Positions 1 through 64,000 of a stretch of DNA of 64,000 nt are shown here, one piece after another. Each line of letters starts with the position of its first letter. Position 1 is the first letter of the stretch. The translations under genes and the position numbers were made by a program. This DNA comes from Clostridiaceae bacterium (lineage in GTDB: Bacteria; Bacillota; Clostridia; Lachnospirales; Lachnospiraceae), in assembly GCA_910574345.1 (NCBI GenBank), contig CAJSZV010000011.1, forward strand, positions 62,001-126,000, given 5' to 3'. The notes below the pieces were generated by a model that saw nothing but the letters and a program-made list of their open reading frames with translations, searched no databases and was not told the origin of the DNA.

Positions 1-1550
1 ACCAGCTTGCCTGAGATTCCGGATTCTCCCGCCACGGCTCCAAGGACATCACCCGGACGGATATTCTGGTTCTTGCCGATATTTACAAAGAGACGGGCCA
101 TATCCTCCCGTTCCTCCCTGACTTCCCGGCCATAACGGCTGCCCCGGCTGTCCCGGCCTCCCCGGTTCCCCTTGCCCCGGCCTCCTCCGTCGCGGCCATA
201 ACGGTCCAGATCGTCAAGAGACCGGGCCGGACGGCTGCTGTCGATAATATCCTCATTCTCCTCGCCCATGGACAGTTTCAGCAATGCGGCTGCTACATCC
301 AGAGAGGTGCATTCTTCCGTCAATACGGCTCTCTCAATGAGGGATACCATCTTGGTCAGATCTGACTCGCGGATCTGCTCCATAACCTGTTCCATAATCT
401 TTTCCGCCTTGATGGCCGTGATATCATCCAGAGACGGAACAGCCTGAGGAATGATCTTAGTTTTGCAGTACCGCTGGATATCGCGAAGCTTGTAGACCTC
501 TCTTCCCACCACAAAGCTGAACGCGATTCCCTCTTTCCCCGCCCGGCCTGTACGTCCGATCCGATGTACATAATACTCGTCATCCTGAGGAATATCATAA
601 TTGAATACAGCCTCCACATTGTCCACGTCTATTCCTCTGGCAGCCACATCCGTAGCCACCAGAATCTCTGTCGTGCCGCTGCGGAAACTGCTCATAACCC
701 GGTCGCGCTGAATCTGCTTTAAGTCTCCGTGAAGCCCCTCTGCAAAATACCCCCGCCCCTGAAGGTCCTGGACAAGCTCATCCACCTGGCGCTTGGTATT
801 ACAGAAAGCGATAGACAGGCTGGGGGCATACATATCCAGAAGGCGGCACATAACCTCCACCTTGGTCTTTGGCTTTACTTCATAATAATACTGGGTAACT
901 TTAGGAACCGTCAGTTCCTTCTTCACCACTTTCACCGTGACTGGCTCCTTCTGGAACTGTCTGGCAATATTCTGGATTTCCGCAGGCATGGTGGCGGAGA
1001 ACATGACGGTCTGGCGCTCCTCTGGAAGCTGGCTTAAGATGGTCTCCATATCCTCCAGAAATCCCATGTTCAGCATCTCGTCAGCCTCATCCATAATCAC
1101 CGTGTGAATGTGATCGCAGCGAATAGTCTTTCTTCTCATATGATCCATGACACGTCCCGGAGTCCCTATGACAATCTGCGTTCCTTCCTTCAGCCCCCGG
1201 ATCTGCCTTGTTATGTCCTGCCCTCCATAGATGGGGAGTACTTTTATTCCATGCATATACTTTGACAGTCTGCGGATCTCCTCCGCCACCTGAATCGCCA
1301 GTTCCCTGGTGGGGCACAAGGCGATAGCCTGGAGTTTTTTGCTGTCAGGATTAATCTTTTGAAGCAGGGGAATTCCAAAGGCTGCTGTCTTGCCTGTTCC
1401 TGTCTGAGCCTGTCCCACCACGTCTCTTCCTTCCATCTGTACCGGTATGGCCTGGGCCTGGATGGGAGATGCCGCCTCAAATCCCATATCCGTCACCGCC
1501 CGAAGTATTCTTTCATCTAATTGTAACTCGTCGAACCTTATTGTTTCCAT
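1..1550 (-). CDS. DEAD-box ATP-dependent RNA helicase (3' end outside window)
   Basis: ATP-dependent RNA remodelling, probably ribosome assembly or cold adaptation. Visible in order: a Q-motif region, Walker A AQTGTGKT near residue 50, a PTREL motif, the DEAD box in VIMDEADEML, SAT, and the HRIGRTGR motif of the second RecA domain. An Arg/Gly-rich linker and the start of a DbpA-like RNA-binding domain (RLFVNIGKNQ) follow. That C-terminal domain places it with the CsdA/DeaD/CshA group. The ATG at 1550 is used; the reading frame stays open to base 1, so the C-terminus is missing from the window. A terminator for the upstream MFS gene separates the two, so it is probably transcribed alone. Confidence 0.93.
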   Translation of the reverse strand, partial: METIRFDELQLDERILRAVTDMGFEAASPIQAQAIPVQMEGRDVVGQAQTGTGKTAAFGIPLLQKINPDSKKLQAIALCPTRELAIQVAEEIRRLSKYMHGIKVLPIYGGQDITRQIRGLKEGTQIVIGTPGRVMDHMRRKTIRCDHIHTVIMDEADEMLNMGFLEDMETILSQLPEERQTVMFSATMPAEIQNIARQFQKEPVTVKVVKKELTVPKVTQYYYEVKPKTKVEVMCRLLDMYAPSLSIAFCNTKRQVDELVQDLQGRGYFAEGLHGDLKQIQRDRVMSSFRSGTTEILVATDVAARGIDVDNVEAVFNYDIPQDDEYYVHRIGRTGRAGKEGIAFSFVVGREVYKLRDIQRYCKTKIIPQAVPSLDDITAIKAEKIMEQVMEQIRESDLTKMVSLIERAVLTEECTSLDVAAALLKLSMGEENEDIIDSSRPARSLDDLDRYGRDGGGRGKGNRGGRDSRGSRYGREVREEREDMARLFVNIGKNQNIRPGDVLGAVAGESGISGKL

Positions 1551-1593
1551 TCAATTTCCTTTCCATTTTCCGAATAACTGCTATCCTTTTTCC

Positions 1594-1643
1594 GGCAAAA
1601 AAACGAGAACATTCAAGACAGACCCTGAATCTTCTCGTTTTGT
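1594..1643 (-). terminator. Rho-independent terminator after MFS gene
   Basis: Ten-base arms AAAACGAGAA (1600-1609) and TTCTCGTTTT (1632-1641), extended by a partly paired inner stem. On the minus strand the hairpin runs into a T-tract. It lies 3' of the MFS transporter and just upstream of the helicase start. Confidence 0.8.
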
Positions 1644-1699
1644 ACAGTAAACTATAACAGATTTTTAAACTAGTGTCAATGAGCAAATTTACCGTATTT

Positions 1700-2905
1700 T
1701 TACGTTGATCCGGCTTTTTTCCTGCCGCTGCCAAGGACATAAGCCACTGCCACTGCCATGGACAAACCATAGATTACAAAGGTACAGACAAAAGGCAGTC
1801 TGACATGGACAGAATAAATAAATCCCGCTGTCATAGACCCTGCGATGCTTCCCAGAGATTTCGTTGCATTGAAAAACCCCATAACCAGATTCTTCTGCCT
1901 CATATCCGCCTGATTGGCAATCATGCTTTGAAGCACGGGGACACTTACGGAGTATCCTGCATAGACCACCACACTGAATCCCATAAAGAAGCCTGCATCT
2001 CCTGAAATCACGGTCCCCAAAGCGGAACATGCACACACGGCGGTTAGGGAAACCATGGACTTTTTCACATCGGTTTTACTGATAATCCAGATACACAAGG
2101 TCATGTTGGAGATGAAAGAAATAAATCCCACTGCCGCCTTGATGATTCCGTTGTAGGAGGAAGTCAGACCCATCACATCTTTCAAATAGTAATTAAAGGC
2201 CTGGTCAAAGCCGGTATTGCCGAAATTAATCAGTACATTGACAGCAAACAGCAGCCCAAAGGAAACCGTCATAAATGTCCGGCTGTCCATAAAGGCCTGG
2301 AAAGGATTGGCCTCTTTTATGAGCTGCCCAGGAGAAATCCCTGACAGTCCCGCCTCTCCGTCCGGTTCGCAGATGAGGAAAAACAGAATCCCCGTTGCTG
2401 CCAAAGTCACTGCCTGAACCATAAACGCCGTAAGTACCGATATCTCTCCAAGAAAACCTCCTATCATATATCCGAAAGCGCTGGCCACACTCTGAATGGT
2501 AGCCGTAATCGTCAGATATTTTCCCTGATCCTCAGGCGCGGACTTATTCACCACATAGGTAAGAAAACTGACAAAGACACCTCCCGTAAACAGCCCGGCA
2601 AACATCCGGGCAAGAATGATCTGGAACTCAGTGGAAGAATAGGCAAACCATACCTGCGCAGCCCCGTATCCGCAACAGCACACGGCCATGGACATGCGGG
2701 AGGATACGTAATTATTGATCTTTCCCCAAAAGGGCGACATTAAAAAGTTTGTAAAAAGCATGGCAGCCAAAGCCACGCCAAACATATAGTCATGCAGATC
2801 CAGATTCTTAATCACCGTAGGCGTCACCGGATGGGCGAAATTAGCCGCTAGGTTAAACAAAACCATGGCAGAGAAAAATGCGGCAAATCTTGTTTTGTAT
2901 TTCAT
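1700..2905 (-). CDS. Major facilitator superfamily transporter
   Basis: 401-aa polytopic membrane protein with about 12 hydrophobic segments in two six-helix halves joined by a hydrophilic stretch near residue 195. Length and layout fit a drug/sugar-phosphate-type MFS carrier. I cannot assign a substrate. It has its own promoter (2945-2973) and terminator, so it is a single-gene unit downstream of, but not part of, the molybdate operon. Confidence 0.85.
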   Translation of the reverse strand: MKYKTRFAAFFSAMVLFNLAANFAHPVTPTVIKNLDLHDYMFGVALAAMLFTNFLMSPFWGKINNYVSSRMSMAVCCCGYGAAQVWFAYSSTEFQIILARMFAGLFTGGVFVSFLTYVVNKSAPEDQGKYLTITATIQSVASAFGYMIGGFLGEISVLTAFMVQAVTLAATGILFFLICEPDGEAGLSGISPGQLIKEANPFQAFMDSRTFMTVSFGLLFAVNVLINFGNTGFDQAFNYYLKDVMGLTSSYNGIIKAAVGFISFISNMTLCIWIISKTDVKKSMVSLTAVCACSALGTVISGDAGFFMGFSVVVYAGYSVSVPVLQSMIANQADMRQKNLVMGFFNATKSLGSIAGSMTAGFIYSVHVRLPFVCTFVIYGLSMAVAVAYVLGSGRKKAGST

Positions 2906-2944
2906 ACGTTTTCTTCCTCTTGTTTTTTCCGTAGCATAACGCCT

Positions 2945-2973
2945 ATACTACCACAGTTCCCGCAATTCTGCAA
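2945..2973 (-). promoter_or_regulatory. Sigma-A promoter for the MFS gene
   Basis: On the minus strand TTGCAG (2968-2973), 17-bp spacer, then an extended -10 with TG one base before TAGTAT (2945-2950). It lies 40 bp upstream of the MFS start codon. Confidence 0.6.
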
Positions 2974-3001
2974 TTCCTCTCACTGCAAAATTCAAAAGGA
3001 C

Positions 3002-4114
3002 TCACTCTCTTAACAGCAGTATGTCATGGGGAGCGATCCAAACTCTTATGATGTCTCCCCCATTCCCTTTCTCCCCATTGGCATAAGTTCTCCACTCCTC
3101 CTTTGGCATCTCCAGCCTCAGCCTGGCACTGTCAGAACCAGGATTTAAAGGAGTCACCATAATTACCATATTAAATACATCTTCCACAATCCGCAGAATC
3201 CGGCAGGAGAACATATTCGGTCTCTCCTCCTCCCTGTCTGAAAGAATATGAATGTAGTGGCTTCTCACACCAATATAAGCAATATCTCCTGAGACCCCAT
3301 GCCGGCATTCCAGTCTCACTCCCCAGTCTTTGGCATACACCCACCGCTTCCGCACCTCTCCTCCGTCCGGATCCCACCCCGGCTGTGCCTGCGAATAGTT
3401 TTTGCACCCCGACAGCATACAAGCTGCCAGGGTTTCCGGTTCGTCAAACATGGTCTTTACGGGCACTACGGGTGTAGACTTTCCCTGATCCATTACACAG
3501 GCTTTGTCACACAGCCGGTAGATCTCATCCCGGCTGTGGGAGACAAACAGAACGGTGTTCTCAAACTCTTTTAAAATATCCATCAGCTCCAGTTCAAGGT
3601 TCCATCGAAGGTAACCGTCCAGCGCCGAAAAGGGTTCATCCAGCATCAGAAGCCGAGGATTTGTCAGAAGGATCCTTGCCAGCGCCGTCCTTTGCTGCTG
3701 TCCGCCGGACAGCTGATCCGGTCTGTGATTCTCCAGCCCTGTAAGGTAAAACCTTTCTATCATCTCCCCTACGGCTTTCCTGGCCTTTTTCTCGTCTCTC
3801 TCAACAGTCCTCCGTGCCGTCATAAGATTTTTCTCTACGGTCATATGGGGAAACAGCGCGTAATTCTGGAACAAAAGCCCTATATGGCGTTTTTGCGGCG
3901 GAAGACTGATCTTTTTTTCCGAATCAAACAAGACGGTTTCATTGAGCACAATCCTTCCTCTGTCCGGTTTCATAATCCCTGCAATGCACTTTAGGGTCAT
4001 GCTTTTGCCGCAGCCGGAAGCTCCCAAAATTCCTGTCACATCATTCTCCGCCTCAAATTGTGCGGAAAGGCGGAAACTGCCTAAATCCTTAGAAATATCT
4101 ACATACAAAGACAT
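3002..4114 (-). CDS. modC: Molybdate ABC transporter ATP-binding protein ModC
   Basis: ATPase that drives molybdate import. It shows Walker A GASGCGKS (about residues 31-38), a Q-loop, the signature LSGGQQQR, Walker B LLMLDEPFSALD and an H-loop FVSH. After the ABC domain (to about residue 235) comes a C-terminal region of about 135 residues, of the TOBE-like regulatory kind seen in ModC. It follows modB with a 3-bp gap and is the last gene of the molybdenum operon. Confidence 0.92.
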   Translation of the reverse strand: MSLYVDISKDLGSFRLSAQFEAENDVTGILGASGCGKSMTLKCIAGIMKPDRGRIVLNETVLFDSEKKISLPPQKRHIGLLFQNYALFPHMTVEKNLMTARRTVERDEKKARKAVGEMIERFYLTGLENHRPDQLSGGQQQRTALARILLTNPRLLMLDEPFSALDGYLRWNLELELMDILKEFENTVLFVSHSRDEIYRLCDKACVMDQGKSTPVVPVKTMFDEPETLAACMLSGCKNYSQAQPGWDPDGGEVRKRWVYAKDWGVRLECRHGVSGDIAYIGVRSHYIHILSDREEERPNMFSCRILRIVEDVFNMVIMVTPLNPGSDSARLRLEMPKEEWRTYANGEKGNGGDIIRVWIAPHDILLLRE

Positions 4115-4117
4115 GAT

Positions 4118-4789
4118 TTACCCTTTCCTCCTGCCCCGATTTCCCTTTTCCAGCATGTTCACTGCCAAAAGCACCACGGCGGAGATCGCCATATTCACCA
4201 TAACCCATCGAAAGGCCAATTCATCATTGTCTGTGCGCCAAAGCTGATAGACTGTAGTCGATATGGTGGCGGTTCTTCCCGGCGTATAGCCCGCCAGCAT
4301 ACTGGTAGCCCCATATTCCCCCAGGGCTCTGGCAAAAGCCAGCACCAGTCCTGCCATAATTCCCTGACGGCAGGCGGGCAGACGGATGCGCCAGAAGATA
4401 TAAGTTCCCGACAGTCCTAATGTCTGGCCTGCATAAGCCAAGGTCTCGTCAAAGCTCTCAAAGGCACCTCTGGCAGTCCGGTACATCAGGGGAAACGCCA
4501 CTGCAGAGGCGGCAAAAATCCCCGAATACCAGGTCATAACCATCTTAATGCCCAACTGATCTAAAAACCACATGCCCACTGGCCGCTTGGTCCCTAAAAA
4601 CAGCAGAAGAAAATAGCCTACCACTGTGGGAGGAAGCACAAGAGGAAGGGTCAGGATTACATCCAGCACACCCTTTGCCACCGGGTTCAGTTTTGCAATA
4701 TAATACGCTGCAAAAACACCTGCAAAAAACACAATCCCACTGGAGATCAAAGCAATCCGCAGTGAATTATAAAGTGGATACCAGTCCAT
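4118..4789 (-). CDS. modB: Molybdate ABC transporter permease ModB
   Basis: 223-aa permease with five or six membrane segments. The cytoplasmic coupling motif ARALGEYGATSMLAG near residue 150 is the EAA-type loop characteristic of ModB, CysT and CysW. It sits between modA (26-bp gap) and modC (3-bp gap). Tungstate specificity cannot be excluded from sequence, but the ten-gene context is entirely molybdenum-cofactor genes. Confidence 0.93.
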   Translation of the reverse strand: MDWYPLYNSLRIALISSGIVFFAGVFAAYYIAKLNPVAKGVLDVILTLPLVLPPTVVGYFLLLFLGTKRPVGMWFLDQLGIKMVMTWYSGIFAASAVAFPLMYRTARGAFESFDETLAYAGQTLGLSGTYIFWRIRLPACRQGIMAGLVLAFARALGEYGATSMLAGYTPGRTATISTTVYQLWRTDNDELAFRWVMVNMAISAVVLLAVNMLEKGNRGRRKG

Positions 4790-4815
4790 ACTATCTCTCC
4801 TGCTTTTTATCCCTC

Positions 4816-5652
4816 TTACTGCTGCGCCATGGAAAATCCCACGGATTCAAACACTTTGGCGCACTCTTTCGTCGTCAGATAATCAAGAAATGCCCTGGCT
4901 TCCTCCTGATTCCCGGATACATTGAGAACTGCCGCAGGATAGATCACCTGCCTGCACCGGCTCTCGTCCGCCTCATCCACGATGGTCAGCCCCGCTGAGA
5001 AGGCGTCCGTTCCATAGATGATTCCGCAGTCTGCAGACGCCTCTTTTATCTGAGTGGTCACCTCTTTTACATTGGATGCGTAAGTAATCCTGGAACTGCT
5101 TTCCAATTGTTCCAAGATTCCCAGACCGTCAAGGATTTCTATGGAATAAGCTCCTACCGGAACATCATCATTGCCAAGACAGATAAGGCTCAGCTTGTCC
5201 GTTCCCAGATCTTCATAGGATGCAATCCCTGCAGGATTGCCGTCGGGAACAGCCAGGACAACCTTGTTCTCCACCAGATTAATCCTTGTTCCCTCCAGCA
5301 CAAAGTCCAGGCCTTCCGTATTCACCGACGGATCCGCCGTCTTATCCAGCTGATTCATCTGTTTCTGGGCAGCCGAAATAAAGATATCGCAGTCAGCTCC
5401 CTCCTGAATCTGAGTCTTTAAGGTTCCTGACGAATCAAATGTATAGATAATATTTACATCAGGCTTTACTTCCCTGTACATTTCGGCGATCTCGGTCATG
5501 GTCTCCGTCATAGATGCGGCTGCAAAGACAATCAGTTCCGTCCTCTTCGCCGTCTCCGCCCCTGTCATCTCTTCTGCTTTGCCCCCGCATCCGGTCAGTA
5601 TGCCTGCTCCCAGCAACGCTGCCATTACCCCTGCCCTCCACGGCCCTTTCAC
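4816..5652 (-). CDS. modA: Molybdate-binding lipoprotein ModA
   Basis: Periplasm-side (here membrane-anchored) molybdate receptor. A short signal peptide ends in the lipobox LTGC, followed by the ModA opening ELIVFAAASMTETMTEI and conserved DIFISA. A longer reading frame begins at 5742 but would overlap the previous gene by 62 bp. I choose the GTG at 5652 because AGAGAGGA lies just upstream, the signal peptide then has normal length, and a 28-bp gap replaces the overlap. That start gives 278 aa. Confidence 0.9.
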   Translation of the reverse strand: MKGPWRAGVMAALLGAGILTGCGGKAEEMTGAETAKRTELIVFAAASMTETMTEIAEMYREVKPDVNIIYTFDSSGTLKTQIQEGADCDIFISAAQKQMNQLDKTADPSVNTEGLDFVLEGTRINLVENKVVLAVPDGNPAGIASYEDLGTDKLSLICLGNDDVPVGAYSIEILDGLGILEQLESSSRITYASNVKEVTTQIKEASADCGIIYGTDAFSAGLTIVDEADESRCRQVIYPAAVLNVSGNQEEARAFLDYLTTKECAKVFESVGFSMAQQ

Positions 5653-5680
5653 AATTTTCTTCCTCTCTTTTCCTGTATTT

Positions 5681-6640
5681 TTACTTCTTTTCCTGCCCTC
5701 TCCCGCATTCCGACACGCTGCCCCGAAGGATTCCCAGACCATGTGCCAAAGGCTCCAGAATAAAGTCCAGACTTTCCTCCACTGCCTTAGGGCTTCCGGG
5801 CAGATTCACAATCAGGGTCCTCCCCCGGATAACCGATACTCCCCGGCTTAACACAGCCCTGTTTGTAACCTCCATGGAACGGTATCTTATGTATTCTGCG
5901 ATTCCGGGTGCATTGCGGTCCGCCACTGCCATAGTGGCCTCCGGTGTCCGGTCACGCATGGAAAATCCCGTCCCGCCGCTGGTCACCACCAGATCTATCT
6001 GCCTGCCGTCCGCCAGTCTCTTTAACTGGGTCTTAAGGATCTCCGGCTCATCGGGAAGAATCAGGGCTTCCTCCACCTCATAGCCTGCTTTTTCAAGAAT
6101 CCTGACTGCCGCCGGTCCGCTTTTGTCTTCCCTCTCTCCTTTTGCCCCCTTATCACTGAGGGTGATGACTGCTGCCGTAAAAGGACGTGCAGGATCGGGG
6201 GGTATGACGGTCAGTTCGTCTCCCTCCCATATATCCCCCTCTTTCACCACTTCTGCAAACACGCCTTCATGGGGCATAATGCACTCTCCCATCCTTTTAT
6301 AGATGGCGCAGTGACTGTGACACTCCTTTCCGATCTGAGTCATCTCAAGTTCTGCGCTCCCCACTGCGAAACGGCTTCCCACAGGCAGACTCTTAAAATC
6401 AATGCCCTCCACAACCAGATTCTCGCCGAAAGCGCCGTGGCCCACACCGGCTCCCCGTTCATTAAAAGCCTTCACTTTATCATAAGAAAGCAGACTGATC
6501 TGGCGATGCCAGCTGCCTGCGTGGGCATCCCCGTCTATTCCATGATTAGGACGCACATGCACATGGCCCACGTTATGTTTTTCCGTTCCCTTCTTCTCGC
6601 TGATGCAGACTGCCTTTACGATTCCTGTCAACATAATCAA
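5681..6640 (-). CDS. MOSC domain - MogA/MoaB fusion protein
   Basis: 319-aa fusion. Residues 1 to about 150 form a MOSC domain (GENLVVEGID, conserved Cys near residue 107), a fold that binds or transfers molybdenum-cofactor sulfur. Residues from about 155 on form a MogA/MoaB molybdopterin-binding domain with TSGGTGFSMRDRTPE, the adenylyltransferase signature. The fusion therefore probably adenylylates molybdopterin before molybdenum insertion and has a second cofactor-handling activity. Its start overlaps moaC by 4 bp. Confidence 0.9.
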   Translation of the reverse strand: MIMLTGIVKAVCISEKKGTEKHNVGHVHVRPNHGIDGDAHAGSWHRQISLLSYDKVKAFNERGAGVGHGAFGENLVVEGIDFKSLPVGSRFAVGSAELEMTQIGKECHSHCAIYKRMGECIMPHEGVFAEVVKEGDIWEGDELTVIPPDPARPFTAAVITLSDKGAKGEREDKSGPAAVRILEKAGYEVEEALILPDEPEILKTQLKRLADGRQIDLVVTSGGTGFSMRDRTPEATMAVADRNAPGIAEYIRYRSMEVTNRAVLSRGVSVIRGRTLIVNLPGSPKAVEESLDFILEPLAHGLGILRGSVSECGRGQEKK

Positions 6641-7116
6641 TCTCTTCTCCTCTCATAAACTCCGCTTTTTCCCCCGGTCTTTTTCTCCAGACAGATCTCC
6701 CCTATCTCCATGGACTTATCCACTGCCTTGCACATATCATAAATGGTCAAAAGGGCTACGCTGACCCCTGTAAGAGCCTCCATCTCCACCCCTGTCTTTC
6801 CCACGGTGCACGCGGTGCAGACGGCCTGTATCTCATGAGTGTCTTCCCTCATCTCAAAATCCACGGTCAGTTTTGTCAGACTCAGCACATGGCACAGAGG
6901 AATCAGCTCTGAAGTCTTCTTGGCTCCCATGATCCCCGCTATCCTGGCCACCCCCAGCACATCCCCTTTTTTCATGGAACCTTCCGACACTTTAGCAAAA
7001 CACTCCGGACTGAGAAAAATACTCCCCCGAGCCACTGCCTCCCGCCTGGTTTCTTCTTTTTCTCCCACATCCACCATCCGCGCGTTACCGTCCCCGTCAA
7101 AATGTGTAAATTCCAT
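6637..7116 (-). CDS. moaC: Cyclic pyranopterin monophosphate synthase MoaC
   Basis: 159 aa, normal for the family. It converts the MoaA product 3',8-cyclo-7,8-dihydro-GTP to cyclic pyranopterin phosphate. Visible family sequence includes RMVDVG, the SELIPLCHVL block and the GKTGVEMEALTGVSVALLTIYDMCKA block that carry the active-site residues. It lies one base after moaA and overlaps the MOSC-MogA gene. Confidence 0.96.
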   Translation of the reverse strand: MEFTHFDGDGNARMVDVGEKEETRREAVARGSIFLSPECFAKVSEGSMKKGDVLGVARIAGIMGAKKTSELIPLCHVLSLTKLTVDFEMREDTHEIQAVCTACTVGKTGVEMEALTGVSVALLTIYDMCKAVDKSMEIGEICLEKKTGGKSGVYERRRD

Positions 7117-7117
7117 A

Positions 7118-8140
7118 TCATCCTCCGATTTTCACCATATTCTCATGTTCCGTTATTCGCTCCGGGTGTTCAAAACAATGTTCTCCCGGTTTATCTCCTA
7201 TGACCTGCCTCATAACAGCCAGAAGTTCTCTCTCTGTCTCTTCTCTCCCTTTGCCGCTTTGCAGAATCTTTTTTAAGTCCGCCCCGTCTTCATAGCAGAG
7301 GCAGCTTTTCAGATATCCCTGGGATGTGAGGCGTACCCGGTTGCAGCTGTGACAGAATTTCCCATGAAGAGCACTGATTAAACCGATGCTTCCCTGAAAT
7401 CCGGGAATCCGGTAATACACTGCCGGACCATAGCCATGAACCTTGTGGTCCTCCTCCATGTCAGGATACCTGTCCTTTAACTGTTTTAAAATCTTCTGAT
7501 GGTCTGCGGATCCATATAGTTTTCCATATCCAATAGGCATCATCTCTATAAAACGCACATCCACAGGATATCGCCTGGCAAGTTCCAGCATCTCCTGCCA
7601 TCCCGGACCGTCATAACTGCAGCCGAGCTGCAGGGCCGCTTGTTTTAAATCCATGGACACGGTATTGATCTTTACGGGAATCTGTCTGTCTTTACAAGCC
7701 CTTAATGTGTCTGTCAATGCGCTGAGAACAGACTTTAGCTCCCCTCCCCCTGTCAGCGCAGAGTAGAGCCGGGGGTCCAGGGTATCCAGGCTGATATTGA
7801 TTCCGTCGATGCCTGCCTGCAAAAGTTCCTCCAAATACTTGCCCAGCAGAATCCCGTTGGTGGTAATGGTAACTTTTTCAATCCCTGGTATCTCCTTCAG
7901 CATACGAATAAAATCGCAGCATCCCAGACGCACAAGAGGCTCGCCTCCGGTTACTTTAATCCTGCGGATTCCAAGAGCAGCCCCGCAGGCTGCAACCTGC
8001 CTGTACTCCTCCAGCGTCAAAATCTCCGTCATGGGAATGCAGTCTATTCCCTCCGGCATACAATACCGGCACCGCAGATTGCACCGGTCTGTAATGGATA
8101 TCCGCATATAGTCAATGGTTCGTCCTAAATGATCTTTCAA
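7118..8140 (-). CDS. moaA: GTP 3',8-cyclase MoaA (radical SAM)
   Basis: First step of molybdopterin synthesis. The radical-SAM motif is CNLRCRYC, and the C-terminal second FeS cluster cysteines are in FCHSCNRVRLTSQGYLKSC. A longer frame starts at 8182, but a TTG at 8140 forms a 4-bp TTGA overlap with the stop of xdhC, has GGAGG 10 bases upstream, and gives the canonical N-terminus KDHLGRTIDYMRISITDRC. I take 8140 as the start (340 aa). Confidence 0.94.
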   Translation of the reverse strand: MKDHLGRTIDYMRISITDRCNLRCRYCMPEGIDCIPMTEILTLEEYRQVAACGAALGIRRIKVTGGEPLVRLGCCDFIRMLKEIPGIEKVTITTNGILLGKYLEELLQAGIDGINISLDTLDPRLYSALTGGGELKSVLSALTDTLRACKDRQIPVKINTVSMDLKQAALQLGCSYDGPGWQEMLELARRYPVDVRFIEMMPIGYGKLYGSADHQKILKQLKDRYPDMEEDHKVHGYGPAVYYRIPGFQGSIGLISALHGKFCHSCNRVRLTSQGYLKSCLCYEDGADLKKILQSGKGREETERELLAVMRQVIGDKPGEHCFEHPERITEHENMVKIGG

Positions 8141-9192
8141 AATGATATAACCTCCAGCAACACATCTACAATACCGCCGCAAACCATTCCTTCATCTTCC
8201 GCCTCAGCTCCGGTCATATCCACATGGCACAGCTTCCTCTCTTCGCTGCCGTCCCTTATCATATGAAGAGCCCTGCGGGCCACATCCGCTTCCATGCAGC
8301 CGCCGCCTATGGTTCCCACACATTTTCCGCCAGGAAGCACCAGCATCTTCGTTCCCACATCCCTGGGAGCCGAGCCTTTTCGCATGACAATGGTAGCAAG
8401 CACTTTCCTGCCCGACCTGTCCCCGGCAGGCTTCATGATCTCCCGCAGCATCTCTTTGGAATATCCGCCGGTACGCCTTTTTTTATTCTTCACCTCAATA
8501 ATCTCCGCCATAATGGCCACACCGATTTCCTCCGGAGTCTCCGCCCCGATATCCAGTCCTATGGGACTGTAAAGCCCCTCCAGTACCTTAGGGTCTCCTC
8601 CTCCTTCCAGTATGGCCTCCTTTACCGCTGCCACCCTGCGCCGGCTTCCTATCATGCCGATATAGGCATGGCTTTTTCTCACAATCTTCTCCAGGCATAC
8701 CTGGTCATAACGGTGTCCCCTGGTCACGATGACAAAATATGTATTGTCTCCTCCCTGGATCTGGCTCAGTCCATGCTCAAAGGAATCGCACAGTACTTCC
8801 GAAGCCCCTGCCCGTCTGGCATTGTCCGCAAACAAGGGTCTGTCCTCCAATACGGTCACTTTACATCCCATCATCACCCCGATCTTAATCACCGGTATGG
8901 ATACATGACCGCCGCCGCAGATTACCAGATGCATCTCCTGGCCCAGCCGGTCACAGAACACCTGAGTCCCCTGAATCTTTGCCAGTCCCTTAGCCCCCGC
9001 CGGGCTATGGTGTAAGGCATCCATGAGTTCAGCCTGGTTATGTGTAAAAAAACCTCCCTCTTCCTCCTCCCACACCAGCTCATTATCTGTAAATACAGCC
9101 CTCTTTCCCAATCCGGGTCCATTAAGAATCACTGCTGTCATATTCTCTTTTGCCGGGTCGCATTCTGAAACCGCTCTGTAAAAATCCAACAC
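8137..9192 (-). CDS. xdhC: XdhC/CoxI-family molybdenum hydroxylase maturation factor
   Basis: 351 aa. XdhC proteins help sulfurate and insert molybdenum cofactor into xanthine-dehydrogenase-type hydroxylases. The Rossmann domain (CGGGHVSIPV, about residues 92-101) comes first, and the CoxI-like domain (SAPRDVGTKMLVLPGG and GTIGGGCMEAD, about residues 270-305) comes last. This is the reverse of the order in classical XdhC. Its stop overlaps the moaA start. Confidence 0.88.
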   Translation of the reverse strand: MLDFYRAVSECDPAKENMTAVILNGPGLGKRAVFTDNELVWEEEEGGFFTHNQAELMDALHHSPAGAKGLAKIQGTQVFCDRLGQEMHLVICGGGHVSIPVIKIGVMMGCKVTVLEDRPLFADNARRAGASEVLCDSFEHGLSQIQGGDNTYFVIVTRGHRYDQVCLEKIVRKSHAYIGMIGSRRRVAAVKEAILEGGGDPKVLEGLYSPIGLDIGAETPEEIGVAIMAEIIEVKNKKRRTGGYSKEMLREIMKPAGDRSGRKVLATIVMRKGSAPRDVGTKMLVLPGGKCVGTIGGGCMEADVARRALHMIRDGSEERKLCHVDMTGAEAEDEGMVCGGIVDVLLEVISF

Positions 9193-9217
9193 TTTCCTCC
9201 ATCCTCCCTTCCTTCCC

Positions 9218-10276
9218 TTATATTCCCTTGCCGAATCCGCAGTTGGGGAATGTGCAGACCGAACAGTTCAGACACAGACCGCCCTGTCCCAGAGCCGCCA
9301 GTTCTCTGGCGGACACGGGGTCATCGGCCATGACTCTTGGCAGCATCAGATCAAAAATGGTTCTCTTCGCATACATGACGCATCCCGGAAGTCCCATAAT
9401 TACTGCTGTCCGTTCCTTTCCCTCCCTCTTCACCTCATAGTAGGCAAGAAGGAACATGGCCCCCGGAAGCACCGGAGCCCCATAAGACACAATCCGCGCC
9501 CCTGTATTTTTAATGGCCAAAGGGGTTTTGTCGTCAGGATCCACGCTCATGCCTCCGGTACAGATCACCACATCCGCCCCCTTCTCAATCATGTCCAGAA
9601 TACTGGCCGTCACCTTCTTATCATCATCGTTCCAGGTCACATGATCTATGACTTCCGTATCAAATTCCCCTAATTTTTCCTCAATGACCGGAGTGAAGGT
9701 GTCCTGAATCCGGCCATAGAATACTTCATTGCCCGTTGTGATAATCCCCACTTTTTTATGTACAAATGGCTTTAATTCCAGAATCGGTCTCCCTTCTGTG
9801 GCTTCTGCAGCGGCCTGACGGGCATTTTCCATCTTATCTTTTTTAATTACTAAGGGAATGATTCTTGTTCCCGCCAGCTTATCCCCTTTTTTCACTGCAA
9901 AATTCCCGTGGCGGGAAGCGATCATCATCTCTCCGAAACCGTTGACTGCTTTCAAACCTGCATTGTTTACCTTTAAAAGCCCGTCACATTCTGCAAGCAG
10001 TTCGATCTTTCCCTCCTTTACCTCAGAACGGCTCATATGGGGGCCCTGGCACATCCCGCACAAGATCCCGGCGGCATCATTCTCATGAACCATGCCTTCT
10101 TCCTTTTCCCATACATAAAGCTGATCTTTTCCAACACTTAAAAGCACGGGGATGTCTTCCTTTGTCACAATATGTCCTTTGCGGAAAACCGCATCCTTGG
10201 TTACGCCTTTGATGATCTGCGTAATATCATGGCACAACACGGCGCCTTCTGCATCAACTGTCCGGATTAATCTCAT
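9218..10276 (-). CDS. Molybdopterin-binding protein with C-terminal Cys cluster
   Basis: 352 aa. The middle and C-terminal half contain a MoCF_biosynth (MogA/MoeA-type) domain: GIITTGNEVFYGRIQD near residue 175 and VVICTGGMSVDPDDKT near residue 235. The last 25 residues carry four cysteines (CLNCSVCTFPNC) that could bind a metal or FeS cluster. It resembles the MoeA-like proteins found with selenium-dependent molybdenum hydroxylases rather than housekeeping MoeA, which is about 400 aa with different N-terminal domains. Precise role unknown. It overlaps the upstream gene by 4 bp. Confidence 0.82.
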   Translation of the reverse strand: MRLIRTVDAEGAVLCHDITQIIKGVTKDAVFRKGHIVTKEDIPVLLSVGKDQLYVWEKEEGMVHENDAAGILCGMCQGPHMSRSEVKEGKIELLAECDGLLKVNNAGLKAVNGFGEMMIASRHGNFAVKKGDKLAGTRIIPLVIKKDKMENARQAAAEATEGRPILELKPFVHKKVGIITTGNEVFYGRIQDTFTPVIEEKLGEFDTEVIDHVTWNDDDKKVTASILDMIEKGADVVICTGGMSVDPDDKTPLAIKNTGARIVSYGAPVLPGAMFLLAYYEVKREGKERTAVIMGLPGCVMYAKRTIFDLMLPRVMADDPVSARELAALGQGGLCLNCSVCTFPNCGFGKGI

Positions 10277-11376
10277 TCCTTGTCCCCTCCATTGATTTTC
10301 TTTTGTATCAGGCGTTCCATATCCTTTGCCTGTCTGTACCTTCTCTCATGAGCCGACAGAGCGGCTTGTCTGTCCCGGGCCAGCCCGCACCGCTTCCTGC
10401 TTTCTGCAAACCGCTTCTCCAATGATACTTCTCTGTCTTCCAAAACCAGCTTATCCGCCAGATAAACCACGGCCTTCTCCAGCTGCAAATCCGGATCAGC
10501 CTTTCCGATCCCCTGATCATCCATAATCTCCATATCATGATGGCAGCGGATTACTTCTGCCACAGCCGGGTATCCTTCTCTTCGCAGTACACAGGCTCCT
10601 TTCAAAACATGATCAGATTCCGTGCGCATCACATCATGAAGAAGGGCGGCGCTTCTTACGATCCTAAAGTCCAGTTCCTCACCGGCCTCCTCAAGCTTTT
10701 CGGCCATACGCAGCGCCTGTCTGCACACTGCCTCGCAATGGCTCCTGACACGGTCCGGCGTATGATAGTGATCCCAGATATCCCGGCATTCCCTGTCGTC
10801 AGGCGCCTTCTTCGGCATAATGCCAAGGTCTCTTATCTCCATTCCCCCTGCATCGTCCACCTGAATCCGGCTGAAACAGCCATAGGGCTGAGGCAGGGAC
10901 CTGGACGACCAAAGAGAGCTTCCCAGAAGATCAGCCAGAAAACAGCTGTTAATACCGGCATGGGCCACACAGACCACGTCACCTTCAGTGCCCGCCAGTA
11001 TCCGTCCAATGGCCTCCTTCATTCTTATAAGCGCTTTCCCGCGCCCCTCCCCCGTCTTCGGCTCAGATTCCAGGGTCTTTTTTAACAGGTTCATAGGAAC
11101 ATTCTCCCACTCCCCCATATTCAGTTCCTTTAACCCGTCTTCCTCACAGACCGGGAAGGAATCCCCCGCCAAAAGCTTTGCCGTCTCCTTTGCCCGCAGC
11201 AAAGGACTGGTGAATACAGTTATATTCTTTTCTTTCAAGTTCTGAAAATAGGTTCCCAGTTCTTCCGCCTGTCTTCGGCCCTTTTTATCTATTCCCAAGT
11301 CAGTCCAGCCGATGCACCGCCTGATTCCTCCCGGAAAATCCACCTGCCCATGTCGGACCAGATACAGATTTCTCAT
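10273..11376 (-). CDS. Histidine phosphatase - HD domain fusion
   Basis: 367 aa. Residues 1 to about 190 are a phosphoglycerate-mutase/histidine-phosphatase fold with the catalytic LVRHGQ motif. From about residue 200 an HD phosphohydrolase domain follows (ALLHDVMR, then RCHHD), a metal-dependent nucleotide hydrolase type. Two phosphatase modules in a cofactor operon suggest removal of nucleotide or phosphate from a molybdopterin intermediate, but the substrate is unknown. It overlaps both neighbours by 4 bp. Confidence 0.8.
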   Translation of the reverse strand: MRNLYLVRHGQVDFPGGIRRCIGWTDLGIDKKGRRQAEELGTYFQNLKEKNITVFTSPLLRAKETAKLLAGDSFPVCEEDGLKELNMGEWENVPMNLLKKTLESEPKTGEGRGKALIRMKEAIGRILAGTEGDVVCVAHAGINSCFLADLLGSSLWSSRSLPQPYGCFSRIQVDDAGGMEIRDLGIMPKKAPDDRECRDIWDHYHTPDRVRSHCEAVCRQALRMAEKLEEAGEELDFRIVRSAALLHDVMRTESDHVLKGACVLRREGYPAVAEVIRCHHDMEIMDDQGIGKADPDLQLEKAVVYLADKLVLEDREVSLEKRFAESRKRCGLARDRQAALSAHERRYRQAKDMERLIQKKINGGDKE

Positions 11377-12317
11377 AGTATAAACTCTTTTCCCATATAT
11401 TTTTGATAGGCTTGATCCGTAAAATCCTGTATCTCCGCCACCATCTTCTCATAAGAATCCAGGAGTTTCTCTCCGTTCTCCGTCAGCACGGAGCCCCCTC
11501 CGCCGCTGCCGCCGGCCCACCGCTGAACCACGGGAAATCCCAGCTGCTGTTCCAACTGCTTGATCATCTTGCGTCCCTTGCTGTAAGAGATATCCATATG
11601 AAGGCAGGCCTGCTGCAAAGAACCTGTCTGGCCAATAAAACTTAACAGCTTCTGAACTCCCGGATCATAGAAAACCTCGCTGGCCAGGAGGCGAACCTGA
11701 ACCTGAGGGCGAACCGGATATCCCTGACCTCTCTGATAATTCCAGTCCAGCAGTTCCTGATACTGTTCTCTGGTATCCATATCCCGGTAGATCCCCTCAT
11801 CCTCCACTTCCAGATTGGTAATGGCGATGCCGGAATGCTCGATGGCTCCCCGCAGTCCCCCGTCTCCCTGGTAGCCGCACAGCATTTCCGCCACCTGGCT
11901 CCAAAGCATAACGGGATGACCCGGCTCCCCATGGCATGTAGTCCTGATAATGGGCGCGTCAATCATCATCTGCTGGCGGATGGTGTCCGGCATAATGGCG
12001 GGAAGATCCACAGGCAGAATCATAAGCCGTTCACAATCTTTGCAGACAGCTCCAATTCCAAGCCGTACGGAATCAAACATCTGTGTTTCTCGAAACCGTT
12101 CGTTTTTTATAAACCGTACGCCTGTAAATGAAAGGTGCTGCTGCAGCTCGTCTCCCCGATACCCGGTCACCACCACAATAGGAGCAATCCCCATATCCTT
12201 TAACATGGTCACGATATGAATAGAAATGGTAGATCTCCCAAAAGGCAGCATGGGCTTAAATGCCTCCATGCGGGATGACAGGCCGGCTGCTACCAGCACC
12301 GCACCTGTTGCTTTCAT
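11373..12317 (-). CDS. MobA/MocA-like NTP transferase fused to ModE-type HTH
   Basis: 314 aa, first gene of the operon. Residues 1 to about 195 are a molybdopterin nucleotidyltransferase: LVAAGLSSRM glycine-rich loop, conserved FKPMLPFG, LPVDLPAI and GHPV. Residues from about 205 on match the winged helix of ModE (GSLQQACLHMDISYSKGRKMIKQLE and the GGGGSVLTENG wing). The protein could add CMP or GMP to the cofactor and also bind DNA. Being first in the operon it may autoregulate it, but no ModE operator is recognisable to me. Confidence 0.86.
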   Translation of the reverse strand: MKATGAVLVAAGLSSRMEAFKPMLPFGRSTISIHIVTMLKDMGIAPIVVVTGYRGDELQQHLSFTGVRFIKNERFRETQMFDSVRLGIGAVCKDCERLMILPVDLPAIMPDTIRQQMMIDAPIIRTTCHGEPGHPVMLWSQVAEMLCGYQGDGGLRGAIEHSGIAITNLEVEDEGIYRDMDTREQYQELLDWNYQRGQGYPVRPQVQVRLLASEVFYDPGVQKLLSFIGQTGSLQQACLHMDISYSKGRKMIKQLEQQLGFPVVQRWAGGSGGGGSVLTENGEKLLDSYEKMVAEIQDFTDQAYQKYMGKEFIL

Positions 12318-12354
12318 ATTCTGTTATACCCCTTTCTTGTCTGTTGCTACCTTT

Positions 12355-12383
12355 ATTATATCGGGGGCAAAAGAATAAAACAA
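12355..12383 (-). promoter_or_regulatory. Promoter of the molybdenum operon
   Basis: On the minus strand TTGTTT (12378-12383), 17-bp spacer, TATAAT (12355-12360). Start codon of the first operon gene is at 12317, after GAAAGGGG. No room for a molybdenum-cofactor riboswitch. Confidence 0.65.
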
Positions 12384-12430
12384 GTAGTCTGAGATACATT
12401 TTTCATGAAAAAATATCAAAACCCATTTCC

Positions 12431-12452
12431 AATTGTATCACATGACACAATT
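12431..12452 (+). promoter_or_regulatory. Crp/Fnr-type palindromic operator
   Basis: Near-perfect 22-bp palindrome with half sites AATTGTATCA and TGACACAATT around CA; only one pair per half mismatches. It sits in the divergent intergenic region upstream of the reductase operon that ends next to a Crp/Fnr regulator gene. TATAAT boxes lie downstream at 12482-12487 and 12536-12541, neither with a good -35, as in activator-dependent promoters. Which start is used is unresolved. Confidence 0.6.
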
Positions 12453-12582
12453 TCCTCCACCCGTTTATATACCTGCCGCACTATAATATTGACGAAAATT
12501 CTTTTCTGCCGACTCGATATTTTGTCTGTTTTTACTATAATTTAACCATGATTTTTATTACCAATGAAAGGAGCAACCATAA

Positions 12583-14520
12583 ATGACCAATTCATTTCCA
12601 ACTCTGTTCAGTCCATGCAAAATCGGCAATGTAGAGATCAAAAACCGTATCTGCAAAGCGCCTCAGACTACAGGCTTAAGCAATATGGACGGCTCTGTCT
12701 CCCCCAGGCTGGTAAGGTGCTATGAAGACCTTGCCAAAGGGGAAGTGGGCATGATTATTGTGGAGTATGCCTATGTAGACCGCAAATACAGCAAATCTGC
12801 ATCCAATCAGCTGGGCATCTGTGACGATGAGTACATGGTAGGACTGGGATGGCTGGCGGACACCATTAAAAATAATGACTGTGTCCCCTGTATCCAGATT
12901 GAACACTGCGGCAGGCAGCGTTTCCTCGGTCCGCCAATGAAATCCGCTTCCTCCAACCCCTGGCCTCTTATGTATGAGAGATATGGACAGGCTGCCATCC
13001 CTCAGGAACTGACCATTGAAGAGATCCATCAGCTGATAGAAGATTTCGGAAAGGCGGCATGGAGGGCCAAAACCGCAGGGTTTGAGGTGGTGGAAATCCA
13101 CGGGGCCCACGGCTATCTGATCACCAACTTTCTCTCTCCCTTCACCAACCAGCGTACGGACTGGTACGGAGGCTCCAGAGAGAATCGGTTCCGTTTTCTG
13201 GAACAAGTGTTTAAACGCTGCAAAGAATATGTAGGTGAGGATTTCCCCCTGATTGTGCGTTTAAGCGGTACAGATTATGAGCCTGGCGGAATGACTATTG
13301 AAGATACCATCTACTATGCCAAACGCCTGGAGGAACTTGGATGTGCAGCCATTGATGTCAGCGGCGGCGATCACCACCAGATGGTGCATCAGGTAACACC
13401 TATGCAGCTGTCTAAAGGCCACAATGTATGGGCGGCCGAGGCTGTTAAGAAAGAAGTATCTATCCCTGTATTCGCCACAGGTTCCATTACTCTTCCCGAC
13501 TATGCGGAGGAAATCCTGGCTTCCGGCAAAGCTGATTTTATCAGCATGGGACGTCCTCTGCTGGCAGATCCCTACTGGGCAAAGAAAGCTCATGAAGGAT
13601 GTCCTGAGGATATCTCTCCCTGTATCCGCTGCAACGAAGGATGTCTGGACCGGGGCAATCATCTTGGCAAGTCCATCAATTGTACCATGAACCCCACTCT
13701 GTGCTTTGAAGATGCCCTGGCCATCCATCCTGCGGATATTCCCAAAAAGATAGCCGTTGTAGGCGGGGGACCTGCGGGAATGAAGGCGGCAGATACGGCT
13801 GCCCTCCGGGGACATGAGGTGACCTTGTTTGAAAAAAGAAAACTGGGCGGATATCTTCATGAGGCATCCTACCCGGATTTTAAGGATGACATCCGCAATG
13901 CCCTTCGCTATCTCACAACCCAGGTTAAGAAACGCGGGATTCCGGTGATCGAAAAAGCTGCCTCCCCAGAAGACCTGGAAGGCTTTGATGCCGTAATCGT
14001 GGCCGCAGGCGCAAGTCCCGTTGCTCTTCCCGTACCTGGTGCGGATCAGGAATTTGTTCAAACCGCAGTGGATATTCTCAATCCTGAGGCCAAAAAACCG
14101 GAAGGAAGGATCATAGTCATCGGCGGCGGCCTTATCGGCACTGAGACTGCTGTGGAACTCAGTCTCAAACAGGGCAATGAGGTCACTGTAGTGGAAATGC
14201 TTCCTGAGATCATGAACGGCTGCAGCGACTGCGACCATATTGTCTACAGTGAGATGATCAAAGAGCATGATATAAATATTTTAACTTCGGCCCGGGTTCT
14301 GGAAATCGGAGATCACTGCGTGGTGATTGAAAAGAACGGACGCCGCAGGCAGCTTCCTGCTGATCATGTGCTGGTAGCCGCAGGCATGAAGCCAAACAAT
14401 TCTATCTATGAAGAATTAAAGAAACAGGGAAGAACCGTGTACAACGTAGGCGATAGTGTCAAGACAGGCAAGATCTATGACGCCATCCATATGGGCTACA
14501 AGGCAGGATTAAAGGTGTAA
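12583..14520 (+). CDS. Old-Yellow-Enzyme family FMN/FAD/4Fe-4S enoate reductase
   Basis: 645 aa, the length of 2,4-dienoyl-CoA reductase / BaiCD-type enzymes. An FMN-binding TIM barrel (residues 1 to about 350; EIHGAHGYLITNFLSP, NRTD-like TDWYGGS, GRPLLADP) is followed by 4Fe-4S cysteines in CIRCNEGCLDR plus a downstream Cys, and an FAD/NAD(P)H domain (VVGGGPAGMKAA, VIGGGLIGTETA). It reduces an activated C=C bond with NAD(P)H; the substrate is unknown. RBS AAAGGAG precedes the ATG. Followed by two SpoVA-like genes in the same direction. Confidence 0.9.
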   Translation: MTNSFPTLFSPCKIGNVEIKNRICKAPQTTGLSNMDGSVSPRLVRCYEDLAKGEVGMIIVEYAYVDRKYSKSASNQLGICDDEYMVGLGWLADTIKNNDCVPCIQIEHCGRQRFLGPPMKSASSNPWPLMYERYGQAAIPQELTIEEIHQLIEDFGKAAWRAKTAGFEVVEIHGAHGYLITNFLSPFTNQRTDWYGGSRENRFRFLEQVFKRCKEYVGEDFPLIVRLSGTDYEPGGMTIEDTIYYAKRLEELGCAAIDVSGGDHHQMVHQVTPMQLSKGHNVWAAEAVKKEVSIPVFATGSITLPDYAEEILASGKADFISMGRPLLADPYWAKKAHEGCPEDISPCIRCNEGCLDRGNHLGKSINCTMNPTLCFEDALAIHPADIPKKIAVVGGGPAGMKAADTAALRGHEVTLFEKRKLGGYLHEASYPDFKDDIRNALRYLTTQVKKRGIPVIEKAASPEDLEGFDAVIVAAGASPVALPVPGADQEFVQTAVDILNPEAKKPEGRIIVIGGGLIGTETAVELSLKQGNEVTVVEMLPEIMNGCSDCDHIVYSEMIKEHDINILTSARVLEIGDHCVVIEKNGRRRQLPADHVLVAAGMKPNNSIYEELKKQGRTVYNVGDSVKTGKIYDAIHMGYKAGLKV

Positions 14521-14545
14521 TCCCGCCATAAGAAGGGGGATTTTC

Positions 14546-14935
14546 ATGAAAAATAAACCTGCTGACTACGTCTGGTCCTTTGTCTTTGGAGGTCTCCTGT
14601 GTATGGCCGCCCAATTTGTCTTTCAGCTCTTGCTGAATGCAGGAATCGAGTTTTCTCTGGCTATTACACTGATGCTGGCCATTATGGCGCTGATCAGCGG
14701 AATCCTTACCCTGTTGGGACAATACCAAAAAGCTGAACTGCTGGCAGGCTTCGGCGCTATGCTTCCCTTTACCGGTTTTTCCGCAGCGATCATTGAATTT
14801 ACCGCTGCTGCACTGGACGAAGGCAAATCTTTCGGACGGGCCTGTTTCCAGGGACTTAAATCCGGACTGATCATTTTCGGCATCGGCCTGCCTTTTGCCT
14901 TTCTGGCGGCTTTATGCCAAAGTTTTTTTAAGTGA
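14546..14935 (+). CDS. SpoVA-family membrane protein (SpoVAC-like)
   Basis: 129 aa with four or five membrane segments and the SpoVA family pattern (SFVFGGLLCMAAQFVFQLLL; GFGAMLPFTGFSAAIIEF). SpoVA proteins form the channel that moves dipicolinate into and out of spores. Here the gene follows an oxidoreductase by 25 bp, away from the sporulation loci, and shows no sporulation promoter of its own. I infer transport of the reductase's substrate or product. Confidence 0.75.
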   Translation: MKNKPADYVWSFVFGGLLCMAAQFVFQLLLNAGIEFSLAITLMLAIMALISGILTLLGQYQKAELLAGFGAMLPFTGFSAAIIEFTAAALDEGKSFGRACFQGLKSGLIIFGIGLPFAFLAALCQSFFK

Positions 14936-14949
14936 AAGGTGGATTAGCC

Positions 14950-15294
14950 ATGATCTATCTAAAGGCATTTGTGTTGGGCGGAGGATTCTGTCTGGCCACT
15001 CAGTTTTTGTTTTGTGCGACAAAACGCTCTATTCCGACTATCCTGACCCTTACCTTCTGTGCAGGCATTCTCCTGACAGCCTCAGGTCTTATGGACTTTC
15101 TGACTTCCTTCGGGCAGTCCGGCATGTTCCTTACCTTATATGGAGCCGGAGAAGCCGCCTACAGGGGAATGGTTTCCCTGTTGGACGGGGAGCCGTCAGG
15201 AATCCTGCGATACTGCGGTTTGATCTTGTACTGCTTTGTTCTGGGAATCGGATTAGGATATGCGCTGCACCGCAAACATAAAGCAGAAGCATAA
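14950..15294 (+). CDS. SpoVA-family membrane protein (SpoVAE-like)
   Basis: 114 aa with about four membrane segments (AFVLGGGFCLATQFLF; GLMDFLTSFGQSGMFLTLYGAGEAAYRGM). A GTG at 14932 is in frame, but the ATG at 14950 has AAAGGTGG seven bases upstream and is preferred. It forms a likely two-component channel with the preceding SpoVAC-like protein. Its stop lies six bases from the stop of the convergent Crp/Fnr gene. Confidence 0.75.
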   Translation: MIYLKAFVLGGGFCLATQFLFCATKRSIPTILTLTFCAGILLTASGLMDFLTSFGQSGMFLTLYGAGEAAYRGMVSLLDGEPSGILRYCGLILYCFVLGIGLGYALHRKHKAEA

Positions 15295-15300
15295 TTTTCT

Positions 15301-15987
15301 TTATTCAGAGAGGGGGCTTCTTTGAAGGAGATTTCTCATTCGGTTTTGATCAATGATGCGAAAGCCAACTCCTTCCGATACAATAGCCCCCTCGTCCTTC
15401 ATTAACCGGCACACTCTTGAAACGCTTGAACGAGAACAGCTGACCGCTGTGGCAATCTCCTGCTGGCTTAAGGCGACCCGGCTGTTGTCCTGGTCGTCCC
15501 AGTTGGCCAGAAGAAAATTGACCATGCGAACCAGCACATTGTTGATGCTCTGATTTTCTGCATCAAAACACAGCTGCCGCAGCATTTTACAGTAATAACG
15601 GGCAAAATCAATGGCAAAATCCGCATTTTCCCGGATAATTTCTTCCAGAACACTGCTCTGAAAAGGCATGACCCAAGAATCAGTCATACACTCTATGGTT
15701 GTGAGTGAAACCTGACCTGGTATGAAGCAGTCCATTCCGAACAGTGTATCGTTTGTGATGAACGCCACAGACCGCTCATTTCCTTCACAGTTATTCATAT
15801 ATACCTTTAAAAGTCCGCTGCACAAATAGTACATCCATCCTTTCGTCTGTCCTGGCCTTAAGATGATCATCCCTTTAAGGCATTTCATTGGCGTGGGACA
15901 CCGTGCATCAAACAGATGGCGATATATACGGAATTCACCGCCGAAATAATAGCTCACATCAGAAAGTTCCGCTGTCTTTTTCCTCAT
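15301..15987 (-). CDS. Crp/Fnr family transcriptional regulator
   Basis: 228 aa. N-terminal cyclic-nucleotide-type beta-roll sensor (about residues 25-140) and C-terminal winged helix with SQQEIATAVSCSRSSVSRVCRLMKDEG as the recognition helix region. Three cysteines in the first half (CPTPMKC and one later) could bind a cluster, but the Fnr cysteine pattern is not present. It is convergent with the reductase/SpoVA operon and is the natural candidate to bind the palindrome at 12431-12452. Confidence 0.85.
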   Translation of the reverse strand: MRKKTAELSDVSYYFGGEFRIYRHLFDARCPTPMKCLKGMIILRPGQTKGWMYYLCSGLLKVYMNNCEGNERSVAFITNDTLFGMDCFIPGQVSLTTIECMTDSWVMPFQSSVLEEIIRENADFAIDFARYYCKMLRQLCFDAENQSINNVLVRMVNFLLANWDDQDNSRVALSQQEIATAVSCSRSSVSRVCRLMKDEGAIVSEGVGFRIIDQNRMRNLLQRSPLSE

Positions 15988-16615
15988 CTTATCCTTCTCC
16001 TCCTCAGCTGCTTCAGCAGCCTTTCCTGGCTCTTACCGCCATCACCCGATTGGATACCTAAAAGGTTGGACAGAAGCTGTTGGCTTATCTTTTCTTTAAT
16101 CAGAATTTTTCCGTCATAGGGCTCGCCATACCGGTTGGCAGAGATTTACAGAATATCGCAGATTTTCCAGGCTGCATTATGAAAATTCGCATGACGTATC
16201 TGTTCCATAAATAATATAAAATATGATTCCTGGGAAAATACTTCTTCTCCCCCAGCCGCTCCAAACGCGCAATTCCTCCCGGAAGGTACAAAAGACGGGA
16301 AACGAACTCTGTGTGGGGGCTGGTATCTTTTTATTCTTTGGCTGCTCCATAATTCCTCAACTTTATTGTCAGGGGGGCTCTTCTTGTCCGGGCTCTCTTC
16401 TTGTCCGGCTTTGCCGAACAAGAAGCATCGGGCGTCCGCCCGATGTGGAAAACCGGATAAAAACAGTCTTACAAGCAAGCTTGACGCCTGTTTTTATCCG
16501 GTTTTCCCCGCCCTGCAAACTGTAACTTTTATTGTACTATTGTTACATATTTAACGCAAGTATTTCTTGATTTTTTGTGGAATTTCAGATATACTTTGTC
16601 ATAGTTGTAGCCTGA
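15988..16615. other. Intergenic debris with strong inverted repeats
   Basis: No intact gene. A minus-strand frame of about 50 codons (about 15990-16140, no start; sequence like PYDGKILIKEKISQQLLSNLLG) may be a gene fragment; I do not recognise it. Then three hairpins follow: about 16397-16421 (TTCTTGT arm), about 16424-16443 (CATCGGGCG arm) and a long perfect one at 16447-16507. The stretch marks the transition from the GC-richer backbone to the AT-rich polysaccharide locus. Confidence 0.5.
16447..16507. repeat. 20-bp perfect inverted repeat, 21-bp loop
   Basis: Arms 16447-16466 and 16488-16507 are exact reverse complements; the loop contains AAGCTT. There is no adjoining gene it obviously terminates, and no T-tract. 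It could be a transposon or attachment-site relic at the end of the polysaccharide locus. Confidence 0.6.
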
Positions 16616-17008
16616 ACGGCAGCATACTTTTCTGCATATCAGGGATTGTCCAAGGCCAGGGAAGGCGACTTTTCCGACACCAGCCTGTCTTTTGTCCGCA
16701 GCCGTCTTCCTCACCCGGATAAGGTCTTGTTCCACAAGGGCTTTTTCCCGGACACTGCTGTCGGTTTGGATGCATGCCGATTTGCCTTGGTTAGCCTGGA
16801 TGCTGATCTGTATGCCCCGATTCTGGCCGGGCTTCATTACTTTTATCCTCGCTTAAGCCCTGGAGGTATAATTCTGCTTCATGACTATAATAATCAAAGA
16901 TTTCATGGAGCCCGGCAGGCGGTAGCTGATTATGAAAAGGCTTGGGGGGCGCTTCCTCTGGTCCCGTTGTGCGACCTTCATGGGACGGCGGTGATTGTGA
17001 AAGGATGA
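16616..17008 (+). pseudogene. TylF/MycF-like O-methyltransferase, C-terminal fragment
   Basis: The frame is open from 16616 (after a stop at 16613) and includes the family block SKAREGDFSDTS, GFFPDTA, FALVSLDADLYAPILAGLHYFYPRLSPGGIILLHDYNN. This is the C-terminal half of macrocin-O-methyltransferase family enzymes, with metal-binding Asp residues. The N-terminal SAM-binding half is absent. It is a relic, probably of an earlier polysaccharide locus, convergent with the present operon. Confidence 0.75.
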
Positions 17009-17205
17009 AATTACCCAAGCTAAAATAATGGAAAAATGGTGCCTGCAATATCAAATCTCACTGTCAATCTTTAGCTACAATATGGCCCATTACATTGATA
17101 GCTGTTCAGTTCAATAAAAGAAGCTAAATCCAGATTGGGAATACTTTATGGCAAGAGTGGATCGGTTATATTCTAATTTCAAATAATCTTTTAGTCTGTT
17201 TTCAA

Positions 17206-18295
17206 CTAATTATTGCCACCATTCACGACCAATAATATAAATCTATTCCATAACCATATTCGTAACTGTTCCAATCCCATACAAAAAGTATTAATAAAAA
17301 CTGTACACAAAGGCACACCTACTAATATAAGAAACAACTTATCTGAAAAACTACCAAATCTCTCTTTTAACAAATACTCCCATATGAATGGATGAACAGT
17401 TATTAAATATACTGACAATTGCAACGGAGCCACTCTCTTTATTCTATTCTGCCAGTTTATTGGATATTGTTTTTGTTTTGCCCATAAGATTAGAAAAAAA
17501 GCTGCAAAATACATAGTTAATGACGATGGCCATACCCCATCACATCTGCCACACCACATATGCCGGACTATCTCTGGAAATTTTATGTATCCAATTTTAT
17601 CCAAGAACTGCCCCCCCCCAAGTTACCATAATACAGCCCATATATCCCCCTATCCCAATTCGTGGCATTGCATCTATGTACTTATCATACTTTTTAATTA
17701 AGGCTCCTCCACAGTAACAGATCATCAGCCAAACTGCATTATTCCCTGATGTTGTAAGAATAACTGAAACACATATAAGACTAATTACATATGCAATAAT
17801 AAATAGCTTTCCTATTTTATTTATTAGCCAATTCATAACAGGAGCAAAAAACATTATAATAAAATACGCTGTTATATACCAATAAGTCTGACTGACAATT
17901 GGGAAAAACATCATTATCATTTTTTCTCTGGTAATTGTTATTGGAAAAAAGATTTTCATTACCCCTGTAATAACAAGCAGCCAAAAAACAACTTGTATCC
18001 ATAATAAAAATAACTTTTTCACATTTAATTTCTTTCCGTACCCAACATACCCAGATATAAATCCAAAACAATTAATTGAACACAAACTAATAATTTTAAG
18101 CATCTGTGCCGCTTCATATTCAACCGACATCTGCCCAGCTGATTCAATAATCCCGCCCCAGCCTACCAAATGTCCTATTGTAACAAAAAACATCGCTATA
18201 ATCCTTAATACATCTATTCCATAATTCCTTATAATTTTCTTCTGTTCACTGTTATATATCTTTTCCATATTCACCTCTGCAGAAGATAATCTCAA
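17206..18295 (-). pseudogene. Acyltransferase family 3 membrane protein, frame broken at a G9 tract
   Basis: OafA/Acyltransferase_3-type integral membrane protein (YGIDVLRIIAMFFVTIGHLV at the N-terminus, about ten membrane segments) that would O-acylate the glycan. The first frame runs 18295 to about 17590 and stops just after a run of nine G on the coding strand (17611-17619). The second half (17206-17604) continues in another frame. Removing one G joins them exactly (WGGQFLDKIGYI) into a 362-aa protein, a normal family length. Either a phase-variable gene in its off state or a homopolymer sequencing error. Last gene of the operon. Confidence 0.8.
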
Positions 18296-18308
18296 ACTAT
18301 TTATAAAA

Positions 18309-19796
18309 TCATTTTATACAATATGCCAGTTGTCCCGGATCTCCATAGTCTGCATATATCATTACCTCATATCCTTGCTCTATAGCTGTTTCTACAGTCT
18401 CATTCCACTTATCTCCTCCCCAATTCGTTCTCCATAGCCAGAAAGCATTGGGTAAATCCTCTAAATCGATATCATCTGATGATAGCACTGTTCCTTTCAA
18501 TTCATAAGCATACGGAGCGGTATAATACTCAAAACCATATTCTGCCATACCTATTAAATAAGTTGTCTCCTGAAATCCTCCGTTATGTAACCATATTTTA
18601 GCAAAATCCTGATCGTAAGTCTTATGCCAATTACTCAAAAGTTCAGGATAAGCCGTTAATATTATTGCTATCACACCAAATACCGCACCTCTTATAGTCC
18701 ATTTTGCAAATAATCTATTTTTCATACTACAAATGATCTCATACCAAATCGTGGGTATGGACAGATAAAATATAGGCATATAAAAGTAAGAGTACCTTCC
18801 ATAAAATCCTGCACTCTGATTTGGATGTACCATAGCATAGATATGGAATATTACAAGCCAATAATGTATAATATATGCCGATAACAAAACAGATACGAGA
18901 CTTTTTAATAACCAGGGAGTTGTCTTTTTTATAAGTAAAATCACACCTGCTATGACAGTACTAATTCCAACAAATTCCATAAAATTGCCAAACATCCATC
19001 TATCATTTACATCAAAAAAATATCCTATTAATCTTCCAATCACACTAAAAAAATTCTTTATGTCCTTTAATGATATAATTATATTGGAATTTTCGGATAT
19101 CCTGTTATGTTCCAATTGTTTCTTTGCAAACAACATATAAAGGGGCAGTGCAAAAAAAGCAAGCGCAAAGAGGTACATAACTGCGGTATTCCATATTTTT
19201 CTTTTTTCTTTGGCTAAACATTTCTTTATAAGATGTGCAATGAGCAATGGGAAAACAATAAAGAATGCCCCATACTGGCTATACATCCCGCCTACACATG
19301 CTAAGATAAATATAATCTCATCTAAGGTTCTATTTCTTTCATTTATTTTTATATAATAGTAGAGAGAAATGCATAGAAACATAAGCATCAATGCATATTC
19401 CGAACACTCCTGAATACAATAAATCCAACGATAAGTTGCCCCCATAGAACATACTACACCTGCCGCTAATAAAGGTGTCGTCATGTTTTTTAAAGATTTG
19501 TATATACATATTCCTGAAACTGCTCCACACAGAACATTAAACATACGAAACCATAAAACAGATTTTCCAATCTTGAGCCAAAAATGCATAAGAAAATTAT
19601 ACAATGGAGGCTGAAAAGTATTAATAATCGCTCTATACATATCCCCATTCCTAATACTTTTCTGTGAAATAGTATATTCAACCCATTCATCCCCCCAAGG
19701 TGATGAATGAGTTAAATTAAAAACCATCATAAACAACAAAAAAGCAACAGCTATATAAAACAACAAGCTATCATCACCAAATCGTCTCGTTTCCAT
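18309..19796 (-). CDS. GT-C fold (GT39/ArnT-like) membrane glycosyltransferase
   Basis: 495 aa, about 11 to 12 membrane segments. The first outside loop carries the acidic motif in SSPWGDEWVEY, and QPPLYNFLMHFWLKIG follows, typical of PMT/ArnT-type enzymes that use polyprenyl-phosphate sugars. It lies 2 bp after a GtrA gene and close to a GtrB-like gene. The three together look like a Gtr-type side-chain glycosylation set acting on the outer face of the membrane. Confidence 0.82.
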   Translation of the reverse strand: METRRFGDDSLLFYIAVAFLLFMMVFNLTHSSPWGDEWVEYTISQKSIRNGDMYRAIINTFQPPLYNFLMHFWLKIGKSVLWFRMFNVLCGAVSGICIYKSLKNMTTPLLAAGVVCSMGATYRWIYCIQECSEYALMLMFLCISLYYYIKINERNRTLDEIIFILACVGGMYSQYGAFFIVFPLLIAHLIKKCLAKEKRKIWNTAVMYLFALAFFALPLYMLFAKKQLEHNRISENSNIIISLKDIKNFFSVIGRLIGYFFDVNDRWMFGNFMEFVGISTVIAGVILLIKKTTPWLLKSLVSVLLSAYIIHYWLVIFHIYAMVHPNQSAGFYGRYSYFYMPIFYLSIPTIWYEIICSMKNRLFAKWTIRGAVFGVIAIILTAYPELLSNWHKTYDQDFAKIWLHNGGFQETTYLIGMAEYGFEYYTAPYAYELKGTVLSSDDIDLEDLPNAFWLWRTNWGGDKWNETVETAIEQGYEVMIYADYGDPGQLAYCIK

Positions 19797-19798
19797 CT

Positions 19799-20203
19799 TT
19801 ATCCCCTAAATATAAAAAGTTTACTGGCAATATAATTGAGCATAATAACTGCAATATTAGATATTGCTTTCATTAAAATATCATTCCAACCCAATATTTT
19901 TACACTTACAATCATAATTATTAAATCCAAAATACCTGTCATTATACGACACAGAAAAAAAGACAATACTTCTTTTATTACACTTTCCTTATTCCACGTT
20001 TTACTCTCAAACACCCATATTTTATTTGTAATAAAAGCAAAACTAACTGCAAGCAACCATGAAACTACTGTACTGGATACGACAGTCCACCCAATCATAT
20101 ATGTACATGCATAATAAGATATAATATTTATGATTGTTGTACATATACCAAAAAAGAGATACCTAATCACACCTTTATACTGATTAAAAGCCTTTTTAAA
20201 CAT
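19799..20203 (-). CDS. GtrA-family flippase-like protein
   Basis: 134 aa, four membrane segments, with the GtrA pattern (IRYLFFGICTTIINIISYY; FAFITNKIWVFESKTW). GtrA proteins flip undecaprenyl-phosphate sugars. It overlaps the preceding GT2 gene by 8 bp, as in gtrAB pairs. Confidence 0.88.
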   Translation of the reverse strand: MFKKAFNQYKGVIRYLFFGICTTIINIISYYACTYMIGWTVVSSTVVSWLLAVSFAFITNKIWVFESKTWNKESVIKEVLSFFLCRIMTGILDLIIMIVSVKILGWNDILMKAISNIAVIMLNYIASKLFIFRG

Positions 20204-20921
20204 CTATTTCTATTTTCCTTAATGTTTTATTTATCTTCTTAAAATCTTTCACAGCCTGTATACCAATCCTAGTAATCTTTTTCAAGTTAATAGAATTAAC
20301 TCCACCTTGTCTTGGTCTAAAGGTAATCGGAATATATTTTACCTTTAATTTTTTCTTGGCATAAATTACAGACAGAATCACATTAGATAAATTGAAATTC
20401 TCCGGCACTAAATAAAGATTTTGTTTCAATATTTTCCCTTCCATCAGCCTGAAAGGTGTATTCGCATCTGTAATTTTTTCCCCAAAACATATCTTTATAA
20501 CCAATTTTAAAATCCTCGTTACAAAAATTCTGGATATACCATCTTTCCGTTGATTACGATAGCCAATAATCATATCGAATTCTTTCCTCTGCTCCCAAAA
20601 AGGCCAAAATTCGTCTGCTAATGTCTGCCCATCGGAATCTGTCTGAAAAACATAATTCGCTTCATGTTCCAAAGCATAATGATAAGCATAAAGGAGTGTT
20701 GCCCCATGTCCGCTGTTTTCTTTTGATAAAGCAATTAACTGTGGTCTGCTTTTGGTACATTCTAACATAATTTCATAAGTATTATCTTTACTACCATCAT
20801 TCACTATCACTAGTCGCGAGTCTGCTCCTATCTGACTTACAACAGGATACCATTGTTCAATCACTCTTTGTATTGTCTCCTGTTCATTATATGCAGGAAT
20901 AACTATATATAGATTCTCCAT
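20196..20921 (-). CDS. GT2 polyprenyl-phosphate glycosyltransferase (GtrB/DPM1-like)
   Basis: 241-aa soluble GT-A enzyme without the C-terminal membrane helices of some GtrB proteins. The opening is YIVIPAYNEQETI; the DXD is in FQTDSDGQT; the RQGGVNSI block near residue 205 is typical of dolichyl-phosphate-mannose-synthase relatives. It probably charges undecaprenyl phosphate with a hexose for the GtrA/GT-C pair. Confidence 0.85.
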   Translation of the reverse strand: MENLYIVIPAYNEQETIQRVIEQWYPVVSQIGADSRLVIVNDGSKDNTYEIMLECTKSRPQLIALSKENSGHGATLLYAYHYALEHEANYVFQTDSDGQTLADEFWPFWEQRKEFDMIIGYRNQRKDGISRIFVTRILKLVIKICFGEKITDANTPFRLMEGKILKQNLYLVPENFNLSNVILSVIYAKKKLKVKYIPITFRPRQGGVNSINLKKITRIGIQAVKDFKKINKTLRKIEIDV

Positions 20922-20943
20922 TTTGCACTCCTTTGTATAAGAA

Positions 20944-22479
20944 TTATTTTTTTCTCAAACATCCTATTGATGTGATTATCAATTTTTTATAATATTGAAA
21001 CTCTTCATTTTTATGATACTGCAAGACTACAGTTAGATTTACTACAACAAAAACCATCACAGCCTTGATACCAAAAGATAAATATCCATTTCCGATATTT
21101 ATATATTCATAAAATTTTACAGCAACATGTACACCAATAAAACTCAATATCCATCCAAATATGTAACTCCACATTTCTTTTACATATATTAGATATCCTT
21201 TATCAAATAATGGTCTATATACTAATATAGGAAAAGAATATAAAAAGATAACTAAAGAGCTTATAAATGTACCAATAAATACTCCAATTATTCCATATAG
21301 ATATGTCAATGAAATAGAAACTACAATATTAATAATTGATTCAACTAATGGAACATATCTGTCCTCGTAATAGATTCCAGAAGCATTCTTAAATGTCCCA
21401 AGGGCTCCACGCATACCTGTTTGCCAAAAATTTATAGATAGTACAAAAACAATACTTAAATCAAATAAATACTTTTCCCCTAACCAAAGCATAATAAAAT
21501 TCTGAATCAAATAAAACATACAAATGCTTGCAACGGTATATAGCCAAAAATTCAAAAAAGAAATTCTTTTATATATACTATAATTTTTTTCTTTATTATT
21601 TTCTATAAGCAAATCTCCTACAGAAGCCTGAAGGGTGCTTATCATTTGTGCTAAAATACTGCTAAGTGGATTAATAATTGTAAGGTAATTAGAATATAAA
21701 CCTTCAGCAACAATATTAACCATGCGGCTTATAATAATATTGTCAGTTCCAAAAACAATATAGCTTCCTATTCTATGGAAAAGAAGTCCTTTCACTTTTT
21801 CCATGATATCCCGTTGTATTTGATGCGATAGTTTTCCTGAAACTCTTTCTTTTAAATATGGATACTTCCTATCAGCACATATCTGAATAATTATATTTTC
21901 TGCTATCTTACATATGATTCCAACTACTAAATACAAAATGAAATTATGGGTATATATCAAAGTCAATATTTGCAAAATCTGAAGAATCACCACTCCAATG
22001 ATATCGCATAAACTTATAATATAATTTTTTTGATTGGCATATATAATAGAGCGCTTATATGAAAAAGCATACGATGAAACTGATTCTAATAAGAATAAAT
22101 AGTATAAAATATAAATGTTGTCATGAATATTTAAATCGCCTATTATATTTTTTATAAGTGGAGTAATAAGTATTCCAATTAGCAATATAACACCAGCAAT
22201 TAATCTGTAACACTGTTTATAAAAATTCATGATCATTTTGATCTCTTCAATATGCTTCTCTTTAACCGGCTTATAAAGATTATATATAATGGCGGAGCCA
22301 ATCCCTAATTCTGCGATAGAAAGCATAGAAATAATGCTTCCAAACAATGCATATATTCCATTATATTCATCTCCCATGATTTGAATCAAACAGGTTTTTC
22401 CAGCAAATGAAAGAATAATTTTCACGAAATACAAAACAACAACCGCTGCCATATTATAAAAAGAATTTTTAATTCTCAT
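20944..22479 (-). CDS. Wzx-type polysaccharide flippase
   Basis: 511 aa with 12 to 14 membrane segments; N-terminus ALFGSIISMLSIAELGIGSAIIYNLYKPV is typical of Wzx/PST flippases of the MOP superfamily. It would translocate the undecaprenyl-linked repeat unit. Together with the Wzy protein at 24257-25384 it defines a Wzy-dependent pathway. Very AT-rich. Confidence 0.88.
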   Translation of the reverse strand: MRIKNSFYNMAAVVVLYFVKIILSFAGKTCLIQIMGDEYNGIYALFGSIISMLSIAELGIGSAIIYNLYKPVKEKHIEEIKMIMNFYKQCYRLIAGVILLIGILITPLIKNIIGDLNIHDNIYILYYLFLLESVSSYAFSYKRSIIYANQKNYIISLCDIIGVVILQILQILTLIYTHNFILYLVVGIICKIAENIIIQICADRKYPYLKERVSGKLSHQIQRDIMEKVKGLLFHRIGSYIVFGTDNIIISRMVNIVAEGLYSNYLTIINPLSSILAQMISTLQASVGDLLIENNKEKNYSIYKRISFLNFWLYTVASICMFYLIQNFIMLWLGEKYLFDLSIVFVLSINFWQTGMRGALGTFKNASGIYYEDRYVPLVESIINIVVSISLTYLYGIIGVFIGTFISSLVIFLYSFPILVYRPLFDKGYLIYVKEMWSYIFGWILSFIGVHVAVKFYEYINIGNGYLSFGIKAVMVFVVVNLTVVLQYHKNEEFQYYKKLIITSIGCLRKK

Positions 22480-22499
22480 ATTTACCTCAAAAAAGAACT

Positions 22500-23417
22500 T
22501 TAAGACTTTGCCAAAATTTTATACTTTATAATTCTAACCATATACCAAACCGGCATTTTAACAAAAAACCATATCAAATAAGATATGACACTAAATTTTA
22601 TGTTTTTTCCCCGATTTAAAAATTTAATTCTCATGTATCTGCAGGTTTTATTATACTCACGAAAATTAGTAATTCCCTCTACTATGGGTTTAATCTTAAG
22701 AGATTGACGAATATAATAACAATATCCTTGAAAATTATCCTTATGCCCAACAAGCTCATTAATGCCACTTTGAGTAAGACCTGTAGGCTGATAGTCTGCT
22801 ATATATAGAGATTCATTATACCAACGTATTTTTTTCCCTTCTGCTGCTATTGCATCCCAACATACGCTTTCGGTAACAAAATATTCCCCCTCAAATTCTG
22901 GAAATGGATGTCTTCTCATTATAGATGTTTTATAAATCTCTGCTTTATCGCCCATAAGTCCTAACCTCTTACGTTCAAAATTTGTAGCCTCAATCCACTC
23001 TCCATCCCTTAATTTAGGTCTTCCGCCACATATGGTTCCATCTGGAAGGACCTTCAATCCTGCAACTCCTGCCAGATTATTGTTCCGCAAATTACTTATC
23101 CAATTATTTGCTTTTTCTATAGAATCCTTTGGTAAATAATCATCACTGTCTACGATAAAGAAATATTCACCTCTGGCTATATCAATCCCCTTATTAATTG
23201 CTCTGTGCTTTCCTCCATGTACTTGCTTTATGTAAAAGATATCAAATCTGTCAGTATCAAACTTTGCTACTGCTTCCTCAGTATCATCGAAAGAACCATC
23301 ATCTATAATGATCCATTCGAACTTATAAGAAGTTTGTTCTTTTAAAGATATATATAATCTTTGCAGCAACTGACACCGATTGTAAGTAGCTGTAAAAATC
23401 GTAATAGGAAGTGCCAT
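22500..23417 (-). CDS. GT2 family glycosyltransferase
   Basis: 305 aa. It opens ITIFTATYNRCQLLQRLY and has the donor-site DDG in FEWIIIDDGSFDDTE and the DXD in FIVDSDDYLPKDSIEKA. Inverting GT-A enzyme of the repeat-unit assembly; sugar and linkage not predictable. 20 bp after the preceding GT32 gene start region, same operon. Confidence 0.88.
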   Translation of the reverse strand: MALPITIFTATYNRCQLLQRLYISLKEQTSYKFEWIIIDDGSFDDTEEAVAKFDTDRFDIFYIKQVHGGKHRAINKGIDIARGEYFFIVDSDDYLPKDSIEKANNWISNLRNNNLAGVAGLKVLPDGTICGGRPKLRDGEWIEATNFERKRLGLMGDKAEIYKTSIMRRHPFPEFEGEYFVTESVCWDAIAAEGKKIRWYNESLYIADYQPTGLTQSGINELVGHKDNFQGYCYYIRQSLKIKPIVEGITNFREYNKTCRYMRIKFLNRGKNIKFSVISYLIWFFVKMPVWYMVRIIKYKILAKS

Positions 23418-23427
23418 CTTTATATCC

Positions 23428-24225
23428 TCATTTAAATTTTATTTTTCTTTTTATGTTTTTAATAATTGTTCCTTCTCTTGTATATTGCCTTAATCTATAA
23501 ATATTTCGATACAATCCACATACTGGATTTGCAATTAAAGGCAATACTTTTTTCTGAATCTGCAATTCTTTTTCTCTAATCTTTCTGTCATCTATAGATG
23601 TCCAAGAACCATCGTACCAATGAATACCATGCGTATCTTTTGTTATAATCATCTTTCCAGTCTTATATTCCATTGGACAGAAATAACCGCTTGGCAATAT
23701 TACTGCTCCTGCAACTATCTGCATTTTATCTTTTTTCACATATCCTCTTTCCACAAACCAATCAGTTGTATAACTTGTACATGGTTTAAGATTCAATGAT
23801 CCATCTAGATTTATAAACAATAACTTTAAATATAGATCTCTTAAATTCTTTATTACTTTATGATTTTCAATCGCACCAAATCCTAATCCAGAATTAATAT
23901 TACAGTCCTGCTCCAGGGCAAAGAAAAGATCATTCTGCCTCAAATCATCCAGACTTTTTATCAGTTCAACATCTGTATCTAGATAGAACCCCCCATAACA
24001 AAATATAATGTCTAATCTCGCATAATCGGAAACAAATGCCCACTTTTTATTATCGTATGCTTGTTTTGTATATTGAATCTTATTCACGTCATAATTTAAT
24101 TCATTCCATTCTATAATTTCATAATCCGGACAATTTTTTTTCCAACTCTCAATACATTTCTTTACTTTTTCCGGGAGTTCCCCTTTTCCAAACCAACAAT
24201 AATGAATCTTCTTAGGTATTGGCAT
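23428..24225 (-). CDS. GT32 family glycosyltransferase (capsular/OCH1-like)
   Basis: 265 aa. IPKKIHYCWFGKGELPE at the N-terminus and the DXD block FVSDYARLDIIFCYGGFYLDTDVEL are diagnostic of the GT32 'glycosyltransferase sugar-binding region containing DXD motif' family. Cytosolic transferase for the repeat unit. Confidence 0.9.
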   Translation of the reverse strand: MPIPKKIHYCWFGKGELPEKVKKCIESWKKNCPDYEIIEWNELNYDVNKIQYTKQAYDNKKWAFVSDYARLDIIFCYGGFYLDTDVELIKSLDDLRQNDLFFALEQDCNINSGLGFGAIENHKVIKNLRDLYLKLLFINLDGSLNLKPCTSYTTDWFVERGYVKKDKMQIVAGAVILPSGYFCPMEYKTGKMIITKDTHGIHWYDGSWTSIDDRKIREKELQIQKKVLPLIANPVCGLYRNIYRLRQYTREGTIIKNIKRKIKFK

Positions 24226-24256
24226 TATGCTAATACTCCTTTCTAATGCCTATTTT

Positions 24257-25384
24257 CTATTGTATTTGTAAGCATCTAATATAACGAATTGCCTTAGCAC
24301 TAAAAAAGATAATAAAATTATAATTCACCAGATTAAGAATAGGTTCATTCAATGTCCACAATGCAATACAAATCCCACTAATAATCAAATCATATCTTTT
24401 TATTTTGACAAAATAGTACATAATAATAGTCATAAAAAGCAAAAATAATGCACTAAAAATAGCTCCCCAATTTTGAAGCATAATAGTATAACCAGAATCA
24501 ATATAAAAATAAGAATTCTCGTCTATATGCAGTAAATCTAAATCTACATTTCCTCCTAGTAGGGAAAAACCAAAAATCTTCATTGACTGACTTGTTAGGC
24601 TCAACCTCCAGTTCATCGCCTTATCAAGAACGTGCGAAAAAGATATAATTATATTATTAATACCTTCCGGTAAAATTTCTCCAATAATAGGCACATTTGA
24701 ATTGCCCGCACACTCTGCCAAAAAGAAATTTGTCAAAAAGCAAAAGGGGAAAAATATTATAGTTATTTTTGAGGTTATTAATTTTCTTCCAATTCTGTTT
24801 TTAATTGAAGCACATAATGCAAGAGCAATAAGCGTAATCAAAAGTAATGATCTGCTTGTTGAGACAACTGTAGCAATTACCAAAAAAAACACAAGAATTA
24901 TATAATGAATAGTTTTTAAATTGCACTTTTTGTTGCTTATATATAATAATATTACTATGCTTACCTGTAATCCTAATGTATTATATGATGCCCCTATCCC
25001 AATTATTTGAAATAAAACAAGAAATGAAAATGAACTATAAAATACTAATTTTAACAATTTATCAGTATTAATATTCTCGCAAGCAATCATACATATAAAT
25101 ATAGTAAGGAAACTATAATTTTTAAACGCTCTCCAACTATATACAGAATACATTAGGATGGCAAAATAAACCAAAAACATTTTAAGTGTTATCTTTCTCC
25201 TAACAAAAACAGAAAAAATACCACTCAAATTTGCACCTAACATAATCAATTTAAATTCCGCTCTATATATAGATGAATTTTTTCCCATATAATATAGATT
25301 GATGCCCCACAAAAAAATCATTAAAAAAAACTCATATCTATTTATAACCGATCTCGCTACTAAATTTTTATTATCTGCTTTCAT
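24257..25384 (-). CDS. Wzy-type polysaccharide polymerase
   Basis: 375 aa, about 10 to 12 membrane segments with one larger outside loop (about residues 225-290). No strongly conserved motif, as is usual for Wzy; assigned by size, topology and position among glycosyltransferases and a Wzx flippase. An O-antigen ligase is the alternative. Confidence 0.75.
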   Translation of the reverse strand: MKADNKNLVARSVINRYEFFLMIFLWGINLYYMGKNSSIYRAEFKLIMLGANLSGIFSVFVRRKITLKMFLVYFAILMYSVYSWRAFKNYSFLTIFICMIACENINTDKLLKLVFYSSFSFLVLFQIIGIGASYNTLGLQVSIVILLYISNKKCNLKTIHYIILVFFLVIATVVSTSRSLLLITLIALALCASIKNRIGRKLITSKITIIFFPFCFLTNFFLAECAGNSNVPIIGEILPEGINNIIISFSHVLDKAMNWRLSLTSQSMKIFGFSLLGGNVDLDLLHIDENSYFYIDSGYTIMLQNWGAIFSALFLLFMTIIMYYFVKIKRYDLIISGICIALWTLNEPILNLVNYNFIIFFSAKAIRYIRCLQIQ

Positions 25385-25406
25385 AGGTATATATTCACAA
25401 TCTATT

Positions 25407-26540
25407 TTATTTATTATTTTCTGGAATATATGTATTCTGGTAATATTCTTCTATTACCTTTATTTCTTTTCTCAAATCATATTGGTTAATCACATAATCT
25501 GTTTTCTTCTCTTCGCTTCTAGAAACCGCAGCTTCACAAATTTTATCTTCCCATTCTTTTTTATCTCTCAATGACACATAAGCTACATCACCAGATATAT
25601 TAGTCATCTGCGTAATATGATCTGATAGTATACATTTCAAGCCATTTGCCTGTGCCTCTACTGCTGTAAAAGGAAACCCCTCAAACTCTGAGGACATAAC
25701 AAACACATCCATTGCCGAGTAAAATTCGTTCACATTAGTTATGTTCCCCGTAAAAAGCACATAATTTTCAAGACCTTTTATATGAACTAAACTTTTCAAT
25801 TCCTGTTCCAACTCACCATCACCAATAATCATAAGTAAAAAATTCTTATTTCTGTTTATCAAATCAGGGAGCAACTCTATCAAAAACCTTTGATTTTTCT
25901 GTTTTACCAATCTTCCTACATTTCCAACAACTACTTTTTCCTCTATACAATATTGCTTTCTGATCCTTTTTCGATATGATTCATGATAACGGTACTGATC
26001 TATAAAAATTGCATTATGTATGATCTTGTAACGTTTTGACATCATAAATTTTTCTGTGTATTTACTTCTACCCGCCAAATCTGAACAGGATAATCCTACA
26101 TTTATAGAATTTTCTAAAATACTCTTTAAGAGTAAGCGAAATACTCTATCCAACCATTTCGTAGAGAAATTTCCAGAATTATGCGAATGGGCAATTACAT
26201 TAGAAGTCCTTGCAATTTTCGCTGGAACTGTTCCTGTCAGCAATCCTTTAAAGCTACAGCTATTTACATGTATAGCGTCATAAGGACCTTCTTTTTTGAT
26301 ACACCGATAAACTTCAGCCATTCTTCCCGCCATATTAGACTGTTTCCTGCACAAAAATATCTTACAGCCATATCCAATCGCTTCATCATAGAAATCTAAA
26401 CGTGTTCTGTCATAAACCAACAAGTCAATAGAAAACTTTTCATAATTTATGGTTCTCAAAATATTCATCACAAAGAGTTCATTTCCGCCTACTCCCAGAG
26501 AGCCAACTATAATTAATACCTTTATTTTCCGTCCCATCAC
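25407..26540 (-). CDS. GT4 family glycosyltransferase
   Basis: 377 aa GT-B enzyme. The N-terminal VGSLGVGGNELFVMNIL donor loop, VGRLVKQKNQRFLIE, and the C-terminal EX7E region SSEFEGFPFTAVEAQANG are visible. Retaining transferase. Its start overlaps the phosphonopyruvate decarboxylase stop by 4 bp, coupling it to the phosphonate genes. Confidence 0.9.
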   Translation of the reverse strand: MMGRKIKVLIIVGSLGVGGNELFVMNILRTINYEKFSIDLLVYDRTRLDFYDEAIGYGCKIFLCRKQSNMAGRMAEVYRCIKKEGPYDAIHVNSCSFKGLLTGTVPAKIARTSNVIAHSHNSGNFSTKWLDRVFRLLLKSILENSINVGLSCSDLAGRSKYTEKFMMSKRYKIIHNAIFIDQYRYHESYRKRIRKQYCIEEKVVVGNVGRLVKQKNQRFLIELLPDLINRNKNFLLMIIGDGELEQELKSLVHIKGLENYVLFTGNITNVNEFYSAMDVFVMSSEFEGFPFTAVEAQANGLKCILSDHITQMTNISGDVAYVSLRDKKEWEDKICEAAVSRSEEKKTDYVINQYDLRKEIKVIEEYYQNTYIPENNK

Positions 26541-27670
26541 TTTTTTACATCTTTCCCATTTAAATATTCCATAAAGCTCTTCTTATTCTCCATCGCATTT
26601 ATTGTTGGTCTTCCCAAATTCTCTCTTGCTCCAATAGCGCATTTCACTTCAACAAAACTCAATCCCTCATATTCTTTTACCCTTTGCAGTTCTCTATCCA
26701 ATTCTTCAAAATTTTTTGCCCTATTAACATATGAGTAGCCACAAGCCTTAGCAATCGCAGGTAAATCGATTTTTTCGGCAACTGTCGGCATTCCCCCAAC
26801 TGTTTCATGTGCCCCGTTGTTAATTACGATATGAACTAAATTATGCGGATTATTAGCGCCCAACACTGCCATAGAGCCCATGTGCATTAAAACAGCACCG
26901 TCTCCATCTATACACCATACCTTTTTGTTCGGTTTACTAAGTGCTATCCCAAATGCAATGGAAGAGGCATGCCCCATGGAGCCAACAGTCAAAAAGTCAT
27001 ATTTATGGCTTTCTCCATTGGCATCACGGATTTCAAAAAGTTCCCTGCCTGCCTTTCCTGTTGTCGCTATTACCGGATCTTCTCCAGATATCTTAACAAT
27101 ATGCCGGATAATTTCTTCACGTACCATTTCATTCTCATTTTTGTATTCCGTCTTTCCTTCATAAGAAAGTGCACCCTTGCGTATAATAAACGCTGCATTT
27201 TTGCCCATTGCAAGCAATGTCCTGAAATCTGCCATTATACCAGCTGTTTCCTCTTCTGTTGTCTTCCTATCTATTATAAAAGACTTAATATCCATATCCT
27301 CCAACAGCTTTACGGTTATTTCCCCCTGATAGATATGCTGCGGTTCATCATAAACTCCCGGCTCTCCACGCCATCCGATAATAAAAAGAACGGGTATTGC
27401 ATATACCTTATCATTAAGCAGAGATGCTACTGGATTTATTATGTTTCCCTCTCCGCTGTTCTGCATATAAACTACTGGTATTTTTCCAGTGGCAAGGTGA
27501 TAACCTGCCGCAATCGCTGTGCAGTTTCCCTCATTCGCCGCAATGATATGATGTTTTGAATCAATTCCATAATAATCCATAAGGTAATCACATAATGCCT
27601 TTAATTGAGAATCCGGTATTCCTGTATAAAAATCAGATCCTATAATTCTCACTAAGCTTTCCGCTTTCAT
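26537..27670 (-). CDS. Phosphonopyruvate decarboxylase
   Basis: 377 aa, thiamine-diphosphate dependent. It decarboxylates 3-phosphonopyruvate to phosphonoacetaldehyde, the step that pulls the unfavourable PEP mutase reaction. Visible: the DFYTGIPDSQLKAL opening of the family, catalytic-site Glu in AANEGNCTAIAAGYHLATG, and the thiamine-diphosphate/Mg motif GDGAVLMHMGSMAVLGANNPHNLVHIVINNG (part of residues 255-285). Sulfopyruvate decarboxylase is the nearest alternative, excluded by the neighbouring PEP mutase. Confidence 0.93.
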   Translation of the reverse strand: MKAESLVRIIGSDFYTGIPDSQLKALCDYLMDYYGIDSKHHIIAANEGNCTAIAAGYHLATGKIPVVYMQNSGEGNIINPVASLLNDKVYAIPVLFIIGWRGEPGVYDEPQHIYQGEITVKLLEDMDIKSFIIDRKTTEEETAGIMADFRTLLAMGKNAAFIIRKGALSYEGKTEYKNENEMVREEIIRHIVKISGEDPVIATTGKAGRELFEIRDANGESHKYDFLTVGSMGHASSIAFGIALSKPNKKVWCIDGDGAVLMHMGSMAVLGANNPHNLVHIVINNGAHETVGGMPTVAEKIDLPAIAKACGYSYVNRAKNFEELDRELQRVKEYEGLSFVEVKCAIGARENLGRPTINAMENKKSFMEYLNGKDVKK

Positions 27671-27678
27671 AATTTTAA

Positions 27679-28815
27679 TTATCCCTTCTCAAGAATCCGG
27701 CTGTACAATTCAAAAATCGCATCCATACTTAATGACACAGGATTATTCTTTAGTCTTATGGAATTTACTGATCTTGCTAATATTTCCAAAGTCCTGTCAT
27801 TGTATTTTGGTATTTCTAATTCCAATTTTCCAAAAATCTTCTGAAACCCCTCCGCTCCGGTCTTGGCACTGTCATACCCCATAATAACCGCCAGTTTATA
27901 AAACATGCTTGATAAATATTCCTTCCCTCTTGGATCCACACATTTATCAATATTAGCAATCATATACGGCCAAATTTCCCGGACGCACAAGGCTGCTCCG
28001 TGCCCATGTGCTATACCATACATACTAGTTAGTTTATAACACATAGCATGTCCAGCTGTTGTCTGTGCAATATTAATGGCTTTCCCAGCAAGATGAGAGG
28101 CAAATAGCATCTCCCTGCCCGCTTCATAGTCACCTTTTAGATAGCCGTCCAAATTAGCAAGTATTTTTTTAATCGCTTTCTGCGAATATTCCATACTCTC
28201 ATTTGTTGAATAAATTGACCAAAAAGATTCTATTCCATGACATAATGCATCCATTGCCGTCGATTTTCTTTGATATATAGGTAATGTTTTCAAAACAGAT
28301 GGATCCATCACAACCGCATCAGGGATGCAGCTGTCATTTGTAACGGACTGCTTTTCTCCTTTATAGTAAATGACCGCAAACTGAGTGGCTTCGCTTCCTG
28401 TTCCAGCCGTTGTAGGAATCGCCAGTAATTTTATATCATTCGGGATAATCGTTTGCTGCAGATAATTTTTACTATGATCCATATCAAAAAAGAGCTTAAT
28501 GCATTTTGCCACATCAATGGCGCTGCCTCCTCCTACTGCAGCAATCAGATCATATTCCCCTTGGCAAAAAAGGTTAATACCGCTGACTACTGATTCATAT
28601 AATGGATTGGAGCTGAAATCAGAAAAGCATACCACCGCTATTTTCAAGTCTTTCTCGATTGACTGAAAATAGTTTTTTATCATCAAATATGGCCAGGAAC
28701 TATCACAAACTAGAAAAATTCTGGAAATTTGATTATCCTTTATATATTCTGTCAACTGGGAATACATTTTATCGGCAATCAAAATCTTCTGCTTCACCAT
28801 TGATAATTCCTCCAA
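27679..28815 (-). CDS. Phosphonoacetaldehyde reductase (Fe-dependent ADH family)
   Basis: 378 aa group-III alcohol dehydrogenase. It has the nucleotide-binding GGGSAIDVAKCIK, the conserved TTAGTGSEAT, and metal-ligand residues in ALCHGIE, QTTAGHAMCY and GIAHGHGAAL. In phosphonate clusters this family (PhpC/FomC-like) reduces phosphonoacetaldehyde to 2-hydroxyethylphosphonate. No aminotransferase (AEP route) is present in the locus, so hydroxyethylphosphonate is the likely product. It lies 8 bp after the mutase gene. Confidence 0.87.
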   Translation of the reverse strand: MEELSMVKQKILIADKMYSQLTEYIKDNQISRIFLVCDSSWPYLMIKNYFQSIEKDLKIAVVCFSDFSSNPLYESVVSGINLFCQGEYDLIAAVGGGSAIDVAKCIKLFFDMDHSKNYLQQTIIPNDIKLLAIPTTAGTGSEATQFAVIYYKGEKQSVTNDSCIPDAVVMDPSVLKTLPIYQRKSTAMDALCHGIESFWSIYSTNESMEYSQKAIKKILANLDGYLKGDYEAGREMLFASHLAGKAINIAQTTAGHAMCYKLTSMYGIAHGHGAALCVREIWPYMIANIDKCVDPRGKEYLSSMFYKLAVIMGYDSAKTGAEGFQKIFGKLELEIPKYNDRTLEILARSVNSIRLKNNPVSLSMDAIFELYSRILEKG

Positions 28816-28823
28816 CCTGATTA

Positions 28824-30836
28824 TTAGCTTTCTACTGGTATTAGTGTTATTATATCTTTAATTGACATACACAAATCGTCGCATTCTTTTGCACGATGGT
28901 TTTCCAAAATAATTTTGGCTGCATTCTGCATAGCCGGAAATCCTGTTCTTGTTAATTGATTTGCATATATAACAATATTTACTCCTCTTTCTTTAAACTC
29001 CTCTTCTGTTACAGAGTTAAAAGATGTTGGCACAACAATAAGCAAGGTGCTTTTATTCTTTCCACGAAATTTTGCTACAAACTCAAAAATCTCATCAGGC
29101 TCTTTTTTTCTGCTGTGGATCATAATCGCATCCGCCCCTGCTTTTACAAACGCAAAGGCTCTTTTCAGGGCATCCTCCATTCCTCTTTCAAGAATCAGGC
29201 TTTCTATTCTTGCACAAATCATGAAATCCTGTGTTTTTTGTGCCCGCTTCCCTGCAGCAATTTTAGCGCTGAAGTTTTCTATAGAATCCTGTGTCTGTAT
29301 TTCATCTGTTCCGAAAAGAGAATTCTTTTTCAGTCCTGTTTTATCTTCAATAATAACCATAGATACACCCATACGCTCCAGGGTTTTAACTGTATAAACA
29401 AAATGTTCCGTCATTCCCCCTGTATCACCATCAAAAATAATAGGCTTTGTTGTAACTTCCATAATATCGTCGATCGTACGAAAGCGGGAGGTCATGTCTA
29501 CCAGCTCAATATCCGGTTTTCCCTTCGCCGTGGAATCACACAAAGAGCTTATCCACATAGCATCAAATTGGCGGGATTGGCCATTCTGATATACAACTGT
29601 TTTTTCCGCAATCAGCCCGGTGATCCCGCTGTGTGCCTCAATAGCGGATATTGTACCTTTCAATGCAATTGTTTTCTTTAGTCTTGCACGCCGTATATCC
29701 GGAAGAGACAGATCTGATCTTGCCCTGTTTTCCAGTTCCTGATATCTCTGTTCGCCGGAATAGGGATATTCTACTAATATACCCCCATAAGAAGCTAATA
29801 AAGATATTACTTCATCTCGAACGGGTTTCTGAAATCCTTCCTTCCAATCATCTCCGTGCACAACATAAGCCGGCCGGTATTTTTCTAAATTCTCTTTATA
29901 ACTAAGAGTCCTCTGCTCCACTACCCTATAAACCCCGTTTATATTCTCAAACAATGCCTTGCGTTCATCATATGGAAGTAATGGGAAACGTTTATATGTA
30001 ACCACTGCTTCATCAGAAAGAACACCGATCATTAATTTTCCTAAACGCGATGCCTTTTGAATAATTGCCATATGACCGCTGTGCAGCATATCGGCTGAAA
30101 AACACATATATACTATTTTAGACTCAATATCTTTCAATCTTTTTCGTACAATGGCCAGATCATCGGAATCATCTACTTCACTACAAAACAGATTCCTAAT
30201 ATCCAATGGATAGAGTTTACATTTATCTGAAATTTCATTAAAAGCATTCTCTGCGTAACACTTTGCTTTCCCATGTTCACAAAATTCCGTAATCTTACTA
30301 ATCCATTTATTCCATTCATCCTTTTTTAACATATACATTGGCTGGGCAGCCATTACGTCATCAAAAAATTCAGTACCTATTTGGGCGATATGTGCATTTT
30401 TTATAACTGCTTTGAAATCCTTTTCCGGCAGCATTTGTGTAGAGCTTACAATCATACAACTTTGAGAATTCTTGATAAGAATATCTATCACTTGATTTTC
30501 AAATACTAAATCACCGTGAAGCAGTAAAATATCTTCATCTTTTAAATATTCTCTCGCGCAATAGATGGAATATATATAATTTGTTTCTTTATATAACGGA
30601 TTTTTCACAAACGTAATGTGTATCGGCAAATCAAGGCTTTGGCAGTAACTAATAAGAACACTGTCAAACATTCCAGTCGTTATTACCGCTTCGCGAATGC
30701 CAACTTCTGAAAGTTGTCTCAGCTGCCTGCTTAATATTGTCTCTTTACTTGAAATTTCTGTCATACATTTCGGATGTTCCGAAGTCAAAACACCCATCCG
30801 GCTTCCTATTCCGGAATTTAAAATTAATGCTTTCAC
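28824..30836 (-). CDS. pepM: Trifunctional NTP transferase - cytidylyltransferase - PEP mutase
   Basis: 670 aa with three modules. Residues 1 to about 225: LicC/MobA-like NTP transferase (LNSGIGSRMGVLTSEHPKC, HGDL), similar in type to the PntC phosphonate cytidylyltransferase. Residues about 238-370: a second nucleotidyltransferase with the HSGH motif at 252-255, of the TagD/RfaE kind. Residues about 385-670: phosphoenolpyruvate mutase with the catalytic EDKTGLKKNS at 497-506, DGDTGG at 469-474 and ARIES. It makes phosphonopyruvate and probably also activates the finished phosphonate with CTP. A mutase with one N-terminal nucleotidyltransferase is common; two are unusual. Confidence 0.9.
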   Translation of the reverse strand: MKALILNSGIGSRMGVLTSEHPKCMTEISSKETILSRQLRQLSEVGIREAVITTGMFDSVLISYCQSLDLPIHITFVKNPLYKETNYIYSIYCAREYLKDEDILLLHGDLVFENQVIDILIKNSQSCMIVSSTQMLPEKDFKAVIKNAHIAQIGTEFFDDVMAAQPMYMLKKDEWNKWISKITEFCEHGKAKCYAENAFNEISDKCKLYPLDIRNLFCSEVDDSDDLAIVRKRLKDIESKIVYMCFSADMLHSGHMAIIQKASRLGKLMIGVLSDEAVVTYKRFPLLPYDERKALFENINGVYRVVEQRTLSYKENLEKYRPAYVVHGDDWKEGFQKPVRDEVISLLASYGGILVEYPYSGEQRYQELENRARSDLSLPDIRRARLKKTIALKGTISAIEAHSGITGLIAEKTVVYQNGQSRQFDAMWISSLCDSTAKGKPDIELVDMTSRFRTIDDIMEVTTKPIIFDGDTGGMTEHFVYTVKTLERMGVSMVIIEDKTGLKKNSLFGTDEIQTQDSIENFSAKIAAGKRAQKTQDFMICARIESLILERGMEDALKRAFAFVKAGADAIMIHSRKKEPDEIFEFVAKFRGKNKSTLLIVVPTSFNSVTEEEFKERGVNIVIYANQLTRTGFPAMQNAAKIILENHRAKECDDLCMSIKDIITLIPVES

Positions 30837-31930
30837 TGAGACCTCCTATTATAGATATCCATAAGCTTCTTTACTTCTGCTGCAATATCATATCCATGGG
30901 CTTGTATCTGTTTTTTTGCCTTTTCACAAGCCTCCGTTCTGTCACAGGGACAATAATCTTTCATAATGATATCAGCCCAATACTTTTCACCTTTATCAAG
31001 TTCCAAAAAATTTACTAACTCTGTCACTCCTGCCTCTTTTGGCACATTGGCAGATGCATAACACAGCAGACCTGTGGCCTGTGCCTCAATCAGTGCCAGA
31101 CCAAGACCTTCCCAAATGGAAGGAAAAAGAAATATATCCATACATTGGAGCAGTTCTGCATTATCTGTGCGCATACCCAGCATACATACATTATTCTCTA
31201 TTCCAAGAAAACTCACTTCCCCCTCTATTTCTCCCCTGAGTTCTCCATCTCCCACTAATAAAAGAACTGCGTCTTTTCGCATTTTCCAGATTTCAAAGAA
31301 GACTTTTACTAAAAAAGAATGATTTTTGGGAGCATACATTTTTCCTATTGTTCCTACGACAAACTTGTTTTTTAGATTTAAAGCTTCTCTGTAGTTATTT
31401 CTTATATCTGGATAAAATGAAAACCTTTCTGTATCTATTGCATTATTTAATACTTGATACTCACTTCCCTGAAACAACCATTCTCCAGCCTGTTTTGAAC
31501 ACGCCAGAGCTTTTGTATAAGATTTTCTAAACATCCCCCATAACACCTTGTGTAGCAGCTCATAGCCACTTTGTGTTGTATGCACATGTGCAATCCGTAC
31601 CGGAATCCCTACTTTTCTTGCGGCCAAAAGCTCAATTGCCATAGTAGCGCTATTACCATTAACATGGATCACATCATATCTTTTTGCTTTCAATAACTGT
31701 TCAAGATTATATGCATATGAATAAGGATTTTTCTTCCTTTTTCCAAGACAATAATAGACAGATCCATTTTCCTCTAACTCTTCAAGAAGCCTTTTATCCG
31801 GTACACTGGTTGATGCAAAATCTATCTGAAAATACTCTTTATCTATAAAGCGGTAATAATTCATCATTACAGTGGCAAGACCGCCACAGGAAACAAAATC
31901 GGTGCATATGACAATAAGAATTTTTTTCAT
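30833..31930 (-). CDS. GT4 family glycosyltransferase
   Basis: 365 aa GT-B enzyme: SCGGLATVMMNYYRFI donor loop, HVNGNSATMAIELLAARK, GTIGKMYAPKNHSFLVKVF, and PSIWEGLGLALIEAQATG with the EX7E residues. Resembles EpsF-type transferases of Gram-positive capsule loci. It overlaps the mutase start by 4 bp. Confidence 0.9.
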   Translation of the reverse strand: MKKILIVICTDFVSCGGLATVMMNYYRFIDKEYFQIDFASTSVPDKRLLEELEENGSVYYCLGKRKKNPYSYAYNLEQLLKAKRYDVIHVNGNSATMAIELLAARKVGIPVRIAHVHTTQSGYELLHKVLWGMFRKSYTKALACSKQAGEWLFQGSEYQVLNNAIDTERFSFYPDIRNNYREALNLKNKFVVGTIGKMYAPKNHSFLVKVFFEIWKMRKDAVLLLVGDGELRGEIEGEVSFLGIENNVCMLGMRTDNAELLQCMDIFLFPSIWEGLGLALIEAQATGLLCYASANVPKEAGVTELVNFLELDKGEKYWADIIMKDYCPCDRTEACEKAKKQIQAHGYDIAAEVKKLMDIYNRRSQ

Positions 31931-31958
31931 AATATCTTCTCATCCTTTAAGTCACTTA

Positions 31959-33116
31959 TCATTTCTTTATGCCGCTAACCTCCAAAATTCTCTTGCAACT
32001 TTCCCCTTTCTGATATGTATATACCAAATCCCTGATACGTTTTCTTTCATTGGAGTATCGGTCGATATTTCTCGCAAACTCATCGATCCAACACCAAAAT
32101 CCTTCTTTATCATATATTCTTTTTCCTGGCATATATTCTTTGGCATTTTTAAATACAAAACCTCTTTTTTCTTTGTATTCCTCATAATCCGGAATCACAA
32201 AGGCTTCGGGTTTATCTCGCAGCAAAAACTGTAATGAAACAGAACTATAATCTCCAATAAGTCCATTAATCTGCCCCATCAAGTCGTATAAATAATATCC
32301 CTCCCTTTCAAACTCTTCATGAGAAAGCACTTTGAAATGAGAGTATATCCGCTTTTTATATTCAGAAGTTTTCTGGCTTGGATGCAACTTTACTATCAGC
32401 AGACAATTTATATTCTTCATCTGTTCATTTATTTCACTGTAATCACTTTCTTCGAATAATGGAACTAGTTCTTCCTGTCGGGAATCGTTATAGCCCAAAT
32501 AATCTGACTGTCTGAATGTCGGGGCCCATAACAACACTTTATCATACTCGCTAAAATCATATATTCTGCGAGGCTTCAACATTCTGTCTACCATAGGTTC
32601 ACTGGCAACTACCATCTTTTCTTTTGAACACATATATGCCTTTGCCAATATTGGAACATATAGAGGTGATGTAGCCAGCATATAGGTAAAGTAATTCTCA
32701 TTTCCGTTATTGATTTTGGTTAAAGCACCAATCGTTTTGTAATTTGCAATTCCATGCTGCAGATGAAAAACAATCTGGTTATTAGATGGAATAATCGGCA
32801 ATTGGCCTGCTGTATAAAATACATGTCCGGCCCTCAAAAACCATTTTACTGCTTGTATATGCGTGACATATTTCACGTTCTTTTCTTCTGTTCCAAAATA
32901 CTCTTCTGATTCAACGGCACAGATTATTTTATTCTTTATATTATATCTATTATCAATAAGGTACTGCAGTAATGGCGCCAGATTATATGTAATTCCTTTA
33001 TTCCCGGAATAAAGCAAAATAAGATTATCTTTTTTTTGACACCATTTGTTCACTGCAGATATACCCTTAAAAACAGTACTTTTCAGAATTTTTTTTATCA
33101 TAGTATTACGCAACAT
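31959..33116 (-). CDS. TagB/TagF-like CDP-alcohol phosphotransferase (candidate phosphonate transferase)
   Basis: 385 aa. Family features: HLQHGIANYKTIG (residues 118-130; catalytic His and the HGxxxK-type motif), LLWAPTFRQS, LLIVKLHPSQ and GLIGDYSSVSLQFLLRDKP near residue 295. Relatives transfer glycerol-phosphate, ribitol-phosphate or similar groups from CDP to a glycan. In a locus that makes and CMP-activates a phosphonate but has no glycerol- or ribitol-phosphate genes, I infer that it transfers hydroxyethylphosphonate to the repeat unit. Possible later start at residue 6 (ATG). Confidence 0.8.
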   Translation of the reverse strand: MLRNTMIKKILKSTVFKGISAVNKWCQKKDNLILLYSGNKGITYNLAPLLQYLIDNRYNIKNKIICAVESEEYFGTEEKNVKYVTHIQAVKWFLRAGHVFYTAGQLPIIPSNNQIVFHLQHGIANYKTIGALTKINNGNENYFTYMLATSPLYVPILAKAYMCSKEKMVVASEPMVDRMLKPRRIYDFSEYDKVLLWAPTFRQSDYLGYNDSRQEELVPLFEESDYSEINEQMKNINCLLIVKLHPSQKTSEYKKRIYSHFKVLSHEEFEREGYYLYDLMGQINGLIGDYSSVSLQFLLRDKPEAFVIPDYEEYKEKRGFVFKNAKEYMPGKRIYDKEGFWCWIDEFARNIDRYSNERKRIRDLVYTYQKGESCKRILEVSGIKK

Positions 33117-33149
33117 AGTTTATCTATAAAAATTCCTTTTCTCTTATTT

Positions 33150-33659
33150 TTATGCCAAATTATTATCCATAAGGCTATCTACAAGAACTGCAAATTTTTT
33201 ATTGAATATTTCATTATTATTTTGAGCTTTTATTTGTAATTCAGATATAATGCTTTCATAATTACATATCACTTTTTTCAAATCAGATATCGTTTCTATT
33301 ACTATAATGCTCTTCTGCTTTTCGAATACTGCCTTTGTAAATTCAAGCTGATGGTTGTTCACATGCTCCCCAAACTTCTTCTGACGAGGCACTACAATGG
33401 GGATTTTTCCTATTTGCAATGGCATAATAAAGCTGGATGGTCCACCATGTGTAATTACAATCCTCGCTTTAGATACATATCCAACCATCTCCTCATATGA
33501 AAATAATTTTTTCCACGTGCAATATGCTGGTTTATACGTACAGTATCCAGTCTGTATTATGACATTTTCCTTAATTACCTTATCCTTTTTTAACAGGTCA
33601 ACCTCTTCTATCAATCGATTAAACGGCTGCTCATGTGTTCCTACTGAAACAAAAATCAT
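33150..33659 (-). CDS. Alg13/PssE-like glycosyltransferase catalytic subunit
   Basis: 169 aa, GT28 C-terminal domain only: IFVSVGTHEQPFNRLIEEV at the N-terminus and ITHGGPSSFIMPLQIGKIPIVVPRQKKFGEHVNNHQLEF. It needs the Alg14-like partner encoded just upstream to make one membrane-associated transferase, usually adding the second sugar to the undecaprenyl-linked primer. Confidence 0.92.
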   Translation of the reverse strand: MIFVSVGTHEQPFNRLIEEVDLLKKDKVIKENVIIQTGYCTYKPAYCTWKKLFSYEEMVGYVSKARIVITHGGPSSFIMPLQIGKIPIVVPRQKKFGEHVNNHQLEFTKAVFEKQKSIIVIETISDLKKVICNYESIISELQIKAQNNNEIFNKKFAVLVDSLMDNNLA

Positions 33660-33688
33660 TTTTTATCTCCTATCACAGTCCATCTATA

Positions 33689-34150
33689 CTAAAAAATACC
33701 TCCAAAATTTATTGCCTTTGGATAAACCTTTTTCATCTCTTCCCATTCAACAATCATTTTATCAACTATAGGATAGACTATCTTACCTGTTAGTGTCGGC
33801 TTATCAATGCGGTCAAATACCTCTATGTAAATCAATTTTGCTCCCAAAAGCTTTCCCAAATAGAAAAAAGGTACCGCCACGGCTGCTCCAGATGAAATAA
33901 TCAAATCTGGTCTTTCTTTTCTTAACACCTTCCATGCTAATCCTGTATTAATGATTAAGGCTTTTAAACTTCGGTTCGTGGGAAAAAAGCAAGGGTACAC
34001 TTTCTCACTTTTAAGCAAACTTCTTGCATCCTCTTTATCAAAAGTAACCCAGAACCGTTCTTTATCCTTCCAAAATGGCCTTAACATATATAGATGTGCC
34101 AAATGACCTCCTGAGGATCCCACTAAACATACTTTCATATTCTCACCCAC
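33689..34150 (-). CDS. Alg14/PssD-like glycosyltransferase membrane subunit
   Basis: 149 to 153 aa. VCLVGSSGGHLAHLYML and LIISSGAAVAVPFFYLGKLLGAKLIYIEVFDR are the family hallmarks. The GTG at 34150 overlaps the recombinase-like gene by 8 bp; the ATG at 34138 is the alternative start. The overlap couples the first sugar-adding step to the recombinase-like leader gene. Confidence 0.92.
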   Translation of the reverse strand: MGENMKVCLVGSSGGHLAHLYMLRPFWKDKERFWVTFDKEDARSLLKSEKVYPCFFPTNRSLKALIINTGLAWKVLRKERPDLIISSGAAVAVPFFYLGKLLGAKLIYIEVFDRIDKPTLTGKIVYPIVDKMIVEWEEMKKVYPKAINFGGIF

Positions 34151-34976
34151 ACCATTCCATCATCAATTCCTCAGCATACCTCTTCATACTGCTCTTCAAA
34201 TCCTTCGGCGTGACCTCTTTCTTAATACCCGCCAGCTTTCGATATTTATCAAAGATATTGGTAACCATTTTCATGGATAAGGGTTTTCCTAATTTTGACA
34301 GAAACATCCATTCATCATATCCTGCCCCCCATTCAAAGTACTCATGGTCGTCCAGCCACATCACCATCTGTTCCTGAAGGGTCTTGGAAAATAAATGCAC
34401 GGAATATTCCTTTCCATTTTTCTTTTTTATCGTAAGAATTGCTTTTTTCCGGTTATAATCTTTTACCTGCATCCTCAAGAGCTCACTTACTTCAATCCCA
34501 TGATAAAAAAGAAGCCCCATCATAACCTGATCCCGCATGCAGACCCTTTTTCGGAAATCGCTGCCCAGTTCTCCATACTCCCGGATAATTGCCTGGAAAA
34601 ACGCGTCAATCTCTTTTTTGGTAAGAAGTGCATTTTTCTGTGAATCTTTCTTTATACATATACTTTTTAGTGGTGTGGCCTTCTCTATAATCCCCTGGGC
34701 TGATAAATATGCCAAATAATAATTAAATACTTTCTGTTTCCTGTATAGAGTGGATGGCTGACGCTTTTTCTCCAATGAAAGATATTCCAGATAAGCCTCC
34801 ATTTTCCCCTCCCACTTATCCCTTTCAGCAGAAGAATCTGAAGACAACCATTCATGCAAATGCTCCAGATCCAGACGATATGCTTTAGCAGTCCGCTCAT
34901 CCAGTCCTCTTTGAACTACCTGACGGTTGATAAAACCATCAATCAATTGGTTTGAATTCGATTGGCTTACCACCAA
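34143..34976 (-). CDS. Tyrosine-recombinase-fold protein without catalytic residues
   Basis: 277 aa, first gene of the polysaccharide operon. A SAM-like core-binding domain (residues 1 to about 105) and the integrase fold (about 115-277) are clear. The GLR-x-SEL box reads GIEVSEL with Glu at 162 where the catalytic Arg belongs. The second box (normally HxLR) reads K258-DL-K261, and the protein ends before the region with the nucleophilic Tyr. It should bind a core-type site but not cut it. It starts at TTG 34976 or GTG 34973 behind AAGGGAG. The candidate invertible segment lies 76 bp upstream. Confidence 0.8.
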   Translation of the reverse strand: MVVSQSNSNQLIDGFINRQVVQRGLDERTAKAYRLDLEHLHEWLSSDSSAERDKWEGKMEAYLEYLSLEKKRQPSTLYRKQKVFNYYLAYLSAQGIIEKATPLKSICIKKDSQKNALLTKKEIDAFFQAIIREYGELGSDFRKRVCMRDQVMMGLLFYHGIEVSELLRMQVKDYNRKKAILTIKKKNGKEYSVHLFSKTLQEQMVMWLDDHEYFEWGAGYDEWMFLSKLGKPLSMKMVTNIFDKYRKLAGIKKEVTPKDLKSSMKRYAEELMMEWCG

Positions 34977-35041
34977 AATGCATCTCCCTTCTGCTTTCTT
35001 TTTACAAAATAATTTTAATTATTTGTAGTTATTAGAGCTTT

Positions 35042-35074
35042 AAATTTCGCAGATTTCTATAATCTGCGAAATTT
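35042..35074. repeat. 33-bp palindrome = left core site of the candidate invertible segment
   Basis: Two exact 14-base arms (35042-35055 and 35061-35074) around TCTAT. The inner 11-base arms TTTCGCAGATT / AATCTGCGAAA with a 5-bp centre have the layout of a tyrosine-recombinase core site. It would also fold as a hairpin in the operon leader. Confidence 0.8.
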
Positions 35075-35115
35075 CCTTCTTTTCCCCGGAAATTCAAGGC
35101 TTTTCCTATCCCAGG

Positions 35116-35236
35116 TGACCACAAACCTGACCATAAATATTTTCGTGCTATCTTCCATCTCTCTTTTTCGTATTGCAGCCATACCGAAAACCCTTCTGAA
35201 TTTTCACTGGATTTTGACCATAAATCTGACCAGAAA
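35116..35236 (+). promoter_or_regulatory. Four TGACCAnAAA boxes in two 12-bp-period pairs
   Basis: TGACCACAAA (35116), TGACCATAAA (35128), TGACCATAAA (35215) and TGACCAGAAA (35227). Each pair has a 12-bp period and the pairs are 99 bp apart. They lie inside the invertible segment upstream of its promoter and look like regulator-binding direct repeats. The regulator is unknown. Confidence 0.55.
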
Positions 35237-35312
35237 AGCCGATATTTCCCCCGATTTGGGCCATTTTTAGCCAATAATCCCTTGAATTTACAAAAAATCC
35301 TGAAAATTAGTA

Positions 35313-35341
35313 TGGCTTTTTTGTGTGACATGTGGTAAAAT
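35313..35341 (+). promoter_or_regulatory. Extended -10 promoter inside the invertible segment
   Basis: TGG directly before TAAAAT (35336-35341), with only a weak -35 (TGGCTT at 35313-35318). It reads rightward, toward a strong palindrome and no gene except a short frame at 35351-35533. After inversion it would map near 35139-35167 and read into the recombinase-like gene and the operon. I see no good minus-strand promoter in the present orientation. Confidence 0.5.
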
Positions 35342-35540
35342 GACGTCGATATGAACATAGCTGAAAAAATATACGTCCTTACTGAGCCTGAAAACAGCCT
35401 TATAAGTCTTTCGCAGATTATAGAAATCCAAGAATCAAATAAGAGAGGGATTCGATATCCGCAATCATATAAAGTAAACAATATTAGCGGAGCTTGTGTA
35501 TACATAAAAATGGGGCTGTCGGGAAATAGGTAGTTCCAAA

Positions 35541-35580
35541 CAGGGGGAGGTATGATTCGTACGAATCACACCTCCCCCTG
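35541..35580. terminator. 40-bp palindrome, probable terminator/insulator
   Basis: Arms 35541-35560 and 35561-35580 pair at 19 of 20 positions (a G-U wobble on the minus-strand RNA). Rightward transcripts from the invertible promoter would meet it and then a short T-run (35585-35589). Confidence 0.6.
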
Positions 35581-35591
35581 AAACTTTTTGC

Positions 35592-35627
35592 AAAAAAGAA
35601 AAAAGATGGCTAACGACAACCATCTTT
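35592..35627 (-). terminator. Rho-independent terminator, minus strand
   Basis: AAAGATGG (35602-35609) and CCATCTTT (35620-35627) with a T-rich tail on the minus strand (35592-35604). It would stop readthrough from the right before it reaches the invertible segment, isolating the switch. Confidence 0.7.
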
Positions 35628-35722
35628 CTCCCCGTTTCATGTTATAATGAAACTCTGCTAAAACAAGATTATTACAACAACTTTTTTGAGTTTCGGCAAC
35701 AGAAAATTAACTTCAGTTTTTA

Positions 35723-35960
35723 CTAATTGGGTTTACCCGACTTGCTCTCAATTTTCTTTACAAGAACATCCTCCCCCAAAATCTCCACACTTTCCGGCAC
35801 CCGGACATACTCAAGGCTCTCACAGCCATTGACCGTATAATTTCCGATACTTTTTACTCCGTCAGGAAGATAGAGGCCGGTCAGTTTCTTATTCTGATAA
35901 AAGGCCTGACTGGCAATCTCCGTAATCCCTTCAGGAACCACAATCTTTTTCTCAGCAAAG
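35723..35960 (-). pseudogene. BspA-type leucine-rich-repeat (LRR_5) fragment
   Basis: About 75 codons in the pattern IVVPEGITEIASQAFYQNKKL, LPDGVKSIGNYTVNGCESL, VRVPESVEIL, the 23-residue repeat of BspA-like surface proteins. The frame continues upstream to 36067, but from about 35960 it is only the complement of the toxin-antitoxin remnant, so that N-terminus is spurious. No signal peptide. A relic joined to unrelated sequence. Confidence 0.65.
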
Positions 35961-35965
35961 TAAGA

Positions 35966-36115
35966 ATGGAACGTCGAATTCCTTTTGAAATTACTGCGGA
36001 TCCCTTTTTCTCTGAAAAAAATATGCAGCAGTTGGATAATGCCATTCAGCAGATAAAGAACGACCAAGTGGTTGTTAAGTCCATGAAGAAATTGGAGGAT
36101 ATGGAATGTGAATAA
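35966..36115 (+). pseudogene. RelB/DinJ-family antitoxin, C-terminal remnant
   Basis: 49 codons, too short to be the full antitoxin: RRIPFEITADPFFSEKNMQQ then a helical tail ending VVKSMKKLEDMECE. This is the typical C-terminal half of DinJ/RelB antitoxins that pairs with a YoeB/RelE toxin. The N-terminal DNA-binding part is replaced by the LRR fragment. Overlaps the toxin remnant by 8 bp, as in intact modules. Confidence 0.6.
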
Positions 36116-36191
36116 AATTACCTTTGCTGATAATGCCTGGGAAGAGTATTTATACTGGCAATCCCAGGACAGAAAAACACTAAGTTACTGA
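36108..36191 (+). pseudogene. YoeB/Txe toxin, N-terminal fragment
   Basis: GTG-initiated 27-codon frame: NKITFADNAWEEYLYWQSQDRKTL, the conserved N-terminus of YoeB mRNA-interferase toxins (about 85 aa when whole), then a stop at 36189-36191. The catalytic C-terminus is gone, so it is non-functional. Confidence 0.7.
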
Positions 36192-36257
36192 TAAAGTCAT
36201 TGTAAATGGAATATAAAAGAAACTCCAGAAGTGCATATGACAGGTGTTGTCTGGACT

Positions 36258-36290
36258 ACAAAAAATGCGCCCGTTTTCGGACGCATTCTT
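36258..36290 (-). terminator. Terminator of the two-component operon
   Basis: Stem 36264-36273 / 36278-36287 (AATGCG..CCG with a TTTT loop, one wobble) followed on the minus strand by TTTTTTG. It is 43 bp after the response regulator stop. Confidence 0.8.
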
Positions 36291-36332
36291 CTTGCTGCTC
36301 TGAATGATTCTGTCAGCAGTATAGTAAAAAAC

Positions 36333-37022
36333 CTACATTTTAAAGCGGTAGCCTACTCCCCATATGGTCTCGATATACTGGGGCTTAGCCGTGTTGAACT
36401 CAATCTTTTCTCTTATCTTTTTAATGTGCACGGTTACTGTAGCAATATCCCCGATGGATTCCATATCCCATATCCTGGAAAATAGCTCTTCCTTTGTATA
36501 AACATGATTAGGATTCTGGGCCAAAAACGTAAGCAGGTCGAATTCTTTCGTAGTAAAGTTTTTCTCTTCCCCGTTGATCCACACCCGTCTGGCAGTCTTA
36601 TCAATCTTCAGGCCCCGGATCTCTATGATCTCATTATCCGGCACGCCGCTTCCAATAAGCCGTTCATAGCGGGCCAGGTGGGCCTTTACCCTGGCCACCA
36701 TCTCGCTGGGGCTGAAAGGCTTGGTGATGTAATCGTCTGCACCCAGGCCCAGACCCCGGATCTTGTCTATATCCTCCTTCTTGGCAGATACCATAATAAT
36801 AGGGGTGTTCTTTACCTCCCGCACCTTCCTGCAGATCTCAAATCCGTCCGCTCCGGGAAGCATGAGATCCAGAATAAATAAGTCATACTCCTCCTGCAAA
36901 GCCCGGTGAAGTCCCTGCTCCCCGTCATTTTCGATCTCTACTTCAAAACCGCTGAGTTCCAGATAATCCTTCTCCAGCTCCGCAATACTTTCTTCATCTT
37001 CAATGATTAAGATTCTCTTCAT
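36333..37022 (-). CDS. OmpR/PhoB-family response regulator
   Basis: 229 aa. Receiver domain with the acidic pair IEDEES, phospho-acceptor Asp in LFILDLMLPGADG (Asp 53), Thr/Ser switch in IIMVSAKKE and the KPF lysine. The C-terminal winged helix has FTTKEFDLLTFLAQNPNHVYTKEELFSRIW. Overlaps the kinase gene by 23 bp. Target genes unknown; the nearby invertible segment with direct repeats is one possibility. Confidence 0.95.
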   Translation of the reverse strand: MKRILIIEDEESIAELEKDYLELSGFEVEIENDGEQGLHRALQEEYDLFILDLMLPGADGFEICRKVREVKNTPIIMVSAKKEDIDKIRGLGLGADDYITKPFSPSEMVARVKAHLARYERLIGSGVPDNEIIEIRGLKIDKTARRVWINGEEKNFTTKEFDLLTFLAQNPNHVYTKEELFSRIWDMESIGDIATVTVHIKKIREKIEFNTAKPQYIETIWGVGYRFKM

Positions 37023-38517
37023 GATATATAACCTCCTGGTATTTTCTCAACACGAAATGGATCTCTGTCCCGATTCCCTCCTTGCTTGTAGCCCATATCC
37101 TGCCGCCGTGATCCTCGATAATCTTGCGGACAATAGAGAGACCGATCCCGCTTCCCCCTTTGGAAGAATTGCGCGAGGAATCCGTGCGGTAAAAACGGTC
37201 AAATATATTAGGCAAATCTTTGGCGGCAATTCCCCGCCCGTTATCCTCAATCTCCACCTGAATGAAGTCTCCCACATCCTTAATGCGGATATTGATGATC
37301 CCTCTCTTCTTGTCCAGGTATTTTACCGAATTACTGATAATATTGTTGACCACCCGCTTCATCTGTTCCGCATCAGCGATAACGACCACATCTTCATCTA
37401 CATAATTGAAATAGCCAAGCTCAATATTGTTGGAATCCAACTCAAGGCCGACTTCCTCTACACAGTCTTTGAAATAACTGGCAACATTGATCTTGGAAAA
37501 TGTATAGGGAATCTTATTGGTGTCAATCTTCGAATAAAAAGTCAGTTCATCAATAAGACGGTCCATGTCATTGGCTTTATTATATATGGTACGGATGTAT
37601 TTATCCAGCTTTTCCGGTGAAGAGGCCACTCCGTCCAGAATTCCCTCCACATACCCCTTGATGGCAGTGATGGGAGTCTTCAGATCATGGGAAATATTGC
37701 TGATCAGCTCCTTGCTCTCTTTGTCATACTGAACCTTTTCTTCCGTCGTCTCCTTCAGACGCATACGCATCTCTTCAAAGTCCTGGCACAACTGGCTGAT
37801 CTCATCGTCATTATCCATATCCACGTCCAGGCTGAAATCCAGATTGCCGTTCTTAATCTCGTTGGTAGCCTGCTGAAGTTTATTAAGGGGGGATAAAAGA
37901 GCCTTGTAAACCCAGCCTGTCAGAACCACTCCCGTCAGCAGAAGAATCATGATCCCGGAAAACAGTATCTCAAGGAACATGGACTTTACCTCAGGGATAA
38001 AATCATCGACGCTGGATATGATAAATACGCTGCCCTCTTCCCCGTCGCTGTACCGGAAATCCACCTGCTTGATCAGATGCTGGGTATCCCCGTCCAGGTA
38101 GATTCCGCCTTCCAAAAAATTGTTGCCCGCCTCGTCATAATCAGGAAGGTGCTGATATATCTCCGAAGATTCATCCTCCTTGCCGGAGTAAATAAAGACA
38201 TGGCCTTTTCGGACGATAAGATATGCATACTTTTGCTTCAGTTCCTGGTTAATCGTATCCAAAAAAGCCGGATCGGCAAAGCTGTCCGGGTCTGTGCTTA
38301 TCTTCTCCCTTATGGCCTTCTGGCTGCCCTGAGTCAAACGGTTGAATATCTGCATGGAATTGCCTGAAAGCAAATCCACCTGCTCGGCTAAACCATAAGA
38401 TTCACGGAAGGCCCTCATCTGATATGTACTCAGAAGGCTGAAAGCCAGATAAATCAATAACATAGGCACCAATGTTATGGTAATAAACGCGATTCCCAGC
38501 CGGGTTCGGAGCTTCAT
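37000..38517 (-). CDS. HAMP-domain sensor histidine kinase
   Basis: 505 aa. N-terminal membrane helix (about 8-30), extracytoplasmic sensor of about 150 residues, second helix (about 182-204), HAMP (about 205-258), H-box NISHDLKTPITAIKGYVEGI, N-box NNIISNSVKYLDKK, and G-boxes DNGRGIAAKDLPNIFDRFYR and GGSGIGLSIVRKI. Cognate to the response regulator that follows. Confidence 0.95.
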   Translation of the reverse strand: MKLRTRLGIAFITITLVPMLLIYLAFSLLSTYQMRAFRESYGLAEQVDLLSGNSMQIFNRLTQGSQKAIREKISTDPDSFADPAFLDTINQELKQKYAYLIVRKGHVFIYSGKEDESSEIYQHLPDYDEAGNNFLEGGIYLDGDTQHLIKQVDFRYSDGEEGSVFIISSVDDFIPEVKSMFLEILFSGIMILLLTGVVLTGWVYKALLSPLNKLQQATNEIKNGNLDFSLDVDMDNDDEISQLCQDFEEMRMRLKETTEEKVQYDKESKELISNISHDLKTPITAIKGYVEGILDGVASSPEKLDKYIRTIYNKANDMDRLIDELTFYSKIDTNKIPYTFSKINVASYFKDCVEEVGLELDSNNIELGYFNYVDEDVVVIADAEQMKRVVNNIISNSVKYLDKKRGIINIRIKDVGDFIQVEIEDNGRGIAAKDLPNIFDRFYRTDSSRNSSKGGSGIGLSIVRKIIEDHGGRIWATSKEGIGTEIHFVLRKYQEVIYHEENLNH

Positions 38518-38727
38518 GGAACTTTATCCTTTCTCTTAGGAGATGAATCTGGCCGGTCCGATGCAAAAATACGGCCTAGCTTATAGAAATAGTATACCAC
38601 ATCTTACGGGCCCCGTTTATAAAATCATTCTAAACTTTCCTTGTATCCATTCCTTATTTTTCCTTTTTTCATGCCGATATAGTTTATATAAATACTTTTA
38701 ATTTATTTTGGTCTAAAGGAGGATTAT

Positions 38728-39342
38728 ATGAGAGTTGATCAGGATTCTGCTATGAGGCTGTATAACCAGCCCGTACAGGCGAAATCAGCTTCTGCAGTTG
38801 CTTCCGTGCCTGTTGAGGCAAAAGCTGCCGAGACCGCAGAAAAAGCTGACAAACCAGATGTGGATCGTGTTGAACTTAGCAAGGATGCTAAAACAACCAC
38901 AAAGATGAGTGATTCTGAAAGGGCTTCTTTGGTTCAGAGTCTGAAAGATGATTTGAATAATCAGATGTCCCGTTTCACTAATATGATGGTTCAGAATTTC
39001 CAGAAGCAGGGAATTAACTTCTCCATGGCTAACGGAGACGATTTCTGGAAGATGATGGCCAGCGGTAATTATACTGTGGATGAGAAGACAAAGGCTCAGG
39101 CTCAGGAAGCTATCTCTGAGGATGGTTTCTGGGGCGTTAAGCAAACTTCCCAAAGGATCTTTGATTTCGCCAAATCTCTGGCCGGAGATGATGTAGAGCT
39201 CATGGAGAAGTACCAGAAAGCTGTAGAGAAAGGCTTTAGCCAGGCTGAGGACGCATGGGGCGGTTCCCTTCCGTCTATCTGCGGCGATACTCATGAGGCG
39301 ATCAACAAGCTGTTTGATGATTATTATGAGCAGCACAAATAA
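38728..39342 (+). CDS. Uncharacterised helical protein (DUF5610-like)
   Basis: 204 aa, no signal peptide or membrane segment. N-terminal low-complexity Ala/Lys/Glu region with DRVELSKDAK, a motif reminiscent of FlgM-type proteins. Then a helical domain (about residues 65-204) with AQEAISEDGFWGVKQTSQRIFDFAKSLAG and a C-terminal SLPSICGDTHEAINKLFDDYYEQ. I think it belongs to the DUF5610 group, but without a search this is tentative. Strong RBS AAAGGAGG; own terminator; single-gene unit in backbone-like sequence. Confidence 0.7.
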   Translation: MRVDQDSAMRLYNQPVQAKSASAVASVPVEAKAAETAEKADKPDVDRVELSKDAKTTTKMSDSERASLVQSLKDDLNNQMSRFTNMMVQNFQKQGINFSMANGDDFWKMMASGNYTVDEKTKAQAQEAISEDGFWGVKQTSQRIFDFAKSLAGDDVELMEKYQKAVEKGFSQAEDAWGGSLPSICGDTHEAINKLFDDYYEQHK

Positions 39343-39355
39343 AGAATGCATATAG

Positions 39356-39402
39356 AGTAAGAGGCTCTTTCGGCACATCGGCTGTGAGAGGCTCTTTTCT
39401 TT
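39356..39402 (+). terminator. Terminator after the DUF5610-like gene
   Basis: AAGAGGCTCT (39359-39368) pairs with AGAGGCTCTT (39387-39396) with one central mismatch, followed by TTTTCTTT. Confidence 0.65.
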
Positions 39403-39421
39403 ATGGTAAAGACCACGGGCA

Positions 39422-39475
39422 CAAAACAGCACCACAGGAATCAAAACTGCAAAATCCTGATTCCCGTGGTGCTGT
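39422..39475 (-). terminator. Terminator of the Cys/His-rich secreted peptide gene
   Basis: Arms 39426-39443 and 39458-39475 (ACAGCACCAC / GTGGTGCTGT plus inner stem, one mismatch); T-run on the minus strand after the stem. Confidence 0.75.
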
Positions 39476-39498
39476 CCTGTCAACCGGATATGATTATG

Positions 39499-39783
39499 CT
39501 ACCTGTGACACCCATGTCCTCTTCCGCAATAGGAACCTGACTGTGTCTCACAGGAATAGTCGCAGTATCCGCCGCTGTGCTCATAGCCGCAGTAGTAATG
39601 GTCGTCATGAATATGACGGCCTGTCTCAGTACATCCCTCTACCGTACATACCGGACAACTGGTATCCGTATTCGATGCTGCCTGTCTATGATGTCCATGT
39701 CCGTGTGCAAAAGACGGGAATGCCATAAGTGCAGCTGCCAGTATACCCACAGCGGCAGCCCGCATGATCTTTCTGCTCCACAT
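39499..39783 (-). CDS. Secreted Cys/His-rich small protein
   Basis: 94 aa from the ATG at 39783, which has AGGAGG 9-10 bases upstream (an upstream in-frame start at 39822 lacks this). Signal peptide SRKIMRAAAVGILAAALMAFPSFA, then HGHGHH and a C-terminal part with nine or ten Cys (CPVCTVEGC, YYCGYEHSGGYCDYSC, YCGRGHGC) and many His. It probably binds a transition metal (zinc or copper) outside the cell; function unknown. Confidence 0.75.
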   Translation of the reverse strand: MWSRKIMRAAAVGILAAALMAFPSFAHGHGHHRQAASNTDTSCPVCTVEGCTETGRHIHDDHYYCGYEHSGGYCDYSCETQSGSYCGRGHGCHR

Positions 39784-39931
39784 GTTCTTAACTCCTCCTA
39801 TCATAGTTATTTCATATACCATTATACCAATGAATCCTCCCAGAATGCAACTTTCTTTTTTCTTAAATCTCTGGAATTATCCTGCTGCCCCCCATCCCGC
39901 CAATACATCAGCCTGCGTATCTCCTGTCCTG

Positions 39932-40924
39932 TCACTCCGGCAGGTCAAGAAGATCAAGAAGCTCCTGAACTCTCCTGCTGCTCTCCCCAAAGGATTTCAC
40001 CGAAGCCCCCAAGTAGTCCGAGGCCTGGCGGGCTGTAAGGGTTCTGCTTCTCTCCACAGGCCCTCCTTCGGTCTCTGCCGTATAGACCCAGGTTACCTCC
40101 CCCAAGTTGTCTGTGAGGGCGAGAAGGACACAGCCGTAGTCATTCATCCTGGCGTCAAACACCGCCGAATTCCTGACGCCGTCCTCAAATCTCAAGGTCC
40201 AGCCATAGGGCTCTTTGCCGGTCTGCAGTTCATTTTTAAACCCTCCCATATGCTGCCCCATATTCAGGGTTCCGGCAAGACGCCCATTGGCCGATGCATC
40301 GCCCGCATAAGGATTTCTTGCCTTATACAGCCGTCCGGCCAGAGTCCCCACTACAAAGCCGTCTTTTAACACTGCAGCCTCGTTGATCTGAACCTGCTGC
40401 TCTCCATCTTTCCTATCCAGTACCAGGTTAAAGACACCCCTTCTGTTCCACGGCGAGGCAAGGCAGGAATAAACCACCAGTTTATAACTTCCGTCAGGCT
40501 GTCTCCTCATCTTATGTCTGCTGTATACAGAAGCAGAGCCGAAAAATGCTCCTCCTACGCGGATTTCATCCTCGTCTGCATCAAGATAAGTGATCATATA
40601 GGACTCCGTAGGAGAGCCAAGGACAAACAGCTTCACCCACGCTGCTGCCAGAATTACCAGAACCGCTGCGGCTATTCCCAGAGCCACATGTCTTATATTC
40701 CTTTTTTTCAATGTTTTCAGATAGTCGATCTCAAGCCTGGCTTCGTCCCGCTGCATGGATTTTTCTGTATCTATGGATGCTTTCATCCCCTCATAACTCT
40801 CCCTGCACCTGCCGCACCCGGCCAGGTGTTGTTCTATCTCACGGGACGTGATCTCACGGGTCAGGCCGTCCACATACAAAGGCAGCAAATCCTGTATTAC
40901 CTCACAGGGAATCCTCTCATCCAT
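39932..40924 (-). CDS. Anti-sigma factor with zf-HC2 domain
   Basis: 330 aa. N-terminal zinc-binding anti-sigma domain with HLAGCGRCRESYEG (HxxxCxxC), one membrane helix at about residues 78-98, and an extracytoplasmic domain of about 230 residues. It overlaps the ECF sigma gene by 8 bp, so it is the cognate regulator that releases the sigma factor in response to an envelope signal. Confidence 0.9.
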   Translation of the reverse strand: MDERIPCEVIQDLLPLYVDGLTREITSREIEQHLAGCGRCRESYEGMKASIDTEKSMQRDEARLEIDYLKTLKKRNIRHVALGIAAAVLVILAAAWVKLFVLGSPTESYMITYLDADEDEIRVGGAFFGSASVYSRHKMRRQPDGSYKLVVYSCLASPWNRRGVFNLVLDRKDGEQQVQINEAAVLKDGFVVGTLAGRLYKARNPYAGDASANGRLAGTLNMGQHMGGFKNELQTGKEPYGWTLRFEDGVRNSAVFDARMNDYGCVLLALTDNLGEVTWVYTAETEGGPVERSRTLTARQASDYLGASVKSFGESSRRVQELLDLLDLPE

Positions 40925-41429
40925 TCTTCTTTACCTCCTTTATTATCAGCTCCTTCCCCCGGTAAAATGTGACTCTGGCCCAGTTTTCGCTTCTTCCCAT
41001 AACCTCCCCGATCTGGGCAAAGGTCAGATTGCCGATAAGGCGCAGATACATGGTTTCCCGCATAGGTTCCTTTAGCTGGTGAAGGGCCTTTAATACCTCC
41101 AGGCTCTCCCACCTAAGCATATGGTTATCCTGAACAGACTCCTGCTTTCCTTCTTCCGCCCCTGGGCCGTCGGGCAGATCACCTGCCGTTATCTCAGCCT
41201 CCCGTCGGCGTTTCTGTCTCCTCACATATTCCAGCCACACATTTTGGGCTATGCCGCAGAGCCAGGTAGATACGCTGCTCTCTTCTTTGAATTCTTTCAG
41301 GTGCTTTAACGCGCGGCAGAAGGTCTCCTGAGTCAATTCCTGGGCCTCATCCGGATTCCGGGTTCTGGTCAGGAGAAAACCATATACGGTTCTTCCATGA
41401 CTTTTATAGATTTCTTCCATAGAATCCAT
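40917..41429 (-). CDS. ECF-type RNA polymerase sigma factor
   Basis: 170 aa with region 2 (YGFLLTRTRNPDEAQELTQETFCRALKHLKEFKEESSVSTWLCGIAQNVWLEYVRR, residues 16-70, described by position) and region 4 (LKEPMRETMYLRLIGNLTFAQIGEVMGRSENWARVTFYRGKELI). Paired with the overlapping anti-sigma gene. Confidence 0.93.
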   Translation of the reverse strand: MDSMEEIYKSHGRTVYGFLLTRTRNPDEAQELTQETFCRALKHLKEFKEESSVSTWLCGIAQNVWLEYVRRQKRRREAEITAGDLPDGPGAEEGKQESVQDNHMLRWESLEVLKALHQLKEPMRETMYLRLIGNLTFAQIGEVMGRSENWARVTFYRGKELIIKEVKKNG

Positions 41430-41497
41430 ATGGTTTCCCCCTTTCTATCCAATGAGTGAGCGATAAAGGGGTTTCGTTACAATTTAATTCAATTTTT

Positions 41498-41682
41498 TGA
41501 TGCCAGGGTCAAAAGGTCGTGTATGACATGCTTGCATGTCAATACATGACTTTGGGACCCGCAAAAACATGAAAAAGTAGCCCGATAGGGCGGATTTTGA
41601 ATGTTTTTAGGATTGCGGGAGCATGAAATGCGAAGCAATCCGTAGGCATCAGGGGTCAAAAAACCTTTTGACCCCAACATCA
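41498..41682. repeat. 185-bp palindrome-ended dispersed repeat (MITE-like), copy 1
   Basis: Ends are inverted: TGATGCCAGGGTCAAAAGGT at the left and, reversed, TGATGTTGGGGTCAAAAGGT at the right (17 of 20 match). The interior holds hairpins, including GTGTATGACATGC / GCATGTCA. No coding capacity. It stands immediately after the ATPase stop codon at 41687. Related sequence occurs around the IS element and at about 63005-63115. Confidence 0.7.
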
Positions 41683-41686
41683 TTTT

Positions 41687-43309
41687 TTAAATCTCCATCC
41701 TGCGGCGGACCATATCCCTGATCTCTTTCTCCTCATCCTCAAACAACAGCATCTTATTATACTCATAGTACCGTTTACATTCATATTCCTGAAGGAAATG
41801 AAGGCTGTAGAATCCTGTATTCAATCCCGTAACAAAAACCACCATCTCCTGGCCGGTTCCGAATGCGCCCTCCATAAAGTCAAAGGCATGTTCAAGCCTT
41901 TCGGCGCACTGGTCAAATAAATCCTCGTAAGCCTGATTCTCCTCCTGGAAAATCTGAGACACCTTCTCCCACACTTCCTCTTCTGTTCCCCGTCCCTCCG
42001 CCTTTACAATCTGAAGGGTCCGTTCCAGTATGGTTAAAACATCCTGATAGAGGTAGTCCTCTCTGCGGCTCAGAAGACCGGATTCCAATTTATATTTCCG
42101 CTCTGCCTGCATACCGGCTGTAAGACCTGCCAGGTATTCCGCCGGCGAATCATACTCCGAAAGGCTTCCTCCTGACACTGGCCCGCCGGCGGCCTGACCC
42201 TGGTTCATGCTTCCGGGCTGCGACCGGCGGCCTGACAGGCCGCTTTTGTTCCCCGCCGGATCTGTCCCTTCACTTCTGGGCCTTAAACGCCGAAAGATTC
42301 TCTGCAGGCGCTCCAATCGCTCCTCCTTTTTTACCACCTGTCTGAATCCGCCGTTTAACCTGGCCAGGATCAGACTCATAACACTTAACCGCTCATCAAA
42401 AGGAGCCTTCTCCAGCCGGGGATAGATTCCTTCTCTCACCTTCCCCGACAAAATTTCGTCTACCTGATAATCCTGCTCATACTTACAGTAGAGTTCTAAG
42501 TAATTGGCAAAGTCCTTGGCAATCCTTGGGTGCTGGATATACTGGAACACCACTTCCCTGTCTATGGTTTTTCCCAGTTTCTCATAGACTTCCATAAGCC
42601 TGGAAAGATCCTCCCAGCCTCTTGGAGTCGCGAATAATTTGCCGTCCACCGTGGACTCAATCTGACAGAAATTCTGCTGTTTCACATCAAGATAGGAGAG
42701 AATAGCCGGATGAATATTCACCTGCTCCCCATATTCTTTCCACACTGCAAAATCCGCTTCCACAGGAATCATCTTAATGCGGTCCAGGGTTACAATGTCG
42801 AATTCCCGGACGGATTTGTTGTATTCCGGCGGGTTGCCGGCAGCTACGATGATCCAGCCCTTAGGAATCTTGTGGTTGCCGAAAGTTTTGCACTGGAGAA
42901 ACTGAAGCATGGTGGGAGCCAGGGTCTCGGACACGCAGTTGATCTCGTCAATAAAAAGGATTCCCTCCTGCATCCCCGTATCTTCTATCTTGTCATAAAT
43001 GGCAGACACGATCTCACTCATGGTATATTCCGTCACGGAAACCCGCCTGGAGTCATAGATCTTGTCCTGGATAAAAGGCAGGCCGATGGCGCTCTGCCTG
43101 GTGTGATGGGTGATGGTGTAAGCCACAAGTCCGATGCGGCATTCCTGGGCTATCTGCTCCATGATCTGAGTCTTGCCGATTCCCGGAGGTCCCATGAGGA
43201 GAACCGGTCTCTGCCTGATAGGCGGAATCTCATAGACCCCGTATTCATTTTTCATAAGATATGCTTCAATAGTATTCTTGATCTCTTCCTTCGCCCTTTT
43301 AATATTCAT
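41687..43309 (-). CDS. MoxR-like AAA ATPase
   Basis: 540 aa. Walker A GPPGIGKT, Walker B GILFIDEIN, sensor-1 in WIIVAAGNPPEYN, and the second-region Arg in LDRIKMIPVEAD, followed by a long C-terminal extension with a disordered Gly/Ser-rich stretch at about residues 350-395. MoxR ATPases work with VWA proteins as chaperone-like machines. The start overlaps the VWA gene by 11 bp. Confidence 0.9.
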   Translation of the reverse strand: MNIKRAKEEIKNTIEAYLMKNEYGVYEIPPIRQRPVLLMGPPGIGKTQIMEQIAQECRIGLVAYTITHHTRQSAIGLPFIQDKIYDSRRVSVTEYTMSEIVSAIYDKIEDTGMQEGILFIDEINCVSETLAPTMLQFLQCKTFGNHKIPKGWIIVAAGNPPEYNKSVREFDIVTLDRIKMIPVEADFAVWKEYGEQVNIHPAILSYLDVKQQNFCQIESTVDGKLFATPRGWEDLSRLMEVYEKLGKTIDREVVFQYIQHPRIAKDFANYLELYCKYEQDYQVDEILSGKVREGIYPRLEKAPFDERLSVMSLILARLNGGFRQVVKKEERLERLQRIFRRLRPRSEGTDPAGNKSGLSGRRSQPGSMNQGQAAGGPVSGGSLSEYDSPAEYLAGLTAGMQAERKYKLESGLLSRREDYLYQDVLTILERTLQIVKAEGRGTEEEVWEKVSQIFQEENQAYEDLFDQCAERLEHAFDFMEGAFGTGQEMVVFVTGLNTGFYSLHFLQEYECKRYYEYNKMLLFEDEEKEIRDMVRRRMEI

Positions 43310-44633
43310 ACGCTTCCTTAAGCTCCTCCTCTTCCAATATAAGCTTTATGGCCCAGACAGGTACCGACACATCTTCATACTGACCCTGGATAAATACAAA
43401 GGCCGTATCATAGGGAGGCATCTTCACCGGATAGATTCCTTTTCCATCCGTAAAATACAAAAGGCCTCTCAGTCCTGTAAATCTTCCCTGGGCCCTCAAG
43501 GCGTTCACATATTCAAAAGCCGGCCTGAAATCCGTTCCCCCCTTTCCTTCTATGGTAAAATGCTCCATATACTCTTCCATCTGATTCTTATCCGTGATCA
43601 CCACATCAGATCTGACCTTATCGTCGCACTGAATAATGTGGACATTGATCTTCTTAAAATAGCTTTCTCCCTCCTTGAGAACGCTGTAGGTTTCTTCCAG
43701 AAAGCGCCGGACCAGTTCACCGGAACATGACATGGAAGTGTCAATGACCAGAACAAAATCCTCAATGCGCCGGACCTCTTTTGTCTCCAAAGGCTCCATA
43801 AGAGGCATATTTCCGTACATTTTCAGTCCATAGGTATAATAAATATAGTCAAAGGAATCCGGATCCACCATGAGTTCTTCTTTGGTGACGGAAAATTTCC
43901 TTAAGAATCTCTTATAATCGTACCGCTCCCGGTTCTTTACCTGTACCTGCTCTAAAAGGCTTTGGTCCTCTCCCTTTTCGGAAAGGTCCTGGCCTGTGGA
44001 TTCCATCTCCGTCTGCATCTTCTCCCGGTTGTCGTTCCACTTCGTCTGTCTGGGAATGGGCTGGCCCGGCGGCGGCTCACTGGTCCACTTGTCATGGTCG
44101 TCCACATAGAATTCGTCTGCAAGGCGTTGGTACTGGGTCTCGGTTAGGTTCATATTCTGCAGAGCCTGATAGATACCCTCTGCCGTCAGCACCTTTAACT
44201 GCCTTCCAAGGCGCAGGTAGATCTCTCTCCGATAAGGGGATGGGGATACATGTATACATTTTTTGTGAAGGTTATCAATAACCGACTCCATGGCAATGTC
44301 GCATGCCAGGTTCCAGTATGCTTCCGCCCGCTTTCCCCTGGTGTCCAGGTGGCAGAACAGACAGTGGAATACCATATGAAGATAGGCTCTGTTCACATAT
44401 CTCCTGCCCCGTTTATACAGCCCCAAAAGGGCATCCGGGTTGTAACAGATCACATATCCATCGGTTCCAAGCCCCCTCATGGAAGGGTCTGCCTCAAAGC
44501 CTAAGCTGCTTAGGGAGATGTCCAGAAAATGCATGTTAAGATACAGCTCATTTCTGGAATTATATAAAATTCTGGTGCACAAATTTACCGTGTCCAGTTC
44601 CTCTAACTGGCGGTGTCTCACAGGATCGATCAT
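43299..44633 (-). CDS. VWA-domain protein, partner of the MoxR ATPase
   Basis: 444 aa. N-terminal helical/metallopeptidase-like region (MVFHCLFCHLDTRGKRAEAYWNLACDIAMES) of the kind found in VWA_CoxE/DUF2201 proteins, and a C-terminal VWA domain (about residue 290 on) with MIDAS residues VLVIDTSMSCSGE and later GGTDFRPAF and LYFTDGKG. RBS GGGAGG precedes the ATG. It probably delivers a substrate to the ATPase; target unknown. Confidence 0.85.
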   Translation of the reverse strand: MIDPVRHRQLEELDTVNLCTRILYNSRNELYLNMHFLDISLSSLGFEADPSMRGLGTDGYVICYNPDALLGLYKRGRRYVNRAYLHMVFHCLFCHLDTRGKRAEAYWNLACDIAMESVIDNLHKKCIHVSPSPYRREIYLRLGRQLKVLTAEGIYQALQNMNLTETQYQRLADEFYVDDHDKWTSEPPPGQPIPRQTKWNDNREKMQTEMESTGQDLSEKGEDQSLLEQVQVKNRERYDYKRFLRKFSVTKEELMVDPDSFDYIYYTYGLKMYGNMPLMEPLETKEVRRIEDFVLVIDTSMSCSGELVRRFLEETYSVLKEGESYFKKINVHIIQCDDKVRSDVVITDKNQMEEYMEHFTIEGKGGTDFRPAFEYVNALRAQGRFTGLRGLLYFTDGKGIYPVKMPPYDTAFVFIQGQYEDVSVPVWAIKLILEEEELKEAYEY

Positions 44634-44686
44634 GATTTACCTCCCGACTGACTTAGGCATCTCTCTGTTAAAGCTGGTGTACCGTG

Positions 44687-45475
44687 TTAAGTTTGGCTGC
44701 TTTGGTTGAGAAATTTTGCCACCTCGCTGATGAGAACTTCGATAAATACAAAAAAGATAGCCTGATCGTCTAAGAACCCCATTCTTTTATTATATGAAAT
44801 TTGCGGAAGACATATGTAATGATCGCAAAGGTTTTTTAAAGGACTGGCAGTGTTCATGGTAAATAATACTACAGTCGCACCGTTCTTTTTCAGACGCTGA
44901 ACAATCTCTTTATATGTCTTTGCCGCACTGATAGAAAAAATCAGGCACACATCTCCGGGGCCGAATATCTCCATATAGTCCGCCATCACTACCTGGTCCG
45001 TGGCCAGATGATTGGCCACCCCAATCCTTGACAGGCGGTAAGAAAGCTGGGAAGCGGAAAATCCGGTCCGGTTATAGCCCATAATAGCCAGTCTGGGGCT
45101 CTGGCAGATCAAGGCCCCGATCCGGCGGATCTGGTCCATATCCGTTTCCGCTGCCATCTGATTTAAATATTTTACATACTGGGATACGATTGCTGTCATG
45201 GAATCGTCAGATTCCCGGCTTCCTTCCTTATCGCCTTCATGGGTGTCTGACAGCGCCGTCCTTGACAGGGAGAATTTGAATTCGGAAAATCCCTGATAGC
45301 CCAGCTTCTGACATAGCCGGATGATTGCAGTATTAGAGGTCTTGGCTTCCTTGGCAATCTGCGTCAGGGAAAAACGGATAACAAACATGGGATGATCCAG
45401 AATATACCGGGTAATCATCTGTTCGGATTTGGTAAGATTTGGAAATTCTTTTTCTAACAGTTCAAGCGGGTTCAT
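44687..45475 (-). CDS. RpiR-family transcriptional regulator
   Basis: 262 aa: N-terminal HTH_6 (LTKSEQMITRYILDHPMF; TNTAIIRLCQKLGYQGFSEFKFSLSR) and C-terminal SIS sugar-phosphate-binding domain (about residues 120-255; MGYNRTGFSASQLSYRLSRIG). A longer frame starts at 45547, but a TATACT -10 (45519-45524) lies inside that extension and GGAGAGG precedes the ATG at 45475, so I use 45475. Target genes are not visible next to it. Confidence 0.88.
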   Translation of the reverse strand: MNPLELLEKEFPNLTKSEQMITRYILDHPMFVIRFSLTQIAKEAKTSNTAIIRLCQKLGYQGFSEFKFSLSRTALSDTHEGDKEGSRESDDSMTAIVSQYVKYLNQMAAETDMDQIRRIGALICQSPRLAIMGYNRTGFSASQLSYRLSRIGVANHLATDQVVMADYMEIFGPGDVCLIFSISAAKTYKEIVQRLKKNGATVVLFTMNTASPLKNLCDHYICLPQISYNKRMGFLDDQAIFFVFIEVLISEVAKFLNQSSQT

Positions 45476-45518
45476 GCTCTGCCTCTCCAGATTTATTTTT
45501 GTCTTCTGCATGGAGAAA

Positions 45519-45547
45519 GTATAACACAAACCTCTACTTTTTGCCAC
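45519..45547 (-). promoter_or_regulatory. Probable promoter of the RpiR regulator
   Basis: TATACT (45519-45524) preceded by a TG-containing stretch and a weak -35 (TGGCAA) 17 bp further upstream. Its position decides the start codon of the gene. Confidence 0.45.
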
Positions 45548-45720
45548 CTTAACTCACAGACTAAAGCCAGTGGGATTGCTGCAGTTTTAATGTTTGTGTT
45601 ATTGATGTACAAAAATCTATCATTTGGTTGTTTCTCCTATTTTTGTGTAAAGTGCCCAATTAATTGTCTATAATGATGCCGGGGTCAAAACATAGTGTTT
45701 TCTATGTTTGATACTCTGCA

Positions 45721-47500
45721 AGAACCTTGAAAATTTAATATTTTATAGTAGATTTTTTGTAAAAGACTTCATTGCCTTTAAATTGTTGATGTACTTCCGG
45801 CTTATTTCTATACCAACACCGGATTTTGTGCATAATTCCCCAAGCCCTTTCGGAATCCAAAGAGCTTTCTGAAGTTTAAGGCTGCTATTTTACTTCCAAA
45901 AAAGAATTTACCCCGTTGTTTACCTCTTGGAAGTTTGTCCAGATGGTAATTCTTTCGGATATTGGCCGGAATGGTTTCTACACCATTTCTCAGCCTTGCT
46001 AAATTGCTGAATTCCTCTCTTTGCATATATCGCTGGTTTTTGGCTCTGTTGGATGCATTTTTTGAGGTAATAAAAGTGGCAACTTTTTTATAAATCTTGG
46101 GGTGGCACTGATCCTGATATGGACAGCCGACACAATGATTCCGGTCAAATGAGACTCTGCATTGCCTTGTTGTTTTGGTATAAGACTGGCTTGCCGGTCC
46201 ATGACCTGCAGCACATTTCAGAAGACGGGTTCCATCTTCATTGAATTCGAAATCAGCCAAAGCATCCGGTGCTTCTTTGCCAATTAGTGCTGTAGTTACC
46301 AGTTTCACATTCTTTTCTTTCGCGAGAGCTACATTGTCCTGGCCATCATAACCTCCATCTGTAACCAGAATGATTTCTTCTTCAGACTTTTCCATTGCTG
46401 AAAGAGATTCCTGAAGGAAATGACTGTCCGTATGAGTGTTTTTATCAAACTGATAATCCGTCACTACAGAGCCATTCTTGCCAACCGTTTCTTCGATGTT
46501 TGCGGCATATCCTCTGTATGACTTGCCGGATTTGTTTCTGTAAGTGGCATCCGGATCAGATGGATTTTGAAGTGCCGATGAATTCATGGTGCCATCTTCC
46601 CTGGTCCTCAGACGACGTTTATCATTTTCAACAACTGTCTGGTCAGAAAGGCATCTGACAAAAAGCTGGTATTCTGTCGTTTCTTCAAAATCTGTTTTGC
46701 ACAGTTCCAGCAGGCAGTCACTGTCTGCCTGCAAGGTTTGAATCATTGCTTCCATGTCATCATTTCTCTGATGATAGAAGATACGGTTATAATCATTCGG
46801 GTCTGCGTAATGCTTTAGTGGCTCAGGAACCATATCTGGCTGTTTCTTTGTAAGATAAACAACCAGTTTAGATATACAGGTATAGATCAACTCCATACGG
46901 CTCAGAAAACGAATGTTAGCTTCTATCATCATGGAATCCATACGGCGTACGCGTCCATTCAGTTTCATTATCTTAGCGATTTTACCGCTGAGATCTTTTA
47001 CACAGTCGTGGTATAAGTCCACACCATGAAGTGTCTCATAGTCATAGCATCTTTTACGGAAGCGGCTCAGGGTTTTGTCGGATATCGGCTGTTCTGCAAA
47101 GCTTGTGGTATGCAACGCGTATTGAAGGTGGAGATCAAGCATCAGATTCTCAACGATTTCATCATCAGAATAATCAAAAAGTTCCTTGATGATGAGCGCA
47201 CCGATAATAACGTTTACAGGTGCATTAGGTCTGGATGCTTTATCACAGTACAGGACAGAAAAGCGTTCCTCATCTATAGATGGAAAAATTTCATCAGCAA
47301 AAATCTTCGCCCATGATTTTTCCAAAGCTTTTCTTTCGCGTTCAGTAAGAGCCATAAAACTATCATCTAATGATAATTGCTGACAATCATTTGTTTTAAA
47401 AGACATAGAACATACCACCTTTCAGAAGTTATTACTATTATAACTTATAAAGCGATGGAATGCTTGTATTTACTGTAAAATATTAAATTTTTAAGGTTCT
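45721..47500 (-). mobile_element. IS1182-like insertion sequence
   Basis: Terminal inverted repeats 45721-45750 and 47471-47500 match at 28 of 30 positions, beginning AGAACCTTGAAAATTTAATA. One transposase gene fills the element (1780 bp). The flanks show no obvious target duplication. Confidence 0.82.
45808..47418 (-). CDS. IS1182-family transposase
   Basis: 536 aa, full length for the family. N-terminal DUF772-like region (ASRPNAPVNVIIGALIIKELFDYSDDEIVENLMLDLHLQYAL), DDE core Asp residues in RRMDSMMIEANI and LVTDGGYDGQDN, and a C-terminal DDE_Tnp_1_6 part with CVGCPYQDQC. Looks intact; the element may be active. Confidence 0.92.
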   Translation of the reverse strand: MVCSMSFKTNDCQQLSLDDSFMALTERERKALEKSWAKIFADEIFPSIDEERFSVLYCDKASRPNAPVNVIIGALIIKELFDYSDDEIVENLMLDLHLQYALHTTSFAEQPISDKTLSRFRKRCYDYETLHGVDLYHDCVKDLSGKIAKIMKLNGRVRRMDSMMIEANIRFLSRMELIYTCISKLVVYLTKKQPDMVPEPLKHYADPNDYNRIFYHQRNDDMEAMIQTLQADSDCLLELCKTDFEETTEYQLFVRCLSDQTVVENDKRRLRTREDGTMNSSALQNPSDPDATYRNKSGKSYRGYAANIEETVGKNGSVVTDYQFDKNTHTDSHFLQESLSAMEKSEEEIILVTDGGYDGQDNVALAKEKNVKLVTTALIGKEAPDALADFEFNEDGTRLLKCAAGHGPASQSYTKTTRQCRVSFDRNHCVGCPYQDQCHPKIYKKVATFITSKNASNRAKNQRYMQREEFSNLARLRNGVETIPANIRKNYHLDKLPRGKQRGKFFFGSKIAALNFRKLFGFRKGLGNYAQNPVLV

Positions 47501-47559
47501 ATTTTGTGGGCTTTTGACCCCAGCATCATAAAATATTGATATTATATCAACAACTTCTA

Positions 47560-48385
47560 TTACATTTTTAGTCTATATGCACTGCTTCTATTAATTCCCA
47601 ATGCTTCTACATCATTCATATCAGAAAGCACAACTCTGGCTCTAGCCACACTCAAACCACACAAACCGGCAAAATCTTTTGTTTTTGCTATCTCTTGTTC
47701 TTGCAGGTACAGCCTGATCTTTTCCATATGTTTGTCAGTTTTTATCACTTGCTTTTTAACAAACCTTAATGTCAATGACGTTCTGTCCAGATCAAAACTT
47801 TCCTCTATATATAGTTTCTTACCATCTCTCATTTACCCATACGTTAAAAATATTAGGTACTTCATTCCCGGCGTATTCATCGATATCTATTAAATTAAAC
47901 AGTAACTATTGCGGTAACCACGAACAGAATCTTTATTCAGTTCTTCAATTTCAGCCTCATCAAGTACTTCCATATCCATAGTTTCTTCTGCCTAATCTCC
48001 TAATATTGTCTTGACTTGCATCCTGGTACAGTGCTCATCTTCCTTCCAATTTCTACAAAAAGTTCATCCAAACAGATCATCATTAATATATACCAACTTT
48101 TGCTCCCTTTTGGTACTTGGAACCCCTATTACCATGATTACATTATCTGTATTGTTGACTGAAAAAGTTTCCACATCGTCCTCCTTTAAAGATTTATATT
48201 TACCTTTTTGTGGTTGTTACAAGTATCCCAAAAAGTCTTTTTCAAGTTTGATACATTTCTCAATCTGGTTATATGCCAATTACCATCTTTATCCTTTTCT
48301 ACGGCAAGAATAATAACTCCGGCATAGCAGTTGACGAAGGCAGAATAAGTATCCCTTAAGCTATTGGACAATTCAGATATGATAT
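47560..48385 (-). pseudogene. AlbA_2 (divergent AAA-4) domain protein, decayed
   Basis: Three pieces in different frames match one gene. N-terminus 48186-48371: TYSAFVNCYAGVIILAVEKDKDGNWHITRL then FWDTCNNHKKVNINL. Middle about 48000-48185: VNNTDNVIMVIGVPSTKREQKLVYINDDLF. C-terminus 47560-47832: a winged-helix end. This is the family of putative transcriptional regulators with an AlbA_2/Schlafen-like N-terminal domain. Several frameshifts and an internal deletion make it non-functional. Confidence 0.7.
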
Positions 48386-48449
48386 TTTATCTAAATTTAC
48401 TTCAGGTTGAGAAATAGTCATCTTTAACTTAATAAATTCTTCCTAAATA

Positions 48450-49484
48450 TCAAAAATCCTTCATCATTTGCTTCACTGCTTTATCAAAATCTGATTCTAT
48501 CGGTTGTATTCTATTAAAAATATCATACTCGTTATGCGCTTTTTCTAATGCTTGTTTATGTGATATTTTGCCATTATCTTTCAGAATTTTATACTGTCGA
48601 AATTCCAGGAAGGCGTTTACACTATTCTCAAACTCTTCCATAGTAAACACATTTTCACGTTCTATTAAATCTTCAATATAATCAAAATATCCGGTAACAG
48701 TCCTCTCTAACTGTCGGATTTCTTTTTCGGTTAAATAATTTTTAGCAATTGATACATCCGATTTAAGAATTCGTCCATTTGGTGCATTCTTCCATGTTGT
48801 AAGCCCCATATGCTCTTTCGTATGATCTGCTTTATTATATACAATTTCAGCTGCTGTGCAACTCGTTATTGCATAGTGAAAACGATTCTGTATAGTCGCA
48901 TAAAAATGATATGCAATTTCAGAATCCCTTGTATAATCAATGCTGCACTCAGCAAATATATCTGTTATTTGTTGCCATATTCGGCGTTCACTTGCCCGAA
49001 TAGAACGAACTCTCTCAAGTAATTCTTTGAAGTAGTCTTTCCCGAATGCAGCCTTTCCCTGCTTAAGTCTATCATCATCTAACACAAACCCTTTTTGCAT
49101 ATATTCTTTCAGGATTCTAGTCGCCCAAATCCTAAAATGAGTTGCTTTCTTTGAGTTCACTCGATAACCAACAGATATTATAGCATCTAAATTATAAAAT
49201 TTTGCTTCCATTGTCTGTGTTTTTCCGTCAATCGCACCATGTGGAGTGGTTATTTCCATTTTGGAAACAACCACTTGTTCCTCCAGTTCACCATCATGAA
49301 AAATATTCTTAAGATGCTTACTGATTGCGGGAACCTGAACATCAAACAATTCTGCCATAGCCTTTTGCGTTATCCAAAGCGTCTCATCTTTTATATACGC
49401 ATTAACAGACACATCACCATCATCAGAGTGGTATAAAATCATTTCCATCTCTTTTGAAAAATTATTCAAAACTAAACCTCCCAT
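48450..49484 (-). CDS. RhuM-family (virulence RhuM/Fic-DOC associated) protein
   Basis: 344 aa. TLWITQKAMAELFDVQVPAISKHLKNIF at the N-terminus and YNLDAIISVGYRVNSKKATHFRIWATRILKEYM are family hallmarks (a KilA-N/Bro-like DNA-binding region). A C-terminal helical part follows. RhuM genes travel on islands and are often next to restriction or defence genes, as here. Molecular function unknown. It may start a few codons later than 49484. Confidence 0.88.
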   Translation of the reverse strand: MGGLVLNNFSKEMEMILYHSDDGDVSVNAYIKDETLWITQKAMAELFDVQVPAISKHLKNIFHDGELEEQVVVSKMEITTPHGAIDGKTQTMEAKFYNLDAIISVGYRVNSKKATHFRIWATRILKEYMQKGFVLDDDRLKQGKAAFGKDYFKELLERVRSIRASERRIWQQITDIFAECSIDYTRDSEIAYHFYATIQNRFHYAITSCTAAEIVYNKADHTKEHMGLTTWKNAPNGRILKSDVSIAKNYLTEKEIRQLERTVTGYFDYIEDLIERENVFTMEEFENSVNAFLEFRQYKILKDNGKISHKQALEKAHNEYDIFNRIQPIESDFDKAVKQMMKDF

Positions 49485-49640
49485 TTAGTCAAGCGCTTTT
49501 CACATTATACTCACTTCCTGAGTGTAAAAATGTCATGTTAAAACGCTTTATAAAAATTTTCTTATTAATATCAAATCTCTTAATATTGAAAACCATTCCT
49601 TATTATTAAGCATACTAAAATTATCACAACATGTTTATTA

Positions 49641-50489
49641 TTATTCCTTTAAGTATTCCTTCCAAAACCAATCACTTTCTAATAAAGCATCATACATTGC
49701 TTCTTCCCATGTGTTTAATCTATTTTTTCTTTTTTCCACTATAGATTCTCTCAAATGTTCTTTTGCTGCCTCTTGTCCTCCTTTTACTAATATTCTTTTT
49801 AACCTTCCTAAACATTCACAAAATCTTTCGCATGCATAGGGTTTATATAAATCATTTAATCTAAATACCTTAAAATGATTACACGCACGTTTATATTTTA
49901 TATCATCCCAATCCTCAGGTTTTTCTACATAAAATTCAAATGTAACTGGTTCTCCCTTTACAACCTCTGCTTTTAACCATACAGAACTGGCAAAATCATC
50001 GTAATATGGATGTATTATTTCTTCCTCACGTTGTGCAAAACTGTCCGTCAACTTATCTTTATTACAATCAGAACATGAGGGGATTAAATTATATGGAGTA
50101 ATGGCATAAAGAGGAAATTTTGCTTTAGGTAAATAATGATCAAGAGTTTTGACCAATCTTTGTCCACAAAAAGGACATCTTTCATTTGGCGCCAATGATT
50201 TTATTTTATCATAATATTGCCTTCCCCTCTCTCCTTGTCTAGCGAATTTTTTATTATATAAATCTATCATATCTTTTTTTGTAACTTCAACTTCTGATAA
50301 TTCACTCTCTTTTATTGTTCCTAACTCTCCCAATTCAGCCAATTTGTCGTACTCGTCACTTTTTTCTATAAGTATATCTCTGCTTGCTGTTATTCTTGCT
50401 CTCGGAGTTCCATTACCTTTTCTCATATTGTCTATACAATCATCAATTATTATATCCTGTTGAAAATCAGGCTTCTCAAGCTTAATCAT
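49641..50489 (-). CDS. HNH endonuclease (PtuB-like, Septu-type defence)
   Basis: 282 aa. The HNH site is explicit: zinc Cys 105/108 (CPFCG), catalytic DH at 117-118 (LDHYLPK), Asn 134, and Cys 139/142 with Lys 144 (CSDCNKDK). It overlaps the ATPase gene by 8 bp. ATPase plus HNH nuclease pairs of this kind are Septu (PtuAB) anti-phage systems, in which the ATPase holds the nuclease inactive until infection. Confidence 0.75.
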   Translation of the reverse strand: MIKLEKPDFQQDIIIDDCIDNMRKGNGTPRARITASRDILIEKSDEYDKLAELGELGTIKESELSEVEVTKKDMIDLYNKKFARQGERGRQYYDKIKSLAPNERCPFCGQRLVKTLDHYLPKAKFPLYAITPYNLIPSCSDCNKDKLTDSFAQREEEIIHPYYDDFASSVWLKAEVVKGEPVTFEFYVEKPEDWDDIKYKRACNHFKVFRLNDLYKPYACERFCECLGRLKRILVKGGQEAAKEHLRESIVEKRKNRLNTWEEAMYDALLESDWFWKEYLKE

Positions 50490-52032
50490 CTTTTCTGTAT
50501 TCCTTTTCGTACATATATGACCTCAAAATTGCTTTGGCTTCATTTCCTAATTCATTGTTAAAAACCGCTAACGCATCTTTATAACTGCATTCCTGTCGTG
50601 ATGTCTCTTGAAGCATTTTATGGAATCCAGAATTTGTAACCTCATATCCAAAAATTTCACTTGTTAATTCTCCTAAATTTTCTCCAAATGTTTCAATTTC
50701 TGGTCTTTCATTTATTAATATTTCCCCATATCTTCTCAAAATCCATACACATTTTTTAGGTATTTCCTGTACAATGACTGGTGAATGTGTTGCTATAATA
50801 CCCACTCCATTTCTAAAAGTCAGAAGATTAGACAAGGCCCGAATAAATGCCGAAACAAGTGGAGGATGTAAATGTTCTTCAGGTTCATCCAATAAAACCA
50901 ATGTTTTTTCTTCTACTAATTCAATCAACTTTACAATAGTAAGCAAAATAGCTTTATGTCCAGAACTAAGATTATTAAATTGAGAATACACTTTTTCTCT
51001 GTATTCCTCTTTCTCTATCCCTCTGCTATATACCTGTGCGCTTTCATTTATCCCTTGTGGATATTCAATAATGCCATCATTAAAATCAGATTCTTTAAGT
51101 GATGTCCATCTCTTAATCTGTAGATCCATAAAAGTAGAATCAGATTCTAAAATATCTATTATATCTGTCCATAATTTATGTTTTGTTCCTTGCGTCACTT
51201 TGCATAAACTATCTAAAAAATCTTCTGCCAAATCATCTCTTGTCTTTAATCCTTCGCTTCCTATTAAACCCACAAAAGTATATGGTACTGGGAGTTCTTC
51301 TCCATCGCCTATAAACGGCTTATCAAATGCACTAAATGAAACATATACTATATTGGCAAACTGTACTATATCTCCCTCTACTTTTCCATATTTTTGTTCG
51401 CTATCCTCTATTTCAATAGAAGATAATAATTTTTTTAGAATTGTTGTTTTCCCAACACCATTTTTCCCGATAAGAACATGAATATTAGTAGGAGGTATCT
51501 TTTCTATTTCTATCTTAAATGATAACTGTAATTGCTCGTCATTATCAGAATCAATCTGTGGTAAAAAATATGTAAAATTGTAATCCGTCAACTTCGCTCC
51601 ACCATGTGCCATTCTATGAAATTGTCCCTGTATTGTACTGCTTGTTATATCATGCATTAAAGAGACTTTTGTAACATCATACTCTCTCACTTTTAAAAAT
51701 ATTTCTAAGTCAAACGCCATATCTTTCAATGCCATAAAATACTCATTCCTAAGACCCGCTTTTTTTAAATTTTCATAATAGTCCTCATTTGCTCCTAGAG
51801 AAAAAAAATCTTCACTCAAGTAGTCAAAAGTACGAGGTAAATCAGGACGTTTCTCAATTTGACCTTTTTGCCCTATTTTTACACTTCCAATAGGGAACTG
51901 TTTTCCTTCTGTATCATAATAAGTGACATTAAAAAACGTCTTATAAATAGACCCATCATTCCTCTGATTATTAAAAAGATATACCGTATCTTTCACTATC
52001 TGATCCAAAAAATCCACTACTTTAAAACGCAT
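50482..52032 (-). CDS. AAA ATPase (PtuA-like, Septu-type defence)
   Basis: 516 aa. Walker A GKNGVGKTT at 189-197, ABC signature LSSGH at 355-359, Walker B LVLLDEPEEHLHP at 378-390, H-switch ATHSP at 414-418: the OLD/AAA_21 SMC-like architecture. About 185 residues precede the Walker A, longer than I expect for PtuA, and may form a sensor or nuclease-binding domain. Translationally coupled to the HNH gene. Gabija is excluded because the helicase partner is missing. Confidence 0.75.
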   Translation of the reverse strand: MRFKVVDFLDQIVKDTVYLFNNQRNDGSIYKTFFNVTYYDTEGKQFPIGSVKIGQKGQIEKRPDLPRTFDYLSEDFFSLGANEDYYENLKKAGLRNEYFMALKDMAFDLEIFLKVREYDVTKVSLMHDITSSTIQGQFHRMAHGGAKLTDYNFTYFLPQIDSDNDEQLQLSFKIEIEKIPPTNIHVLIGKNGVGKTTILKKLLSSIEIEDSEQKYGKVEGDIVQFANIVYVSFSAFDKPFIGDGEELPVPYTFVGLIGSEGLKTRDDLAEDFLDSLCKVTQGTKHKLWTDIIDILESDSTFMDLQIKRWTSLKESDFNDGIIEYPQGINESAQVYSRGIEKEEYREKVYSQFNNLSSGHKAILLTIVKLIELVEEKTLVLLDEPEEHLHPPLVSAFIRALSNLLTFRNGVGIIATHSPVIVQEIPKKCVWILRRYGEILINERPEIETFGENLGELTSEIFGYEVTNSGFHKMLQETSRQECSYKDALAVFNNELGNEAKAILRSYMYEKEYRKDD

Positions 52033-52125
52033 AGTTCGCAGAACCTCATATATAAAATTTTATAGTGAAACCCTAATAGTTTTTCTATTTCTTATCCAAT
52101 AGGTTAAACTCTTATTTTTCATTAT

Positions 52126-53274
52126 CTACTTTGATATCTCTAATTCTATCACATCATTGCCAGCATTAAAATCAAAATACCCTTTATCTAAATTCAAAAG
52201 TTCCTCTACCATTCCTGGATTTAACGGATAGCCTTCTAAAGATAATTTACTTAAAAACTCTTGTTTTGTTATTTTACCTGAATTAAATAGTAAATTCAAT
52301 GCATGTTTTAAGTATCTTGGCTGCATTATTGGCGTTTCTTTATCAAATGGTTCACATGTACGATATCCCTGTCGCGACATTTGTTTCATTAGATATTGAT
52401 ACTGATTTATGTCTAACTCATCCAACTGCTTCGCCCTTACTATTAAAGCTGCTGCTGAAACCCTATATTTCTTTTTTAAATCTATATATAACCTGATGTT
52501 AGTTTTATTCTTTGTTCTCAAATCTCTCTTATAGATTTCTTTAGGAATCAATAATGCTCCTGCAAATTCATGCATAGTATTTTCCATGTTCCGGATATCT
52601 AATTTCCCCATAGATTCTAAATCAAAAAAATTATCCAAAAGAATATGTCCAAGTTCATGAGCAGCACTAAACTGGCGTCTATATGCGCTTTCTTTATCTG
52701 AGCCAAGTACAACTACCGGTAATTGCTTGTTTTCTATTACTTGAACATTACTATATGCGTCAATATCGTTATTCATTAGCATTGAGGACACAATTATTCC
52801 ATTTTTCTCCATTATATCAATAACATTAGGTATGGGATTGCTACCAATTTTCCATTGCTGCCTCAACTCATTAGCAAGCAATTCAACATCTATGATGTCT
52901 TTGTCATATGAAAATGCATATGTTGGAAATCGTACATATTCCGAAATCAAAAGATATATTCTTACTAATAATTTTATCTTTTCTATCTGGGATGCTTTTT
53001 CCTTTTTAGTTGTTGTTGACAAAGATCTAAAATAGGTATCACCCATTGATATCCTATCATCATCTTTCTGATAATAAAATTCTCGAGGAAAACCTAATAA
53101 TCCTACCAATTTAAAAACAATGTTTAGTTTAGGCTCACATTTATTGTTTTCGTACTGTGATATTGCCTGATAAGATACTCCCGTCTCGTTGGCAATATCA
53201 GAAATTGTAAGTTCATTGAACAATCTTGCTGCTTTTAGTCTATTTCCATTAAATCCATCATTTAAAGAAGCCAT
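52126..53274 (-). CDS. XRE-family regulator with ImmA/IrrE metallopeptidase domain
   Basis: 382 aa. N-terminal HTH (NELTISDIANETGVSYQAISQYENNKCEP, residues 20-48) and a zinc metallopeptidase domain with HELGH at 206-210. Relatives in mobile elements cleave a partner repressor on DNA damage (ImmA) or act as the antitoxin/regulator of a linked gene. Its start overlaps the stop of the 264-aa gene by 13 bp. Confidence 0.88.
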   Translation of the reverse strand: MASLNDGFNGNRLKAARLFNELTISDIANETGVSYQAISQYENNKCEPKLNIVFKLVGLLGFPREFYYQKDDDRISMGDTYFRSLSTTTKKEKASQIEKIKLLVRIYLLISEYVRFPTYAFSYDKDIIDVELLANELRQQWKIGSNPIPNVIDIMEKNGIIVSSMLMNNDIDAYSNVQVIENKQLPVVVLGSDKESAYRRQFSAAHELGHILLDNFFDLESMGKLDIRNMENTMHEFAGALLIPKEIYKRDLRTKNKTNIRLYIDLKKKYRVSAAALIVRAKQLDELDINQYQYLMKQMSRQGYRTCEPFDKETPIMQPRYLKHALNLLFNSGKITKQEFLSKLSLEGYPLNPGMVEELLNLDKGYFDFNAGNDVIELEISK

Positions 53275-54056
53275 GACCTCCCGCCTCCAAGTTTAAAAAT
53301 TTTCTTGTGCCACTCCACTTCTTTTATCTCTAAATTTGGCTCTTCCATGTATTCTTCATCACGCAAGGATATATTAATTTCACCGTCGTCATAATATATA
53401 TCATGGTCTTTCTTGTCAGTCTCTGTATCATATTCCACATTTAATACATAATTCCAAATTTCTGTATAAACTGTCCTGAAACCATAAACAGGAACCTCTG
53501 CATAGATTTTCTCGACTTTATCTTCTCCCTGGCTAAAGCATACTAAAACAAAACGTTCTATTTCTCCGTTGAAATCACGAAGCATTCTAGCCAAATCCTC
53601 CCCTAACATATTAATGATATCAGGATCATCGTATACCAAATATTCATCAAAAAGACTATATTGATACTGCTTAACTTCATACTGACCAAGCAAACAGGCA
53701 TTTAATTTAGAAAAAGCATTAAAATAATGTAATAATCTCTTATTTCTTTGATTTCGTAATGATTTATAATTCTCATCACGAGTCAATAGATATAAATAAT
53801 GAGAACTCTTTTCATAAATAACTGCAAATTCCCATGAATTTTTATTCGTCATGAGGACAGTAAACTCATTTTGAGGCATAGTATCATTTATTTGCCCATT
53901 TATAAAATTCCAAAGATTGTGCCCACTTCCATTATGGGTAGGCGTAGGGTAGTCCTCTTGGCACATTTTATATCTGTATATCCCATCATTAACGCAATTA
54001 GCTAAAGCTTTTTTATGGATATCGGATAATGGTATCAACTCTTTATATTCCTGCAT
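53262..54056 (-). CDS. Island protein of unknown function, partner of XRE-ImmA/IrrE
   Basis: 264 aa, no signal peptide or membrane segment, no motif I recognise with confidence (possibly the DUF5986 group). A mixed alpha/beta N-terminal part (NEFTVLMTNKNSWEFAVIYEKSSHYLYLLTRDENY) and an acidic C-terminal tail (YDDGEINISLRDEEYMEEPNLEIKEVEW). First gene of a two-gene unit with the XRE-metallopeptidase, a toxin-antitoxin or defence arrangement. Confidence 0.65.
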   Translation of the reverse strand: MQEYKELIPLSDIHKKALANCVNDGIYRYKMCQEDYPTPTHNGSGHNLWNFINGQINDTMPQNEFTVLMTNKNSWEFAVIYEKSSHYLYLLTRDENYKSLRNQRNKRLLHYFNAFSKLNACLLGQYEVKQYQYSLFDEYLVYDDPDIINMLGEDLARMLRDFNGEIERFVLVCFSQGEDKVEKIYAEVPVYGFRTVYTEIWNYVLNVEYDTETDKKDHDIYYDDGEINISLRDEEYMEEPNLEIKEVEWHKKIFKLGGGRSWLL

Positions 54057-54223
54057 ATCTATCCTCCTCGAACAATTTATAGATATAATATTACCATATT
54101 TAGATTTTTTTTCAAGTATTTTTTTATATTTAGAAATTAATTCAACACAAAATATTCTATGCCGAATTTTGTATTTCTCCCTATCATACTGCGTGCAGTA
54201 AAAATCTAACTCTAGCTACTATA

Positions 54224-54898
54224 CTATGTATTCAAAATCAGTTCTATATTCCCTGCACAATCCACACTTACATACCTCAAGTATTTTATAGCAATTTCCC
54301 TTGTTAAACCTTTACAGCATAAAACTTCTCTATCTTCAATGTCTCTCCTCATTTTCACAAAAACCTTCTCATCCAACTCCTGAACCGCTATTTTATGTGT
54401 CGAGCATCCCTTTCCTTTTTTATTCTTACCACACATATAATATAAATATGTCCTCCCTCTAGTTGATACCGACTTCTCTACCAAAAAACTGCCACACTCT
54501 TTACACACTGCAATTCCAACCAAAGCACTGATTTCCATACGTTTTCCAACCACTCTTGTATTTAGCGTTAACATTCGTCTTGCTATTTCCAACTCTTCCT
54601 TAGCTATAGCACTGTACCTTTCATTTCCATAAATTGGATCAGACAATATCTTTCTTATTTCTGCCAAAGACCATCCTACCATTTTATCCTTCTTATATTT
54701 AGCCGGATACTTAATTCCCTGAGATTCTATAACTTCCTTTATCTGTCCTAAGCTCATCCCATCAAGACATAAGCTGAACATCAACTTTACTACCTGTATT
54801 TTTTCACTATTCATTACCAACACACCATACCTTTCATGTTTCATAAATCCATATGGAATTCTTTCCGTACTTCTTTTATTCATATAAACTTTCTCCAT
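54224..54898 (-). CDS. Serine-recombinase-like protein lacking the catalytic domain
   Basis: 224 aa. It matches only the Recombinase domain (RIPYGFMKHERYGVLVMNSEKIQVVKLMFSLCLDGMSLGQI) and the zinc-ribbon (CKECGSFLVEKS... CGKNKKGKGCSTH) of large serine recombinases. The N-terminal resolvase domain with the nucleophilic Ser is absent and not found upstream. Either a remnant of an excised element or a DNA-binding protein in its own right. It has a plausible ATG start. Confidence 0.7.
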   Translation of the reverse strand: MEKVYMNKRSTERIPYGFMKHERYGVLVMNSEKIQVVKLMFSLCLDGMSLGQIKEVIESQGIKYPAKYKKDKMVGWSLAEIRKILSDPIYGNERYSAIAKEELEIARRMLTLNTRVVGKRMEISALVGIAVCKECGSFLVEKSVSTRGRTYLYYMCGKNKKGKGCSTHKIAVQELDEKVFVKMRRDIEDREVLCCKGLTREIAIKYLRYVSVDCAGNIELILNT

Positions 54899-55017
54899 TC
54901 GTAAAATATTGTTGACACCAGTTTAAGCATTACCTAAAACCGCCTAAATTCATCGACCTATTACACAAAATACAAAGCAAACTCTCTATTAATAATTCTT
55001 CTGTATCCCAAAACATC

Positions 55018-55059
55018 AAAAAAGCAGGCTAATGAATTATCTCATCCATCATCCTGCTT
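55018..55059 (-). terminator. Terminator after spoVAC
   Basis: AAGCAGG (55022-55028) pairs with CCTGCTT (55053-55059); minus-strand T-run (55018-55023). It ends transcription 46 bp after the spoVAC stop, so no spoVAD follows. Confidence 0.65.
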
Positions 55060-55104
55060 ATAAAACTAATCACCTGATTAATTATCTACTCTCCTAACCA
55101 CTTA

Positions 55105-55557
55105 TCAAATAACCCCCATCACTCCCCCAATCCAATAAATCACTCCCAACACCCAACTGCTCAGAATCCCATAAAGTATCACCGGCCCCGCAATTGTGAA
55201 TATTTTGCAGCCTATTCCGAAAATTTGCCCCTCCGCCTTATACTCAATCGCCGGCGACACCACCGAATTGGCAAACCCTGTAATCGGCACCAATGCCCCG
55301 GCGCCGCCCCACTTCACAATCTTAGGATACACATTAAATCCAGTCAGCACAATACTCCCCAAAATCAGCACCAGCAGATTCCAGGCTCCGGCCGCCTTCT
55401 CATCCAAACCATAAGATATGAGCCAGTTGATCACCACCTGTCCAATGGTGCAGATTATTCCACCTGTCACAAAAGCCCTGACAATATTCTTCCACACAGG
55501 ATTCACCGGGGTAACTTCCTTCACATAGGCATTATACGCGTCCTTATTCATTTCCAT
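55105..55557 (-). CDS. spoVAC: Stage V sporulation protein AC
   Basis: 150 aa, the normal SpoVAC length, with YNAYVKEVTPVNPVWKNIVRAFVTGGIICTIGQ and GWGGAGALVPITGFANSV-type sequence and four to five membrane helices. It is a mechanosensitive channel part for dipicolinate. A longer frame begins at 55710, but the ATG at 55557 has AAGGAGG eight bases upstream. Its usual partner spoVAD is not downstream. Confidence 0.93.
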   Translation of the reverse strand: MEMNKDAYNAYVKEVTPVNPVWKNIVRAFVTGGIICTIGQVVINWLISYGLDEKAAGAWNLLVLILGSIVLTGFNVYPKIVKWGGAGALVPITGFANSVVSPAIEYKAEGQIFGIGCKIFTIAGPVILYGILSSWVLGVIYWIGGVMGVI

Positions 55558-55806
55558 AAACAAAACCTCCTTGTTTCCATACCTTTCTAAGGATCTTTCT
55601 AAAGATATTGGGAGCAAAAGCTCTGTTTTAAAAGGGCCGGCTTCCACGGATTTACCTAAGTCGAATCCGCCGAGCCACATAATCGACAGAGCTTTGTCCC
55701 CCAACAGCATCTAATACCAGTATGTGTTTTTCCTCATAAAAAATTCATCCTGTTCTGCTTCTTTCCCAGAACGTGTTTGAAAATTCGTTCCTGACAGCTG
55801 CGTCCT

Positions 55807-57129
55807 CTAAAACACCACCTTATAGATATTATAAAATCCTGTCATGGTCACGATCCCCACCATAATCGGTGTGAGATACCGGATGCAGATGAGCCACCAT
55901 TTTTTCAATTTAAAAGAACTGCCGCTGCGCTCAATCTCATCCGCCAGATATTCCGGGTTCCACTTCCAGCCTATATAATAGCACATGGCAAGGCCGCCCA
56001 GAGGCAGGAGAATGTTATCCGTCACCATTCCTACAAAATCAAAGACACTGTAGTTTAAGATCTGAACCTGTCCCAGAACACCGAAGGACAAGGCACTTGG
56101 AATCCCAAGTACAAAGATTGCGCTTCCGATCAAAAGCGTGGCTTTTTTCCGTGATAACTTCATTGTATCAATGGCAAAGGAAACCGGCACTTCCAAAAGA
56201 GCAATAGCGCTGGTGACTGCGGCAAAAAATACCAGTGTAAAGAACAGACAGGCAAAAATTCCCCCTCCCGCAATGGCGGAAAAAACCTTGGGAAGCGTTC
56301 CGAAGATCAGTCCGGGACCCTGACCAGGCTCTAACTGGAAAGCAAACACAGCCGGAAAAATAGCAATTCCCGCCAGTACCGCGATAAAGGTGTCCAGTCC
56401 CGCCACCATAAGACAGCTTTGAGGAATACTTTCCTTCTCGTCTAAATAACTTCCATAAGTAATGGTAATGCCCATGCACAGACTTAAGGAATAAAAGACC
56501 TGCCCCAGGGCGCTGCTTATGGAATTCAGATTAAATGCAGAAAAATTTGGAGCGAACATAAAGGTAAATCCTGCTCCGGCGCCTTTCAGAGTCACGCTCC
56601 GGACGATGATAATAAGCAGCAGCGCAAATAAAAGAGGCATCATGATCTTGCTTGCCTTCTCAATACCGTTGATTCCAAAATAGCACACGGTTATGGTGAT
56701 TGTGATAAAGACGAGATGCCATAATACCGGCTCCGTGCTGCTGATGAATCCGTCAAAATCAGCAGGCGCCGCCATAGTCGTCCCATAACTCACAATATAT
56801 TTGATAATCCAGCCGCCGATGACGCTGTAATAACTCAAAATAATAAAGGCTGCCAGAACACCGAAGAGTCCGGCAATCCTTGCATGGGGATGGATATCTC
56901 CGTAGGCCTGCACCGGGTCATGGCGGGTTTTCCTCCCCAAAGACATCTCCGTAATCATAACCGGAATTCCTAAGACCACTGTAAAAAAGAGGTAGGCAAC
57001 GAGAAATGGAAATCCTCCGTTTCTGCCCATGAGATAGGGAAATTTCCAGAGATTTCCAAGACCAATAGCGGCTCCTGTCGTAGCCATAATGAATCCAACT
57101 TTACTTGCCCACTGTGCATTTGCTTTCAT
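55807..57129 (-). CDS. Neurotransmitter:sodium symporter (NSS) family transporter
   Basis: 440 aa, LeuT fold. Diagnostic TM1 GFIMATTGAAIGLGNLWKFPYLMGRNGGFPFL, conserved SLSLCMGITITYGSYL and 11 to 12 helices. Sodium-coupled uptake of an amino acid (tyrosine, tryptophan or similar). It has its own sigma-A promoter and stands between spoVAB and spoVAC on the same strand. Confidence 0.92.
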   Translation of the reverse strand: MKANAQWASKVGFIMATTGAAIGLGNLWKFPYLMGRNGGFPFLVAYLFFTVVLGIPVMITEMSLGRKTRHDPVQAYGDIHPHARIAGLFGVLAAFIILSYYSVIGGWIIKYIVSYGTTMAAPADFDGFISSTEPVLWHLVFITITITVCYFGINGIEKASKIMMPLLFALLLIIIVRSVTLKGAGAGFTFMFAPNFSAFNLNSISSALGQVFYSLSLCMGITITYGSYLDEKESIPQSCLMVAGLDTFIAVLAGIAIFPAVFAFQLEPGQGPGLIFGTLPKVFSAIAGGGIFACLFFTLVFFAAVTSAIALLEVPVSFAIDTMKLSRKKATLLIGSAIFVLGIPSALSFGVLGQVQILNYSVFDFVGMVTDNILLPLGGLAMCYYIGWKWNPEYLADEIERSGSSFKLKKWWLICIRYLTPIMVGIVTMTGFYNIYKVVF

Positions 57130-57200
57130 TTTTTATTCTCCCTTGTATAATTGGCATGCCATTTATTTATATCAGACATAACTTTATGTTATAGTCCACT

Positions 57201-57229
57201 ATTATATCCTATTTGCCGCCATGTTTCAA
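57201..57229 (-). promoter_or_regulatory. Sigma-A promoter of the NSS transporter
   Basis: Minus strand TTGAAA (57224-57229), 17-bp spacer, TATAAT (57201-57206), about 70 bp upstream of the start codon. One of the best promoters in the window; it separates the transporter from the sporulation operon. Confidence 0.8.
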
Positions 57230-57307
57230 CTATAATCTTCCCTCATCCCCAGTCCCTATAACCCTACTGTTCATGAAGGCATCTTCCTGTCCGGCTTTGC
57301 CAGTCTC

Positions 57308-57733
57308 TTACGCCCCCATTCCCTGAGAAAAATATAAGAGAGCTCCCGCCAGCTTCCCCATACCGATAGCCAGAATAACATACTGAATTCCCACGGACAG
57401 ATGAATCCTCCGATTCATCACCGGAAGCGTCTTTAAAGTCTCCGCCAGAGACATGACCAGGCATCCCACAAAAATCCCAACAGCGCACCCGAATACTGCC
57501 AAAGCCCAGACGCCGCCAAAAAGAATGGGAAATTCATACAAATCCATAGCATTGCCCATTGCGCCTCCCAGAATAATGGCCGTCTCATACAACATGATAT
57601 GATTTCTCGTCTTGGTCTTTCCGATCAGTCTTGGGAACACGCCTATAATGGCCAGAAATGCAAAAACGCCGGCAGCGATAATCCCCCCGGCGCAGAGCCC
57701 GAACACGGCCAGACCCATCATTTTAAGTAACAT
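57308..57733 (-). CDS. spoVAB: Stage V sporulation protein AB
   Basis: 141 aa from the ATG at 57733, which overlaps spoVAA by 11 bp; an in-frame start at 57760 is less likely. Five membrane segments and family sequence GGIIAAGVFAFLAIIGVFPRL and LGGAMGNAMDLYEFPI. Component of the SpoVA dipicolinate transport system. Confidence 0.9.
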   Translation of the reverse strand: MLLKMMGLAVFGLCAGGIIAAGVFAFLAIIGVFPRLIGKTKTRNHIMLYETAIILGGAMGNAMDLYEFPILFGGVWALAVFGCAVGIFVGCLVMSLAETLKTLPVMNRRIHLSVGIQYVILAIGMGKLAGALLYFSQGMGA

Positions 57734-58349
57734 CAATGTCCGACTCCTTTCTCCCATCATTTTGAATCAGGGTCTTGCAGATATTATCCTCATAAAGCCG
57801 CATCTCCACCTCCAAGGGTGTGGGATCCGTATTGATCTTCCATACGCTGAAATGATTAAAGAACAGGATAACCCCCAGTGCCAGTCCTATGGAGTAGGAC
57901 AGCTCAAGAACCGTGAACTCTCCCGCCTCCGCTCCGAGAACCAGACGGTAAATCTCCCGGAATACATCGGACACACTGGCATCGTTATTGAATGTCATGA
58001 TAGCGAATGCAGCACCGCTGAAGCAGATCAGACACACAAAAACGGTTTTTATCCATGCCCATAACCTGGCCGGCGGTTTGGGTTTCTGATAGTCGATGAT
58101 ATAATCCGTCTCTCCCATATTTTCCACCTGAACACCAGGGTCCGCCTGGGCAATCAGCTCAACGATGTCCAGCACGCTGCCTACATAGCGGTGATTTCTG
58201 TCAGACGGTATCTTCATGACTTTTAAGGCCTTCATGCGGTTAAGAAGAGAGGAATCGTCACTGTAAAGGGATGCGATATCTTTCAGATACACATCTTTTT
58301 CGTGGACTTCGGAGATCTGATTCAGCTTCAGATACAGGCTTTTTCCCAT
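57723..58349 (-). CDS. spoVAA: Stage V sporulation protein AA
   Basis: 208 aa, usual length. Soluble N-terminal half (YLKLNQISEVHEKDVYLKDIASLYS) and two membrane helices in the C-terminal half. RBS AAGGAG lies just upstream, within the end of the 52-aa small gene. Confidence 0.92.
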   Translation of the reverse strand: MGKSLYLKLNQISEVHEKDVYLKDIASLYSDDSSLLNRMKALKVMKIPSDRNHRYVGSVLDIVELIAQADPGVQVENMGETDYIIDYQKPKPPARLWAWIKTVFVCLICFSGAAFAIMTFNNDASVSDVFREIYRLVLGAEAGEFTVLELSYSIGLALGVILFFNHFSVWKINTDPTPLEVEMRLYEDNICKTLIQNDGRKESDIDVT

Positions 58350-58350
58350 A

Positions 58351-58509
58351 TCACATCATCTCCTTCGCCGTATTGTGAAGACGCACCAGGATTCCGCCTG
58401 TATAATCCTTCACTCCGCAGCCAAAGAGCAGATACCAGGCAGCTCCCGCCGCCGCTATGATCAGAAGCAGAGCCAGCACATATCCCCATTTTTGTTTCAT
58501 AAATCCCAT
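58351..58509 (-). CDS. 52-aa single-pass membrane protein in the sigF-spoVAA interval
   Basis: ATG at 58509 to TGA at 58351-58353, one base before the spoVAA start codon. N-terminus GFMKQKWGYVLALLLIIAAAGAAWYLLFGCG gives one membrane helix and a Cys; a short C-terminal tail GVKDYTGGILVRLHNTAKEMM follows. Fits exactly between sigF and spoVAA, so it is likely co-expressed in sporulation. No family known to me. Confidence 0.6.
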   Translation of the reverse strand: MGFMKQKWGYVLALLLIIAAAGAAWYLLFGCGVKDYTGGILVRLHNTAKEMM

Positions 58510-58566
58510 GCCGTATCACCATCCATTCTCTTTCTTTTGATGGATAGTATACCCTGTTTCCGGTTT

Positions 58567-59289
58567 TTAAAACTTATCCCTCATCTGTTTCAAAATTTTT
58601 TTCTCCAGTCTTGATACCTGGACCTGGGAAATATTTAACGCCCTGGCGATCTCTGTCTGGGTCTGATTTTCGTAGTAGCGCCTGAGGATAATCTCCTGTT
58701 CTTTCTCTCCCAGCTCATGAATCAGCTCGCTTAGCACCATATGGTTGAGAAGTCTCTCCTGATCCTGATTCTCGTCTTCAATCTTATCCATAAGACACAG
58801 TCCGCTGTCATCTTCCTTCTGAATGGTTTTATAGAGGGATTCCACCTCTGCTCCGGCTTCCATGGAGGCCGCCACTTCCTCCTTGCTGGCCCCTATTTCC
58901 CTGGCGATCTCCTCCACCGTAGGTTCCCTTCCCAGAAGATTGGTAAGAGCTTCACTGACAGTTCTGGCCTTCATCCCCATTTCCTTTAACGAACGGCTTA
59001 CCTTGATCATACCGTCATCTCTCAGAAAACGTTTGATCTCCCCCATGATCATGGGAACTGCGTAAGTGCTGAACCGTACATCATAGGACAAATCGAATTT
59101 ATCAATGGCTTTCATAAGGCCGATGCTTCCGATCTGAAACAGATCCTCCATCTCATGTCCCCGTCCCTGAAATCTGCGGACAATGCTCCAGATCAATCCC
59201 ATGTTCTCCAAAACCAGCTGATCCCTGGCCCCTTTATCCCCTTTGTGCGCTCTGTCTATAAGGGTCATGGTCTCATCCACGGAACTCAC
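58567..59289 (-). CDS. sigF: RNA polymerase sporulation sigma factor SigF
   Basis: 240 aa, forespore-specific sigma factor. Regions 2 (LIWSIVRRFQGRGHEMEDLFQIGSIGLMKAIDKFDLSYDVRFSTYAVPMIMGEIKRFLRDDG; residues 30-92), 3 and 4 (EKEQEIILRRYYENQTQTEIARALNISQVQVSRLEKKIL) are complete. GTG start overlaps spoIIAB by 4 bp (GTGA). Held inactive by SpoIIAB until SpoIIAA is dephosphorylated. Confidence 0.97.
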   Translation of the reverse strand: MSSVDETMTLIDRAHKGDKGARDQLVLENMGLIWSIVRRFQGRGHEMEDLFQIGSIGLMKAIDKFDLSYDVRFSTYAVPMIMGEIKRFLRDDGMIKVSRSLKEMGMKARTVSEALTNLLGREPTVEEIAREIGASKEEVAASMEAGAEVESLYKTIQKEDDSGLCLMDKIEDENQDQERLLNHMVLSELIHELGEKEQEIILRRYYENQTQTEIARALNISQVQVSRLEKKILKQMRDKF

Positions 59290-59768
59290 CTGCCTATCTG
59301 TTTCTTCATGATCACCTGGGTTCCTTTCCCCGGCTCTGACAAAACCTCTATCTCATCCATGAACGCTTCCATAAAAGAGAATCCCATGCCTGACCGTTCC
59401 CCTGTCACATCTGAGGTATACATAGGTTCCATGGCCCTTTTCACATCCCGGATTCCTACTCCCTTATCTCTTACGCTTACGGACAGCTCTCTCCCTTCCA
59501 CAGCCGCCTCTATGTAGATAATCCCCTCCTTCCCCTGATATCCGTGGATTATCCCGTTGGTCACCGCCTCTGACACAGCCGTCTTCACATCGTCAATCTC
59601 CTCCATCGTAGGGTTCATCCGGCTCATAAACACTGCCACCGCAACTCTTGCAAACTCCTCATTTTCTGACCGGCTCTCGATCTCCATCCGCAAAACCTCT
59701 TTTTTCGAATCCTCCCTTTGTGATGCTTCCTCTTTCAGACTGTCATCCGCATTCACGCCATATCCCAT
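59286..59768 (-). CDS. spoIIAB: Anti-sigma F factor SpoIIAB
   Basis: 160 aa GHKL kinase that binds SigF and phosphorylates SpoIIAA. N-box SEAVTNGIIHGY, G1 DKGVGIRDV and G2 SGMGFSFME are present. The frame opens at 59786, but AGGAGG lies inside those first codons and precedes the ATG at 59768, which I choose. The N-terminus is still about 25 residues longer than in Bacillus. Confidence 0.95.
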   Translation of the reverse strand: MGYGVNADDSLKEEASQREDSKKEVLRMEIESRSENEEFARVAVAVFMSRMNPTMEEIDDVKTAVSEAVTNGIIHGYQGKEGIIYIEAAVEGRELSVSVRDKGVGIRDVKRAMEPMYTSDVTGERSGMGFSFMEAFMDEIEVLSEPGKGTQVIMKKQIGR

Positions 59769-59798
59769 ATTTCTTTTCCTCCTCATATCCCGCTCAGA

Positions 59799-60146
59799 TC
59801 AAAGGGCATCAGCAATTGCTGCCTCTTTCGAGTCATATTGGGGGACTAATTTTCCCACGCCGCCGATTGCCAGCACCCTTAGAATCTGTGCCCCGGCACC
59901 GTACAAAGATACTTTGCCTCCGCTTCTCTCCATCTGCTTATAACGGTTCAATAAAACGCCAATCCCCGACGAATCCATAAAAACAGTCTTGGAAAAATCA
60001 AACACAATCTTTGTCACATAATTCTCCGCCAGCAAAAGATCCGTCTCGTACCGAAGGCTTCTGCAATTATGATGATCCAATTCCTTCGGCAGATGAATCA
60101 CCAGCACCTGCCCTCTCGCTTCATAACTAAATCCCGGCTCCACCAT
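59799..60146 (-). CDS. spoIIAA: Anti-sigma F factor antagonist SpoIIAA
   Basis: 115 aa STAS domain; the phosphorylated Ser is in FMDSSGIGVLLNRY. A longer frame reaches 60245, but a terminator for the TPR gene occupies 60176-60213. The ATG at 60146 behind GAGAGGA gives the normal length. Confidence 0.95.
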   Translation of the reverse strand: MVEPGFSYEARGQVLVIHLPKELDHHNCRSLRYETDLLLAENYVTKIVFDFSKTVFMDSSGIGVLLNRYKQMERSGGKVSLYGAGAQILRVLAIGGVGKLVPQYDSKEAAIADAL

Positions 60147-60175
60147 ATGTTCTAATCCTCTCTTTCCTATGAAAC

Positions 60176-60213
60176 AAAAAGACACTACAAAAAATCCCTC
60201 TTCTGTAGTGTCT
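60176..60213 (-). terminator. Terminator between TPR gene and spoIIAA
   Basis: AGACACTACA (60180-60189) and TGTAGTGTCT (60204-60213), followed on the minus strand by TTTTTG. It begins seven bases after the TPR stop and fixes the start of spoIIAA downstream. Confidence 0.85.
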
Positions 60214-60219
60214 TCCTCT

Positions 60220-61524
60220 TTAATATCCTCTGGCCGCTTTTGCAAGATTTGCCAGCTCCGTGTTGGGGTAATCCATGATCACCTGCCCGAACAGTTCGTT
60301 AGCCTTATCCCTCTCATCTCTGCCCTGATAAATCAAAGCCATGTCGTAGATCACCTGGGGGTTGTCCCCCTTGATGCCCAGACTTTTCTGGTAATAATCC
60401 AAAGCCTCGTCCAGTTTCTGTCCGTCTCTGGCTTCATTACCCATATCAGCCAAAACCTGATACCCTTCCTCTCCCATAAAGGAAGTGATCTCGGCCACAA
60501 CGGCCACCATATCCGGATCCGTAATCAGAGAAATATCCATGTCAGCGTACACATTCGCCACGGTTTTCTTGTCTTCCGCGCCATAAGCCTTCACAATCTG
60601 CACCAGCCTTTGATACTGTCTGACAACACCTTCCTCGTTTTCCTGCATGGTCTGAAGGTTTGATACGGCTGTATCGCGCTCCGACTCCATGGATGAGACC
60701 TGTTCCCTTAAGGCATCCAGTTCCAGATTCTTCTGGTTCATCTCTTCCAGCACGCCGGTCATCTCCTGATTGTGTCTGTGGTTCAGCTGTCTCTCCATAG
60801 CCGGCATCACTAAAAACCAGATCACCGCCGCTCCCAAAGCCAGTCCGGCTGTAATATTGATGATCGTCAGCCATCCTGTTGTCTCCTTGTAAGTAGGAGG
60901 CAGAATCACATCGTCGTCCTGCATCTTCCTGTGGGAAAATGCGGTATCCATCTTCCTGCGCTCCACCTCGGCCCTTCCCGTGTGGGATTTGACAATAGAC
61001 ATATACCATAAGGCCTTGGGATGAAGCTTGTCTATCTGCAGTACTTTCTGAAGGGATTTTCCTGCCTTGGTATAATCCCCATGACTCATATACAAAAGTG
61101 CCAGCACCAGATGGGCTTTGACGAAATGGGGATTGAATTCGATTACCCGGCCAAGAAGCAGCACAGCCAGATCATCACTTCCTGTCTGGGCATGATAAAG
61201 ACCCTGATTATATTTCTTAATGTTCTGGCTTTCCGCATCCAGCCTGCCCGGCTTCTCCTGAATCTCCCGCAGATATACGGCAGCTCTGTTCTTTTCCGGC
61301 TGCAGGTTCATACTGATCACCCATTGTACCAGGCTTTCCGCAGTCTCTCCCATCTCATAGTAGATCAGCCCCAGAAGGTTTCTGGCCTCTGTCTGGTATT
61401 TATGAAAATGCAAACTCTTTTTCAGACACTCCGCCGCCCCTGTCAGATCTCGTATCTTCGCCTTCTCAAGCCCCTGATTATAATAACCGTTGGCTATGCG
61501 ATGGCATCTTTTTGCATAATCCAT
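60220..61524 (-). CDS. TPR-repeat membrane protein
   Basis: 434 aa. N-terminal cytoplasmic TPR array (about residues 10-185, including YNQGLEKAKIRDLTGAAECLKKSLHF), one membrane helix (about 218-240), a coiled coil (about 245-300), then C-terminal TPR-like repeats (DEALDYYQKSLGIKGDNPQVIYDMALIYQGRDERDKANELFGQVI). Probably a scaffold in the membrane; partner unknown. Starts 4 bp after the 45-aa gene stops. Confidence 0.85.
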   Translation of the reverse strand: MDYAKRCHRIANGYYNQGLEKAKIRDLTGAAECLKKSLHFHKYQTEARNLLGLIYYEMGETAESLVQWVISMNLQPEKNRAAVYLREIQEKPGRLDAESQNIKKYNQGLYHAQTGSDDLAVLLLGRVIEFNPHFVKAHLVLALLYMSHGDYTKAGKSLQKVLQIDKLHPKALWYMSIVKSHTGRAEVERRKMDTAFSHRKMQDDDVILPPTYKETTGWLTIINITAGLALGAAVIWFLVMPAMERQLNHRHNQEMTGVLEEMNQKNLELDALREQVSSMESERDTAVSNLQTMQENEEGVVRQYQRLVQIVKAYGAEDKKTVANVYADMDISLITDPDMVAVVAEITSFMGEEGYQVLADMGNEARDGQKLDEALDYYQKSLGIKGDNPQVIYDMALIYQGRDERDKANELFGQVIMDYPNTELANLAKAARGY

Positions 61525-61528
61525 ATAG

Positions 61529-61666
61529 CTACTCTTTTCTCTCTTTAATCAGTTCCATCATAAGATCCGTCATGTCTGTCAGATCGTTCTTTCCGATGGC
61601 ATCCTCCACCGCTTCGATCTCCAGACTTGGCTTATAATGGCTTAATTCTTCCTCAAAATCAATCAT
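61529..61666 (-). CDS. 45-aa conserved-looking small protein between folC and TPR gene
   Basis: ATG at 61666 with AAGGAG six bases upstream (inside the end of folC), overlapping folC by 8 bp, and ending 4 bp before the TPR gene. Acidic, helical sequence starting IDFEEELSHYKPSLEIEAVE and ending LMMELIKERKE. Excellent ribosome site and tight packing argue for a real gene; function unknown. Confidence 0.65.
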   Translation of the reverse strand: MIDFEEELSHYKPSLEIEAVEDAIGKNDLTDMTDLMMELIKERKE

Positions 61667-62984
61667 ATTCGTCTCCTTCTGCAGGGCTCATAAGCAGGGC
61701 TTTCACCTCTCCCACAAGGTAAAGAGAGCCGGCGCAAAACCCTAAGTCGTCCCCCTTTTCTCTCAGAAAATGTTCCCACGCCTCTTTCACTGTCAAGAAG
61801 GCTTCCACAGGACAGCCAAGGAACTCCTTAAACTCATAGGCCAGACTTTCTGCATCCGCGCTCCTCTCCGTATCCATGCGGGCAATGGTCACCCGGCTGA
61901 TTCTTAAGCCGGTACATAACTCCCTGATCATCTTATGGTATTCTTTATCGGACACCACGCCGAACATGAGGGCTACCTGCTTTCCTGTCTCTTCCTGCAT
62001 ACCCGCAATGGTACGGGCCAATGCCTTCATGCCGCCTGCATTGTGGGCTCCGTCCAGGTAAACGTCGGGAAGCACTTCCTCCATTCTCCCCGGCCAGAAG
62101 CACTTCTCCACTCCCTGTTTCATATGGCGGACAGAAATATCCGCTCCTTTCAGCTTCTTTAAGACGCCGGCAGCGCGGACTGCCACAGCCGCGTTGATCA
62201 TCTGATAATCCGCCCTGGAAGAAATCCTGATCTCTGCAGGTCCCTCTTCCGTGTTCACCAGAATTCTCACGCCGTCCTTTTCCCGCTTCACCAATTCATA
62301 GTCCTTTTCTGACACGGGAAACACAGGGCAGCCAAGAACCTTTGCCCGCTCCTCAATTACCCGGCGGCTTTCCGGGCAGCAGCCATCATACACTGCCGGC
62401 ACTCCGGCTTTAAGAATCCCTGCTTTCTGTGCAGCAATCTCTCTTATAGTTGTCCCCAGATACTGCATATGATCCATACTGACTGAGGTAATAACCGTCA
62501 GCAGAGGATGACTCACCGCATTGGTAATGTCCAAAAGTCCTCCAAGGCCTGTTTCCAATATGACAAAATCCGGTTTTTCCCTGTCGCATATGTCCATAAA
62601 CATGTAAAAAAGAAATTCAAAATACGTAGGCGGCCCATAGCCTCTCTCTGTCATAAGGCCGGCCAGTTCCTTTACCCGGTAAAAAGCATCCAGAAACATC
62701 CTGTCATCCGCAGGCGTCTGATTCAGAAGAAACCGCTCTCTTACATGGATCAGATGAGGAGAGATAAAGGTTCCCACTGAATAGCCGGCTTCCCTTAATA
62801 TGGAAGTCAAATAGGCGCACACAGATCCCTTCCCGTTGGTTCCCGCTACATGGACGATCCTCATGCCCTCATACGCACTGCCCATTTCCTCAAGAAAATC
62901 CCTGACCTGGTCAAGGCTGTTCTTTCTTAAGGCCCACATAGGGATCCGGTCCAGATAACGCTCTGCCTCTGTCATGGCTGTCAC
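61659..62984 (-). CDS. folC: Bifunctional folylpolyglutamate/dihydrofolate synthase
   Basis: 441 aa, full length. P-loop HVAGTNGKGSVCAYL, Mur-ligase-type LETGLGGLLDITNAV, TSVSMDHMQYLG and DGAHNAGG are all present. ATP-dependent addition of glutamate to folates. First gene of a short operon with the 45-aa protein and the TPR protein. Confidence 0.95.
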   Translation of the reverse strand: MTAMTEAERYLDRIPMWALRKNSLDQVRDFLEEMGSAYEGMRIVHVAGTNGKGSVCAYLTSILREAGYSVGTFISPHLIHVRERFLLNQTPADDRMFLDAFYRVKELAGLMTERGYGPPTYFEFLFYMFMDICDREKPDFVILETGLGGLLDITNAVSHPLLTVITSVSMDHMQYLGTTIREIAAQKAGILKAGVPAVYDGCCPESRRVIEERAKVLGCPVFPVSEKDYELVKREKDGVRILVNTEEGPAEIRISSRADYQMINAAVAVRAAGVLKKLKGADISVRHMKQGVEKCFWPGRMEEVLPDVYLDGAHNAGGMKALARTIAGMQEETGKQVALMFGVVSDKEYHKMIRELCTGLRISRVTIARMDTERSADAESLAYEFKEFLGCPVEAFLTVKEAWEHFLREKGDDLGFCAGSLYLVGEVKALLMSPAEGDEYD

Positions 62985-63004
62985 GCTCCCATCTTATGTC
63001 ATAC

Positions 63005-63115
63005 AGGTCCCAAAGGTCATGTATGGGCATATCCATGCCATACACGACCTTTGGGACTCCCTGATGCCTACGGATTGCTCCGCATGTCATACATGACCTT
63101 TTAACCCTGGCATCA
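63005..63115. repeat. Dispersed palindromic repeat, copy 3
   Basis: Right end TTTTAACCCTGGCATCA matches, inverted, the left end of the 41498-41682 repeat. A strong internal hairpin pairs GTCCCAAAGGTC (from about 63007) with GACCTTTGGGAC (to about 63057). Shares the blocks GATGCCTACGGATTGC and CATACATGACC with copy 1. Non-coding, just upstream of folC. Confidence 0.6.
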
Positions 63116-63228
63116 TCATATTATATTATAATATATGTAAACCAATATGCAACCAGTTTTTTTCGGGAGAATGCGACAAAATAAGGTTACTCTCCGCATG
63201 CGTTCACGGCAACTGGCGAAATCCACAT

Positions 63229-64000
63229 TCAGTTTAACAGTTTCTCCAGATTTTCCAGCAAAATATTAATTTCAATGGGCTTGGCGATATGGCCGTTCAT
63301 TCCGCACCGCAGAGCCTCCTTTTTATCTTCCTCAAAGGCATTGGCTGTCATGGCCAGAATCGGCAGGGAGGCCAGCTCCTTATTGTCCAGACTGCGGATC
63401 CGTTTCACTGCCTCATACCCGTTCATCACCGGCATCTGAACATCCATAAGCACCAGCTGATAATATCCCGGCTGAGACTGCTCTACCATATCCACAGCAA
63501 TCTGTCCGTTCTCCGCCACCTCGATGGTGAACCCGGCGTCATTTAAGATTGCCACGGCAATCTCCTGATTCAGAGCATTGTCTTCCGCCAGAAGAATCCG
63601 TCCCGTATGCACCTTGGGCCTCTCGTCCGCTTTAGCCTTGTTCTTCTCCCTTCCCTCGTCCGTATTGACAATGGAGTTCAGGCAGCTTCTCAGTTCTGAC
63701 ATAAACAGCGGCTTGCTGCAGAATGCGGTGACGCCGGCTTCCCTTGCTTCCTCCTCGATATCAGACCAGTCGTAAGCAGTCAGTATGATGACCGGTACAT
63801 CATCACCCATCTCTTTTCTGATTCGCCGGGTAACCTCCACGCCGTTCATATCAGGAAGCAGCCAGTCAATGACATACACGCTGTATTCGTCGCCTCTCAT
63901 GGCTGCCTGACGTGTACGCAGCACAGCTTCCTTTCCTGACAAGGTCCATTCTGCACGCATCCCCATCTGCTGAAGCATATAGGAAGTGCTGTCACAGGTG
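63229..64000 (-). CDS. Two receiver domains, C-terminal part of a hybrid sensor kinase (5' end outside window)
   Basis: The frame is open through the window edge; an internal ATG at 63978 is not the start. First receiver (to about 63650) has VYVIDWLLPDMNGVEVTRR with the phospho-Asp, IILTAYDW and the SKPLF lysine. Second receiver has ILLAEDNALNQEIAVAIL, LVLMDVQMPVMNGYEAVKRIR, and AKPIE. This LLAEDN...QMPVMNG type is typical of large hybrid histidine kinases, so the kinase part should lie beyond base 64000. Confidence 0.88.
   Translation of the reverse strand, partial: TCDSTSYMLQQMGMRAEWTLSGKEAVLRTRQAAMRGDEYSVYVIDWLLPDMNGVEVTRRIRKEMGDDVPVIILTAYDWSDIEEEAREAGVTAFCSKPLFMSELRSCLNSIVNTDEGREKNKAKADERPKVHTGRILLAEDNALNQEIAVAILNDAGFTIEVAENGQIAVDMVEQSQPGYYQLVLMDVQMPVMNGYEAVKRIRSLDNKELASLPILAMTANAFEEDKKEALRCGMNGHIAKPIEINILLENLEKLLN

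Follow-up and report, generated by a model that had tools for sequence, protein, structure and literature searches.

Polysaccharide operon and its first gene

The window analysed here is a stretch of 64,000 nucleotides. It contains an operon of 17 minus-strand frames of at least 100 amino acids, from 34976 down to 17597, which is the gene number given in the original prediction. The first gene (34143 to 34976, minus strand) encodes a Phage_integrase-like protein with a tyrosine-recombinase fold that lacks the catalytic residues. The 16 frames after it (17597 to 34150, minus strand) make up the polysaccharide/phosphonate part of the operon. Twelve of the 17 frames were annotated with Pfam and two with NCBIfam only. 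Eleven of the 12 had Pfam matches, and 24257 to 25384 had none. The matches included Alg14, a TPP enzyme, an Fe-ADH, glycosyltransferases, a PEP mutase that carries nucleotidyltransferase domains, a glycerophosphotransferase, and a flippase-like polysaccharide-synthesis protein. With NCBIfam, PssD scored above the cut-off and PssE below it. By NCBIfam alone, 20196 to 20921 is glycosyltransferase-like, and 19799 to 20203 had no NCBIfam match.

The PEP mutase with its nucleotidyltransferase domains, the Fe-ADH, and the TPP enzyme lie together at 26537 to 30836 (minus strand). These genes suggest that the operon may make a phosphonate-bearing polysaccharide. Of the nine sister loci compared, four (L036, L038, L039, and L043) contain DNA related to this stretch.

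Aligned with XerD, the first-gene protein has Glu in place of the catalytic Arg and Lys-Asp-Leu-Lys in place of His-x-x-Arg, and it ends too early to include the Tyr. All 24 proteins compared, this one and 23 relatives, have Glu at Arg-I and Lys-Asp-Leu-Lys at the box (Arg-Asp-Leu-Lys in one). The relatives have 13 to 28 residues after the box, where the rows from our own genome stop at the match end and the chains extend by up to 7 residues more. In the C1 integrase described below, for comparison, the Tyr lies 33 residues past the box Arg. A structure model of the protein keeps the recombinase fold (pLDDT 82). Its Foldseek matches include XerA, XerD, lambda Int, and Tn1549 Int, with modest TM scores by query length (0.38 to 0.57 among the 50 matches listed). 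A contig search with the window recombinase alone returned 64 pattern stretches and no relative.

The genome encodes ten first-gene paralogs with 52 to 100% identity. The next gene or genes scanned after each paralog include a polysaccharide-type enzyme (10 of 10). Paralogs adjoin all six switch loci described below. Four of the ten paralog loci have no recognisable pair of sites, so the dead gene needs no switch. At an E value of 1e-30 or less, the family was found in three of 26 genomes of the genus, our own included. We propose that the first-gene protein most likely binds DNA and regulates either the switch or the operon.

Inverted repeat and recombination sites

A putative invertible segment of 377 bp, including both 20-bp repeats, lies at 35052 to 35428. 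We infer its inversion from a sister locus and from relatives. The inverted arms (35052 to 35071 and 35409 to 35428) are complementary at 20 of 20 positions with a spacing of 337 nt. They are the longest perfect inverted pair within 34000 to 37000 (gap of 50 to 1,000). In 200 order-1 Markov shuffles of the same stretch, the longest pair had a maximum of 15 and a mean of 10.8. The perfect 20-bp repeat, 337 bp apart, was part of the original prediction and exceeds every shuffle, and a chance origin is thus ruled out. The next-longest inverted pairs across the whole window are 14 bp (gap of 50 to 1,500). The window locus therefore has inverted repeats flanking a segment, as an inverton does.

The proximal, operon-side recombination site (35045 to 35071) reads TTTCGCAGATT-TCTAT-AATCTGCGAAA. 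It contains an 11-bp arm, a 5-bp centre, and a second 11-bp arm. The distal recombination site (35409 to 35435) reads TTTCGCAGATT-ATAGA-AATCCAAGAAT, with an 11-bp inner arm and an imperfect outer arm. The outer arm is identical to TTTCGTGGATT at 9 of 11 positions, and an imperfect distal outer arm is also present at all five sister loci. The TCTAT and ATAGA centres are reverse complements, and the predicted geometry of an 11-base arm and a 5-bp centre holds at both sites. It has the 11-bp inverted arms and the 5-bp crossover of Tn1549/Tn916-type sites. Viral contigs searched with the proximal site gave 0 matches. The segment also contains two GGTCA-N6-TGGTCA pairs on the minus strand. Pair 1 (35215 to 35231) is a candidate arm-type integrase site, and pair 2 (35116 to 35132) has one mismatch.

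Promoter motif, hairpins, and leader element

The segment contains an extended -10 motif, TGTGGTAAAAT (35331 to 35341, plus strand; TGG-TAAAAT at 35333 to 35341). It points away from the operon as assembled, and its position is conserved in the six loci of our own genome. Scanning 34900 to 35750 for -35 and -10 consensus elements revealed no promoter on either strand, with an average of 2.7 in shuffles. The case for a promoter therefore rests on the -10 motif and its conservation. The predicted outward promoter stands as a motif at 35336 to 35341 that reads away from the operon, but not as a call of the consensus scan. The motif may act as a promoter in the window segment.

A strong hairpin lies outside the distal site at 35541 to 35580, with folding z scores of -7.3 and -7.75 on the two strands. 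A second, terminator-like hairpin lies at 35592 to 35627 (minus strand; z of -3.3). Read on the minus strand, it is followed by a U-tract and would therefore halt transcripts heading toward the operon. The two-component genes at 36333 to 38517 are on the minus strand, in the same direction as the operon, and the second hairpin would bar their transcripts from it. A simple terminator scan called neither hairpin, and its sole call was the proximal site (35042 to 35074). Both hairpins had been predicted to be insulating terminators. Both fold, but the first has no U-tract directly after it on the plus strand, and the scan called neither. The claim is better put as insulation by the second hairpin against minus-strand transcripts, that is, those running toward the operon. 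Nearby, a 114-amino-acid frame with leucine-rich-repeat-like text (35723 to 36067, minus strand) is perhaps the remnant of a surface-protein gene.

A conserved leader element, ATAACTACAAATAAT (35007 to 35032, minus strand), lies between the proximal site and the first gene of the operon. It contains a short dyad. With up to two mismatches, the element ATAACTACAAATAAY had 26 matches in the genome versus 46 for its reversed control, which was counted jointly over mismatch classes. Since the control exceeds the real count, weight is placed only on the five matches with up to one mismatch. All five are upstream of dead-recombinase genes, and two are within the C1b repeat. The element occurs in the window at 35007 to 35032, and at C16, C1b, and C19 it likewise precedes the dead genes.

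Six putative switch loci in the genome

A search of the 5.6-Mb draft genome for the arm pattern, with any centre allowed, gave 21 exact matches, every one of them within six loci. These were the window locus, C1a (C1:77550-78978), C1b (C1:104493-105524), and loci on C8, C10, and C16. The paired centres were identical inside each locus (6 of 6), and none were identical between loci (0 of 15). The C1a and C1b centres differ by a single base. The GGTCA-N6-TGGTCA motif, with up to one mismatch, had 14 matches in the genome. All were inside the segments of the six loci, with two per segment copy. In every one of the six loci, 185 to 197 bp separate the first arm pair from the distal edge. The outward extended -10 was 85 to 88 bp from the distal end in 6 of 6, and this constant place agrees with the OFF state predicted for the window. 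Five of the six segments (the window and four others) resemble C1a minus its integrase gene. Contig C65 of a second genome, G205, contained one more C1a-like segment without the integrase gene. Each of the six segments directly precedes a polysaccharide-type operon and its first gene. Hairpins were seen by eye near several of the distal sites.

A private 5-bp centre at each locus would keep the switches separate. Tn916-type integrases tolerate unlike crossover bases. Given this tolerance and the one-base difference between C1a and C1b, the private-centre rule may fail.

The exact arm-pair motif was found in six of 200 genomes, our own included. Of these, G111 and G060 contained the integrase segment. 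G145 and G109 had no such integrase within the 12 to 16 kb examined, and G015 had no inverted repeat in the two 3-kb loci examined.

Candidate integrase

The C1a segment is 1,429 bp and contains an integrase gene (C1:77734-78912) between its two arm pairs. The integrase keeps R226, H330, R333, H356, and Y366, which are invariant in 4 of 4 and which we take to be the catalytic residues. Its best solved relatives are 6en0, 6emy, and 6emz, all Tn1549 Int. It is the only close family member found in the genome, which is 97% complete. The 24 other integrase matches had E values of at least 3e-18 and 24 to 44% identity over part of the query. An AP2 (arm-binding domain) match was found in one of three integrases scanned, below the Pfam cut-off, and it lends weak support to an N-terminal arm-binding domain. 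The core arms and arm pairs are common to the window and C1a segments, so the C1 integrase may act in trans from its own contig. This Tn1549-type enzyme appears to be the best candidate for the invertase, and its relatives are encoded in segments that occur in either orientation. The trans-acting integrase, the private centres, and the dead leader protein go beyond the original prediction, which named no invertase.

Orientation in the assemblies

The window locus was assembled in a single orientation. At C1b, one left flank with its site continues once with the forward end of the segment and once with the reverse complement of the far end. The reversed far end is 76 bp, including the 20-bp site, and an N lies between the copies. 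We read C1b as an assembly chimera that may have merged reads of both orientations. It may instead be a true rearranged duplication.

In G205, one contig breaks off precisely at a site with a TCTAT centre, next to a dead recombinase gene. Another breaks off precisely at such a site next to a hairpin (by eye). The two contigs probably flank a single locus. If so, the segment between them was left out of the assembly, as expected for a mixed population.

Integrase segments in relatives

A scan with four integrases gave at least 549 relatives, and the best 80 were kept. Flanking inverted repeats were scored at 65 of the 80 integrase loci, 12 were classed as having none, and 3 were at contig edges. 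The 12 scored 8 to 11 under a threshold that was set without a shuffle control, and L113 is doubtful among the 65. Of 42 close segments, 40 have an arm pair (up to two mismatches) at one end and 41 have one at the other. Among the integrase-bearing segments, 16 of the 42 close ones and 8 of 26 distant ones showed the outward -10 pattern. Control counts for close and distant segments were 5 and 1 inward, 1 and 1 in the flank, and 4 and 1 inside the gene. The outward -10 is present in only part of these segments, so their ON and OFF labels, which presume a promoter 5' of the integrase, are partly by analogy.

L150 and L152 are paralogous loci in one assembly. Their segments (1,431 bp) are 95% identical, and their flanks are 92% identical over 2,523 bp and 94% identical over 248 bp. 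Compared with the segment, the flanks align in the opposite orientation, and the breakpoints fall at the repeats. The alignment of the assembled loci shows an inversion between these two paralogs of a relative.

The integrase segments of L163, L164, L165, L167, and L168, from records labelled as five different genera, share one repeat and one length. All five lie about 350 to 450 bp from a methylase frame, presumably Erm-type. This sharing suggests a recent transfer.

Neighbouring genes were surveyed in 69 segments, the 65 above and four loci found earlier. A dead recombinase was on the promoter side in 1 of these and on the other side in 5. L097 is an extra other-side case that falls outside the distance rule.

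Proposed mechanism and alternatives

We consider it likely that 35045 to 35435 is an invertible promoter segment, OFF in the window, that would be flipped in trans by the Tn1549-type C1 integrase. The originally predicted invertible promoter is supported by the L150/L152 inversion, by the C1b junction in both forms, and by the presence of all shared parts in the window copy. Switching at the window locus itself is predicted from its shared parts. The C1 integrase would bind the 11-bp core arms and probably also both GGTCA-N6-TGGTCA pairs. Strand exchange at the 5-bp centre would then flip the segment. With the segment ON, transcription from the extended -10 would cross the proximal site and enter 34143 to 34976 and the polysaccharide operon. 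With the segment OFF, it would run toward the hairpin at 35541 to 35580. Because the centre differs from locus to locus, a single enzyme could act on all six with little exchange between loci. The dead recombinase-fold protein, as the first product of the operon, may regulate the switch or the operon.

A wider reading is more speculative, and we hold it only tentatively. It states that one Tn1549-type integrase, itself in an invertible segment, may run six polysaccharide switches with private centres. Each ON switch would yield a dead recombinase that acts as a locus-specific regulator, binding recombination sites or operon leaders and helping to set which polysaccharide is made.

Several other explanations were weighed against the trans-acting switch. 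The segment could be a locked relic that was once invertible, with the operon now permanently OFF or under another promoter. The single assembled orientation, the imperfect distal outer arm, and the four paralogous operons that carry a dead recombinase gene with no recognisable switch would all fit a relic. We consider it unlikely, since both 20-bp arms, the centres, the arm pairs (one mismatched), and the -10 are kept at conserved spacing, and C1b, whose distal outer arm is likewise imperfect, shows both forms of its left junction. The segments could also be integrase-less, non-autonomous mobile elements that mainly insert, with inversion as a side reaction. The kinship of the integrase to conjugative-transposon integrases, the five segments that look like C1a minus its gene, and the alike repeats and segment lengths in five genera (L163, L164, L165, L167, and L168) are what such elements could leave. 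The sites are inverted, not direct, however, a polysaccharide-type operon starts with its first gene immediately downstream of all six segments, and hairpins (by eye) lie near several distal sites. We regard this explanation as quite improbable.

The remaining alternatives concern the enzyme. A host Xer or another integrase could invert the window segment while the C1 integrase serves only its own, and the 24 partial integrase matches besides C1a leave candidates for this. The window shares its core arms and arm pairs with C1a, and the arm-pair motif is found only in the six segments, which makes a different enzyme quite doubtful. The adjacent recombinase gene at 34143 to 34976 would be the usual suspect, as in many local phase switches. 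It has the position and the tyrosine-recombinase fold, and its paralogs are beside all six switches. It is not the catalytically complete recombinase that a local tyrosine invertase would place beside the segment, since 24 of 24 relatives lack Arg-I, the His-x-x-Arg box, and room for the Tyr, and similar switches in other genera lack the gene (L099 and L100). We consider it very improbable as the invertase and, given the missing residues, reject it. Homologous recombination over 20 bp is an unlikely mechanism.

Comparison with known systems

Variation of several surface polysaccharides is best known from Bacteroides. Mpi is a serine recombinase, and this one enzyme serves many sites. The Bacteroides capsule involves several polysaccharide operons, stochastic promoter inversion, and regulators at operon starts, and UpxY prevents premature termination (PMC7315117). 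Our loci resemble these capsule switches (Mpi; UpxY/UpxZ) in their several polysaccharide operons, putative invertible promoters, and a first gene proposed to encode a regulator. They differ in that the first gene encodes a recombinase-fold protein without catalytic residues and not a UpxY-type antiterminator. In the window this gene is Phage_integrase-like, and its counterparts at the other nine loci belong to the same family. The wider reading above is likened to UpxY/UpxZ logic, built here from a disarmed recombinase.

The sites of Tn1549 Int are imperfect inverted repeats of 11 bp on either side of a 5-bp crossover (PMC5871717). The C1 integrase is kin to this Tn1549/Tn916 family (PDB 6EMZ and 6EN0; PMC5871717), and the site geometry is alike. 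Unlike in Tn1549/Tn916, the gene here lies next to an operon, between two sites in inversion arrangement, and its sites recur in five segments that lack an integrase gene. Inverton group 139 is linked to invertase group 35 (tyrosine recombinase/integrase) and contains 33 invertons, 32 of them from Clostridia (PMC11892184). The orientation of one member, from Clostridium sp. D5, shifts across passages (PMC11892184). Our loci are likened to this group and may belong to the same family. Private centres and dead recombinases are present here and are not mentioned for group 139 in the available part of that paper. Resistance genes under invertible promoters occur inside integrative elements of Bacteroidales (PMC8748976). 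The putative invertible promoters here are comparable, and the passenger is a polysaccharide operon, not a resistance gene. No description of this system was found in the portions of the literature searched, which says little beyond that search.

If the proposal is true, a Clostridia-type bacterium would vary several surface polysaccharides by one enzyme and interchangeable sites. The six loci make a natural set of recombination centres for the study of mutual compatibility. Inactivated recombination enzymes seem to have been turned into operon leaders.

TnpB-like neighbours of integrase segments

In the survey of 69 segments, 7 had a TnpB-like gene on the promoter side and 12 had one on the opposite side. 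A TnpB/Cas12f-like gene adjoins the integrase switch at L099 (9622-11061), at L100 (5681-7039), and at 17 further loci. Their RuvC-III stretch can be aligned to TnpB/Cas12f. Judged by eye on an alignment of the neighbours, the Asp of both the RuvC-I and the RuvC-III motif is missing in 19 of 19. With these residues gone, the neighbours look like nuclease-dead TnpB regulators, which we liken to TldR.
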